Assembly: GCA_913020735.1 (NCBI GenBank)
Contig: CAJWBN010000002.1
Coordinates: forward strand, 1-46,913
Length of the DNA: 46,913 nt
From: an uncultured Acidimicrobiaceae bacterium
GTDB lineage: Bacteria > Actinomycetota > Acidimicrobiia > Acidimicrobiales > Poriferisodalaceae
Direction of reading: 5' to 3'
A model generated the notes under the pieces. That model ran no database searches and was not told the origin of the DNA. It saw only the letters and a list, made by a program, of their open reading frames with translations. Positions 1-46,913 of the stretch are shown here, in pieces. The translations under genes were made by a program, and so were the position numbers. How positions within the stretch are numbered: the stretch's first letter is position 1; every line of letters starts with the position of its first letter.

Positions 1-531
1 TTGCATCATGCGCAATATCTGCCCATCATCCGAATAGACGCGTCCCGGATAAGCCATGAACATTTTGAAGCTTGTGACTCCTTCCTCGACGAGTAGGTCC
101 ATTTCTTTTGGTGACTGTTTGTCCACATTGGCAACCATCATGTGAAAGCCATAATCGACAGCGCATTCGCCGACAGCATCTTCTCGATGTCGTTCGTATC
201 CGTCTGGAAGTCGTTCGTCATCGGACATATAAGCAAAATCGATGATGGTCGTCGTTCCGCCAAAAGCCGAAGCGATAGTACCCGTCTCAAAAGTCTCTAG
301 AACTGGTGCAATTTGTCCGGTGGCTTGTAGATGAGTGTGGGCGTCAATCCCGCCCGGGACAACCAATTTATTTTCAGCGTCTATAACTTGATCTGCGCCT
401 GCAGAAAAACTTTGGGAAAGATCAGAGTCAGGGTGTACTACCCCAACAACGGTCTCATCATCTATCAAGACATCAGCCTTAACTGTGTCTATTGCGGTCA
501 CAACGGTTCCGCCCGTAATTGCAGTTCTCAT
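1..531 (-). CDS. hydA: Dihydropyrimidinase / D-hydantoinase, N-terminal part (runs off left edge)
   Basis: Cyclic amidohydrolase that would open dihydrouracil, dihydrothymine or 5-substituted hydantoins to N-carbamoyl products in the cytoplasm. The first 177 residues are visible. They carry the metal-binding motif GGIDAHTHL (His65, His67) and the segment GVTSFKMFMAY, whose Lys156 is the expected carboxylated metal-bridging lysine, followed by the usual Tyr161. Both sit where the hydantoinase family has them, so this is the catalytic cyclic amidohydrolase and not a DHP-like inactive paralogue. The ATG at 531 lies 9 bases after the nitrilase stop and is preceded by a purine-rich AAGAGAGAAAA. 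It is the last visible gene of a six-gene minus-strand run starting at 6344. The C-terminal two thirds lie outside the window, so substrate and stereo-preference cannot be judged. Confidence 0.92.
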   Translation of the reverse strand, partial: MRTAITGGTVVTAIDTVKADVLIDDETVVGVVHPDSDLSQSFSAGADQVIDAENKLVVPGGIDAHTHLQATGQIAPVLETFETGTIASAFGGTTTIIDFAYMSDDERLPDGYERHREDAVGECAVDYGFHMMVANVDKQSPKEMDLLVEEGVTSFKMFMAYPGRVYSDDGQILRMMQ

Positions 532-540
532 TTTTCTCTC

Positions 541-1371
541 TTATGACGCCGTGAGGTCGTCATACATCTCTGGTCGTCGATCACGCCAGAACGGTAAGTC
601 AACTCGCGTGGCTTGTAATGATTCGAGGTCTAGGTCAGCTAGCAGCACTTCCTCTTCTTCCCCAGCCTCAGCAAGTATCTGTCCATAGGGGTCACAAAAA
701 TAGCTATGGCCGTAAAACTCATTGGGGCCTGTTGGTTCTTTCCCAACCCGGTTACTTGTTGCAACGAAGTACCCGTTCGCGACCGCGTGTCCGCGTTGTT
801 CTAGGTGCCAATACTTTTTTGATCGTCCGCCTGTTGCCGATGGAATAAATACAATTTCGGCTCCATTTTTCCCTAACGCGCGCGCTCCTTCAGGGAAGTG
901 GCGGTCATAACAGATATATACGCCGATACGAGCAAACTTGGTTTCGAAAACTGGGAAACCGGTGTTGCCAGGTTTGAAATAATATTTTTCGCGGTAGGTC
1001 TTGCCGTATGGGATATGGGTCTTTCGATATCTGCCGAGGTAATTGCCATCGGCATCAATCACCACAGCGGTGTTGTAGTAAAAGTTGTCGTCTTTTTCGA
1101 ACAATGGCACCACCAAGACCGTGCCAAGCTCTCTCGCTAAAGCCATCATTTCTATGGTTGTCGGCCCTTCGGGAACCGGTTCAGCTAAATCAAACCATTG
1201 ATCGGATTCGTCTTGACAGAAATATGGTCCCGTAGCTAATTCTTGTAATCCGATGATTTGAGCGCCTTGCTGCGCTGCATCACGAATCAATCGCGTTTGT
1301 TGGGCGATCATTTCTTCTCTCGGACTTATGCCGGTGGTCTGGATCAATGCACATTTGACAGTTTGGGTCAT
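541..1371 (-). CDS. Nitrilase-superfamily amidohydrolase, beta-ureidopropionase / N-carbamoylputrescinase type
   Basis: Carbon-nitrogen hydrolase of 276 residues that would hydrolyse an N-carbamoyl amino compound (N-carbamoyl-beta-alanine or similar) to amine, CO2 and ammonia. The catalytic triad is visible: Glu44 in LQELATGPYF, Lys117 in RYRKTHIP and Cys154 in YICYDRHFPEG. Length and motif spacing fit the N-carbamoylputrescine/beta-ureidopropionase branch. The start at 1371 overlaps the stop of the upstream luciferase-like gene by 4 bases and the dihydropyrimidinase starts 9 bases downstream, so all three are probably co-translated. In that setting the beta-ureidopropionase role (last step of reductive pyrimidine breakdown) is the best guess; N-carbamoylputrescine amidase is the main alternative. 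Confidence 0.88.
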   Translation of the reverse strand: MTQTVKCALIQTTGISPREEMIAQQTRLIRDAAQQGAQIIGLQELATGPYFCQDESDQWFDLAEPVPEGPTTIEMMALARELGTVLVVPLFEKDDNFYYNTAVVIDADGNYLGRYRKTHIPYGKTYREKYYFKPGNTGFPVFETKFARIGVYICYDRHFPEGARALGKNGAEIVFIPSATGGRSKKYWHLEQRGHAVANGYFVATSNRVGKEPTGPNEFYGHSYFCDPYGQILAEAGEEEEVLLADLDLESLQATRVDLPFWRDRRPEMYDDLTAS

Positions 1372-2432
1372 CCCACCCCTCCATGTTTTTTAAGATTTGC
1401 TTTACCTGCAAGCTGGTCCAGGGTCTCAAATGCGTCTGTCCCGAGCGGCGTAATAACGCCTTCGGTGCACCCATGGTCATTCCATTCGACCATTTTGTCC
1501 AATGCTTGTGAGGTTGTGCCACATGCCGCAACCCGTTGTGTCAGTTCATTAGATACCAGGGCCATTCCTCGTCTGATGTCAGCCTTTGTTGCTGGCCATC
1601 CAAGAGTTTCCTGGATTCGGGCGACAAGCTCTGGCTCAGCGCCGCAAAATTCAGCTATGTGAGGCTGCTGAGCAATGTATTGAGTGAGGAATTCTTTGCA
1701 GTCATCAATCGCCTTTTGAGGTTCTTTGTCATCTACTGAAGCAGCTATTAGTTGCGGCACATCGAAATCATTCATCGATCGCCCTGAGATTTTGGCGCCC
1801 CGACGAACTGCTTCCATAGCTAAGTCGTTGTATGACGGTGGAACAAGGAAATCAAGCAACACACCATCTGCTATCTCACCAGCTAGCTGACACATGCCCA
1901 TCCGAACCGCTCCGATATAGATAGGTACCGGGTAAGAATGTCCATCATCATCGGTTGGTCCATCAAATTTGACTTGATCGACGTCAACAAACTCACCTTT
2001 GTAGGTGACTTCATCACCTCTCAGCATTCCTTTAACGACGGTGATGACTTCACGCATAGCTTTTAATGGTCGGTGATTGGGCAAACCACAGCGAGTCGCT
2101 AGTGGTTCCCACCATCCTCCTAAACCAAGTCGCATTCGACCTGGGGCTAGGTCGTCGAGCGTTTTCCATGTCACCGCAAGAAGTGCAGCGTTTCGCGTCC
2201 GATACGGAAGGATGCCGCTTCCAATATTGATTTGCTTTGTGTTAGCGGCAATGAGGGAAATGGCGACAACAGCATTTGTAGCGAGTCGACCTTCACCAAC
2301 CCACACCCCTCTAAACCCATGTTCTTCAGCCCACTGGGCCTGACCAACAATGGAGCCAAATCCACCCGGAAGATCTGGGCCGCCTGCGCGTCTCGGGGCT
2401 CCCGAGGAGATCATCAATCCTAGATCGATCAC
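1368..2432 (-). CDS. Luciferase-like (LLM) flavin/F420-dependent oxidoreductase
   Basis: A 354-residue luciferase-like TIM-barrel protein of the bacterial luciferase / F420-dependent methylene-H4MPT reductase superfamily. Visible family features are the N-terminal strand followed by QAQWAEEHGFRGVWVGE, the [22 protein letters not shown] block, and PVPIYIGAVR with GEIADGVLLDF. The start is a GTG at 2432 preceded by a strong Shine-Dalgarno (GAGGGGGAG, 6-base spacer). It is clearly paralogous to the gene at 18634-19671. Cofactor (F420 or FMN) cannot be read from sequence alone. Its 4-base overlap with a ureidopropionase-type nitrilase and its position upstream of a dihydropyrimidinase suggest it supplies the ring-reduction or ring-oxidation step of the same pathway (inference). 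No classical dihydropyrimidine dehydrogenase is in the window. Confidence 0.87.
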   Translation of the reverse strand: MIDLGLMISSGAPRRAGGPDLPGGFGSIVGQAQWAEEHGFRGVWVGEGRLATNAVVAISLIAANTKQINIGSGILPYRTRNAALLAVTWKTLDDLAPGRMRLGLGGWWEPLATRCGLPNHRPLKAMREVITVVKGMLRGDEVTYKGEFVDVDQVKFDGPTDDDGHSYPVPIYIGAVRMGMCQLAGEIADGVLLDFLVPPSYNDLAMEAVRRGAKISGRSMNDFDVPQLIAASVDDKEPQKAIDDCKEFLTQYIAQQPHIAEFCGAEPELVARIQETLGWPATKADIRRGMALVSNELTQRVAACGTTSQALDKMVEWNDHGCTEGVITPLGTDAFETLDQLAGKANLKKHGGVG

Positions 2433-2451
2433 GGTTCTCCCCCTCTTTCAT

Positions 2452-3840
2452 TTAGCTTATGTCACCTTGGCGCAGTGCCTTCGTGAGTTTCTCTAGCGAT
2501 TGAGCATCAATAGTTGATTCGATGATTGCCGCGAGTTGAGGATTTGCGCGTCCTGCGGTAAGTCGAGCAAATTTTTGGCTTAGCTCATCAAAATTTAAGC
2601 GGTCATGCATAGAACCTTTTTGGCCATGAACTGTTTTGGTTAGCTTTGACCCATCAACGAGAGTGATAGTGATTCGGCCTCCCATTTTCCATGCGTAGGT
2701 AGCTTCGAATTCTTCGGCGTAACGGATAGACAGAACTTTGGATTGCATCGCAGCGAGACTCGGGTCAGAAATGCGTTCTTCTCTATAGGTGTCAGGGTCT
2801 GACGGATCGGAAACCAAAGCTGCAGCAATATTGAACTGAGCAGAATATTGAGCAGCCATTACCGATGCCGTTCCGTCCATATCATTTTGGGTAACGGCTT
2901 TAAGAGGTGCTTCAGCATGGATTTCTTGCACATCCTCAGCTTGGATGTCGTATTCCAGTCGAAGCTGGGTCGCTGCCTGAATTAACGGGTGAATATCGCT
3001 GCAGGCTGCATAGGGTTTAACGGTTATTTCATCCATCATCCACCGGGTTCCGAGATCTTCGGTCAGGAGCTCAGTTTGTGGTTCATCCGAGAAGACTCGA
3101 CAGAATCCGTATCGTCCCGCGAGCCCGTCTTCTGGGCCTTCGAAACCGCGTGCTGCGAGTAATGCAGCCGTCAAGCCACCCTCGGCTGCTCGACCAGCGT
3201 GCAAGCGTTTGGTCATGCCTCCCGAAGCAACGAATTCCATGGTTCCTGATGCCATAGACGACGCTATCCCGAATGCGTGATTTAGCTGGATCTCATCAAA
3301 ATTCAAAAGACAACTAGCCGCTGCCGTAGCTCCGAACACACCAGACATTGAGGTTGGATGGAATCCCGAAAGCATGTGGCTGACGGGTCCGACGGCAATT
3401 CCTGCACGCCCCATCGCTTCATAACCAATGACAATCGCTTCAAGCAGTTCGCGGCCACTCCGATTGAGCTCTTCCGCTAGGGCGAGAGCAACGGGAACAA
3501 CGACAGCACCTGGGTGGTTAATCGCTTCTTCATGCACATCATCCAGCTCAAATGCATGTGCCGATGTTCCATTTGCTAAAGCTGCCATTACTGGATTTGC
3601 ACTTATTCCAGAGCTACCAACGACAGTGGATTTGCCCGTCGAATTCAACGAAAGCGCGTGATCAATTACAGCGCGAGCCCACGGCAACCCACACCCAAAA
3701 ACCATTGCAGCAGTCGTATCTGCAAGTCGGTAGTGCGCTAAATCAAGAAGTCGGGAATCTATTTTATTTGCTAGCTCCACTAAAAAGCGGCTTAGCTCGG
3801 CAGTGGGACTTGGCGAGTTATGGGAGGTCCGCGAGGCCAT
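2452..3840 (-). CDS. MmgE/PrpD family protein
   Basis: About 462 residues of the MmgE/PrpD superfamily, which includes 2-methylcitrate dehydratase, cis-aconitate decarboxylase and iminodisuccinate epimerase. Recognisable family segments are LADTTAAMVFG near the N-terminus, GTSAHAFELDDVHEEAINHPG, and GFHPTSMSGVFGATAAAS. The ATG at 3840 was chosen because longer starts (up to 3924) would extend far into the aminotransferase gene; the chosen start still overlaps it by 23 bases. In other bacteria PrpD-like genes often accompany hydantoinases and amino-acid racemases, which fits its neighbours. A role in isomerising or dehydrating a ring-cleavage product is possible. The exact reaction is unknown and methylcitrate metabolism is not supported by any neighbour. 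Confidence 0.85.
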   Translation of the reverse strand: MASRTSHNSPSPTAELSRFLVELANKIDSRLLDLAHYRLADTTAAMVFGCGLPWARAVIDHALSLNSTGKSTVVGSSGISANPVMAALANGTSAHAFELDDVHEEAINHPGAVVVPVALALAEELNRSGRELLEAIVIGYEAMGRAGIAVGPVSHMLSGFHPTSMSGVFGATAAASCLLNFDEIQLNHAFGIASSMASGTMEFVASGGMTKRLHAGRAAEGGLTAALLAARGFEGPEDGLAGRYGFCRVFSDEPQTELLTEDLGTRWMMDEITVKPYAACSDIHPLIQAATQLRLEYDIQAEDVQEIHAEAPLKAVTQNDMDGTASVMAAQYSAQFNIAAALVSDPSDPDTYREERISDPSLAAMQSKVLSIRYAEEFEATYAWKMGGRITITLVDGSKLTKTVHGQKGSMHDRLNFDELSQKFARLTAGRANPQLAAIIESTIDAQSLEKLTKALRQGDIS

Positions 3841-4930
3841 CGACAAGTCGATCCATGTGTTGTTGAAAATTGACATCACAGCGAAGAAAACGGTCTTCGA
3901 GGCCCCGGAAAGACACCGAGCCATCTTTTACAACTACGCCGCGTTCCAAAAGACCTTCAAAAACTTCAGTCGAATTGATCTCTGAATCGAGGATCTCAAC
4001 CAGAAAAAAATTGGAATGGCTGTTACTAATCATTCGAAATCGATCAAGGTCATCAAATCTCGTTTGCACGTAGTCCCGATTATTCATGATGGTTTTTACT
4101 GTCGTTTCAACATGCTGATCATCGTCAAGAGCTGCGATCCCTCCCACAATCTGTAACTGACCCATATTCCAAGTGGGTTTCACAGCCAACAGACTCTCAA
4201 TGATTTGGGGATGGGCGATACCGAAACCAATTCGCAGCCCAGCCAAACCAAAGGCCTTCGAAAAGGTGCGAAGCACGACAAGGTTTTCGTATTCGTGAGC
4301 TAATGAGATGTAGCCGGCCGTATTTGAATAGTGCACATAAGCTTCATCGAGCACAACTAGTGAGTTGGGTGCTGATTCGATGATGCGTCGAACTTCGCTT
4401 TCTTCTAACCAGGTGCCTGAAGGGCTGTGTGGATTCGTGATGTAGACGACTCTCGTGTCGGATTGAATCGCCTCGATGTAAGTATCAACATCTATTGCCA
4501 TCGACTGTCGATCAGTTGCTTCGTGGACAAGGACTGGAAGTCTGCCTTCTGCTTCAGCGAACAGGTGGTAAATCGGAAAGCAGGGACCTGGCATCTGTAT
4601 CTTGTCGCCTGGCGGACAAAACGCTCTTGTGATTAGCGAAAGAATTTCTGTTTCCCCAGACCCACAAATCACTTGGGGGTATTCAAATCCATATTTAGCA
4701 GCGATCTTTTGACGCAATGAATCAGCAGTCCAAGAGGGATATAGATGTAAAGCTTCGAGATGTTCCTTTACCGCTTGTTTTGCGAGCGGAGACGCCCCGT
4801 GTGGATTTTCTGCAGATCCGAGCTTGGCGATCTCCTCAATTGGGATTCCGTAACGCTCGGAGACGTGATCCGCAGATAAACCCGGAACGTAGTACTCAGG
4901 AGCTTGTAACCCAGGATGAGATCGCAGCAT
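3818..4930 (-). CDS. Class I/II PLP aminotransferase, HisC-like
   Basis: A 370-residue fold-type-I aminotransferase resembling histidinol-phosphate aminotransferase. Seen in sequence: the substrate-region segment LGSAENPHGASP near residue 40, GSGETEILSL, the ITNPHSPSGTW block with its conserved Asn-Pro, VVLDEAYVHYS (PLP-binding Asp and Tyr), and the Schiff-base lysine in RTFSKAFGLAGLRIGFG. It starts at the ATG at 4930, 43 bases after the amidohydrolase stop, and overlaps the PrpD gene by 23 bases. No other his genes are nearby, so it probably works in the catabolic operon, for example transaminating an amino acid released by the ureidopropionase or hydantoinase steps. HisC activity itself cannot be excluded. 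Confidence 0.88.
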   Translation of the reverse strand: MLRSHPGLQAPEYYVPGLSADHVSERYGIPIEEIAKLGSAENPHGASPLAKQAVKEHLEALHLYPSWTADSLRQKIAAKYGFEYPQVICGSGETEILSLITRAFCPPGDKIQMPGPCFPIYHLFAEAEGRLPVLVHEATDRQSMAIDVDTYIEAIQSDTRVVYITNPHSPSGTWLEESEVRRIIESAPNSLVVLDEAYVHYSNTAGYISLAHEYENLVVLRTFSKAFGLAGLRIGFGIAHPQIIESLLAVKPTWNMGQLQIVGGIAALDDDQHVETTVKTIMNNRDYVQTRFDDLDRFRMISNSHSNFFLVEILDSEINSTEVFEGLLERGVVVKDGSVSFRGLEDRFLRCDVNFQQHMDRLVDGLADLP

Positions 4931-4973
4931 TAGTGATCAGTCTTTCGATCAGACACCGATGCGTGTCGTTTAT

Positions 4974-6344
4974 TCATGGTTGAAACCGTTCAGCCGCTAT
5001 TTGGTGTCGAGTAAGAACGTCCTCTAGGTCCTCATTCATAAAGATTCCCTCGTTGACAATTTGTTTACCGTGAACGAAAACGTGCGTGGCGGCAAATGGA
5101 CCGCACCGAAGCCAGCCCTCTAGGGGGTCATCAAGGACCCCAGCAAATTGAGGTCCATCGAGTCTCCACATTGCGATGTCTCCAACGGCTCCCACTGACA
5201 ATTCGCCTATTTCACCAACCCGGCCAAGGCAAGCAGCTCCTCCTCGGGTAGCTATCTCCAAAGCTATTCGGGCATCCATTTGAGAGGCCCCGGAAACTAG
5301 TTTCCCTTGGAGCATCGCCAAACGCGCTTCCTGCCACAGAGATCCTGCATCGGCAGAAGATGAACCATCGCAACCTAAGCCAACCGGACATCCTGCGTTC
5401 CTCATTGCTACTACCGGTGCAATACCTGAGGAAAGAATCATGTTGGAGCTCGGGCAATGCGCGATTCCGACTCCTGCAGCACCTAAACGAACTATCTCTT
5501 CATCGTTAGGACGAACAACATGCGCTCCCCAACTACGATCGGTTAACCAACCGACATCTTCATAAAGTTCGACGGGGCGTCGACCAAACTGAGCTATCGA
5601 AAACTCGTCATCTTCAGAATTTTCAGCGAGATGAGTGTGAAGTCGGACATCCAGCTTTTCTGCTAGCTCAGCTGTTCGACGCATCAAATCTGGCGTAACA
5701 GTAAAAGGTGAACATGGAGCGAGCGCGATTCGAGTCATCGCTCCGAATTCAGCGTCATGCCAGCGGGCCACGTGCCGCTCGCTTTCAGCAAGAATTTCAT
5801 CTTCGTCACGGACCGCATCATCTGGAGGTAGCCCCCCATCTTTGACCGAGAGGCTCATCGACCCATAGGTAGGGTGGAACCGAATCGATAAATCAAGCGC
5901 AGCTTGGACTTCAGCTGAAAGTAAATCACCAGCCCTTACAGGGTGAAGATAATGATGATCTGTTGAAGTCGTACATCCAGACATTGCTAATTCTGCAAGT
6001 CCTACCCATGCCGCGAGATAGACCGATTCCTCATCAATCGCTGAGGTCCAAAGAGGATATAAAGATTGCAGCCAACCAAATAAAGGCTTCGAAGTCATGG
6101 GCCGATAAGCACGAGTTAGGTTCTGAAACAAATGGTGGTGCGTGTTAATTAACCCGGGGGTTACCAAACAACCTTTTGCGCTCACGTGTCGGTGTGCCGT
6201 TGGTTGCTCATCAGAACTTCCGCCGACTGCAACGACATATCCTTGATCAACCGCTATCCACCCCCCAGCAATTTCTCGGCGTTCGTCATCCATGGTGGCG
6301 ACTAGCCAAGCATCCTCTATAAGTAGGTCAACGGGCTCAACCAT
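4974..6344 (-). CDS. Amidohydrolase, 8-oxoguanine deaminase-like
   Basis: A 456-residue metal-dependent amidohydrolase of the AtzB/TrzN/guanine-deaminase group, most like 8-oxoguanine deaminase (8-oxoguanine to uric acid plus ammonia). The metal site is visible: GLINTHHHLFQNLTR (His69, His71), RLHTHLAENSEDD (third His), WGAHVV (fourth His) and VGLGCDGSSSADA (catalytic Asp). The C-terminus returns to the beta-sandwich (GAVGDIAMWRLDGP, VFVHGKQIVNEG). The HHHLFQNLTR wording is characteristic of the 8-oxoguanine deaminases known to me, but triazine hydrolases are close relatives. It is the first gene of the leftward operon and is divergent from the PLP/xanthine-dehydrogenase operon. Its product, urate, would tie the oxidised-purine pool to the rest of the island. 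Confidence 0.82.
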   Translation of the reverse strand: MVEPVDLLIEDAWLVATMDDERREIAGGWIAVDQGYVVAVGGSSDEQPTAHRHVSAKGCLVTPGLINTHHHLFQNLTRAYRPMTSKPLFGWLQSLYPLWTSAIDEESVYLAAWVGLAELAMSGCTTSTDHHYLHPVRAGDLLSAEVQAALDLSIRFHPTYGSMSLSVKDGGLPPDDAVRDEDEILAESERHVARWHDAEFGAMTRIALAPCSPFTVTPDLMRRTAELAEKLDVRLHTHLAENSEDDEFSIAQFGRRPVELYEDVGWLTDRSWGAHVVRPNDEEIVRLGAAGVGIAHCPSSNMILSSGIAPVVAMRNAGCPVGLGCDGSSSADAGSLWQEARLAMLQGKLVSGASQMDARIALEIATRGGAACLGRVGEIGELSVGAVGDIAMWRLDGPQFAGVLDDPLEGWLRCGPFAATHVFVHGKQIVNEGIFMNEDLEDVLTRHQIAAERFQP

Positions 6345-6416
6345 CAGAGACAGTTTGACATTGATGCTCAGGGTCTGTGTTGACTAATTGGAGACTCATA
6401 CCTCTATCTTGGAAGA
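6345..6416. promoter_or_regulatory. 72-bp divergent promoter region between two catabolic operons
   Basis: This short gap must hold the promoters of both the leftward operon (from 6344) and the rightward operon (from 6417). A TTGACT at 6381-6386 is followed within about 20 bases by CTATCTT, a plausible -35/-10 pair for the rightward gene. Such close spacing to the ATG would leave a very short leader. Two TTGAC half-sites (TTTGACATT and GTTGACTAA, about 25 bases apart) could form a shared operator. No regulator gene is adjacent. Confidence 0.4.
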
Positions 6417-7919
6417 ATGAGTCGTCCACTGGCAGTTTTTGATGATTTTGATCCGGCAGGCGAAAAATCGTTTTCTAACGCTGTGACGCGTTTTCGTGAA
6501 CGCAATATTGTGCTGCCACGGTTCAGCGAACTACGAGACCCTTCGACATTCGATCCGAACCTTCTCGATGCGTTAGCGAATGTCGCTCCCGATGATGCTG
6601 ATCCAGTAAATCTTTACCGTGTTCACTGGTTCAATACACCTAATCAAGCAACACCTGCAGCGGTGCCCGATCACATTGAGTTACCGTCCGAGTTAACTGG
6701 AACCGACGCAAGAATTGTTGTTGCTTTAGGAAACCGCTTTCCAATGATTGGAGCGCACAAAGTACTTGCTGCGTATTCCTGTTTGGTCGCGCGTCTTGTT
6801 ACTGGACGCTTTGATCCCACCATTAATCGAGCTATTTGGCCGTCGACTGGTAACTATGCACGAGGGGGAGTTGCGATATCCAAAATCATGGGGTGCCGCG
6901 GAGTAGCTGTGCTCCCTGAAGGGATGAGTCGAGAACGATTCGAATGGCTAGATCGATGGATCGATCATCCGGAAGATGTCATTCGCACACCTGGTACTGA
7001 GGCAAACGTCAAAGAAATTTATGATGAGTGTGGCCGTCTTGAAGCCGACGAAACAAACGTGGTTCTTAACCAGTTCAGTGAATTTTCAAATCACTTAGGC
7101 CATTACGCAGTAACTGGACCAGCGCTTGAATCAATTTTTCATGAAGTGACATCCACTCGGAGTGGTCGACTCGCAGCTTTCGTTTCAGCTTCGGGGTCTG
7201 CAGGGACTTTAGGAGCTGGTGATTATCTTAAGGACAGCCACAAAACTCGAATCGTCGCTGTCGAAGCGCTCGAGGTGCCAACAATGCTTTACAACGGATT
7301 CGGTGATCACAACATCCAAGGCATAGGGGACAAGCACGTACCTCTTATACATAACGTCACGAATACCGATCTCATAGTTGGTATTTCAGATAACGCAACT
7401 GACCAATTAGATGTTGTATTTAATAGCCCAGCGGGCCTGCGCGCGTTAGAAGGTCAAGGCATCGATCCCGAACTGGCGTCTCTACTTACCAATTTGGGTT
7501 ATTCATCCATATGCAACATATTGGCTGCCATAAAAGCCGCAAAACATTGGCAACTTGGCGAAGAAGATGTGATTGTCACAGTCGCTACCGATGGGTCGGA
7601 GCTCTACAACTCAGAACGCGAAAAAGTCATGCGTAGAGACTTCGTCGAAGGGTTCGACGACGCTGAAGCCGAGATCGCTTTGGCAACACATTTGTATGAC
7701 CTAGACACTGATCACGTACTTGAAATGGACAAAACAAATAGAGACCGTGTCTTTAACCTCGGCTATTTCACTTGGGTTGAGCAGCAAGGAATTTCTATAG
7801 ACGACTTCGAGCGGAGAAGAAGTCAGTCTTGGTGGAACGATTTACGCCCCCTCATTGAGAAATGGGATAATCGCATTAGCGAATTCAATGAGGCAACTGG
7901 AGCAAAGCACCGCCAGTGA
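6417..7919 (+). CDS. Fold-type-II PLP-dependent enzyme, uncharacterised 500-residue family
   Basis: A cytoplasmic PLP enzyme of the cysteine synthase/threonine dehydratase fold, 500 residues and therefore longer than the usual 300-400. The probable Schiff-base lysine is Lys115 in IGAHKVLAAY. PSTGNYARGG (about 146-155) is the asparagine loop that binds the substrate carboxylate, and SASGSAGTLGAGD fits the glycine-rich phosphate-binding loop. The C-terminal extension of about 100 residues after VTVATDGSELY has no motif I recognise. I recall this GAHKV/STGNY family as unnamed PLP proteins near purine and selenium-associated molybdenum hydroxylase genes, but no reaction is established to my knowledge. 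It is first in a four-gene operon; the next PLP gene begins within or one base after its end. A lyase acting on a diamino- or ureido-acid from ring cleavage is a reasonable guess only. Confidence 0.83.
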   Translation: MSRPLAVFDDFDPAGEKSFSNAVTRFRERNIVLPRFSELRDPSTFDPNLLDALANVAPDDADPVNLYRVHWFNTPNQATPAAVPDHIELPSELTGTDARIVVALGNRFPMIGAHKVLAAYSCLVARLVTGRFDPTINRAIWPSTGNYARGGVAISKIMGCRGVAVLPEGMSRERFEWLDRWIDHPEDVIRTPGTEANVKEIYDECGRLEADETNVVLNQFSEFSNHLGHYAVTGPALESIFHEVTSTRSGRLAAFVSASGSAGTLGAGDYLKDSHKTRIVAVEALEVPTMLYNGFGDHNIQGIGDKHVPLIHNVTNTDLIVGISDNATDQLDVVFNSPAGLRALEGQGIDPELASLLTNLGYSSICNILAAIKAAKHWQLGEEDVIVTVATDGSELYNSEREKVMRRDFVEGFDDAEAEIALATHLYDLDTDHVLEMDKTNRDRVFNLGYFTWVEQQGISIDDFERRRSQSWWNDLRPLIEKWDNRISEFNEATGAKHRQ

Positions 7920-7920
7920 C

Positions 7921-9024
7921 GTGACTGAGACTAATCCTTTCGTCCTGTACCGAGATCGTCTCGAATCTTATGAGCGAGCAACCGCGGCCGGATGGAGCGA
8001 TCAACAATTTGTTGACCTGGTTTCAAAGCTGGATGAAGAGATCCAAAAAGTTGACGGCGTGGGATTTTCGGTCACCCCAGTACTTGACGGCAGCCAGCTA
8101 GCAGCTGCACTTAACTTAGATATAGACCTCAGAGTGAAGGTCGAAATCAACTCAGTGGGCGGATCACACAAGGCCAGGCATCTTTTTGGTGTTGCCCTCC
8201 ATCTCGCAATTGAAGGTGCCATTAAAGATTCATCCAAAAGATCTCTAGCAATCGCGAGTTGCGGTAACGCTGCAATAGCAGCATCAATTATCGCGAAAGC
8301 AATCAATTACCCAATTGAAGTCTTTGTTCCTACTTGGGCTGACAAACCTTCCATAAATTTACTTCGAGAACTCGGCGCACAAATCCAAATCTGTGAGTCA
8401 AATCCAGACCAGAAAGGTGATCCTTGCTACGCATATTTTAAGAACGCCGTAGCTAAAGGTTCTCATCCCTTTGGCGTTCAGGGGACCGACACACCTGGAG
8501 CTTTCGACGGAGGTAGAACTTTGGGGTGGGAACTTCATGACCAAGTTTCAGATCTAAATACTGTCTTCGTCCAGGTGGGGGGTGGAGCTTTAGGTACTGC
8601 AACAGCACGAGCTTTACCTGATGTTGCTATCTATCCAGTTCAGGTGGAAGGTTGCGCTCCTCTCAAACGTGCTTGGGATTTGTTAGCTCCAGATTTCGAT
8701 ATGACAAAAGCCGCTGCTTCACCAGAAAGCTTTATGTGGCCCTGGGATCAGCCCGCTAGCGCAGCTTCTGGTCTACTTGACGACATCACCTACGACTGGA
8801 TACCTCTGTCACAAGCCACTCTGGACAGCGGAGGCCATCCAATAGTCGTCTCAGAGGAAACTCTCATTGAAACCCACCGCGTTGCCACTAGCGTTACTGG
8901 ACTAAATGTTTCTTGTACAGGGGTAGCAGGACTCGCGGGGTTGGTAGAAACCTCCCCTAAAAATAGATCAGTTGTAGGGGTTTTGTTTACAGGCGTTGAT
9001 CGAGAACTCGAGGTGGCAAAATGA
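7921..9024 (+). CDS. Fold-type-II PLP-dependent enzyme, threonine synthase/dehydratase-like
   Basis: About 367 residues. The PLP lysine is expected at Lys84 in SVGGSHKARHLFG, followed by IASCGNAAIAA (the asparagine loop) and VQVGGGALGTA (phosphate-binding glycine loop). The GTG at 7921 begins one base after the upstream TGA; an ATG at 7888 inside the upstream gene would add 11 residues and is an alternative start. It belongs to the threonine-synthase/diaminopropionate-ammonia-lyase fold but lacks clear specificity motifs. Two dissimilar fold-II enzymes back to back, directly before xanthine-dehydrogenase genes, suggests consecutive or paired reactions on an amino-acid product of purine-ring breakdown. 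Family membership is secure; the substrate is unknown. Confidence 0.83.
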   Translation: MTETNPFVLYRDRLESYERATAAGWSDQQFVDLVSKLDEEIQKVDGVGFSVTPVLDGSQLAAALNLDIDLRVKVEINSVGGSHKARHLFGVALHLAIEGAIKDSSKRSLAIASCGNAAIAASIIAKAINYPIEVFVPTWADKPSINLLRELGAQIQICESNPDQKGDPCYAYFKNAVAKGSHPFGVQGTDTPGAFDGGRTLGWELHDQVSDLNTVFVQVGGGALGTATARALPDVAIYPVQVEGCAPLKRAWDLLAPDFDMTKAAASPESFMWPWDQPASAASGLLDDITYDWIPLSQATLDSGGHPIVVSEETLIETHRVATSVTGLNVSCTGVAGLAGLVETSPKNRSVVGVLFTGVDRELEVAK

Positions 9025-9098
9025 TTAATTTTAAAAATGTCCCACTTATTAGATTCCCTCAATCTCGCGACGAAAGAAGATGGGCTTTCACAAAATGA
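9021..9098 (+). CDS. Possible 25-residue coupling peptide
   Basis: A tiny open frame whose ATG overlaps the stop of the upstream PLP gene (ATGA at 9021-9024). Its TGA (9096-9098) overlaps an in-frame ATG (9095) of the downstream FAD/2Fe-2S gene, again as ATGA. It encodes 25 residues, basic and without a membrane segment (begins MINFKNVPLIRF). This back-to-back arrangement would let ribosomes pass across the otherwise untranslated 55-base gap. No homology is known to me, and chance is a real possibility at this length. Confidence 0.3.
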   Translation: MINFKNVPLIRFPQSRDERRWAFTK

Positions 9099-10555
9099 CC
9101 GCTGTTAAAGGGTCTCTGCACGAATCGCAGTTATTAGGGACCCGAATCAAGGAAATCCTTCGACCTACAACTTGGTCTGAAGCAGTTGAAATATATGGGA
9201 CACTTCCCAACGCTTTGCCCGTCGCTGGGGCTACTGACCTTTTATTGGATCTATCCCGACGCGCCGATGCTGGCCAAAGCCCACCGGTAACCCTCATAGA
9301 TCTCTGGGGGCTCCAGGATTGCTCACATATCACCCTCGACGCCGATGAAGTAGTGATCGGATGTGGGGTAACACATAACCAGATAATTGATGCTTTGGAT
9401 CTAGACCCAGCTCTCAACATTCTTCGTATGGCATGTCTAGAAATTGGTGCGCCCCAACTTCGAAACCGAGCAACCGTCGTTGGAAACATCGTCACAGCAA
9501 GCCCAGCTAATGACACTATTTCAGCTTTGATATCTCTCAACGCGAATGTGCTTATCGAATCTATTCACGGAACACGCGAAGTCTCAATCAGAGAGTTCTT
9601 TCCCGGATTTCGACAGACAACATTAAGAGAGTCAGAGCTAGTTCGTTCTATAAAAATACCTAAATGGGGACCCCGAACAGTTGGAACGTGGTTCAAAGTA
9701 GGCAACCGAAATGCTCAGGCAATATCTGTCGTACACGCTGGAATTGTTCTTAAGTTTGACGAATCAACATCATCTATCACGAAAGCTGATGTCTCAATTG
9801 GGAGCGTGTCTGAAACCGTCACCGTGTCAAAAGCGGTCAGCGACTACCTGATTGGCGAAGAACTTAACGTCGAAACATCCGCTACTGCAGCTCGAATCGC
9901 TGCGAACGAAATATCACCAATCGACGATCTCCGCGCGAGTGCCGTCTATCGGACAGCGGTTACAGAGACTGCTCTCCGTCGCGCGTTGATAAACCTCTCG
10001 AAATTTTCCACACTTCAACCCCGGAGTACCCCATTATTGGGATGGGTTTCTGCACGACCAACCCCTCCTCAGAAAGCTCTGTCGACAACTACGTCGGTGT
10101 CTTGCACGATCAACGGCTCAAACGTCGCTGCCGAAATCGGTGACCACTCAACACTTCTGGAATGGTTGCGTGCCAATGCTTCCACCGGCACAAAAGAAGG
10201 CTGCGCTGAGGGTGAGTGTGGCGCGTGCACGGTCCAACTGAATGGTGCCGCAGTAACAAGTTGTCTTATCCCAACTGCACAAGCAGATGGAGGTTCGGTT
10301 GTAACAGTCGAAGGACTAGCTAACGGACAAAATCTTCACCCCGTCCAAACAAAATTCTTAGATAAATTCGCTGTCCAATGCGGATTTTGCACGCCTGGTT
10401 TTCTCGTTGCAGCTGCTTCTCTGTGCGACGAAAACGACTCGCCGTCAGACGAAGATATTCAGGCCGGACTTGCCGGCAATCTATGTCGATGCACTGGGTA
10501 TTACTCCATAGTTGAAGCTCTAAACGGTTTATCAGTCAATAGCGAGTCAAGCTGA
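9080..10555 (+). CDS. Xanthine-dehydrogenase-type FAD subunit fused to 2Fe-2S subunit (FAD first)
   Basis: A 491-residue electron-transfer subunit of a molybdenum hydroxylase. Residues about 30-310 form a CoxM/XdhB-type FAD domain (LPVAGATDLLLDL; RNRATVVGNIVTASPANDT). Residues about 340-485 form a CoxS/XdhC-type two-cluster ferredoxin with GCAEGECGACTV and a later cysteine for cluster one, and QCGFCTPGF with NLCRCTGYY for cluster two. The usual fused order (eukaryotic XDH, XdhA) is 2Fe-2S then FAD; here it is reversed. The start is ambiguous: ATG 9080 has only a weak purine run, and ATG 9095 overlaps the stop of a possible coupling peptide. Its TGA overlaps the next gene's ATG (TGATG), giving tight co-translation with the molybdenum subunit. 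Confidence 0.92.
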   Translation: MGFHKMTAVKGSLHESQLLGTRIKEILRPTTWSEAVEIYGTLPNALPVAGATDLLLDLSRRADAGQSPPVTLIDLWGLQDCSHITLDADEVVIGCGVTHNQIIDALDLDPALNILRMACLEIGAPQLRNRATVVGNIVTASPANDTISALISLNANVLIESIHGTREVSIREFFPGFRQTTLRESELVRSIKIPKWGPRTVGTWFKVGNRNAQAISVVHAGIVLKFDESTSSITKADVSIGSVSETVTVSKAVSDYLIGEELNVETSATAARIAANEISPIDDLRASAVYRTAVTETALRRALINLSKFSTLQPRSTPLLGWVSARPTPPQKALSTTTSVSCTINGSNVAAEIGDHSTLLEWLRANASTGTKEGCAEGECGACTVQLNGAAVTSCLIPTAQADGGSVVTVEGLANGQNLHPVQTKFLDKFAVQCGFCTPGFLVAAASLCDENDSPSDEDIQAGLAGNLCRCTGYYSIVEALNGLSVNSESS

Positions 10556-12792
10556 TGTCAGTCGGGACAACCCCTCAACGTATTGACGCAACCAACAAAG
10601 TCACTGGCTCGGCGACGTACCCAGCAGATCGTGTCCCAGAGAATGCTTTGCACGCAGTGGTGATATTCACCAACCAACCGCATGCACGCCTAGTCAATCT
10701 CGATCTCACTGAAACCCTTAAATCTCGCGGCGTTATCACCGTGGTCACTGCAGCCGATGTGCCCGTCAACGAGTACGGACTAACTCTGTTTGATCAACCC
10801 GTCTTCATTGGCCTCGATGACACCGGGCGGAGTTCAGTTCCTTGTGATGTGAGTCGATGGGAAGCCGACCACCTTGCAGTTGTAGTTGCCGAAAGCCTGG
10901 CCCAAGCTCGCGGCGCTGCATCTCTCATTAAATCCGAATGGGAACTGTTACCTCTAGTTTCTGATGTACGTGAAGCTCAATCTGATGAGGTTCTTGTTCA
11001 TCCCAACTCGACGAGCAACACGTACCACGAGCTTCGGATTCGCAAGGGAAATATTGCTGAAGGAATGCGGTCAGCAGACGTAGTCATAGAAGACACGTAC
11101 GAACTCCCCCATCAGGAACATGCCTACTTACAAGTGGAAGCTGCGACCGCTTGGATTGATGAGGAACAACGGGTAACTCTTGAAACCGGAGGCCAATGGA
11201 TTCACGAAGATCAAGAGCAAATAGCTCATGCACTCGACCTCCCCACTGAGCAAATCCGAGTTAAATACGCCGCAATTGGTGGAGCTTTCGGGGGCAAAGA
11301 AGACATGAGCTTACAAATCGTGATGGCCGTCGCCGCGAAGAAACTTAATGATCTGGGGATCATGCGTCCTGTCCATTGCAATTGGACTCGCGAAGAGTCC
11401 ATCGTTGGTCACCACAAGCGTCATCGAGCTACTGTCCATGCTCGCTTGGGTGCCACAGCAGACGGAACCATCACCGCTGTCGAGGCAGAAGTGTTACTTG
11501 ACGCCGGGGCCTACAACTATACGTCTAACAAAGTGCTCGGAAATCTTCACCTATCAGTCGCAGGGGCATACAACGTTCCAAATGCTCAAATAGATAGCAA
11601 GGCGATTTACACTCACAGCGTCCCTGGTGGAGCTTTTAGAGGATTTGGTGGCCCACAAGGCGCCTTTGTAGCCGAATCGCAAATAAACAAGCTGGCTAAT
11701 GAATTAGGAATAGATCCCTTAGAAATTCGCAGAAGAAATGCTCTCACCGATCTGTCTGATGGCATTACCCAGTCAGGCCTTCCTCTCGGTGTTGCTGTTC
11801 ATCGAGTCCTCGAAAAATGTGCCGAGAGGGCACCAGCTTCAGCTCCGTTGCCAGAGACAGCTCCATTCCAACCTGTTGCCTCGCTGCCACCTGAACTAGA
11901 CCAGTTAAAACGGGGCCGCGGTTATGCAGTTGGGATGAAGAATGTTGGCTTCAGTTTCGGATTCCCAGAAGCCTGCGAAGCTGATGTCGTTTTTCATGGT
12001 GACTTTGATTCGGATCGTCCCAACCGGATTGAGCTGTTTCACAGCGCTGCAGAAGTTGGTCAAGGTGTCCATACCGCTCTCATCCAAATGGTGGCCGATG
12101 CAGCAGACATCGATATCAGCAATGTTGACGCCACCTATAGCGATACTGCCACTAGCGGTGACTCAGGTTCAGCTTCAGCTTCGCGGTTGACATTCATGGC
12201 GGGCAATTCAGTGTTGGGTGCCGTGGAGGAAGCTGAAAAGGCGTGGGCTGATGGGGCCAGACCCGCTATGGGCCACTTTCGGTATAAACCACCAGCAACG
12301 GAACCACTCGATCCAGATACTGGAGTCGGGCAACCCAATTTTTGTTACGGCTACATGGCACAGGCTGTTGATCTAACTGTGGATGTCGGTACTGGGCACA
12401 TACGAGTAGACCGGGTGCTATCAATTCATGACGTCGGCAAGGCTATTCATCCTCAAATGTTAAAAGGCCAAATTGAAGGCGCCATTGCCCAGGCACATGG
12501 CTACACGCTAAGCGAACAGCTCGTCGTCGAGGAGGGAAGAGTTTTAAACCCTCGACTTTCCCAATATCTGATTCCCGGAATTGGCGATGTCCCTACCAAA
12601 GTTGAATGCTTAATATTGGAAGCAGCCGACCCTCTTGGACCCTGGGGGGCCAGGGGTGTTTCCGAAATGCCCTACATAACCTATGCCCCCGCAGTTACAG
12701 CAGCTTTGCACGATGCAACCGGGGTTTGGATGAATACCTTTCCTTTGACTCCATCGGTGGTTCTTGAACACTTACACGCTGCAAAGAGTTAA
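10555..12792 (+). CDS. Xanthine-dehydrogenase-type molybdopterin-binding catalytic subunit
   Basis: A 745-residue CoxL/XdhA-type subunit that would hydroxylate a purine or other N-heterocycle at a molybdenum centre. Seen: the N-terminal Ald_Xan_dh domain (RIDATNKVTGSATYPAD) and the Moco-contacting loops GGAFGGKEDMS, PGGAFRGFGGPQG and EVGQGVHTAL. Near the C-terminus is WGARGVSEMP, whose Glu corresponds to the catalytic glutamate. There is no AYRCxSLRQ-type CO dehydrogenase loop, so CO oxidation is not supported. It pairs with the preceding FAD/2Fe-2S fusion to make a complete enzyme. Its stop overlaps the convergent SsnA gene by 4 bases. Whether xanthine, hypoxanthine or another heterocycle is the substrate cannot be told from sequence. 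No XdhC-type maturation factor is in the window. Confidence 0.92.
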   Translation: MSVGTTPQRIDATNKVTGSATYPADRVPENALHAVVIFTNQPHARLVNLDLTETLKSRGVITVVTAADVPVNEYGLTLFDQPVFIGLDDTGRSSVPCDVSRWEADHLAVVVAESLAQARGAASLIKSEWELLPLVSDVREAQSDEVLVHPNSTSNTYHELRIRKGNIAEGMRSADVVIEDTYELPHQEHAYLQVEAATAWIDEEQRVTLETGGQWIHEDQEQIAHALDLPTEQIRVKYAAIGGAFGGKEDMSLQIVMAVAAKKLNDLGIMRPVHCNWTREESIVGHHKRHRATVHARLGATADGTITAVEAEVLLDAGAYNYTSNKVLGNLHLSVAGAYNVPNAQIDSKAIYTHSVPGGAFRGFGGPQGAFVAESQINKLANELGIDPLEIRRRNALTDLSDGITQSGLPLGVAVHRVLEKCAERAPASAPLPETAPFQPVASLPPELDQLKRGRGYAVGMKNVGFSFGFPEACEADVVFHGDFDSDRPNRIELFHSAAEVGQGVHTALIQMVADAADIDISNVDATYSDTATSGDSGSASASRLTFMAGNSVLGAVEEAEKAWADGARPAMGHFRYKPPATEPLDPDTGVGQPNFCYGYMAQAVDLTVDVGTGHIRVDRVLSIHDVGKAIHPQMLKGQIEGAIAQAHGYTLSEQLVVEEGRVLNPRLSQYLIPGIGDVPTKVECLILEAADPLGPWGARGVSEMPYITYAPAVTAALHDATGVWMNTFPLTPSVVLEHLHAAKS

Positions 12793-13841
12793 GGCATACC
12801 GTCAAGTTTCATAAACAAGCGTTGCGCTTGTTCAGCCGCTTTGGCTCGCACTTCGTACGGATCTATTTGAGTAGCCACTCCGTCGCTAAGGACGACTTGA
12901 CCGTCAATTTCCACAGATTCAGGTCGAATATTGGTATGAAAGGCAAGTCTCCATGGATCGATTGGTTCCTCAGACCAAATCACTCGATCTTGCAGGGCTT
13001 CGGGGACTAACTGATATCCACCTTCTAGCCATGCCCATGCCGTTTCGGGGGTTGCTGCGATGTCATGTTCTCGTGCCCGAGCGTACGCAACTCGAAACTC
13101 GTCAAGCATTGCAGCACCAATACCGTCAGTCCCTAAAGCAACGGGCAGCTTGAATCGTTGGGGTGCCGCATAACCAACTGAATTATTCATATTCGACCGC
13201 GGGTTATGAATAATTGTTCCCCGTAATTCGTGGTCATCTGGTAATTGGACACCATGAACCAAGAGCCAATTATCTTGACTTAAATCCGCTAATCGATGCT
13301 CTACACCCAGATCATCCACACCTTCTGCAACGTGGATATGAACACCGACTCCAAAATGAGCCGCCATCTCGGTTGCAGCTACAAGAGTCTCGTCTTCGCA
13401 GGTAAAGGCTGCATGTATGCCGACCATGCCACGCCTACCACTAGATAAAAACCTAGCGTTTTCTTCTAGGCCTCTTATTGCCCCATCCGGTCCATGGCGA
13501 TCAGTGACTCCGTAAGAACAAACTGAGCGGATCCCTATCTCCGCGCATGCGTTTGCAATTACATCCAGCGACCCTTCGATGGCGTTAGGGGATTCGTGAT
13601 GATCGATTATTGCCGTGGTGCCCGATTCGATCGCTTCGAGCGCCCCTAATTTTGCTGACCATTCCAACATTTCCAGATCTAGTGCTTGATCCAACCTCCA
13701 CCAGACAAGTTCCAAGATCTCCCGAAAAGATGAAGGCGTTCGTGGGGGGGCTGGCATTCCGCGAGCTAGCGAGCTGTATAAGTGATGGTGCGCGCATACA
13801 AGCCCTCTTGTCTCGTTTGGACGGAGATCAGTCAAGTCCAC
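12789..13841 (-). CDS. ssnA: SsnA-like amidohydrolase, N-terminally short
   Basis: An amidohydrolase matching SsnA, the aminohydrolase of the E. coli purine/selenium-associated cluster. Shared wording includes AHHHLYSSLARGM, WWRLDQALDLE, IDHHESP, HIHVAEG, NPRSNMNNSVGY and ALGTDGIG. The metal ligands are therefore present (His18/His20, the HIHVAE His, the TDG Asp). At 350 residues it is about 90 shorter than typical SsnA. It begins only about 15 residues before the first metal motif, lacking the N-terminal half of the beta-sandwich, and the C-terminal sandwich is also trimmed. The GTG start at 13841 overlaps the upstream molybdenum hydroxylase stop by 10 bases, leaving little room for a longer start that would not lie inside that gene. 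It is last in a four-gene leftward operon. A deaminase or ring-opening role on a purine derivative is inferred. Confidence 0.85.
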   Translation of the reverse strand: MDLTDLRPNETRGLVCAHHHLYSSLARGMPAPPRTPSSFREILELVWWRLDQALDLEMLEWSAKLGALEAIESGTTAIIDHHESPNAIEGSLDVIANACAEIGIRSVCSYGVTDRHGPDGAIRGLEENARFLSSGRRGMVGIHAAFTCEDETLVAATEMAAHFGVGVHIHVAEGVDDLGVEHRLADLSQDNWLLVHGVQLPDDHELRGTIIHNPRSNMNNSVGYAAPQRFKLPVALGTDGIGAAMLDEFRVAYARAREHDIAATPETAWAWLEGGYQLVPEALQDRVIWSEEPIDPWRLAFHTNIRPESVEIDGQVVLSDGVATQIDPYEVRAKAAEQAQRLFMKLDGMP

Positions 13842-16405
13842 GCGTCAGCCCGTTCACGGTTGGCTAAATTCCGTATTGGCAACTCGGTGGGCCAGGAATC
13901 ATCGTACGACCGCATGGCAGCAGCAACAGCTCCCGCCGTCGGGACCAAACCTATTTCTCCAACCCCTTTGATCCCATACGGTGAACCGGGCTGGGGGGAC
14001 TCGATAATGATGACATCGACTGGTGGCATATCTTTCGGTCGGATGATGTCCAGGCTTCTAAACGTTGTATTTGTAGGTCTTCCGGATGAGTCGGTTGGGA
14101 AGCCTTCAGTAAGTGCGTAGCCGAGACCCATGTGCACTGCTCCTTCAATTTGGCCTTCGCACAACATTGGGTTGACAGCACGACCGACGTCATGAGCTGC
14201 AACCACATTCCTGACTTCTCCATCATCTGGGTTAAGGACTACCAGTTGCGATGCATACCCAAAGGTTGAGTGAATAACCGGATTTTCCAAGCCTTCGCTG
14301 AGCGAATTAGTCCAATTAATTCGATAGCTGCCTTCGTAATCGAGACCCACTTGGCAACCGTCAAGTAATGCATTTCGGCAAGCGTCCTGAACTGCCCCGG
14401 CTCCCATAAGGGTGCCGCGACTTCCCGTCGTTTGCCCCGCACCCAATTCCCGAGTCGAATCAACTATTACCTTTATCTGTTCCGCCGCAACACCCAGTTC
14501 TTCGACTGCAACTTGGAGAGCGACGTTATGCACTCCTTGGCCCATCTCAGTCCAACAATGTCGAACTTCTACGGTTCCGTCTACCTCGAATCTGACGACG
14601 GCTTTTGCTATTTCATCAAAACCATTTCCAAGTCCTGAGTTTTTCAGGCCCAAACCAATTCCGACTGGCAACCCATCCTTGACTGCCTGGTCATATGCAG
14701 GTTTCACTGCGTCTAGACAAGCTCGAGCACCCAGGCACCCATCGTCCATTATCTGGCCGGGACCCCAAATGTCTCCAGGGTTCACGACATTGAGGGATCG
14801 CATTTCCCAGCCGCTGATACCAACTTTTTCGGCTAGCCGGTCGATTATGCCTTCCATAGCAAACTGAGCTTGGTTGGCACCAAAACCCCTGAAAGCGCCG
14901 CAGACCGAGTTATTAGTTCGAGCTGCAATCGCTTCAACATCTACAGCCTGGAGCACATAAGGACCAGTTGCGTGGCCAGCAGCTCGCTCTAGGACTTTCA
15001 TACCGACCGACGCGTAGGGTCCTGAGTCTCCCAACATTCTGGCTCGAAGGCCTGTCAGCTTCCCTTTTTCATCACACCCGGCTTCGTATGTCATTCGAAT
15101 CGGGTGACGCTTCGGATGCATAAGCAATGATTGCTCTCTAGAGAGCGTGATCTGAACGGGTTTTCCCAGGAGCCACGCAGATAACGCTGTGTGTACCTGA
15201 TTCGACATGTCCTCTTTACCGCCGAAGGCTCCACCATTACTTACAAGTTCAGTAGTAATTAGGGATGGATCAAGATCTAAAACTCGGGCAATGTCATTTC
15301 GATCATCCCAGATTCCTTGACCCCCGGTGTATACGTAAAGGCCTCCGTCGGTAGGTACTGCAAGTGTTGATTCAGGTTCCAGAAATGCGTGTTCAACTCG
15401 TTGCGTTTGGAAAGTTTCACTCACGACATGCGCAGATTGTTCCAAGACCGAATCAACATCTCCTCTCTGGTATGCAGATTTCGAAAGGATGTTTCCTTCT
15501 AGTCCCCAGACAGCATCTTCGTCACTATCGACAACTCTGACCGGGTCAGTCATTGGCTCATGGACTCGGCATTCGACCTGCACTAAGGCCGCTGCTTCCA
15601 CAGCTGTCTTTCGATCGTCAGCAACCACTACTGCCAGTACATCTCCCAGAAATGAAGTGCGGCCGCCTACTGGAATCATTACTGGCCAATCTTTGTGGAT
15701 TAATCCAACCCTGATTTCTCCAGGTATATCCGCTGCTGTGAAAACCCCAGCTACACCTTCTACCGACAACGCAGCTTGTACATCAATTGCGATGACATCA
15801 GCTCGTGCATGATCCGCCAACCTCAGCGCACCGTGGAGCAGGCCATCTACCCGCATGTCATCAATAAACGGTCGCACTCCAGCCGCTAAAACATCTGCTT
15901 CGTATTTAGTTCCTCGGGACCCAACACCTTTAGGCGGCTGTGGTTCTCTGTTCACTCCCGAAGCTATGTCCAGAATGGCATCGAGAATCTTGATGTACCC
16001 AGTGCATCTGCACAAATGAGCTCCGAGGTGGCGAGCTGTTTCGTCTCGGGTGAGAGCTTGGCCCTTTTTTTCTATGAGCGCTTTTGCCCGAACCAAAATC
16101 CCAGGGATACAAAAACCGCATTGCAGCGCGCCATGTGCAGCAAAAATATCGCAATAACGTTGAAGCTCTGCCTCGTCGAACCCCTCGAGTGTGGTGACAT
16201 TTTCGCCGTCAGTTCGTTCTAAAGAGGTTTGGCAAGCAACTCTGGCTTTGTCCCCGACTAAAACCGTGCACGCTCCGCACTGACCCGAGGGTGCACAGCC
16301 ATCTTTGGCTGAAATCACTCCAAGTTCATCTCGCAACGCTCCCAACAGGTGGTGGTGCGATTCAGAAACGCTCACCGGTTGGCCGTTCAATTGGAATGAC
16401 GTCAT
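13832..16405 (-). CDS. XdhD-type molybdenum hydroxylase (fused 2Fe-2S and molybdopterin domains)
   Basis: An 857-residue single-chain hydroxylase. Residues 1-160 hold two 2Fe-2S clusters (Cys37, Cys43, Cys46 in DGCAPSGQCGACTV; QCGFCIPG and HLCRCTGY). Residues about 180-850 hold the molybdopterin domains (GGAFGGKEDMS, GAFRGFGANQAQ, EMGQGVHNVAL, YGIKGVGEIGLVP with the catalytic Glu). The domain order without FAD and the FGANQAQFAMEG wording match XdhD and the family described as selenium-dependent xanthine dehydrogenase, which also co-occurs with SsnA. The selenium in that family is a labile cofactor, so no selenocysteine codon is expected and none is needed here. Selenium use is unproven because SelD, YqeB and YqeC are not in the window. 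The start overlaps the upstream carbamoylase stop by 4 bases. Confidence 0.9.
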   Translation of the reverse strand: MTSFQLNGQPVSVSESHHHLLGALRDELGVISAKDGCAPSGQCGACTVLVGDKARVACQTSLERTDGENVTTLEGFDEAELQRYCDIFAAHGALQCGFCIPGILVRAKALIEKKGQALTRDETARHLGAHLCRCTGYIKILDAILDIASGVNREPQPPKGVGSRGTKYEADVLAAGVRPFIDDMRVDGLLHGALRLADHARADVIAIDVQAALSVEGVAGVFTAADIPGEIRVGLIHKDWPVMIPVGGRTSFLGDVLAVVVADDRKTAVEAAALVQVECRVHEPMTDPVRVVDSDEDAVWGLEGNILSKSAYQRGDVDSVLEQSAHVVSETFQTQRVEHAFLEPESTLAVPTDGGLYVYTGGQGIWDDRNDIARVLDLDPSLITTELVSNGGAFGGKEDMSNQVHTALSAWLLGKPVQITLSREQSLLMHPKRHPIRMTYEAGCDEKGKLTGLRARMLGDSGPYASVGMKVLERAAGHATGPYVLQAVDVEAIAARTNNSVCGAFRGFGANQAQFAMEGIIDRLAEKVGISGWEMRSLNVVNPGDIWGPGQIMDDGCLGARACLDAVKPAYDQAVKDGLPVGIGLGLKNSGLGNGFDEIAKAVVRFEVDGTVEVRHCWTEMGQGVHNVALQVAVEELGVAAEQIKVIVDSTRELGAGQTTGSRGTLMGAGAVQDACRNALLDGCQVGLDYEGSYRINWTNSLSEGLENPVIHSTFGYASQLVVLNPDDGEVRNVVAAHDVGRAVNPMLCEGQIEGAVHMGLGYALTEGFPTDSSGRPTNTTFRSLDIIRPKDMPPVDVIIIESPQPGSPYGIKGVGEIGLVPTAGAVAAAMRSYDDSWPTELPIRNLANRERADAWT

Positions 16406-17319
16406 TGGTCCGTTTTCTGCCTCGTTATGAATTCGTACATTTCAGGTCGTCGATAACGATCGAAGTCAAAAAGAGTGTCCTTATAGTGCTTGCACCAGTC
16501 AAGATCGCAGTCCGCTACCAAAAGTTCATCACCACTGGTTTTAGCTTGAGCCACGATTTGACCCGAGGGAGCGATGATGACTGATTCAGCTAGAGAATCG
16601 ACTCCCTCTTCGACGCCTCCTTTTGCGACCCCAATAACCCAAGTCCCGTTCTGATAAGCGCCTGCCTGCATAACCAAGTGGTTATGGAATGACTGCAACG
16701 GATTTTGAGATGGATCAGGGGCGTAGTGCAGTGGGGTGTTGTACCCAATAAGAATCATCTCGACGTTTTGGAGTCCCATAACTCGATACGTCTCGGGCCA
16801 ACGACGATCATTGCACAAGGCCATACCCATGACACCGCCGAAAGCTTCCCAAACACTAAAGCCATCAGGTCCTTCTTCGAAGTAGCGGCGCTCCAAATGT
16901 TGAAATGGACGCTCTGGTTCATGTTCTTCATGGCCAGGTAAGTGCACTTTGCGATATTTACCTACAAGCGAACCGTTTTCGTCTACAAGAATCGAAGTAT
17001 TAAAGCGCCGGCCTTCTGAGGTCAATTCGGCGTACCCAAGATAAAAACCAATGCTGAGTAATTTCGCCTGATCAAACAGTCTTTGCGTTTCCGGACCAGG
17101 CATTTCAGTTTCGTAATACGAGTTCAATTCCTCGGGAACATCATCCAAATACCAACGCGGGAAAAAGGTGGTGAGGGCCAGCTCCGGGAACACGACTAAT
17201 TCACAACCCTGGTCACTTGCTTCTTTCATCAAGGTAACCAACCGATCCACGACCTCATTTCTTGTGTTGTCTTTAGCTATTGGCCCCAATTGAGCTGCAC
17301 CCACTCGCAGTGTCCTCAC
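16402..17319 (-). CDS. N-carbamoyl-D-amino-acid hydrolase (D-carbamoylase)
   Basis: A nitrilase-superfamily enzyme of 305 residues, the same length as Agrobacterium D-carbamoylase (304). It shares the blocks FPELALTTFFPRW, ETEMPGP, RRFNTSILVD, KYRKVHLPGH, RPFQHLE and CNDRRWPE. The catalytic triad Glu46, Lys124 and Cys169 is intact. It converts N-carbamoyl-D-amino acids from hydantoinase action to D-amino acids, CO2 and ammonia. The start is a GTG at 17319 overlapping the upstream stop (GTGA), and the stop overlaps the molybdenum hydroxylase start, so it sits in the middle of a tightly coupled operon. A hydantoinase partner is present in the window at 1-531. It is distinct from the second nitrilase at 541-1371. 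Confidence 0.93.
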   Translation of the reverse strand: MRTLRVGAAQLGPIAKDNTRNEVVDRLVTLMKEASDQGCELVVFPELALTTFFPRWYLDDVPEELNSYYETEMPGPETQRLFDQAKLLSIGFYLGYAELTSEGRRFNTSILVDENGSLVGKYRKVHLPGHEEHEPERPFQHLERRYFEEGPDGFSVWEAFGGVMGMALCNDRRWPETYRVMGLQNVEMILIGYNTPLHYAPDPSQNPLQSFHNHLVMQAGAYQNGTWVIGVAKGGVEEGVDSLAESVIIAPSGQIVAQAKTSGDELLVADCDLDWCKHYKDTLFDFDRYRRPEMYEFITRQKTDQ

Positions 17320-18569
17320 CAGTCAACCTCAGTCAATGCAAGCATTGTGTCGCTAAGCAGTTGTGCTCCGGCTATCAAATCTGCGTCATCAGTGTGCTCA
17401 GCGGGGTTATGGCTAATGCCATCCAAGCTAGGAACAAAGATCATTCCAGTGGGACAAATACGCGCCATCATTTGAGCATCATGTCCAGCCCCAGAGGGCA
17501 TGCGCTTTGTTGAAAGACCAGTCTGTTGCGCTATTTGTTCAATCTGCTCAACAATCCTGTTATCAAACTCCACCGGTTCGAAGCGCGCCAGTGATCTCGA
17601 TTCAACTGTTATACCTTCATCAGCAACAAGAGCTGCTACATGGTCGCGAAGTCGTTCTTCAGCTAGTTGTAAAACGGCCTCGTCAGTGTTGCGAAGGTCG
17701 ACAGTCATGGTCGCACTCGCTGGGACCACGTTCACCAGGTTTGGATGCAAATTCAGCGAACCAACAGTGGCTACTTGCGTGCCTCCCATTTCTGTCGCTA
17801 TAGACCTGGCCGCTACTACCACCTCGGCGGCTACGCGCATGGGGTCTCGACGAAGCGACATCGGAGTTGTACCCGCGTGATTCGACTGACCAATCAAGGT
17901 CAGTTCTGTCCACGAAATACCCTGTACCCCTTCAACAACTCCAATTTGTATGTCTTCGTTATCCAAAACCGGCCCTTGTTCAATATGCAACTCAACAAAA
18001 GCGTGCGGCGCGACACCCGGACATGGAGCGGCCCCTCGATAACCAATACGTTCAAGTTCCTCACCAACAACAGTGCCGTCTGCGCCCTCAACTTCAAGCA
18101 CAGCTTCAACACTCATACCGCCTGCGTAAGCAAGGCTCCCCATCATGTCTGGTGGGTAACGTGAACCTTCTTCATTAGAAAAGAAAGCCACAGCCAGAGG
18201 ACGTTTGAGTTCAACTCCCGTCGCGATTGCTGCTTCGATAACCTCTAGTCCGGCTAAGACACCAAGGTTTCCGTCGTATCGGCCTCCAGTACCCACGGTG
18301 TCAATATGAGATCCAGCCATTACCGCTCCGGAAGCGCCATCTAAATGGGTGGAAGCAACAACATTTCCTACGGCATCAATTGTGACTGTCAGGCCCAAAT
18401 CTCGCATCCATGTAACAACCAGATCACGCCCTCCGCGATCAGCATCACTGAACGCCAACCGCGAACACCCTTTGGTGCCTTCGATTTTTCCAATTTGAGC
18501 AAGTTCAGCTATACGTTCAAGAAGCCGTTCCCCATTGATCAGCACAGATGAACTATTTGGCAAAGCCAT
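17316..18569 (-). CDS. M20 allantoate amidohydrolase / N-carbamoyl-L-amino-acid hydrolase
   Basis: A binuclear metallo-amidohydrolase of the AllC/HyuC/Ure branch of peptidase family M20. The metal ligands are readable in order: [16 protein letters not shown] (bridging Asp), FFSNEEGSR (Glu pair), VELHIEQGP and [23 protein letters not shown] is the usual dimerisation-domain substrate-binding block. It would release ammonia/carbamoyl nitrogen from allantoate, ureidoglycine-type or N-carbamoyl-L-amino-acid substrates. The ATG at 18569 is preferred over an upstream TTG at 18596. It is the first gene of a four-gene operon and overlaps the D-carbamoylase by 4 bases. No allantoinase is recognisable, so the L-carbamoylase reading and the allantoate reading are about equally likely. 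Confidence 0.9.
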
Positions 18570-18633
18570 ATCTTTATTGAACCGATTCGCCCGCAAAATA
18601 GCTAGTGATTCTTCTTACCCTCAGATTTCGTTA
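18570..18633. promoter_or_regulatory. 64-bp divergent promoter gap
   Basis: Only 64 bases separate the leftward carbamoylase/molybdenum-hydroxylase operon from the rightward luciferase-like gene, so promoters must overlap. I see no clear Shine-Dalgarno before the rightward ATG at 18634; a leaderless or near-leaderless transcript is possible. AT-rich stretches (CTTTATTGAA, GCTAGTGATT) could serve as -10 regions, but none is convincing alone. Confidence 0.35.
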
Positions 18634-19671
18634 ATGTTCACTAACTACTATCCGATGGGAGATCTCGTGAATCGACCAGCTTTATACCTGCAAGATGCTC
18701 ACGCGATTAGCGAAGGAATCGAATTCGCTAAATACGCTGAAAAAAGCGGATTTGATGCAATTTGGCAGGCCGATTCTCGGCTAGTTCGCGAGGCATCTGT
18801 GCCAATGGCGGCTTTCGCGGCGACAACAGAAACAATCAAAATCGGTTCAGGTGTAGTGGATGTGTGGACACGCAACCCAGCCCGGCTCGCCTCAATGTTC
18901 GCAACTCTTGATGATTTAGCACCAGGACGAATTTTATGTGGACTGGGAGCCTGGTGGGATCCCTTGGCCTCCAAAGTCGGAGTTTCACGTGACCGACCTT
19001 TAAAAGTTATGCGAGAAGTAGTTACAGCTGTGCGGGCACTTCTCGCAAACGAAACCGTCACCTTCGACGGAGACTTCGTACAACTGGACGGAGTTGAATT
19101 GGATTACGTGTACCAAGAACGCAAACCGAAGGACGTACCGATTTACATCGGGGCAACTGGCATGAAGATGATGGAACTCACTGGCGAAATCGCTGATGGG
19201 GTCGTTTTGAACTATCTAGTTTCTCCCGATTACAACGCCCGAGCAATGGACGCTTTAGAGCGAGGTGCAACAAAAAGTGGTCGCTCAATTAATGACCTTG
19301 ATCGGCCACAGCTCGTAGTTTGTTCTGTTCACGAAGACAGAACTACAGCTTTGAACATGGCCAGAAATATGGTTGCCCAATATTTGGGTCAACAACCTCA
19401 CATCATGGAAGCCTCAGGAGTACCCAAATCATTACTCGAATCAGTAGGTGAAGTACTTACTTGGCCAGCAACGCATGAGCAGGTCGAGGCTGCGGCAAAA
19501 CTGGTGCCCGATGAAATTGTGCAAATGCTCACAGCTTCCGGCACGGCTGAAGAAGCACGGCAAGCAGTGCAAACTTATATGGCGAACGGTTGCACTTCCC
19601 CAGTGTTATATCCACTAGGCGATGTTTATGCCACGATCGATGCTTTTGCGGGCTGGACCGGATCTGACTAA
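18634..19671 (+). CDS. Luciferase-like (LLM) flavin/F420-dependent oxidoreductase, second copy
   Basis: About 345 residues of the luciferase-like superfamily. The block [22 protein letters not shown] and the following [33 protein letters not shown] and [14 protein letters not shown] all have direct counterparts in the gene at 1368-2432. The two are therefore paralogues, not generic superfamily members. The ATG at 18634 was chosen because longer starts (from 18535) extend into the divergent carbamoylase gene and add sequence with no family resemblance. It is probably its own unit or the first gene before the nucleoside importer, with a 151-base gap before the binding protein. An oxidoreductase acting on a nucleobase-derived ring is the contextual guess; cofactor identity is not provable from sequence. 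Confidence 0.87.
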
Positions 19672-19822
19672 ACAAATTTTCCGCAACGTCGCCATAATTT
19701 AAAAGCTAATCACTTCCACGATTCAGCTTTACTAACTCTTTCTACAGTGGGCTCACCGCTCTCCCAGAATGTGACAAGATGCGGGGGTTCGAAGTCGAAA
19801 AATTAGAGATAGGGCGGTAGAA

Positions 19823-20902
19823 ATGCGGAGGAAGATTGCAGCATTACTGGCAGTCTGTATCGGGCTGGGTTTTGTATTAACAAGCTGCGGATCAGACGAC
19901 GATGCTGATACGAAAGCTGCGTTTGTATACGTAGGACCAGTTGGCGATGCTGGTTGGACTTATGCACACGACGAAGGTCGACAATACGCGGAAAATGAAA
20001 CCGGTATCGAGACTGCTTATGTAGAAGCGGTCCCAGAAGGAACAGCAGACTTTGCGAACTACGTTCGTGATTTCATTGACCAGGGTTACAACATAATCAT
20101 CGGTACATCATTCGGATACATGGATGACATGCTGGCATTAGCTGACGAATACCCCGACGTGGTCTTTGAACACGTCTCCGGCTACAAGATGAACGACAGC
20201 AACTTTGGCAACACTTTTGGCCGAATGTATGAGCCACGTTATCTCTCTGGAATGGTTGCCGGAGCAGCAACAAGTTCAGATCTAATTGGTTATGTAGCTG
20301 CCTTCCCAATTCCTGAGGTAATACGAGGAATCAACGCATTCACTCTCGGTGTGCAAGCCACTAACCCAAGCGCCCAAGTGGAAGTCATTTGGACCAGTAC
20401 CTGGTTTGACCCAGTAGTTGAAGGTGACTCTGCCCAGGCGTTATTAGACAAAGGTGCTGACGTAATCGCTATGCACCAAGACTCAACAGCTGCTGGCGAA
20501 AAAGCTGAAGCAGCGGGTGCACGCTGGGTGTCCTACAACTCTGACATGAGTGCTTTCGCTCCAAATGCTTTCCTGACAGCACCTGTTTGGAATTGGGGTC
20601 CTCGATACGTCGAAATAATCGAAGACGCAAAAGCCGGTAACTACGCTCCGACCTCCTACTGGGGCTCAATGGCAGACGGCATCGTGGATCTAGCTCCAAT
20701 AGCAAGCGACGTTGACCAATCTGTGGTTGATCAAGTCATGGACGCAAAGGCAGCGATTGTTGCAGGCGACCTTCATCCATTTACTGGTCCAATCATGGAC
20801 CAAGATGGCAATGAAGTCTTAGGCGCTGGTGAAGTCATGGACGATGGCGCAATGCTTGGAATGAGTTTCTTCGTTCAAGGCGTCATTGGGTCGACTGGCT
20901 GA
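19823..20902 (+). CDS. BMP-family nucleoside-binding lipoprotein
   Basis: Extracytoplasmic solute-binding protein of the BMP/PnrA/Med family, 359 residues. It has a basic N-terminus, a hydrophobic segment and the lipobox LTSC with the lipidated Cys22, followed by an Asp-rich linker, so it should be anchored outside the membrane. Family blocks include VGPVGDAGWTYAHDEGR, IIIGTSFGYMDDMLALAD, GRMYEPRYLSGMVAG and VIAMHQDSTAAG. PnrA-like members bind purine nucleosides, and the ATPase and two permeases of a matching ABC importer follow immediately. Its separation from the ATPase by a strong hairpin is a common way to make more binding protein than transporter. Lgt, which would lipidate it, is encoded at 33578-34408. 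Confidence 0.93.
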   Translation: MRRKIAALLAVCIGLGFVLTSCGSDDDADTKAAFVYVGPVGDAGWTYAHDEGRQYAENETGIETAYVEAVPEGTADFANYVRDFIDQGYNIIIGTSFGYMDDMLALADEYPDVVFEHVSGYKMNDSNFGNTFGRMYEPRYLSGMVAGAATSSDLIGYVAAFPIPEVIRGINAFTLGVQATNPSAQVEVIWTSTWFDPVVEGDSAQALLDKGADVIAMHQDSTAAGEKAEAAGARWVSYNSDMSAFAPNAFLTAPVWNWGPRYVEIIEDAKAGNYAPTSYWGSMADGIVDLAPIASDVDQSVVDQVMDAKAAIVAGDLHPFTGPIMDQDGNEVLGAGEVMDDGAMLGMSFFVQGVIGSTG

Positions 20903-20926
20903 GTTAGTTAGCAATTAACAACACGA

Positions 20927-20963
20927 AGCGGCGCCGGCGAGGATTACCCACGTCGGCGCCGCT
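20927..20963 (+). terminator. GC-rich stem-loop between binding protein and ABC ATPase genes
   Basis: A perfect 10-bp inverted repeat, AGCGGCGCCG (20927-20936) and CGGCGCCGCT (20954-20963), with a 17-base loop. It is not followed by a T-run, so it is more likely an mRNA-stabilising or attenuating hairpin than a full intrinsic terminator. It lies 25 bases after the binding-protein stop and 32 before the ATPase start, as in many ABC importer operons where it sets the excess of binding protein. Confidence 0.7.
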
Positions 20964-20995
20964 AACGCGTTTGTGCAAAGCAGGTATTCCCATAA

Positions 20996-22537
20996 ATGAC
21001 CCAACCCCCACCCATTAGCGACAAAGAACCCTTCTCAGTCGAATTGACTGAGGTGTGGAAACGATTTCCCGGAATTGTTGCAAACGCTGGAGTTGAACTT
21101 GCCGTACAACGTGGTTCAATTCACGCCCTTCTAGGTGAGAACGGAGCAGGTAAGTCAACCCTCATGAACATTCTCGCTGGGGTGTACCGGCCCGATAGTG
21201 GGGAGCTAAAGATTCATGGATGTTCACACCAATTTCGAAATCCAGCTGATGCATTGTCAGCCGGAGTTGGGATGGTCCACCAAGAGTTTCGTTTAATACC
21301 TTCCTTCTCCGTTGCAGAAAATGTTGTCCTGGGATCAGCTCCATCAATAATCAAAACTGGACAAGTTGAAAGCAACGTGGCCGAAATGGCCGCCAAGTTC
21401 GGTTTACAGGTCGATCCATCACAACCCTTATGGCAACTTTCTATGGGAGAGCGGCAAAAGGTCGAAATATTAAAAGTGTTGTGGCGCGACGCACAGGTTC
21501 TAATTTTGGACGAGCCCACCACTGTTTTGACGCCGAGTGAAGTTGATGAGTTAGGCGAGATTTTGCGTCGGATGGCGGACGATGGGCGATCGATTATCTT
21601 TATCAGCCACAAGTTGCATGAAATTTCTGGAATCTGTGATGAGGCCACTGTTCTTAGGCAGGGTAAGACAGTTGCTAACTCCTTACCCATGGCGACAACT
21701 AATCAAGATGAGCTAGCACGTCTCATGGTCGGCGCATCTCCCAGTATCGCTAATCGACAGACAGCATCAAGTCCTGGCCACCCCCTACTGGAACTCGAAA
21801 ACTTGAGCGCCCAAGGCGACCGAGGAGTCGACGCATTCTCAGGGATTAATTTTCAAATCCGTTCCGGAGAGATCGTTGGTATTGCTGGTGTAGCGGGCAA
21901 CGGACAACGGGAATTAGCAGACGTTATTGCAGGGCTGCGGCCTTCAAATAGCGGAACAATAACTATGAACGGCAGTGACATAACAATAGAAAGCCCGCAC
22001 CACCGATTTCAGTCAGGGCTGGCATACATACCTGAAGATCGCCTAGGTGTGGGTTTGGCGCCTCGTCTTTCCATAACCGACAACGCGATTCTTCGCGTCT
22101 ACCGCCAGCAACGAAAAGGCCCCTTTATTTTGGCTGAAAAAGCTCTCTCCTATTGCACTGACATAATCAGTCGCTTTGGAGTGAGGGCTGGGGATCTAAG
22201 TGGTCCCATCGCTTCTCTCTCGGGTGGAAACCTTCAACGGCTATTAGTAGGTCGAGAACTAGATGGACAGCCTGCTGTCGTGGTTGCTTCACAACCAACG
22301 CGAGGCCTTGATGTGAAAGGGGTAAAGGCCATCCAAGAGCTACTAATTGCGCAGCGAGATTCAGGTGCAGCAGTGATGATGATCTCCGAAGATCTCGATG
22401 AGCTTCTCGCAATAAGCGACCGACTTCTCGTAATGGAAGGCGGCTTAATTCGCGGTGAATTTGATCCTCGAACTGCCTCGCGACAAGAAGTTGGTATGGC
22501 AATGCTTTCTGACACCCAGGCCGCGTCAAAACCATGA
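20996..22537 (+). CDS. BMP-type nucleoside ABC importer, duplicated ATPase subunit
   Basis: A 513-residue double nucleotide-binding-domain ATPase of the RbsA/MglA/NupO type that energises the two following permeases. Domain 1 has Walker A GENGAGKST (47-55), the signature LSMGERQKVEIL and Walker B VLILDEPTT. Domain 2 has a degenerate Walker A (GVAGNGQRE), the signature LSGGNLQRLLVGREL, and ASQPTRGLD, in which Gln replaces the catalytic Glu. That asymmetry is normal for this family, where one site is weakly or not hydrolytic. It starts at the ATG 20996 after the hairpin. The end overlaps the first permease by 4 bases. Confidence 0.94.
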   Translation: MTQPPPISDKEPFSVELTEVWKRFPGIVANAGVELAVQRGSIHALLGENGAGKSTLMNILAGVYRPDSGELKIHGCSHQFRNPADALSAGVGMVHQEFRLIPSFSVAENVVLGSAPSIIKTGQVESNVAEMAAKFGLQVDPSQPLWQLSMGERQKVEILKVLWRDAQVLILDEPTTVLTPSEVDELGEILRRMADDGRSIIFISHKLHEISGICDEATVLRQGKTVANSLPMATTNQDELARLMVGASPSIANRQTASSPGHPLLELENLSAQGDRGVDAFSGINFQIRSGEIVGIAGVAGNGQRELADVIAGLRPSNSGTITMNGSDITIESPHHRFQSGLAYIPEDRLGVGLAPRLSITDNAILRVYRQQRKGPFILAEKALSYCTDIISRFGVRAGDLSGPIASLSGGNLQRLLVGRELDGQPAVVVASQPTRGLDVKGVKAIQELLIAQRDSGAAVMMISEDLDELLAISDRLLVMEGGLIRGEFDPRTASRQEVGMAMLSDTQAASKP

Positions 22538-23619
22538 GGCGTCCTAGGTTGAACCTACGAGAGCAACCACTTCCCGGTGGACAACCGCTGGCATTCGGCA
22601 TAGGCCTAGCTATCGCCTTATTTGTAGGGATATTGCTTCTTCTAGGAGCTGGCCATGACCCTGTGAAGATCTATTCCAGGATGTTCGAAGCCTCTTTAGG
22701 AGATCCAGACGCTTGGTCTATAACGCTCAATCGCGCCGTCCCTTTGGGGCTGGCGGGGCTGGCGGTAGCCGTTGCGGGCTCTATGGGACTTTGGAACATT
22801 GGCGCCGAAGGCCAAATAATGGCAGGAGCAATAGGGGCTGCGTGGGTTGCCCGTATAGGTGGTGATTGGCCTGGTTTGATCCTCATCGTAATGATGCTGG
22901 TTGGCGCTATAGGCGGAGGAGCGATCCTTGCTATTGGGCCAGCGATTGCGCGCGCCAAGCTCGGCGTCAACGAAATCATCACAACTCTGATGCTTAACGA
23001 AGTGGCAATTCGCCTAGTGCAATGGCTAATTCACGGGCCTTGGAAAGATCCTGATTCATTTAACTTTCCCCTAGCTCCAATGTTGCCTGATCAAGCTCGG
23101 CTACCAACCCTCTTCAGCCGCGCCCACTTCGGTCTACTTATCGCTGCTGCTGTAATTATTGCGGCCTCTGTCGCAGTGCGTTACACCGCTTGGGGTTACG
23201 AGCTGAGAATTGCTGGCTCGTCAGAAGCTACGGCCAGATATAGCGGAATCTCGCTTCCCAAGAAAGTCTTAACGGTTCTAGTTCTGAGCGGCGCCATAGC
23301 CGGGTTAGCAGGCGGCGTTGAATTAACGGGCACCGCTGATCGTCTAACAGAAACTATTTCAAATGGTTTTGGATTCGCGGGGATCATTGTCGCGGCGTTG
23401 GCACTTATGCGGCCATCCGGCGTGGCTGCGGTAGCCATACTTTTTGGGGCAGTTCAGATTGGCGGCCAGAGCATTCAGACACTGGGTGTTTCGTCCTCGG
23501 TCTCAACAATTCTCCAAGCATTTGTCTTATTTGGGGCAATAGGCGCCGGTGTCTTTAGCCGCTACGCGATTTCTTTCGATGGCGATTCGAGACCAACAAC
23601 CGAGGAGGCAAAATCATGA
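22534..23619 (+). CDS. BMP-type nucleoside ABC importer permease 1
   Basis: A 361-residue polytopic membrane protein of the BPD_transp_2 (RbsC/YufP) family with roughly eight to ten hydrophobic segments. Typical blocks are LNRAVPLGLAGLAVAVAG, LWNIGAEGQIMAGAIGA, LGVNEIITTLMLNEVA and GFGFAGIIVAALAL. The GAEGQ motif of nucleoside permeases is present. Start and stop overlap the ATPase and second permease genes (ATGA each), so stoichiometric translation is expected. It forms the transport channel with the next gene product. The short N-terminal tail before the first membrane segment is basic, as expected for the cytoplasmic side. Confidence 0.93.
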   Translation: MRRPRLNLREQPLPGGQPLAFGIGLAIALFVGILLLLGAGHDPVKIYSRMFEASLGDPDAWSITLNRAVPLGLAGLAVAVAGSMGLWNIGAEGQIMAGAIGAAWVARIGGDWPGLILIVMMLVGAIGGGAILAIGPAIARAKLGVNEIITTLMLNEVAIRLVQWLIHGPWKDPDSFNFPLAPMLPDQARLPTLFSRAHFGLLIAAAVIIAASVAVRYTAWGYELRIAGSSEATARYSGISLPKKVLTVLVLSGAIAGLAGGVELTGTADRLTETISNGFGFAGIIVAALALMRPSGVAAVAILFGAVQIGGQSIQTLGVSSSVSTILQAFVLFGAIGAGVFSRYAISFDGDSRPTTEEAKS

Positions 23620-24548
23620 ACGAAGCCTCATTAGTCGGTCTCCTTTTCGCAACGGTTTCTTTCGGTGCGCTTCTCTATCTGGCAGCTCTTGGCGAGTTAT
23701 TAGCCGAAAAAGCTGGCGTATTAAATCTAGGCGTCGAGGGCATGATGGCTATTGGCGCGGTCACTGCCTTTATAGCTGGAGTCGAATTTCAGAATCCTTG
23801 GCTCGCTTTAGTGATCGCAATGCTCAGTGGAGCTCTGTTGGCTTCGGTTCACGGGTTCTTTACTGTTGGTTTAGGAGCGGAACAAGTCGTGTCTGGCTTG
23901 TCACTTACAATTTTAGGGGTAGGCCTAGCTGCATATTTAGGCAAGAGCTATGTCGGGTTACCACCTGGCGCAGAGCTGGTGCCCGTTGAGTGGGGATCTT
24001 TATCTGATTGGCCGTGGGTGGGTCCAATTCTGTTTAGCCAAGCCCCAATCGTCTATTTAGCACTGGTTCTAGGGATCACAGTAAGTCTGACCCTTTCACG
24101 AACTCGCCTCGGTCTAGCTCTAAGAGCCGCTGGGGAATCTGCGTCCTCTACTGATTCCGCTGGGCATTCAGTCTTGGGATTGCGCCTTTCTGCTGTTGCC
24201 GCGGGTGGTGCTTTAGCTGGGGCATCTGGAGCCTATTTGACTTTAAGTATCACCCCTCAATGGGCGGAGGGTGTAACCGCAGGTCGGGGATGGATAGCTG
24301 TAGCTCTTGTCATTTTTGGGGCTTGGCGTCCTGGTCGTGTTGGTTGGGGGGCTCTGCTCTTCGGTGGAACTTTGGCACTAAAAACCCGCCTCCAAACCTT
24401 CGGGGTTGATTTTTCACCGATAATTCTGTCGATGCTCCCATATGTACTTACTCTTCTGATTCTTCTCATCATTTCAATTCAGGCTCGTAAGCGCCCATCT
24501 CCGGCTCCAGCAGCTCTTGGTTTGGCTTATCGACGAGAAGAGCGATAA
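23616..24548 (+). CDS. BMP-type nucleoside ABC importer permease 2
   Basis: A 310-residue membrane protein of the YufQ/NupQ permease family. It shows the block GVLNLGVEGMMAIGAV, then GLGAEQVVSGLSLTILG, TRLGLALRAAGESASSTDSAG (the cytoplasmic loop contacting the ATPase) and GRGWIAVALVIFGAWRPGRVG. It is the second half of the heterodimeric channel and the last gene of the importer operon. Overlap with the first permease is 4 bases. A basic C-terminal tail follows the last membrane segment. No convincing terminator is visible directly after it. Confidence 0.93.
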   Translation: MNEASLVGLLFATVSFGALLYLAALGELLAEKAGVLNLGVEGMMAIGAVTAFIAGVEFQNPWLALVIAMLSGALLASVHGFFTVGLGAEQVVSGLSLTILGVGLAAYLGKSYVGLPPGAELVPVEWGSLSDWPWVGPILFSQAPIVYLALVLGITVSLTLSRTRLGLALRAAGESASSTDSAGHSVLGLRLSAVAAGGALAGASGAYLTLSITPQWAEGVTAGRGWIAVALVIFGAWRPGRVGWGALLFGGTLALKTRLQTFGVDFSPIILSMLPYVLTLLILLIISIQARKRPSPAPAALGLAYRREER

Positions 24549-24571
24549 CAGGCTCGGGCTATAGAACTGAA

Positions 24572-24652
24572 CTACAGAATTGCTCGAGCTGCCGCCCAAA
24601 TGTAGGCAACGAGAATAATGAGTAGCGCATAACGCCAGATTCGTTTACTCAC
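24572..24652 (-). CDS. Candidate 26-residue single-span membrane peptide
   Basis: A small open frame, GTG start at 24652, encoding a peptide that opens with basic residues (MSKRIWRY) followed by an uninterrupted hydrophobic stretch (ALLIILVAYIWAAA) and an Arg. This is the layout of small inner-membrane proteins with the N-terminus inside. It lies in the 241-base gap between the importer operon and the convergent helicase gene. An AGG is present upstream, but spacing to the start is not ideal. I know no homologue, so it is a candidate only. Confidence 0.4.
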   Translation of the reverse strand: MSKRIWRYALLIILVAYIWAAARAIL

Positions 24653-24789
24653 ACAATCAAACCTAAAGGTTAACCAACGACCTTCCATCGGAAACTCGAT
24701 GGACATTCCAAGACTCGCTCCGATTTGCGGCAACTAGACCCGGACAGTCTTACACAGAGAAGTTCCTGTCTAACTGTGTTTGGCATTCG

Positions 24790-26493
24790 CTACCAAAGAC
24801 AACTGCACTCAACAGTGGCTTCTAGGGCCTTCCAGCGAAACGGTGTGGGCTCCGAGGTTGCGTCGCATCCTGTACATCTCAACACAAAGTTTCCATCTAT
24901 TTTGCTCATCGTCACTGGTTGTTCACCAGTTGACAGTCTCGCTTCCTTTTTTGGAGAGACTTTTTGTCGGGCAATTTCTGGTAGTTCTAAGACATCAAAA
25001 TCAAGATACAACGGGTCCGGTGATGAGATAGGAGGGTCATCCCAAGCTTCTCTATGGGCGTCAGTTTCTTCGCTCCAACCTAAGTAACTTAACCACGCGT
25101 ATTTATCTACAGCGTCAAGCTTGTCAGGGATCTCTTTCACTGAATTCATTGGGCCAATCTTCTCTGGAACAATCAACTCCTCGGGACCCGAATAGTTAAG
25201 GAATGAAACCAAATCATCTTGTTCGCCTATCCCAAAAATTCGAGATGACTCACTAATAGCTTCAATTTCCTCCATAAACCCGTCACGTTCGGACGCTGTT
25301 GGGTCCTCCAAGGTGTCGCTGGCGTACAACACAACAAATCGGGCTCCAACGCCTAATTGCTTCAAACGAAGGATCCGGCCCATGCGTTGGATCATTTGCC
25401 TTCGTGTTCGGCTGGCATTTACGACAACCCCGAGGTTGGCGTCTGGGACATCAATTCCTTCATCTAAGACCCTGGGCGCAGCTACTGCGTCAAGCTTTCC
25501 ATCTCGAAGATCGTTCAAGATGGTTTCGCGTTCCAATCGAGCAGTGTCGCCGGTAATAATTTCGATCCCGAGTAGCGGGTCCAACCGGTTAATTGCGTGG
25601 TTCGCTGCTTTTACAGTTTGGGTAAAGATGAGCGCGCCCGAGGCTTCAAGAATTACTGATGAGAAATTTGAAAGAACTTCATATTTTGAGCGGCTTGTTG
25701 CAACAATTTCACGGCGCTTTGAAAATGAATCGAGGTAAGTGGTGGCAGCCTTGCCATTTGGTCCTGCATCGTTCTCAGCTAAGTAGCTGACGGCAGCCAG
25801 AAAAGCTCCAAAAGGCTCCTGAGGCATATCGGGAATCGCGCGTAATGTTTGCCGAGCCGCAACTAACTCAGCTTCCATCAGATCGTATTCATCTCGTTCT
25901 TCTTTAGCCAAAGGCACTGCTACAAAAGCGACTCGCGGTTGTGCACAGACTCCATCAGCAATGGCCTGACCGAAATCGTATCTGTAACAAACTCCACCAA
26001 AATAGGGGACCAACGTCTTTTCGACTGCGTCATCAGAGCGTTCAAGAGTTGCAGTTAGTCCTAAGCGCTCTTCGTACTCATGGATGAGCGATTTACGTAA
26101 AGTGGCTCCACCAAACCCATGGCATTCGTCTGCGATCAAGAGGCCACCGAGATCTCCCGGCGGCAGTGGTTTCTTAGCGCTCGCAGAATGTCGAGTTGTG
26201 ACTAACACATCACAATCATCCGCTCGGTCACTAAAGCTGTCTCCTAGACGCCCAATAACGCACTGGGGCAGCGCTTTCTTAAGACTCTCTGACCACTGCT
26301 CCATAAGGACACGGCTGGGAACGACGACCAACACAAACAGACCTCGTCTGTGGGCGTCAGCTGCAGCCTGAAGGGCAACATTTGTTTTCCCGGCCCCAGT
26401 AACCGCCTCGATAATGCCGCGACGACCGCACCGTAACCAGCTTGCCAGCGCTAATAGTTGCCACTTATAAAGGAAATGTTGAGAGATATTCAT
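24790..26493 (-). CDS. Superfamily II DNA/RNA helicase, XPB/DEAD-like
   Basis: A 567-residue ATP-dependent helicase or translocase. Motif I is TGAGKT (32-37), motif Ia VVVPSRVLMEQW, motif II ADECHGFGG (DECH box), motif III LTATLERSD, then a second RecA domain with LIFTQTV, DEGIDVPDANL and motif VI QRMGRILR. It starts directly with the Q-like YKWQLLAL segment. The C-terminus ends in a cysteine pattern CxxC...CxC (RCTGCDA, ECSCLW) that could bind zinc. The gene stands alone, divergent from hemolysin III and convergent with the importer operon. XPB-like members act in DNA repair, but a defence role for solitary SF2 helicases cannot be excluded. No nuclease or methyltransferase is adjacent to support one. 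Confidence 0.88.
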   Translation of the reverse strand: MNISQHFLYKWQLLALASWLRCGRRGIIEAVTGAGKTNVALQAAADAHRRGLFVLVVVPSRVLMEQWSESLKKALPQCVIGRLGDSFSDRADDCDVLVTTRHSASAKKPLPPGDLGGLLIADECHGFGGATLRKSLIHEYEERLGLTATLERSDDAVEKTLVPYFGGVCYRYDFGQAIADGVCAQPRVAFVAVPLAKEERDEYDLMEAELVAARQTLRAIPDMPQEPFGAFLAAVSYLAENDAGPNGKAATTYLDSFSKRREIVATSRSKYEVLSNFSSVILEASGALIFTQTVKAANHAINRLDPLLGIEIITGDTARLERETILNDLRDGKLDAVAAPRVLDEGIDVPDANLGVVVNASRTRRQMIQRMGRILRLKQLGVGARFVVLYASDTLEDPTASERDGFMEEIEAISESSRIFGIGEQDDLVSFLNYSGPEELIVPEKIGPMNSVKEIPDKLDAVDKYAWLSYLGWSEETDAHREAWDDPPISSPDPLYLDFDVLELPEIARQKVSPKKEARLSTGEQPVTMSKIDGNFVLRCTGCDATSEPTPFRWKALEATVECSCLW

Positions 26494-26562
26494 AGACCGA
26501 TCCGTTGAAAGACGCTAAGGCCCAACGCCCTTAATTCCACGCCATAGGATGAGGTTCCTCTA

Positions 26563-26577
26563 TTCGGAAGTTCCGAA
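26563..26577. promoter_or_regulatory. 15-bp perfect palindrome in divergent promoter region
   Basis: TTCGGAA-G-TTCCGAA is a perfect 7-bp inverted repeat around a single central base. It lies in the 175-base gap between the divergent helicase (start 26493) and hemolysin III (start 26669) genes. Its size and location fit a dimeric repressor operator. It does not match the actinobacterial LexA box (GAAC-N4-GTTC). It could also arise by chance. Confidence 0.4.
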
Positions 26578-26668
26578 ATTGAACCACGCCACGAACTATG
26601 GACTTCCTATCTAATGGCAAACCACCCAATATCCGTAACCACCCAACTAACAACTTCACGGATCACCA

Positions 26669-27319
26669 TTGACCACCACTGATACCAAACCTCTATTTCG
26701 GGGAGTATCACATCGGGCTGCTTTTGTAGCTTCAATCACACTCGCCCCAATTGTGGTTGTCTCGGCCCCAGGAGTATGGCCCCGACTGGTCACAGCTCTT
26801 TACACACTGGCGATAGTTGCTTTATTTGGAGTATCGGCGTTGTATCACCGAGTCAATTGGGGGGCCGTCAACCATCGACGACTCCAAAAGTTTGATCACG
26901 TGACAATTTTCCTCGCTATCGCAGCGACCTACACGCCCGTGGCAGTCTTCGTACTGTCCCCTTGGGCCGCGAAGCTGGTACTAGCCATGGTGTGGAGCGG
27001 CGCCTTGTTGGGCGCCTTAATACGCATCCGATTCTCTCACTCCCCCCAATGGGTTGTCGCGGCCCCGTATTTAATCGTCGGCTGGTGTCTGCTCGCGGTC
27101 ATCAAGGATGCTTGGCAACAACTTGGAGTTGTCGGGTTCATCCTTTTTCTTTCCGGGGGAATGTTGTACACGGCTGGCGCTGTGATATTTGCTACCCAAA
27201 GACCTAACCCTTGGCCACACAAGTTTGGTTTTCACGAAATATTTCACACGTTCACGGTGGCAGCTGCATCACTTCACTACATAGCGTTCGTATTCATTGT
27301 TCTACCCAAAGCTCAATGA
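26669..27319 (+). CDS. Hemolysin III / PAQR family membrane protein
   Basis: A 216-residue protein with about seven hydrophobic segments, matching the hemolysin III (YqfA/TrhA) branch of the PAQR family. Conserved points are FRGVSHRAAF at the N-terminus, GVSALYHR, KFDHVTIFLAIAATYTP and FHEIFHTF, plus a later His in LHYIAF. In this family the His and Asp residues line an intramembrane metal site. The likely start is TTG at 26669 (reads MTTTDTKPL); no better ATG lies before the first membrane segment. The physiological role of bacterial members is poorly defined (membrane fluidity or lipid homeostasis has been proposed), so the name should not be taken as evidence of toxicity. Confidence 0.9.
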   Translation: MTTTDTKPLFRGVSHRAAFVASITLAPIVVVSAPGVWPRLVTALYTLAIVALFGVSALYHRVNWGAVNHRRLQKFDHVTIFLAIAATYTPVAVFVLSPWAAKLVLAMVWSGALLGALIRIRFSHSPQWVVAAPYLIVGWCLLAVIKDAWQQLGVVGFILFLSGGMLYTAGAVIFATQRPNPWPHKFGFHEIFHTFTVAAASLHYIAFVFIVLPKAQ

Positions 27320-27350
27320 CGCACAACCAACCATCGTAAGACTGGTCTTT

Positions 27351-28841
27351 TCACGTCACTTTGAACGTGGCAGCGAAGAAGCTGTGCGGAGGGAGTTGCA
27401 CCAAAGGGGCAGCATCGTCTGACGTTTCAAACGCACTCCGCTGCACAGCATGCGGGTTCTCCCAAGTGTTCTGTGTTGATGGGGTTGGATGATGCAAGAT
27501 CTCACTAGAAACAACGTGGAGATGTGCCCCAGACAGATTAATTTCTAAGTCAACGGCGCCATCAACTGAGCGGTTCACTGCATAGACGTGCAACTCTCCG
27601 TTGTCGCTCAGTATGGCTGCCCCATCCACCATTGCGACATCTCCGAAATCAGGTGACCCCACCGTCAACCCTTCATAACCCAGATGAAGTGCCCGACCTT
27701 CTCGACGATTCACAAACATTGCCAATGCCTCAAAAATGGTTTGTCGCAGCAAACGATCACCATCGGTAAGGACGGGTGCTATGACATTCACAATCTGGGC
27801 GATATTGGCAATTTTCACCACGTCGGCATTTCGGATGAAACTCATCAAAAACTGTGCACAAACAAGTGCGTCTTGGAGGTCGTACACCTCCTCGACTAGG
27901 TGAGCAGGGAAATTTCCGTCAGCCCACATGCCGTCTCTATTCCGAGTGCGATACCAAACATTCCATTCATCAAACGCTATAAAAGGCCGCCTCGATGAGC
28001 GCCGTTTACCTGCGACGTAACGACACACCGAGTCGATTTCCGCTATCTGTTGATCAATCGCGGCGCCAGAGGTCAAAAACGCTGCGGTGTCACCGGAGTA
28101 GTTGTCTATGTATCTATGAGTAGATAAATAGTCGGCGAATCCGCCAACAGCTTCTAGGGCTTCTCGGTCCCAGTTGAGGTAGGTCGAGTTATCGGGCAAG
28201 GACGTCCCCGACACCACCAGTTCAATCGACGGATCGACAAGTTTCATCATGTGAGCTGCCTGACGAGCTTTACTCCCATATTCGGACGCGGACATGTGAC
28301 CAATTTGCCAGGGCCCATCCATTTCGTTCCCGAGACACCACAGCGGAACCTTTGATGTATTTGACGATTGATCGAGTTCGCGTTGCTTAGTGATGTCTGT
28401 TGCCAATTGGCCATTGGTGTACTCGACCCAATCTGCAGCTTCCTCCGGAGATCCTGTTCCTAGGTTCACAGCAAACATCGGAGACCACCCAGTTCGCTCG
28501 CACAAAGATAAAAACTCGTTGGTACCAAAAGTGTTTGGTTCGATCGTTCCCCATGCCAAGTCCCGGCGAGTGGGTCTCTCTTGAACGGGGCCAACTCCAT
28601 CTCGCCAGTGGTAATTCGAAACGAAGTTGCCCCCTGGGTAACGCATGACGGTGAAATCAAGTTCATCTAGGGCCGACAGGACGTCTGACCTACACCCATA
28701 CTCATCAGCGTGGGCAGATGTTGGGTCATAGATGCCTTCGTAGACGGCACGCCCCATATGTTCAAGAAATCCGCCGAAGATTCTTGGATCAACAGCGCCG
28801 ACGTGATGATGAGGGTGGAGATGAAACTTGGCTTTGGACAC
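27351..28841 (-). CDS. Alpha-L-arabinofuranosidase, GH51
   Basis: An intracellular-type glycoside hydrolase family 51 enzyme of about 496 residues that removes terminal arabinofuranosyl groups. Seen: IFGGFLEHMGRAVYEGIYDP, MRYPGGNFVSNYHW, the acid/base Glu in WCLGNEMDGPWQ, the nucleophile Glu in FDEWNVWYR, and a C-terminal beta-domain ending in PPHSFFAATFKV. No signal peptide is visible. The start is uncertain: the open frame extends to 28964, but those 41 extra residues are rich in Ser/Arg/Lys and unlike the family. The GTG at 28841, just before KAKFHLHPHHHVG, fits the domain start better. It has no sugar transporter or other glycosidase nearby, so it appears to be a lone accessory gene. Confidence 0.9.
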   Translation of the reverse strand: MSKAKFHLHPHHHVGAVDPRIFGGFLEHMGRAVYEGIYDPTSAHADEYGCRSDVLSALDELDFTVMRYPGGNFVSNYHWRDGVGPVQERPTRRDLAWGTIEPNTFGTNEFLSLCERTGWSPMFAVNLGTGSPEEAADWVEYTNGQLATDITKQRELDQSSNTSKVPLWCLGNEMDGPWQIGHMSASEYGSKARQAAHMMKLVDPSIELVVSGTSLPDNSTYLNWDREALEAVGGFADYLSTHRYIDNYSGDTAAFLTSGAAIDQQIAEIDSVCRYVAGKRRSSRRPFIAFDEWNVWYRTRNRDGMWADGNFPAHLVEEVYDLQDALVCAQFLMSFIRNADVVKIANIAQIVNVIAPVLTDGDRLLRQTIFEALAMFVNRREGRALHLGYEGLTVGSPDFGDVAMVDGAAILSDNGELHVYAVNRSVDGAVDLEINLSGAHLHVVSSEILHHPTPSTQNTWENPHAVQRSAFETSDDAAPLVQLPPHSFFAATFKVT

Positions 28842-29014
28842 ACCATGAGCGTAGTTGGAACAGGGTTTATACCTCCTAGTTGATGTTCGGCACCAGCTAG
28901 ATGATGATTGGTGGCTCCTAGTTATTTTGCTTTGTGTAGTTAGTTTCAGATAGCCGGTGTGCATCTTGATTGGAAAAATAATTCTCTGAGGTCACCCTCT
29001 CTTAAGATGGTTTC

Positions 29015-30271
29015 GTGAACTTAAACAATCCAGAAGCTGTGAAAATAGATGCAGCGCAATGGTTCGCTGAGCATTGGGATCCTGATATGCCGCTAGGTGT
29101 TTGGTGGCAACTTCTGGCAGACGCCGGTTGGGCTTTCCCATCTTGGCCAGAGGGATTCGGCGGCCGAGGTCTGTCGTCTGGTCCGACTAAAGCTGCGATT
29201 CAAGCCCGGCGTGAAGCTGGCGCTTTTGGCCCACCGAATGGTGTTGCAACCTTTTTAGCGGCACCGACCATCATGCACTACGGAACTCAACAGCAACAGG
29301 CAAAGTATCTGCCTCGAATAGTTAATGGCCAGGACATTTGGTGCCAACTTTTTTCGGAACCAGGTGCTGGTTCGGACATGGCTGGGTTATCTACGAAAGC
29401 CATTCGTGATGGCGAAGAATGGGTAGTTAATGGCCAAAAAGTTTGGAACTCAGGCGCGCAATGGGCGAAATACGGAATTCTTATAGCTCGAACAGACCCC
29501 GAAAAACCCAAACATCGAGGGATTACTTATTTCCTTATCGATATGGAACAAGAGGGTGTGGATGTTCGGCCGCTGCGCGAAATGACCGGGGATGCCGCAT
29601 TTAATGAAGTTTTCCTGAACGATGCCCGAATTGCCGAAGATGACCGCCTGGGAGATTTAGGTGATGGTTGGCGCGTTGCTATGACAACGCTGTCCCATGA
29701 ACGTGATCCTGATAATGCAGGAATGGGAGAAACAGCAGCTTTTGGTGCAGTTGATCTAGATATGAGCGTTCGCGATCACAGCACAAGTATTTCATCTAAG
29801 AATGATGGATTTTCTCTTGCCTTAAGCGGTGGAGTATCCAAAGTCCTTGATGATGTGACATCACAATTCGATGCTGCGACTGACCCGGGGACGCGCCAGA
29901 GATTGGCGAGAATTCTTGAGATGCGAAGATCTGCTCGATGGTCTGGTATGCGGGCGGCAGCGAAGATCAAGGCCGGTGGTCAGCCAGGTCCTGAGGTTTC
30001 CACACTCAAGCTTCTCGGTTCTGACATGGGCCGTGAAATTCGTGATGTGGGCTTAGAAGCAATGGGGCCGTATGGGATGTTGTACGGAGAAGACGCTCCA
30101 ACCGATGGTCTCTTTCACGCGTATTCAATGTTTACTCCTGCTCAATCTATTGCGGGTGGGAGTGACGAAGTTCAGCGAAATATTGTGGGCGAAAGAGTGC
30201 TGGGTCTACCCCGAGAGCCTGGGGAGAAAGAGCAACGTGAATTACCGTGGTCAGACCTTCCGCGCAGCTGA
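29015..30271 (+). CDS. Acyl-CoA dehydrogenase family protein
   Basis: A 418-residue FAD flavoprotein of the acyl-CoA dehydrogenase superfamily, catalysing alpha,beta-desaturation of an acyl-CoA and passing electrons to ETF. Seen: WPEGFGGRGLS, the flavin/substrate block WCQLFSEPGAGSDMAGL, WVVNGQKVWNSGAQ, and the C-terminal AGGSDEVQRNIVGERVLGLPREPG. The region HAYSMFTPAQSIAGG occupies the place where many members carry the catalytic Glu, and I do not see an obvious one there, so the specific class is open. It starts at GTG 29015. No other beta-oxidation gene is adjacent; it is divergent from the GH51 gene and followed by a hairpin. Confidence 0.9.
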   Translation: MNLNNPEAVKIDAAQWFAEHWDPDMPLGVWWQLLADAGWAFPSWPEGFGGRGLSSGPTKAAIQARREAGAFGPPNGVATFLAAPTIMHYGTQQQQAKYLPRIVNGQDIWCQLFSEPGAGSDMAGLSTKAIRDGEEWVVNGQKVWNSGAQWAKYGILIARTDPEKPKHRGITYFLIDMEQEGVDVRPLREMTGDAAFNEVFLNDARIAEDDRLGDLGDGWRVAMTTLSHERDPDNAGMGETAAFGAVDLDMSVRDHSTSISSKNDGFSLALSGGVSKVLDDVTSQFDAATDPGTRQRLARILEMRRSARWSGMRAAAKIKAGGQPGPEVSTLKLLGSDMGREIRDVGLEAMGPYGMLYGEDAPTDGLFHAYSMFTPAQSIAGGSDEVQRNIVGERVLGLPREPGEKEQRELPWSDLPRS

Positions 30272-30293
30272 CGACTAATAATTAGGTTGGCAA

Positions 30294-30318
30294 AACGATG
30301 AGTGCACCACTCATCGTT
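30294..30318. terminator. Perfect 10-bp stem-loop after acyl-CoA dehydrogenase
   Basis: AACGATGAGT (30294-30303) and ACTCATCGTT (30309-30318) pair perfectly around a 5-base loop, 23 bases after the acyl-CoA dehydrogenase stop. On the plus strand there is no following T-run. On the minus strand the hairpin is followed by TTTTGCC, counting bases from the stem end. It probably marks the 3' end of one or both converging transcripts. Confidence 0.6.
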
Positions 30319-30343
30319 ACAAAGACTCTCTTGTGCTCATAAC

Positions 30344-30379
30344 TAAAAACACAACCCCCTGTCTTGTTAGAGGGTTGTG
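30344..30379 (-). terminator. Intrinsic terminator of tRNA-Ala transcript
   Basis: CACAACCCCCT (30350-30360) pairs with AGAGGGTTGTG (30369-30379) in 10 of 11 positions around an 8-base loop. On the minus strand the stem is followed at once by TTTTT (30349-30345). This is a textbook rho-independent terminator 31 bases downstream of the tRNA-Ala 3' end, with the polarity expected for the tRNA. Confidence 0.8.
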
Positions 30380-30409
30380 GTTGAAGCCTGTTTCCAGGGT
30401 TTTTGTTTG

Positions 30410-30483
30410 TGGAGCTGATCGGAATCGAACCGACGACCCCCTGCTTGCAAAGCAGGTGCTCTAGCCAACTGAGCTACAGCCCC
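30410..30483 (-). tRNA. tRNA-Ala (anticodon UGC)
   Basis: A 74-base cloverleaf on the minus strand. The acceptor stem begins GGGGCTG; the D-arm is TAGCTCAGTTGGCTAGAGCA. The anticodon stem CCTGC/GCAGG encloses TTTGCAA, giving anticodon TGC. The T-arm contains the invariant GGTTCGATTCC and the discriminator base is A. CCA is not encoded. In many Actinobacteria this gene directly follows tRNA-Ile near gyrA; here it lies about 5.2 kb further on. Confidence 0.95.
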
Positions 30484-30609
30484 AATAACTCTCAGAGGGT
30501 ACCGAAGTAACACCCGGACTACGACTCAAGCAAACAATCGATTTTGCGGGCATGATCAAGGTATTGAAACTCGCTACAACTAAGCGAATCTCTTCAGGAG
30601 GGACACCTA

Positions 30610-31512
30610 ATGAATATGCCCGCTATTTCGTTGGCTGCTGTTAATGGCCGACGTCAACAAACACTCGATGTAGCCGCCGAAATCGAGCGCCGCGGTTTTA
30701 CAGGCATTTACTGCCCTTCCATGGGGGACTGCGTAGCCCTGTGTCAGGCAATCGCTTCTGCAACTAACGAAATAACTTTCGGTACTTCAGTCCAACCTAT
30801 TTATTTCAGAAACCCTGAAGACCTTGCAGCAACAGCTGCTTTTATTCATGAAGTCAGTAACGGACGATTCCGCTTGGGAATAGGTGTGACTCATGGTCCA
30901 GTTCATCAACGTTTAGGAATTACTCCCGGAAAACCTTTAGGCGATATCCGAGATTACGTTGCGGCTATGGAGCGGGCTGCCGAACATCACGGCGAGCTAC
31001 CTCCAATTGTTTTAGCCACTCTGAGGCGAAAAATGGTTGAACTTTCAGTTGAAATAGGCGCTGGCGCTGTGTGGGCTAATGCCAGTCGTAACGATTTCAA
31101 CAATTCAGTTGCTGACATACCTGAAGACGTTCAGGGAAGCGATTTCTTTATTGGCAACATGATTCCGACAGTGATCGATGACGATCGAAACGCCGGTGCC
31201 GAGAGAAACAGAAAGACTCTCCAGGGTTACGTAGCTCTGCCGAACTATCGAAACTATTGGAAACAGGCGGGTTACACCGAAGAGATGGAAGGTATAGAAG
31301 CTGCTCTTGAAGCGGGTGATCGTGACCGTGTTCTGACATGCATGTCTGATGAATGGCTATCGAACGCAACTCTTTACGGATCTCAAGACGAAGTGCGTCA
31401 AGGTGTCGAAGAATGGTTTGACCAGGGTTGCAAGACTCCAATCCTTGTTCCTTCCAGTACGAGCGGCGGACAAATGCACGCCATACAAGAACTTTTTGAT
31501 TGTTTTTCATGA
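30610..31512 (+). CDS. Luciferase-like (LLM) oxidoreductase, third, divergent member
   Basis: A 300-residue luciferase-like TIM-barrel protein. Family features include AAEIERRGFTGIYCPS, IASATNEITFGTSVQPIYFRNPEDLAATAAFIHEVS (quoted here only as a region, about residues 45-80), GRFRLGIGVTHGPVHQRLG, and the C-terminal YGSQDEVRQGVEEWFDQGC. It starts at an ATG at 30610 with an excellent Shine-Dalgarno (CAGGAGGGA, about 7 bases away). It is clearly less similar to the two catabolic-island members than they are to each other. It is followed 21 bases later by a threonine-dehydratase-like gene, so the two are probably co-transcribed. Substrate and cofactor are unknown. Confidence 0.85.
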   Translation: MNMPAISLAAVNGRRQQTLDVAAEIERRGFTGIYCPSMGDCVALCQAIASATNEITFGTSVQPIYFRNPEDLAATAAFIHEVSNGRFRLGIGVTHGPVHQRLGITPGKPLGDIRDYVAAMERAAEHHGELPPIVLATLRRKMVELSVEIGAGAVWANASRNDFNNSVADIPEDVQGSDFFIGNMIPTVIDDDRNAGAERNRKTLQGYVALPNYRNYWKQAGYTEEMEGIEAALEAGDRDRVLTCMSDEWLSNATLYGSQDEVRQGVEEWFDQGCKTPILVPSSTSGGQMHAIQELFDCFS

Positions 31513-31533
31513 AGTCTTGGTGCGGAGGTTCGA

Positions 31534-32490
31534 GTGTCCTCTGACATAGATCTTGAAGCAGCCTCAGCGCGGCTTGATGGTGTCGTGAGAAGAACGCCAG
31601 TCTTGCGTTCGCGTTTGCTAGATGAGCGTGTCGGCGCAGAAATTCATTTGAAGGCTGAGCATCTGCAACGAACTGGTGCGTTTAAATTCCGCGGCGCCTT
31701 TAATGCGGTTGCGGCAATTTCAAGCTCTGTTCGCCAACGAGGCGTTATTTCTTATTCTTCCGGTAACCATGCCCAAGCAGTGGCTCGCGCTGCTCAACTA
31801 TTTGAGATTCCAGCAATCATTGTGATGCCTACTGACGCCCCACAATCAAAGCGCGATGCCACCGAAAGCTACGGCGCTGAGGTCATTAGTTATGACCGTT
31901 ACACCCAACGCCGCGAGGACATCGCAGCGGAGATAGTGCTGGAAAGAAATTTGAGTCTGGTACCCCCATTTGATCATCCTGATGTGATTGCCGGTCAATC
32001 AACTTGTGTCCAAGAATTATTTGAAGACTCAGGACCGTTGGATCAGCTAATTATTTCAGTTGGGGGTGGCGGACTGATTTCTGGAAGTGCGTTGGCAGCG
32101 CATCGAGAAAACCCGAACTGTCAAATTGTGGGCGTTGAACCAGAATTAGGTAACGATGTTCAGTTATCTCTTCGCGAAGGGAGAATCATTGAAATTGAAG
32201 TGCCTGACACGATTGCTGATGGACAGCAAACTACTTCGCCTGGCGCTCACACTTTCGCTGTGATGCAGCAACATGTGGAAGAAATTGTGACTGTTACCGA
32301 TAGTCAAATTCTCAACGCAATGGACTATTTATTTCGATACCAAAACCAGGTAGTTGAACCAAGCGGGGCGAGCGCTCTAGCAGCCCTTTTGTCGGGGGCG
32401 GTGCGACCATCCGGCAATCGAATCGGAGTCATTTTGTCCGGAGGAAACATTTCACCAGAACGCTTCGTCCAGCTCATGGAGGACCGCTAG
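31534..32490 (+). CDS. Threonine/serine dehydratase-like PLP enzyme
   Basis: A 318-residue fold-type-II PLP enzyme resembling threonine ammonia-lyase (TdcB type) or serine racemase. The PLP lysine is Lys51 in RTGAFKFRGAFN; SSGNHAQAVA is the substrate carboxylate loop; SVGGGGLISG binds the phosphate; ILSGGNIS closes the fold. It lacks the C-terminal ACT regulatory domain of biosynthetic IlvA, pointing to a catabolic or unregulated enzyme. The start is a GTG at 31534, 21 bases after the luciferase-like gene. Its stop is 15 bases from the convergent glycosyltransferase-like gene. It would make 2-oxobutyrate from threonine or pyruvate from serine. Confidence 0.88.
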   Translation: MSSDIDLEAASARLDGVVRRTPVLRSRLLDERVGAEIHLKAEHLQRTGAFKFRGAFNAVAAISSSVRQRGVISYSSGNHAQAVARAAQLFEIPAIIVMPTDAPQSKRDATESYGAEVISYDRYTQRREDIAAEIVLERNLSLVPPFDHPDVIAGQSTCVQELFEDSGPLDQLIISVGGGGLISGSALAAHRENPNCQIVGVEPELGNDVQLSLREGRIIEIEVPDTIADGQQTTSPGAHTFAVMQQHVEEIVTVTDSQILNAMDYLFRYQNQVVEPSGASALAALLSGAVRPSGNRIGVILSGGNISPERFVQLMEDR

Positions 32491-32505
32491 AACAGTCGGC
32501 CTGGG

Positions 32506-33534
32506 TTATCCAGCCTGACTCAAGACCTGAACCTCGCCGAGGTAGCTAACTTCTTCGGCTCGATCGACCTCCACGTCATCGACCCAAGGCTCTAAAAAGG
32601 AACGCCACCGTTGGGCCCATGTATGGTCGGCAGTAACTCGAGACCATGCTGCTTCTCCAATTTCGGTGGTCTCCTGATGATCCGCTAGCAGGAGCGGGAT
32701 TAGTTGTCCTAGGTCGCTAGTTGATTGGAAGGTAATAATTTCTTGCCCAGGCTCCAAGACATGCTCGACTGCAGGTCTAGCTTGAACCAAAGAAGGTGTT
32801 CCTACGACCGCTGCTTCGTAAACGGCCGTGGAGAGACCTAATTCGAAAACTGATTTCTTTACCGCTGATTGATGAGCTAACGAGGCCGGTAATTCAACTA
32901 ACAAATGTGCCCCCGCAAACAATGTCGCGCGTTCTGGCAACGGCAAGTTGTCAACTGTTGACACTTCAAGCGGTAAGTCGGTCCACCCTTCTCCCATTAC
33001 AACGACATCATCAAGGTGGTCGATATTCAGAACTACGTCGATATTTCCTGGATCTGAATCGCCCACCACAACAATTCCTCGTCGTTCAGAGGGAACGAAA
33101 TTCATAAGTGCGGGTGGGTGAACCGCAGGTTCTAATAACGAAAGTCGAAATGTGCCTAGATCTTCGTATTCGTCAAAGGTCTGAAGATCAGGCACTGCAA
33201 CCAAGTCATATTCCCGTAAGTCATCATCAAGCACGCTTAAATCCGTTGTCGCACCCTGCAACGATGGTCCGGTATGCAAACAGACGGCGACAGTTTCTGA
33301 AGCGGCCGTCAACATACGAATTTCATTCCTGTCAGGAACACCTGCGGCGGGAACGACAACCAGCATTTCGGGGCAATAACGATTTAACCCCCATTTGATT
33401 GCTGCACTTGTGGGCGCCACTGCAATAACTTCGTGTCCCAAAAATCTGAGTGGTTCGGCTATCTGCGAACGTAAGGGGGACTCAGAAACATCTACTCCGT
33501 AACCGGTAACTACTATCCGCATTGTGGGGGCCAT
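32506..33534 (-). CDS. Glycosyltransferase-like protein, CgeB/GT-B type
   Basis: A 342-residue protein that looks like a two-Rossmann-domain GT-B glycosyltransferase. The N-terminal domain has RIVVTGYGVDVSESPLRSQI and GHEVIAVAPTS; the C-terminal domain has VYEAAVVGTPSLVQARPA and EHVLEPGQEIITF. The final DHTWAQRWRSFLEPW resembles the C-terminal helix of CgeB-like proteins. The usual EX7E-type donor-binding pattern is not obvious, so catalytic activity is uncertain. It starts at ATG 33534 (a second ATG at 33522 is possible), 44 bases after lgt, and could be co-transcribed with it. No cell-surface gene cluster is adjacent. Confidence 0.6.
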   Translation of the reverse strand: MAPTMRIVVTGYGVDVSESPLRSQIAEPLRFLGHEVIAVAPTSAAIKWGLNRYCPEMLVVVPAAGVPDRNEIRMLTAASETVAVCLHTGPSLQGATTDLSVLDDDLREYDLVAVPDLQTFDEYEDLGTFRLSLLEPAVHPPALMNFVPSERRGIVVVGDSDPGNIDVVLNIDHLDDVVVMGEGWTDLPLEVSTVDNLPLPERATLFAGAHLLVELPASLAHQSAVKKSVFELGLSTAVYEAAVVGTPSLVQARPAVEHVLEPGQEIITFQSTSDLGQLIPLLLADHQETTEIGEAAWSRVTADHTWAQRWRSFLEPWVDDVEVDRAEEVSYLGEVQVLSQAG

Positions 33535-33577
33535 CTCTGTGGGTCAAGGTGATTCGGCCGCTATGGGGCCTCCCACT

Positions 33578-34408
33578 TCAGTGTGGAACACTTTCTGACG
33601 ATTTTCGATGACCATTAGTCGGTTCGTTTCGAAGACCCTTCATCACAATTGCTATTGCTACGAGCAAAACAACGATGGAAGTCCACACATTGACTCGTAT
33701 TCCAAAGATCTCTGTCGCGTTATCAGCCCGCAGTAACTCAATCCAGAGTCTCCCAAGTGTGTACCCCGCTACATAAATTGCCCAGCTGTAACCCTGTTTC
33801 AGTTGCGGAAATAGCTTAGGAGTCACCATCGCAACGAATCCTGCGACACCTAGGTTCCATAAACCTTCATACAGGAACGTTGGGTGAAACGTTTCCGAAT
33901 CCACATATTGGAGGGGGCGATGTTCAAGATCAATTTTCAGTCCCCAGAGCAAGTCTGTTGGTCTTCCAAATAATTCTTGATTAAACCAATTTCCAAGTCG
34001 CCCAATTGCCTGGGCAACCGGGATTCCGACCGCTGTGGCATCAAACATTGCAGGTACATCACCGTCTTCTCGCCGCACTACCCACCATCCAGCGAGCGTT
34101 GCTCCAGCAACTGCCCCCCATATTCCAAGCCCTCCTTTCCAGATTTTGGGTATCTCCACCCACTGACTTTGGAACCGGCTGAAGTCAGTAGCCACGTGAT
34201 AAAGACGTCCCCCTACTATCCCAGCGGGAATAGCCCACGTAGCCATCCGATGCACCATCGCAGGATCACCACCGGAAGCCTCATAACGACGACTACTTAT
34301 CCAGACTGCAATCAATGCACCAATCGCAATCATCAACCCATAGGCACGCAATTCAAGAGCCCCTACTTGTATGGAGTTAGTCGACGGGCTTGGGATTGCA
34401 GCAAACAT
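33578..34408 (-). CDS. lgt: Prolipoprotein diacylglyceryl transferase
   Basis: Integral membrane enzyme that transfers diacylglycerol from phosphatidylglycerol to the lipobox cysteine, the first step of lipoprotein maturation. The 276-residue length is normal. Key features are the N-terminal LELRAYGLMIAIGALIA (with the conserved RxYG), KGGLGIWGAVAGA, the Lgt signature GRLGNWFNQELFGRPT, and FHPTFLYEGLWNLG containing the functional Glu. About seven membrane segments are visible. It lies downstream of the saccharopine-dehydrogenase-like gene after a 93-base gap. The BMP binding protein at 19823 is one expected client. Confidence 0.95.
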   Translation of the reverse strand: MFAAIPSPSTNSIQVGALELRAYGLMIAIGALIAVWISSRRYEASGGDPAMVHRMATWAIPAGIVGGRLYHVATDFSRFQSQWVEIPKIWKGGLGIWGAVAGATLAGWWVVRREDGDVPAMFDATAVGIPVAQAIGRLGNWFNQELFGRPTDLLWGLKIDLEHRPLQYVDSETFHPTFLYEGLWNLGVAGFVAMVTPKLFPQLKQGYSWAIYVAGYTLGRLWIELLRADNATEIFGIRVNVWTSIVVLLVAIAIVMKGLRNEPTNGHRKSSESVPH

Positions 34409-34501
34409 CAGTTTCTCCAGTTAACCCGAAAATATAAGTATTGATTTATTTCTAAAAAGTTCGAGCACTTGGGTAACAATCCTCTTATTCCTAATTTGCT
34501 A

Positions 34502-35491
34502 CTAGGTACCTGAAATACCCTCGTAGACAGCAGCTGAAATTCCTCGATTCTCGAGTTCCTGAAGCCATGGAAGCGGGTTATCCAACATTCCTAAACTCCA
34601 AGCTCCCGGCGGCAATACCCCTAATAATGACCATTCAGCAGCGATAGCTGAAACCGCTCCTGCGACAGATGACGGGTGGTCTATAGCTCCCAACACTTCT
34701 GTCGTCTGAACTGAATCTTGGATGCCACGTATTTCAATACGAACTGCTCCTGGCCCTCCATCTTTATGAGGCCGTCTCATCATTGGAAGCCAAGCAGTTA
34801 GCCGATCTCGCCTAGTAGCAGCCACTTTGGCTGTAATTCGATCAGCTTCAGGAAAGCTTGCGGATAAAAGCAAAGGGTCGACGAGCGCTGCCCTGTAGCA
34901 ATCGCTCGCTCCTAGTGGGTCGGGGAACCACACAAGTTCTCGTCCAGTTCCGCTTGGTCGTTTTACCCAACCACTATTGCGCCATTCGACTGCTTCCTGG
35001 GTTCTTGCATGATGAAGTTGCCGTTGACATGAAGGCCCGCCTGTACCCATCCGCGCGACGTGTACTTCATCGACGCGATCAAATTGTTTTGCACCATGGC
35101 GTGCTAACAAACAACTTAAACCGGGCGAAAATGCTGCTCCAACAATCACTGAGCGATCAGCTTTCGCAGCTAATTCTTCAAGTTTTAGGAGCCCTTCCAC
35201 ATCATTTAGCGCGTCCGATAATGAAACGACGTGGGATCCATTGCCAAGAGCCTCTTCAGCAAGTTCTGTATGCCCTCCTGGCGGCTGCGCCAACACAGTT
35301 ACGTCTGCTGTTGGAAGAGGCCCAGGAGCAATAACTTCAATATCCACATCCATCAATTGCCGAACAAAACCATGCATTCGCTGAGGCCGCCTAGACCCGA
35401 GAATTAATCTGTCAACTAGACCCGAAGCCGCTAACTGACGCGCGACTCGTCTACCAACAACACCAGAACCGATAACAGCAACTGTTGACAC
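34502..35491 (-). CDS. Saccharopine-dehydrogenase-like NAD(P)-binding protein
   Basis: A 329-residue protein with an N-terminal Rossmann fold (VAVIGSGVVGRRVARQLA, ILGSRRPQR) typical of the Sacchrp_dh_NADP / homospermidine-synthase-like group. It also has the AFSPGLSCLLARHGA segment after the first domain. The substrate domain (about 130-300) shows no diagnostic residues I can assign. The GTG at 35491 begins one base after the stop of a 45-residue small protein (35493-35630), which argues for co-translation. Saccharopine metabolism is not implied by context. A dehydrogenase/reductase of unknown substrate is the safest call. Confidence 0.72.
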   Translation of the reverse strand: MSTVAVIGSGVVGRRVARQLAASGLVDRLILGSRRPQRMHGFVRQLMDVDIEVIAPGPLPTADVTVLAQPPGGHTELAEEALGNGSHVVSLSDALNDVEGLLKLEELAAKADRSVIVGAAFSPGLSCLLARHGAKQFDRVDEVHVARMGTGGPSCQRQLHHARTQEAVEWRNSGWVKRPSGTGRELVWFPDPLGASDCYRAALVDPLLLSASFPEADRITAKVAATRRDRLTAWLPMMRRPHKDGGPGAVRIEIRGIQDSVQTTEVLGAIDHPSSVAGAVSAIAAEWSLLGVLPPGAWSLGMLDNPLPWLQELENRGISAAVYEGISGT

Positions 35492-35492
35492 G

Positions 35493-35630
35493 TCAGCGGA
35501 AATCCGGACCGCTTAGTTGTCTCCACTTGCCTTGGCGGGGGGGAACACCACCAGATCCTCTAAGTCGCAAGATGGCAGCCACCACTGTTCCTACTCCCAT
35601 TGCCAAGATTGCTCGGCGTAATGCTCGCAC
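35493..35630 (-). CDS. 45-residue small protein
   Basis: A GTG start at 35630 is preceded by a strong Shine-Dalgarno GGAGG with a 5-base spacer. The TGA ends one base before the start of the saccharopine-dehydrogenase-like gene. The N-terminal half is basic then hydrophobic (MRALRRAILAMGVGTVVAAIL), compatible with a single membrane pass. The C-terminal half is polar with GGVPPRQGKWRQLSG. The ideal ribosome site, tight coupling and clear two-part composition support a real gene. I do not recognise its function. It lies just downstream of tRNA-Ile. Confidence 0.65.
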   Translation of the reverse strand: MRALRRAILAMGVGTVVAAILRLRGSGGVPPRQGKWRQLSGPDFR

Positions 35631-35686
35631 CGCTACCTCCGCTTAAAACCTCGCCATAGGTTAGGTTCTTCGTGTTGTTCGGAACG

Positions 35687-35760
<74 letters not shown>

Positions 35761-35814
35761 GAACGAGTGCCCGATAGTAGCGGCGCTATAGCCGCGTAAC
35801 CAACGTGATTCTAT

Positions 35815-36615
35815 TTAAGACGGTGGTTGATCCTCTTCCAGCAGGGTAACCCGGACTCCCCCAACAAGATCACTGATGAGATTAAAGATGATGGTGAGCA
35901 GGACATTAAAAGCTACGCCCGCTACAAATAGCACTGCTCCAATAACTGTTGCTCGCCGGAAAATTTCATCTCCATTAATCTCCCACACTTCGTAAGAACC
36001 AACTTCAGCGATAAACGATTCAATATTGGTTATAACTCCAGATTGCACAGCGGCCGTCCAGAGCAAGTAGCCCGCTATTACCGTCGCCCCGTATAAACAC
36101 GCGTACAGAAGCACTGAGACCTTCAAGACTGACCATGGGTCAACGTGTCGGATCGTCCGTCGGGTTCGCCGGACCCGAGCTTGGCGTCTTCGCAGCCAAC
36201 CAAGGTCTTCGTCAGGCAAAAGGACTGGTTGTTTATTTTCCACCGGCACCGGCGGAATTTGTTCCATTTGCTGGCTGACAGGAGAATCAACTATGGGCGG
36301 GCTTGTTCTTTCAACTAATGGAACGACTCCGGTGTCTTCAGCTCTTTCGATTATTTGACTTTCATCGTCACGTTTTTCAGCAGCCGGCGGACGTCTTACC
36401 ACTGGCTTATCTCGAGGCCGCTTTCTTTCTTCCTTAGAAGCCTGATCTGATTTTAAACCCATCGATTTACGCTTACGTTGAGTACGACGACCAGTTTCTT
36501 GCTGATCTAAGCCCACCGCGCGCGCGAAAGTTTCATCATCGACACCGTCTGCAGGCGGGTTACTTGGGTCTGGTTGATCGAAATCAGCCACGCGTCGAAG
36601 TGTACGGGAGGCCAA
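35815..36615 (-). CDS. DUF3566 membrane protein
   Basis: A 266-residue protein with a long charged, probably disordered N-terminus (residues 1 to about 140, rich in Arg/Lys/Glu/Pro). A C-terminal DUF3566 domain has two membrane segments (about 157-179 and 224-247) flanking NIESFIAEVGSYEVWEINGDEIFR. The LISDLVGGVRVTLLEED ending is typical. DUF3566 proteins follow gyrA in Actinobacteria and their function is not known to me; a role near the division/replication machinery has been suggested only by location. The start is probably TTG at 36615, 20 bases after gyrA. Confidence 0.88.
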   Translation of the reverse strand: MASRTLRRVADFDQPDPSNPPADGVDDETFARAVGLDQQETGRRTQRKRKSMGLKSDQASKEERKRPRDKPVVRRPPAAEKRDDESQIIERAEDTGVVPLVERTSPPIVDSPVSQQMEQIPPVPVENKQPVLLPDEDLGWLRRRQARVRRTRRTIRHVDPWSVLKVSVLLYACLYGATVIAGYLLWTAAVQSGVITNIESFIAEVGSYEVWEINGDEIFRRATVIGAVLFVAGVAFNVLLTIIFNLISDLVGGVRVTLLEEDQPPS

Positions 36616-36635
36616 GCCTTAGCTGGGCGCGGCAG

Positions 36636-39134
36636 TTAGTTTGTTGTTTCAGGAACAGCAATTTCATCAAGATCTAACGTCACGGGAGCTAGAGCTGCGA
36701 CGGTTTCGTCGACACCGACATTCATAACTTTCACTCCAGTAGCGTCACGCCGTTGTTCTGCTATTTCTGACACAGCTGTACGAATCAGTACTCCCCCTGA
36801 TGAAACCATTATCACTTCATCTTCTAGTTCAACCATCCGAGCACCAATGACCGCTGCACCACGCGCCTCGGTCAGCTTTATGCCCTTAACTCCCATTGTC
36901 CCGCGTCCCTTACGTGGATATGCCTCGATCGGAGTACGTTTTCCGTAGCCACCCTCTGTAACAGTCAATAAGTAGCGTTCATCACCTTCAGAGGTTGCTG
37001 CTGCAGCTACGACAACATCGTCAGTTCGTAATTTCATTCCTCTTACGCCAGCAGCGCTCCTACCCATGGGTCGCACTTGGTCGCCAGCGAATCTGATCGC
37101 CTGCCCAGCGCTACTAACCAAAATAACGTCGTCATTTTCTCGTACCTGGATGACGCGAACCAGCTCATCTTGATCGCGAAGGTTTATTGCGATGAGTCCA
37201 TTAGTGCGGTTTTTGTCATATTCAGAGAAAGCAGTCTTCTTCACAACTCCTTTGCGCGTGACGAAAAGTAGGAATTCATCAGCAAAAAATTCTTGGGTGT
37301 CGATGACAGCCTCTACGACTTCGTCAGGCTCTAACTGGAGCAAATTAACGACTGCCGTGCCTCGGGCTGTCCGTTCCATCATTGGAACTTGATAGGCCTT
37401 AAGTCGATAGACCTTGCCTCGGTTAGTGAAGAACAAAAGATATGAGTGAGCGGTCGTTGTCAATACGCGAACCAAAATGTCATCGTCCTTGAGGCGTGCT
37501 CCCTGCACTCCCCTACCACCGCGTCCTTGGGTGCGGAACGTATCTGCGGCAACTGATTTGATATAGCCACCTTTGCTCAGAGTAATAACTACCGGTTCGT
37601 TGTCGATTAAGTCTTCGACCTCCATGTCTCCTTCGTCGAAGACAATTTGGGAGCGGCGGGGCGTGTCATGTTCTTCTCTAACTTCAGTAAGTTCTTCTTT
37701 TATGACCGCTCGAAGTTGAGTCTCGTTATTAAGAATTTCCTCGAGCTCTTTAATCCGAGCTTGGAGTTCTTCTAATTCTTCTTCGAGCCGTGTTCGGCCC
37801 AATCTGGTCAGCCGGCCCAATTGCATGTCAAGGATATGGTTGGCCTGTCGCTCACTAAATGAAAAAGGTTCGAGCTGAAGTTCACCGAGAGCGGAAGAGC
37901 GGTCTTCGCTGGCTCTAATAAGGGTGATTATCTCATCAATAAGGTCAAGGGCTCGGAGGAGACCTTCAACTATGTGAGCTCGGTCTTGCGCCTGGTTGAG
38001 TCGATATTCAGAGCGTCGTGTTACAACCTCTATTTGATGTTCTACGTAAGCGCTCAACGCGTCACGGAGATTTATTGTGCGGGGAACTCCGTCTATTAAC
38101 GCAACCATGTTTGCCGCAAAGCTTGTTTGCAGCGGAGTGTGCTTATAGAGGTTGTTTAAAACAACGCTGGCCGGAGCATCCCGTTTAAGTTCGATGACAA
38201 ACCTGGTCTTGCCCTTAGCTGATTCGTTGCGCAACTCTCGGATACCCTCGATGATTTTTCTATCAACAGCATCGGCGATCTTCTGTTCAATATTTTCAAC
38301 TGATTGTTGATACGGAATTTCAGTAACAACTATCTGCGTATTCTTCCCATCCTCAACAATTTCGGCTTGGGCTCTTATTCGTATGGAACCGCGGCCTGTC
38401 GTCAGAGCACTAGTTGAGCCAGCTCTTCCCATGATCAAGCCGCCAGTTGGAAAATCTGGTCCTTGCACAAATTCCATGAGATCAGCAACTGTGGCTTCTG
38501 GGTTGTCGATCAAGTGGAGAGTTGCGTCGATAACTTCAGTCAAATTATGTGTGGGAATATTCGTAGCCATTCCCACTGCAATTCCTTGGCTCCCATTGAC
38601 CAGCAAATTTGGAAAACGAGCTGGCATTACAACTGGTTCTTCACCTGAGCCGTCAAAAGTTGCTGTTAAATCAACAGTATTTTCATCGATATTGTCGACC
38701 ATTCGCATTGCCAGCTCGGTAAGTCGACATTCGGTGTATCTATAGGCAGCTGGTGGATCACTAGGAGATCCAAAGTTGCCATGCGGATCAATCAGCGTGT
38801 TTGCCAAGCTAAATTTTTGGCCCATCCGAACCATCGCCTCGTAGATGGCATTATCACCATGGGGGTGATAGTTGCCGATCACATCTCCTACGACCGTCGC
38901 ACATTTTTTGTGCGGCCTATCCGGACGCATACCAGTCGAAAACATGGACCACAAAATTCTTCTATGGACGGGTTTCAATCCATCCCGAGCATCAGGCAAA
39001 GCTCGTGCTGTGATGACAGACATTGCGTAATCAAGAAATGACTGTTCCATTTCTTGTTGGATTTCAATTGGTTCTATCGACAAGTGGCTTTCGCCATCTG
39101 TGTTTCCGTTATCGGATGAAGGTAAGTCAGCCAT
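36636..39134 (-). CDS. gyrA: DNA gyrase subunit A
   Basis: Type IIA topoisomerase subunit that cuts and religates DNA, working as A2B2 with GyrB to introduce negative supercoils. About 832 residues. The N-terminal breakage domain has LDYAMSVITARALPDARDG and the catalytic Tyr133 in AAYRYTECRL. The C-terminal beta-pinwheel contains the GyrA box as QGRGGRG (canonical QRRGGRG). In the quinolone region the positions equivalent to E. coli Ser83 and Asp87 are Asn95 and Glu99 (HPHGDNAIYE). The ATG at 39134 is chosen, 5 bases after gyrB; a TTG at 39143 overlapping the gyrB stop would add three residues. Confidence 0.97.
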   Translation of the reverse strand: MADLPSSDNGNTDGESHLSIEPIEIQQEMEQSFLDYAMSVITARALPDARDGLKPVHRRILWSMFSTGMRPDRPHKKCATVVGDVIGNYHPHGDNAIYEAMVRMGQKFSLANTLIDPHGNFGSPSDPPAAYRYTECRLTELAMRMVDNIDENTVDLTATFDGSGEEPVVMPARFPNLLVNGSQGIAVGMATNIPTHNLTEVIDATLHLIDNPEATVADLMEFVQGPDFPTGGLIMGRAGSTSALTTGRGSIRIRAQAEIVEDGKNTQIVVTEIPYQQSVENIEQKIADAVDRKIIEGIRELRNESAKGKTRFVIELKRDAPASVVLNNLYKHTPLQTSFAANMVALIDGVPRTINLRDALSAYVEHQIEVVTRRSEYRLNQAQDRAHIVEGLLRALDLIDEIITLIRASEDRSSALGELQLEPFSFSERQANHILDMQLGRLTRLGRTRLEEELEELQARIKELEEILNNETQLRAVIKEELTEVREEHDTPRRSQIVFDEGDMEVEDLIDNEPVVITLSKGGYIKSVAADTFRTQGRGGRGVQGARLKDDDILVRVLTTTAHSYLLFFTNRGKVYRLKAYQVPMMERTARGTAVVNLLQLEPDEVVEAVIDTQEFFADEFLLFVTRKGVVKKTAFSEYDKNRTNGLIAINLRDQDELVRVIQVRENDDVILVSSAGQAIRFAGDQVRPMGRSAAGVRGMKLRTDDVVVAAAATSEGDERYLLTVTEGGYGKRTPIEAYPRKGRGTMGVKGIKLTEARGAAVIGARMVELEDEVIMVSSGGVLIRTAVSEIAEQRRDATGVKVMNVGVDETVAALAPVTLDLDEIAVPETTN

Positions 39135-39139
39135 ATTGT

Positions 39140-41137
<1,998 letters not shown>

Positions 41138-41180
41138 TTATAGAGCTTCTCAACGCTTCTGAAGGAAAACGTCTCAGTTG

Positions 41181-41498
41181 TTAACGTTTGACGTGAACGT
41201 TTAAGCCTGAAAATTCAAGTTTGGGATCTATTTGCTTCAACTTAGCTACTAAATCGGTCTCTAGATATTGGATTTCAGTAGCCCAGCCTGGGTGATCAAC
41301 CTCAATTAATAGATGATTATCTACCACTCGAAGGGGTTTGCAGTGGCTCGCGATAGTTTCGCCTACTGCTTCTGTCCAGTGCTGATATATGAGATACATC
41401 GATCCACCATCATCAAAGTCACTGATAATTCGCGTCAAAACTTCTTTCATTGAACGCGGCTCATGCCATTTGGGTGATCCGGCGTCATCAGCGGACAT
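41181..41498 (-). CDS. DUF721 protein, DciA-like helicase loader
   Basis: About 105 residues. The fold core of DUF721 is visible as YLIYQHWTEAVGETIASHCKP followed by LLIEVDHPGWATEIQYLETDLVAKL, the KH-like domain of DciA. DciA is the ancestral loader of the replicative helicase DnaB. DUF721 genes sit between recF and gyrB in Actinobacteria exactly as here. The ATG at 41498 has an AAGG Shine-Dalgarno 8 bases upstream and overlaps recF by 11 bases. A TTG at 41513 is less likely. Confidence 0.85.
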   Translation of the reverse strand: MSADDAGSPKWHEPRSMKEVLTRIISDFDDGGSMYLIYQHWTEAVGETIASHCKPLRVVDNHLLIEVDHPGWATEIQYLETDLVAKLKQIDPKLEFSGLNVHVKR

Positions 41499-42570
41499 GA
41501 ATTTGACCTTCAATAACTTCTAGCGTCTGGCTTGGTTCAATTCCTACGGGAACAGTTCCAGTAGCGGAAGTCAAAATTATTTGAGAATCGGGAAGGCATT
41601 CCACTAAGCGTCGAGCACGATTCTCATCCAATTCAGAAAAAACATCATCTAATAAAACCACTGCTTGATCTCCGGTTACCTCCTCAACATAAACGTAGGT
41701 AGCTAGCCGTAATGCGAGTGCCAAACTGCGTTGCTCACCTTGCGACGCGTGAGATCGAGAATTTAGTGATCCTAATAAAATCATTAGGTCGTCACGATGC
41801 GGTCCAACCAAGGTCATACCTCTTCTGATTTCGTCGCGTTTGTATTTGGATAAGGCATCTGCGAGGCCCTCAGCTCTCCAATCAGTGTCTAACCGCAATA
41901 AAACATCACTATTGACACCAGCTACCCGTTGGTAAAAATCTGCAACAACTGGCTGGATAGAAGCAACGAAATTTTCTCTGCTCTCCCCTATTGCGTCAGC
42001 TGCTTCAATTAGTTGGGCATCCCAAACAAGTAGGTTCGACTCCAAATCGTCGGAGTGACGTCCGCGTGCTTGTTTGAGTAAATTGTTGCGTTGCCTCAAA
42101 ATTTGATCGAATTCAGTTCTTACCGCTCTGAACTCTGCACTACCTATGGCAATTGTTTCATCTAGCAGTGATCGCCGCATTGAGGGCGGGCCTTTGATGA
42201 TCTCAAGATCATCTGGACTAAATACCACTATTCGGACAGTGTCACCTAAATCCCTAAATCGCTTTACTTTCTGTTTATTGACCTGAGCTTTTGATCGCCC
42301 TTGTAATGCCAATTCAATCTCAACAAGGCAAGATCGGTCATTCTGTTCCACCTCAGCGCGCAAGTATGCAGAGGGCTTTCCGTTTGCGACTAGAGCATCG
42401 ACTTTCGCACCGCGAAATGACCTGGCACCACTTAATAAGTGAATCCCCTCTATGAGGTTGGTCTTTCCGTGCCCATTTAACCCAACAATAAGCGTCGTCT
42501 TTTCATCTAGTTCAACATCAGTTGTTAGATGATTCCGAAAGTCCGTAAGCCATAAGTGTTTAATGTTCAA
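41488..42570 (-). CDS. recF: DNA replication/repair protein RecF
   Basis: A 360-residue SMC-like ABC ATPase that loads RecA at single-strand gaps together with RecO and RecR. Seen: LWLTDFRNHL at the N-terminus, Walker A IVGLNGHGKTNLIEGI, the RecF signature VVFSPDDLEIIKGPPSMRR, ABC signature SQGEQRSLALALRLA and Walker B VVLLDDVFSELDENR. The length and all motifs are normal. It sits 17 bases downstream of dnaN in the usual dnaA-dnaN-recF order. Confidence 0.96.
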   Translation of the reverse strand: MNIKHLWLTDFRNHLTTDVELDEKTTLIVGLNGHGKTNLIEGIHLLSGARSFRGAKVDALVANGKPSAYLRAEVEQNDRSCLVEIELALQGRSKAQVNKQKVKRFRDLGDTVRIVVFSPDDLEIIKGPPSMRRSLLDETIAIGSAEFRAVRTEFDQILRQRNNLLKQARGRHSDDLESNLLVWDAQLIEAADAIGESRENFVASIQPVVADFYQRVAGVNSDVLLRLDTDWRAEGLADALSKYKRDEIRRGMTLVGPHRDDLMILLGSLNSRSHASQGEQRSLALALRLATYVYVEEVTGDQAVVLLDDVFSELDENRARRLVECLPDSQIILTSATGTVPVGIEPSQTLEVIEGQIHVR

Positions 42571-42587
42571 TATTTTGACAAATCAGT

Positions 42588-43694
42588 TCAAGAAACCCGA
42601 ACCGGCATTAAAAGGTAAAGGAAGTCTCCACCTTCACTTGAACGAAGAACAGCTGGCTTCAAAGCATCGAGAGTTTCAAGTACTACTTCATCACCAGGAG
42701 CTGCCTCTAACCCTTGAATTAAATAATCAGGATTAAAAGCCACAGTTAGTTCATCACCGTTGTATTGAGCGTCGACTTCTTCGTGGGCTTGACCAACATC
42801 TTGGGTAACAGCCATTAGTTCCACGCAACCAGATTTCTGGGTAATCCTCAACGGTGTCGTGTCTCTCGCCATTAATTTCACTCGCCGCACAGCTTCCAAT
42901 AAAGGCTCTCGTCCAATCGTCAACTGGTTGGGGTAACTACTGGGAATGAGTTGTCTATAGTTCGGGAACTCTCCCTCAATAAGACGAGTAGTGACTTGGA
43001 CTTCACCATCGTCAACAACCACATCAAAACTGACTTCGCGTTCTCCGAGCCGAACGGTTACCTCTTCTGAATCGCCTAAAACTCTGCCTAACTCGTCGAG
43101 AGCACGTGATGGGACAAGCACTTTTTGGCCTTCGCTTAAGACCGTTGCTTCGGGAAGATCACGAACTGCTAGACGATACGAATCAGTGGCTACTAGCCGA
43201 AGACCACCATCTTCAGCTGACATCAAAACACCAGTAAGAATTGGCCGGGCATCATCACCACTTGCGGCTCGAACAACTTGCTTGAGACCTGCTGCCAAAT
43301 CTGAAGTGGCGACTGTTACCTCGTCACCGGTTGGGTCAGAAAGAGAAGGGAAGTCATCTACAGGAAGAGTACGAACAGAGAATTGTGACCGCCCACCTGA
43401 GATTTTTGCCTCATCACCACTCACCTCAATTTCGATAGCCCCAGAGTCAAGAGAACGAATTATGTCTACAGCTATGCGCGATGGCAGAACCGCCTCGCCT
43501 GGTTCAGAGACAGCAACCGGCACCGAAGCTTTAACAGTGATCTCTAAGTCACTTCCCGTCATAGTCAGCACATCTTCATGGGCTTTTAAATGAATGCCAG
43601 TAAGAACAGGCAAGGCTCCACCGCGGCTACTCACTGCTCTGCTTGCTGTTCCTAATTGTTCGACGAGTGCGTCGCGTTCACATCTAAATTTCAC
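42588..43694 (-). CDS. dnaN: DNA polymerase III sliding clamp (beta subunit)
   Basis: A 368-residue clamp that encircles DNA and tethers polymerase III. The three-domain fold is evident: domain 1 has ALPVLTGIHLKAHEDVLTMTGSDLEI; the domain 1-2 junction has RTLPVDDFPSL; domain 2 has RPILTGVLMSAEDGGLRLVATDSYRLA; domain 3 ends FLYLLMPVRVS, with the PVR hydrophobic-pocket region at the C-terminus. The ATG at 43694 follows the oriC region. Confidence 0.97.
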   Translation of the reverse strand: MKFRCERDALVEQLGTASRAVSSRGGALPVLTGIHLKAHEDVLTMTGSDLEITVKASVPVAVSEPGEAVLPSRIAVDIIRSLDSGAIEIEVSGDEAKISGGRSQFSVRTLPVDDFPSLSDPTGDEVTVATSDLAAGLKQVVRAASGDDARPILTGVLMSAEDGGLRLVATDSYRLAVRDLPEATVLSEGQKVLVPSRALDELGRVLGDSEEVTVRLGEREVSFDVVVDDGEVQVTTRLIEGEFPNYRQLIPSSYPNQLTIGREPLLEAVRRVKLMARDTTPLRITQKSGCVELMAVTQDVGQAHEEVDAQYNGDELTVAFNPDYLIQGLEAAPGDEVVLETLDALKPAVLRSSEGGDFLYLLMPVRVS

Positions 43695-43734
43695 GTCGCC
43701 CTTCTTCTTTCTATTTGTTTTCTAAAATTCAATA

Positions 43735-43922
43735 GTGGTAATAGGTCTTGTGGATTGTGGACAAGTGGACATAATCCCTAGTCAGCCGTTATTTCTTTAT
43801 GGACACTACTGTCCACCGCTACCCACAGGAGACCGACTGTCCTCGAACACTTTCTTAAATTGTGTGGATAACCAAACTTTGTCCACTTCATCTCCACAAC
43901 ATGATCCAGAACCTTATCCACC
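43735..43922. other. Chromosomal replication origin (oriC) with DnaA-box cluster
   Basis: The dnaA-dnaN gap contains about nine DnaA-box-like nonamers: TGTGGATTG (43749), TGTGGACAA (43756, exact reverse of TTGTCCACA), AGTGGACAT (43764), TATGGACAC (43798), CTGTCCACC (43809), CTACCCACA (43819), TGTGGATAA (43863, exact reverse of TTATCCACA), TTGTCCACT (43879) and TTATCCACC (43914, reaching the dnaA stop). The first three are nearly contiguous. Intervening AT-rich stretches (TTATTTCTTTAT, CTTTCTTAAATT) could be the unwinding element. Genes on both sides are transcribed away from it, apart from dnaA itself. Confidence 0.88.
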
Positions 43923-45385
43923 TATTTGTTGGATTTGATATCTGAGATTAATGCGCTTACTTGATCGTAGACTTGTCGCCTTTCTGCCATCTGATTTCCA
44001 ACTTTCTCAACAGCGTGCATCACTGTGGTGTGGTCTCGACCACCAAACTCTCGAGCAATTGCTGGGTAGCTGAGGTCAGTAAGTTCTCGAACCACATACA
44101 TACTTATTTGACGAGCCTGAACAAGACTTCGGTGACGTCTCTTGCCTTTAAGTTCATCTACGTCATACCCAAACATTTCAGAGGTCGCGTCCAGAATTAC
44201 ACCTGGGGTGATCGGTCTGGATTCGTTGTTGTGAACAATATCTCCAAGCACCCTTTCTGCGAGATCCACAGAAATTGGTTCATCAGTTAACGATGCGTAG
44301 GCGCTGACACGAATTAAAGCGCCTTCTAATTCACGGATATTATTTGTGATTAGTTCTGCAATGAACTCCAATGCTTCGTCTGGAACTTCACTACGCGCAA
44401 CTTCAGTTTTCTTTCTAAGAATTGCTAAACGAGTTTCCACATCAGGTGGCTGAATGTCTGTGATGAGTCCCCACTCGAACCTGCTGCGAAGACGGTCTTC
44501 TAAAGTTGCAATATTTCTAGGTGGTCGATCTGAGGAAAGAATTACTTGCCTACCAGCTCCATGAAGAGAGTTGAAGGTATGGAAAAATTCTTCTTGGAGA
44601 CCTTCCTTACCTTCCATAAATTGAATGTCATCAATTAATAAGACATCAATATCGCGGTAACGCCGTTTGAAGGTACTGGTTGTCGAGGTACGTATTGCTT
44701 CAACGAATTCGTTCATGAAAGTTTCGGTTGAAACGTATCTAGCTGTGTAATTGGGGTAAGTGCTTCGGATGTAATGAACTATTGCTTGAAGAAGGTGGGT
44801 TTTTCCCAGACCGGCTCCGCCGTGGATGAAAAGAGGGTTGTAGCTTCTACCTGGGGTTTCAGCTACGGCGAGCGCAGCTGCATGAGCAAATCGGTTGCTG
44901 GTACCGGTAACGAAGGACTCAAATGTGTAAAGCGGATGAATGGTGTCTGTGTAAGAGTCACCTGGAGAAATATTTGAATCTCTAATGCCACTTGCTGCGC
45001 TGCCCAATCGATCTTGTAAATCTGGTGCCGGGGCAGCAACTTCTACACGAGGTTCTTCATTGATTAAGGGCGAATTTTCGAGCTCTGGCTGTACTTCAAT
45101 CTCGAGAGTGTCGGTATTACAACCAGCATCAGCTAGTGCGGCTTCAACCATTGGTAAATACCGATTCAATACCCGGTCACGAATGAGATTACTTGGAGCT
45201 ACTAACACAACGCGTTCGGTTGACATCGCGACCATATGGAGATCGCGAAACGAGGTAAGCCAAACGGCTTCTGACACCTGGCTTCGAAGCAACCCTCGAC
45301 AAGTTGTCCAAACAGCGTCAGCATTAAGACTGACGCCTTGGTTTTCGTTAGGTTTTTCCGTATTACTTAACGTTTCATCAGCCAT
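43922..45385 (-). CDS. dnaA: Chromosomal replication initiator DnaA
   Basis: AAA+ initiator of about 487 residues. Domain I is the N-terminal helical domain (AVWTTCRGLLRSQVSEAVWLTSF); a variable linker follows. Domain III has Walker A GGAGLGKTHLLQA, Walker B DVLLIDDIQF, sensor and arginine-finger segments (DRPPRNIATLEDRLRSRFEWGL). Domain IV ends with the DnaA-box-binding signature GGRDHTTVMHA. The ATG at 45385 (MADETLSN) is preferred over an extension to 45448, which would run into promoter-like sequence. Its binding sites fill the adjacent oriC. Confidence 0.97.
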   Translation of the reverse strand: MADETLSNTEKPNENQGVSLNADAVWTTCRGLLRSQVSEAVWLTSFRDLHMVAMSTERVVLVAPSNLIRDRVLNRYLPMVEAALADAGCNTDTLEIEVQPELENSPLINEEPRVEVAAPAPDLQDRLGSAASGIRDSNISPGDSYTDTIHPLYTFESFVTGTSNRFAHAAALAVAETPGRSYNPLFIHGGAGLGKTHLLQAIVHYIRSTYPNYTARYVSTETFMNEFVEAIRTSTTSTFKRRYRDIDVLLIDDIQFMEGKEGLQEEFFHTFNSLHGAGRQVILSSDRPPRNIATLEDRLRSRFEWGLITDIQPPDVETRLAILRKKTEVARSEVPDEALEFIAELITNNIRELEGALIRVSAYASLTDEPISVDLAERVLGDIVHNNESRPITPGVILDATSEMFGYDVDELKGKRRHRSLVQARQISMYVVRELTDLSYPAIAREFGGRDHTTVMHAVEKVGNQMAERRQVYDQVSALISDIKSNK

Positions 45386-45826
45386 CAGGCCCCACAAGCC
45401 ACACCGTGTGGAAAACCTGTGGCTGTTGTGTAAAACCCCAAGTTCCACTCATTCGCGAGTTGTGGAACCTAGCACTCTGTGGCCAAGAAGAGCAAAACAA
45501 CTACTTTAAGTGATAACTTTGTAACTATTACGCCATATTTAGCACGTTCCGCGCGAGGATTCGTAAAACAACCTAAAACTCAGGACTTTCCGAACTGATG
45601 TTTCTGTTTCATAGCGTTCCCCTCTAGGCTGATTCTGTTCAGATGAAGTCAGATGACTCATCAGACAAGATTTAAGACATTTTTTATTCACTCGTCCAAA
45701 TTGTTGTTCTGTAAGGCAATCGCGGACTCTAGGTACAACGGCGATGCAAGCCAGGATCGCGGCCTAGCTCCCTCTCTTTCAGTTCTACCAACGGACTTAC
45801 TTAGACCCAAATCGGAGTCCAAAAGT
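45386..45826. promoter_or_regulatory. dnaA/rpmH divergent intergenic region, 441 bp
   Basis: No gene is supported here. It must contain the promoters of leftward dnaA and rightward rpmH. Near dnaA there are several TGTGG elements (GTGTGGAAAA, CCTGTGGCTG, GTTGTGGAAC, TCTGTGGCC; about 45402-45485) that resemble weak DnaA boxes and could allow DnaA autoregulation. The middle is AT-rich (about 45495-45550 and 45650-45710). The rpmH ribosome site is CGGAG 9 bases before the ATG. Confidence 0.6.
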
Positions 45827-45961
45827 ATGAAACGCACTTTTCAACCCAATAACCGGCGGCGAGCTCGCCGACACGGGTTCCGTCATCGAATGTCAACTAA
45901 AGCTGGACGTTCCATTATCAAAGCACGACGCACCAAGGGCCGACAACGGCTGAGCGCTTGA
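45827..45961 (+). CDS. rpmH: 50S ribosomal protein L34
   Basis: A 44-residue, strongly basic protein beginning [22 protein letters not shown] and ending [10 protein letters not shown], the standard bL34 sequence pattern (the first block is 22 residues in the gene; key residues are Lys2, Arg3, the Arg10-Arg15 cluster and Gly17). A longer in-frame extension upstream to 45653 has no resemblance to L34 and is rejected. The stop overlaps the rnpA start. Confidence 0.97.
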
Positions 45962-46284
45962 TTGAAAGTTGTAGCCAAAGAGCCGATTTTGTCGCGCTAA
46001 AACGATCCAATCGGTTATCTGGGCAGCATTTTTGGATGATGTTCTCTCCCGACTCAACTCTTGAAAATCCGCGTGTCGCATATGCAATCGGCCGTAACTA
46101 TGGAAATGCGGTCCAACGAAACCGCGTAAGACGGCAATGTAAAGCGATTCTGCGCGAAGCGGAAACCCAACTACTCAAGGGACGCTACTTAATAGGTGTC
46201 CGACGCTCGAGACCACACCCTGCTTTTGCGGACTTACGCGACGATATGAATGATCTACTTGTGCGACTCAAAGATCGAAAATGA
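45958..46284 (+). CDS. rnpA: Ribonuclease P protein component
   Basis: A 108-residue basic protein that supports the RNase P RNA in tRNA 5' processing. It has [13 protein letters not shown] at the N-terminus, [22 protein letters not shown] containing the family RNR motif, and a [14 protein letters not shown] region near the end. The only start that keeps the N-terminal domain is TTG at 45958, which overlaps the rpmH stop (TTGA). No ATG or GTG exists in frame between the preceding stop codon and that point. The stop overlaps yidD by 4 bases. Confidence 0.92.
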
Positions 46285-46526
46285 ATCTTCCCAAAACGTT
46301 GTTCATCAAACTAATTCGTGCCTATCAAGCGCTCACTTCTCGGCGAGTACCTGTTTGCAGATTTGATCCCACATGTTCTAGCTACGCCATAGAAGCTATT
46401 TCTCAACATGGAACTATCAAGGGCGCCTGGTATGCGATACGTCGTATTGCCCGATGCCACCCATGGGGGGGTTGGGGTTATGACCCCGTACCCGTACCCG
46501 CACCAAATCAAAGAGTAGAGGTCTGA
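46281..46526 (+). CDS. yidD: Membrane protein insertion efficiency factor YidD
   Basis: An 81-residue protein of the YidD/DUF37 family that assists YidC-dependent membrane insertion. The hallmark segment is [15 protein letters not shown] (Cys26, Cys32) followed by [15 protein letters not shown] (Cys59). The N-terminal amphipathic helix ([14 protein letters not shown]) would sit on the inner membrane surface. It starts in ATGA overlap with rnpA and its TGA overlaps the yidC ATG, so the three are co-translated. Confidence 0.95.
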
Positions 46527-46913
46527 TGTTTGGCTTAATTGCTCGTGTCTTAGCTTGGTTCTACGACTTCTCGAGTAGCTACGCGATCTCGATAGTCCTG
46601 TTGACCTTCTTAATCATGTTGGTCCTGACGCCTTTAACACTCAAAGGCACGCGCTCAATGATGCGCATCCAACAACTGCAACCTGAGTTGAAACGCATCC
46701 AGGCGGAACATAAAGGAGATCGTCAAAAAGTTAACGAAGCGACAATGGCTTTGTACCAACAGCATGGTGCGAATCCGTTAGCTGGGTGTCTTCCTACACT
46801 GGTTCAGCTCCCTGTATTCATAGTTCTTTACCGGGTTATCAACGGTATGACCAAGATGGGCGCAGATGGAATTCCAAATCCCTCATATTTAAAGAAAGAT
46901 TCGGATCTTTATC
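46526..46913 (+). CDS. yidC: Membrane protein insertase YidC, N-terminal part (runs off right edge)
   Basis: The first 129 residues of a YidC/Oxa1 insertase. There is no long periplasmic domain, as in Gram-positive YidC. The first membrane segment (YAISIVLLTFLIMLVLTPLT) is followed by the cytoplasmic loop SMMRIQQLQPELKRIQ and QHGANPLAGCLPTLVQLPVF, which are standard YidC landmarks. It then enters the next membrane segment (FIVLYRVING). The start overlaps the yidD stop. The remaining two thirds lie beyond the window. Confidence 0.95.
   Translation, partial: MFGLIARVLAWFYDFSSSYAISIVLLTFLIMLVLTPLTLKGTRSMMRIQQLQPELKRIQAEHKGDRQKVNEATMALYQQHGANPLAGCLPTLVQLPVFIVLYRVINGMTKMGADGIPNPSYLKKDSDLY

Follow-up and report, generated by a model that had tools for sequence, protein, structure and literature searches.

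A luciferase-like oxidoreductase as candidate first enzyme of reductive pyrimidine degradation in an uncultured Acidimicrobiaceae bacterium

Results

Gene content of the LLM1 operon

The window, by which we mean the whole 46,913-nucleotide stretch of DNA that was analyzed, forms the left end of contig C2 of the source genome G000, a MAG of 2.3 Mb in 173 contigs that is 81% complete. On its minus strand, an apparent operon runs from a deaminase-like amidohydrolase through HisC, MmgE/PrpD, LLM1, and Nit1 to a dihydropyrimidinase, and a second luciferase-like (LLM) gene, LLM2, lies farther into the window. The features are as follows.

4974..6344, minus strand: 8-oxoguanine deaminase-like amidohydrolase with which the minus-strand run opens (NF006055, 570 bits, above the cut-off of 532)
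3818..4930, minus strand: HisC-like aminotransferase, same operon as LLM1 (Aminotran_1_2, 177 bits)
2452..3924, minus strand: MmgE/PrpD family protein, same operon as LLM1 (PF03972/PF19305; true start probably nearer 3840)
2437..2445, minus strand: Shine-Dalgarno-like GAGGGGGAG, 5' of the LLM1 GTG start (from sequence)
1368..2432, minus strand: LLM1, luciferase-like (F420-type) oxidoreductase, proposed F420H2-dependent pyrimidine reductase (GTG start, 354 aa; PF00296, 183 bits)
541..1371, minus strand: Nit1, nitrilase-superfamily carbamoyl amidase, proposed beta-ureidopropionase (PydC role; ATG start, 276 aa; CN_hydrolase, 224 bits)
1..531, minus strand: dihydropyrimidinase (PydB role), N-terminal 177 codons (TIGR02033, 158 bits over 172 residues; the rest is on contig C4, G000:C4:1-889)
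18535-19671: LLM2, related separate LLM gene (sister clade of LLM1, purine clusters)

The ends of the open reading frames bear out the spacing described in an earlier, sequence-only reading of this DNA: the LLM oxidoreductase overlaps the nitrilase by 4 bases (ATGA, positions 1371-1368), and 9 bases separate the Nit1 stop from the dihydropyrimidinase start at position 531. As that reading had it, steps two and three of the Pyd pathway are adjacent, in the form of a putative dihydropyrimidinase and a nitrilase-type amidase. The HisC-like and PrpD-like genes have no place in a plain uracil pathway, and the 8-oxoguanine deaminase-like gene could be either part of the neighboring purine genes or the feeder of an isocytosine-type base.

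The contig end breaks off the dihydropyrimidinase after 177 codons. Contig C4 of G000 opens with 16 bases identical to the window end and completes the gene in frame, and the joined product is a complete protein with the metal-site motifs (HxH, Lys, His, His, and Asp) present. The fragment in the window matches the full-length copy of the related genome G030 at 86%. Against the TIGR02033 equivalog, it scores 158 bits across the third of the model that it covers, and a close full-length relative scores 565 bits against a cut-off of 393.

Nit1 carries the catalytic motifs of a Glu-Lys-Cys triad (E44, K117, and C154), and a homolog is found in PreT-PreA operons too. Among solved structures, it matches N-carbamoylputrescine amidase best (225 bits), followed by 6mg6 and Drosophila CG3027 (168 bits). 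The label "ureidopropionase-type" given to it in the sequence-only reading is fair with respect to the triad and the pathway context, but its sequence lies nearer to N-carbamoylputrescine amidase among solved structures. Assignment of Nit1 to the polyamine route as AguB was rejected, its 296.3 bits falling below the equivalog cut-off of 410.25 (TIGR03381).

Conservation of the LLM1 neighborhood

Orthologs of LLM1 (72-85%) occur in six other genomes of the family. The order HisC, PrpD, LLM1, Nit1, dihydropyrimidinase in G030 is identical to that of the window, and in G008, G009, and G028 (and, in pieces, G029 and G036), four NMT1/SsuA-type ABC genes separate LLM1 from Nit1, after which come a class III aminotransferase and a dihydropyrimidinase. 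Of the three genes expected together in a reductive pyrimidine cluster (dihydropyrimidinase, carbamoyl amidase, and beta-amino-acid-type aminotransferase), the window holds the first two, the amidase being a putative one, and the class III aminotransferase is present in the clusters of G008, G009, and G028. MmgE/PrpD adjoins LLM1 in G008, G009, G030, and G036, and the HisC-like gene is conserved together with PrpD and LLM1 in relatives. A 2OG-Fe dioxygenase gene is also present at the LLM1 loci of G008 and G030.

When 84,980 genomes were scanned with an alignment of LLM1 and its relatives, 80 loci were obtained. Contexts were counted by the same method at loci of at least 9 kb, 18 of the LLM1 clade (48-85% to LLM1) and 42 of LLM2 type (mostly Chloroflexota), with neighborhoods assigned by tblastn with reference proteins in an uneven sample whose MAG contigs can be misbinned. 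The LLM1-clade hosts are Acidimicrobiales, Nanopelagicales, Chloroflexota, Aeromicrobium, Nocardioides, Streptomyces, Micromonosporaceae, and Leucobacter. Dihydropyrimidinase and nitrilase are each present at 17 of the 18 LLM1-clade loci, a class III aminotransferase at 16, the NMT1 ABC transporter at 13, and purine genes at none. In contrast, the LLM2-type loci have a dihydropyrimidinase in 1 of 42 cases, a nitrilase in 3, a class III aminotransferase in 1, and NMT1 in 0, and 28 of the 42 contain purine genes (xanthine dehydrogenase, SsnA-like, and others). The difference in dihydropyrimidinase between the two types is pronounced (P = 8e-13, Fisher exact test), a value obtained with related species' loci, which are not independent. 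In the tree, the LLM1 group forms a clade (98/94 support) apart from LLM2, and each of its labelled members lies in a pyrimidine context.

Relation of LLM1 to LLM2 and purine clusters

LLM2 probably does an equivalent job on a purine. A study published in 2025 on the reductive degradation of uric acid (PMC12507026) describes Chloroflexota purine clusters in which a PF00296 "putative F420-dependent" enzyme, proposed as a yanthine reductase, replaces YgfK/UacX, and the LLM2 of the window and the sister clade of LLM1 fit this description. Like LLM1, the yanthine reductase belongs to PF00296, is presumed to use F420, and stands in for a dihydropyrimidine-dehydrogenase-like enzyme (YgfK/UacX); unlike LLM1, it has a purine context (xanthine dehydrogenase and SsnA) and is proposed for purines, not pyrimidines. 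Near-fixed differences between LLM1 and LLM2 (e.g., V45/Q, G48/S, E109/D, V176/T, D194/N, and F195/Y) make these six LLM1 residues candidates for base specificity. Haloarchaeal LLMs, which adjoin a cytosine permease, a dihydropyrimidinase-like protein, an aminotransferase, and a methylmalonate-semialdehyde dehydrogenase, were considered as a third example but are not counted as main evidence, as they group beside the purine clade and have other neighbors in other species.

LLM1 might instead be an F420-dependent reductase of another N-heterocycle (e.g., a dioxopurine that derives from a purine, the precursor of a hydantoin, or an uncommon pyrimidine), with the dihydropyrimidinase serving there as a hydantoinase. 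The occurrence of its sister clade in purine clusters and the F420-dependent yanthine reductase proposed for Chloroflexota (PMC12507026) point this way, as do a dihydropyrimidinase inside the LLM2 cluster of G006, the 8-oxoguanine deaminase-like gene with which the operon starts, and the additional HisC, PrpD, and 2OG-Fe genes. However, xanthine dehydrogenase, SsnA, and diaminopropionate-lyase-like genes are missing from all 18 LLM1-clade loci, in which the beta-alanine-type set is present, and where a genome has both LLM1 and LLM2, their clusters are distinct gene sets, making this alternative unlikely. A purine role for LLM1 was weighed seriously, LLM2 being its paralog, and was rejected as the main reading on context and tree.

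Fold and predicted cofactor of LLM1

LLM1 scores well above the Pfam cut-off for PF00296 (183 versus 27.9 bits), and its AlphaFold2 model (pLDDT 88) is a TIM barrel that aligns with LLM structures. The comparison of a predicted structure with F420-binding LLM enzymes and with RutA that the sequence-only reading had called for was run at the level of the fold. Ranked by Z, the first 15 rows are Mer, Adf, FGD1/2, and other F420 enzymes, after which come flavin monooxygenases; RutA has a Z of 24.9. Mer (F420-dependent methylenetetrahydromethanopterin reductase) is nearest to LLM1 among solved relatives both in sequence (110 bits) and in fold (Z of 35.5 with F420, rmsd of 2.7, 317 aligned, 26% identity), but LLM1 differs from it in scoring 144.1 bits against a TIGR03555 cut-off of 348.7 and in being without a methanopterin pathway context. 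The activity, cofactor, and exact substrate of LLM1 are predictions from comparative evidence and a modeled fold.

The two F420 genes that were searched for in G000 are both present (cofD, 306 bits; npdG, 176 bits). Among the 19 LLM1-bearing genomes, 18 have cofD, the exception being a 1.3-Mb assembly, and npdG lies near LLM1 homologs at 7 of 18 loci and cof genes at 4 of 18 (Streptomyces, Micromonospora, Leucobacter, and others). NpdG homologs produce F420H2 from NADPH, a supply that would favor the reductive direction, which is the one we infer here.

RutA belongs to the same superfamily and acts on uracil, and its structures 6sgl and 6sgm contain uracil and thiouracil, so LLM1 could be conceived as an FMN-dependent, O2-using, oxidative enzyme of this kind whose neighboring hydrolases serve another purpose. 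This is very improbable: LLM1 is not among the matches to the RutA model TIGR03612, whose cut-off of 498.3 bits no G000 protein reaches; Mer ranks above RutA by about 10 Z units; a RutA-type product would need no dihydropyrimidinase; and LLM1 homologs have npdG and cof genes nearby. RutA-like oxidation was set aside on model score, fold rank, and context.

LLM1 is one of 58 PF00296 matches in G000. For a genome of about 2,200 genes (as estimated from its 2.3 Mb), the probability that chance alone places an LLM gene no more than two genes from a given dihydropyrimidinase is about 10%. Adjacency in G000 alone is therefore weak evidence, and it is conservation across genomes that counts. That one of these 58 genes, with an unrelated function, came by accident to lie in a hydantoinase/carbamoylase operon is extremely improbable given the recurrence of the same neighbors in Acidimicrobiales, Chloroflexota, Nocardioidaceae, Streptomycetaceae, Micromonosporaceae, and Microbacteriaceae, as against 1 of 42 loci in the sister clade.

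Absence of PreA/PreT

The presence of PreA/PreT just left of the window would contradict the sequence-only reading; neither gene is present on the continuing contig, and PreA was found neither in G000 nor in any other genome of the family. Beyond the dihydropyrimidinase, C4 carries an alkylsulfatase-like gene and then a sulfatase in their stead. The curated PreA model (NF006183) has no match in G000 or in any of the 19 LLM1-bearing genomes, with a positive E. coli control, and an E. coli PreA query of 39 family genomes returned only PyrD-like matches, with identities of about 30% and no more than one match in any genome. Neither G000 nor its six family relatives yielded a candidate for the first step other than LLM1.

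TIGR03842, another LLM clade beside dihydropyrimidinase

Within the same family, genus g6 is without an LLM1 ortholog and has a nitrilase, a dihydropyrimidinase, an LLM matching TIGR03842 (593 bits; cut-off, 295), and an NMT1 transporter in one run. TIGR03842 (F420_CPS_4043, a hypothetical equivalog) resembles LLM1 in occupying the same slot beside these genes but is a separate LLM clade, about 25-30% identical, against which LLM1 scores 70.1 bits (cut-off, 295.45). It is single-copy in 87 of the 296 genomes of the class and absent from 14 control genomes. Its neighborhoods (n = 40) contain a dihydropyrimidinase in 35 cases, a nitrilase in 32, an MMSDH-type semialdehyde dehydrogenase in 27, an NMT1 transporter in 26, a class III aminotransferase in 23, and PreA or PreT in none.

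Eleven of the 296 genomes have PreA, 9 of them belonging to family f32, where it accompanies PreT and, on contigs that are long enough, usually stands at the end of the run (e.g., locus L288), the order being nitrilase, aminotransferase, dihydropyrimidinase, MMSDH, NMT1 ABC, PreT, PreA. In another f32 genome, G264 (locus L190), the corresponding gene set has TIGR03842 where PreT-PreA would be. In the f32 genomes sampled, PreA and TIGR03842 never occur together; two genomes elsewhere have both (G128 and G225). The clean split holds only within f32, with a probability of 2e-5 if the family has 18 genomes and 0.02 if it has 30 (its size being assumed), and exclusion over the whole class is not statistically significant (2 genomes with both versus 3.2 expected among 296, P = 0.52). 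The swap looks like a non-orthologous displacement and provides the strongest argument that an LLM performs uracil reduction; it was observed directly, as an operon swap, for TIGR03842 and not for LLM1.

Plasmids of Leisingera caerulea and Paracoccus alcaliphilus carry TIGR03842 at the end of the gene run cofG-cofH-cofD-cofC-cofE-npdG, a set for F420 synthesis and NADPH-dependent F420 reduction. The divergent neighbors in Leisingera are a transhydrogenase, an aminotransferase, a Zn-dependent hydrolase, a hydA dihydropyrimidinase, and an NCS1 nucleobase symporter. TIGR03842 also occurs in 7 of 24 LLM1-type genomes, in which LLM1 may act on another pyrimidine or be redundant; in some organisms, the two may divide substrates (uracil versus thymine or a rarer base).

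Discussion

The cluster is quite likely to encode a Pyd route in which the first step is carried out by an F420-dependent LLM hydride transferase and not by the iron-sulfur flavoprotein dihydropyrimidine dehydrogenase. An F420-dependent LLM is placed in this route because of the genome contexts, the exchange of PreT-PreA for an LLM, and the F420-biosynthesis operon at an LLM/dihydropyrimidinase cluster. The contexts, the TIGR03842 swap, and the absence of PreA lend strong comparative support to the original suggestion of an F420H2-dependent luciferase-like enzyme in place of dihydropyrimidine dehydrogenase.

In the proposed route, NpdG (NADPH:F420 oxidoreductase), encoded elsewhere in the genome, would supply F420H2. 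Bound in the TIM barrel of LLM1, F420H2 would pass a hydride to the C5=C6 double bond in uracil, thymine, or a closely similar base, yielding a 5,6-dihydropyrimidine. Judging from its family, the dihydropyrimidinase would open the ring to form N-carbamoyl-beta-alanine or its methylated form, and context suggests that the nitrilase-type amidase would then strip the carbamoyl group, leaving a beta-amino acid, CO2, and ammonia. In relatives, the gene neighborhoods suggest that a class III aminotransferase and a semialdehyde dehydrogenase complete the route and that an NMT1-type ABC transporter takes up the base.

With the Pyd pathway (PydA/PreTA, PydB, PydC, and PydD), the cluster shares the putative dihydropyrimidinase and carbamoyl amidase and the expected order of chemistry, to which LLM1 relatives add the class III aminotransferase, the semialdehyde dehydrogenase, and the NMT1-type transporter. 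It differs in having no PreA/PreT and in the assignment of the first step to an LLM protein, which is of another family and without iron-sulfur clusters. Known Pyd dehydrogenases belong to the dihydroorotate-dehydrogenase family and use NADPH, NADH, or ferredoxin (PMC7332683), whereas F420, used by none of the known PydA variants, is the cofactor proposed for LLM1. An F420H2-dependent uracil reductase had been expected to be new, and the open-access literature searched (subscription papers and preprints lying outside the search) contained no report of an F420 or LLM uracil reductase, of the function of TIGR03842, or of a deazaflavin in pyrimidine catabolism. The type of pathway is known; its cofactor and enzyme variant appears to be unreported.

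We also lean toward the broader proposition that LLM1 and TIGR03842, as unrelated clades, each independently serve as an F420H2-dependent uracil/thymine reductase that replaces dihydropyrimidine dehydrogenase in F420-making bacteria, one of them with its own operon for F420 biosynthesis and F420H2 regeneration (in Alphaproteobacteria). Together with the LLM2 purine reductases, they would be a luciferase-fold counterpart to DPD and YgfK, the pair with the iron-sulfur flavoprotein fold.

If correct, this would provide a first function for TIGR03842 and LLM1, two widespread families of F420-type enzymes, and would explain the use of pyrimidines without the known dehydrogenase in many actinobacteria, Chloroflexota, and some Rhodobacterales. 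It would also account for the synthesis of F420 in Alphaproteobacteria and would predict a simple, soluble uracil reductase that is free of iron-sulfur.

Gene neighborhoods of LLM1 and related oxidoreductases

Next to LLM1, the luciferase-like gene proposed to encode an F420H2-dependent pyrimidine reductase, a HisC-like aminotransferase and a PrpD-like gene are kept only within the family to which the window belongs (window, 2452-4930; locus L039, 6643-10149; locus L042, 8557-12042). This pair is joined by a 2OG-Fe dioxygenase in two relatives' genomes (G008 and G030), and in G008 and G009 the cluster runs on past the dihydropyrimidinase with the large subunit of a molybdopterin hydroxylase, as well as a TenA-like protein (L041, 1529-4483; L046, 2075-5029). 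Aeromicrobium flavum (L200) has a single pyrimidine cluster with two LLM1-type genes in tandem, another luciferase-like gene and a second nitrilase. The companion of a haloarchaeal luciferase-like clade (L111, L116, L118) is an M20 hydrolase, with variable neighbors: cytosine permease, a dihydropyrimidinase-like protein, an aminotransferase, methylmalonate-semialdehyde dehydrogenase or isochorismatase.

On alphaproteobacterial plasmids (Leisingera, Paracoccus; L112, L113, L121), a compact F420 biosynthesis operon ends in npdG and a gene of TIGR03842, a separate luciferase-like clade; in Leisingera, a pyrimidine catabolic set adjoins it. A Kiritimatiellae contig (L255) groups TIGR03842, cofG, cofH, an LLM2-type gene, cofD, cofC and cofE; both reductase types accompany an F420 operon there.

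Contig labels and an apparent chromosome origin

Acidimicrobiales-like genes occur on contigs that bear the labels Dehalococcoidia (ANT-39) and Bifidobacterium breve (L192 and L250); these contigs are probably misbinned or mislabelled. Read by eye, window 36636-45448 carries apparent gyrA, gyrB, recF, dnaN and dnaA in a row, and the window seems to include the origin region of the chromosome.

A probable reductive purine island around LLM2

Window 6417-24548, which surrounds the LLM1 paralog LLM2 (18535-19671), is probably a reductive purine (urate/yanthine) island. It contains:

two PALP enzymes
two xanthine-dehydrogenase-type sets
a deaminase, a nitrilase and an M20 carbamoylase
an ABC transporter of the BMP/Nup type

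Islands resembling it occur in haloarchaea (L110, L115, L119). An F420-dependent yanthine reductase has been proposed (PMC12507026), and the LLM2 island widens that proposal to Actinomycetota.
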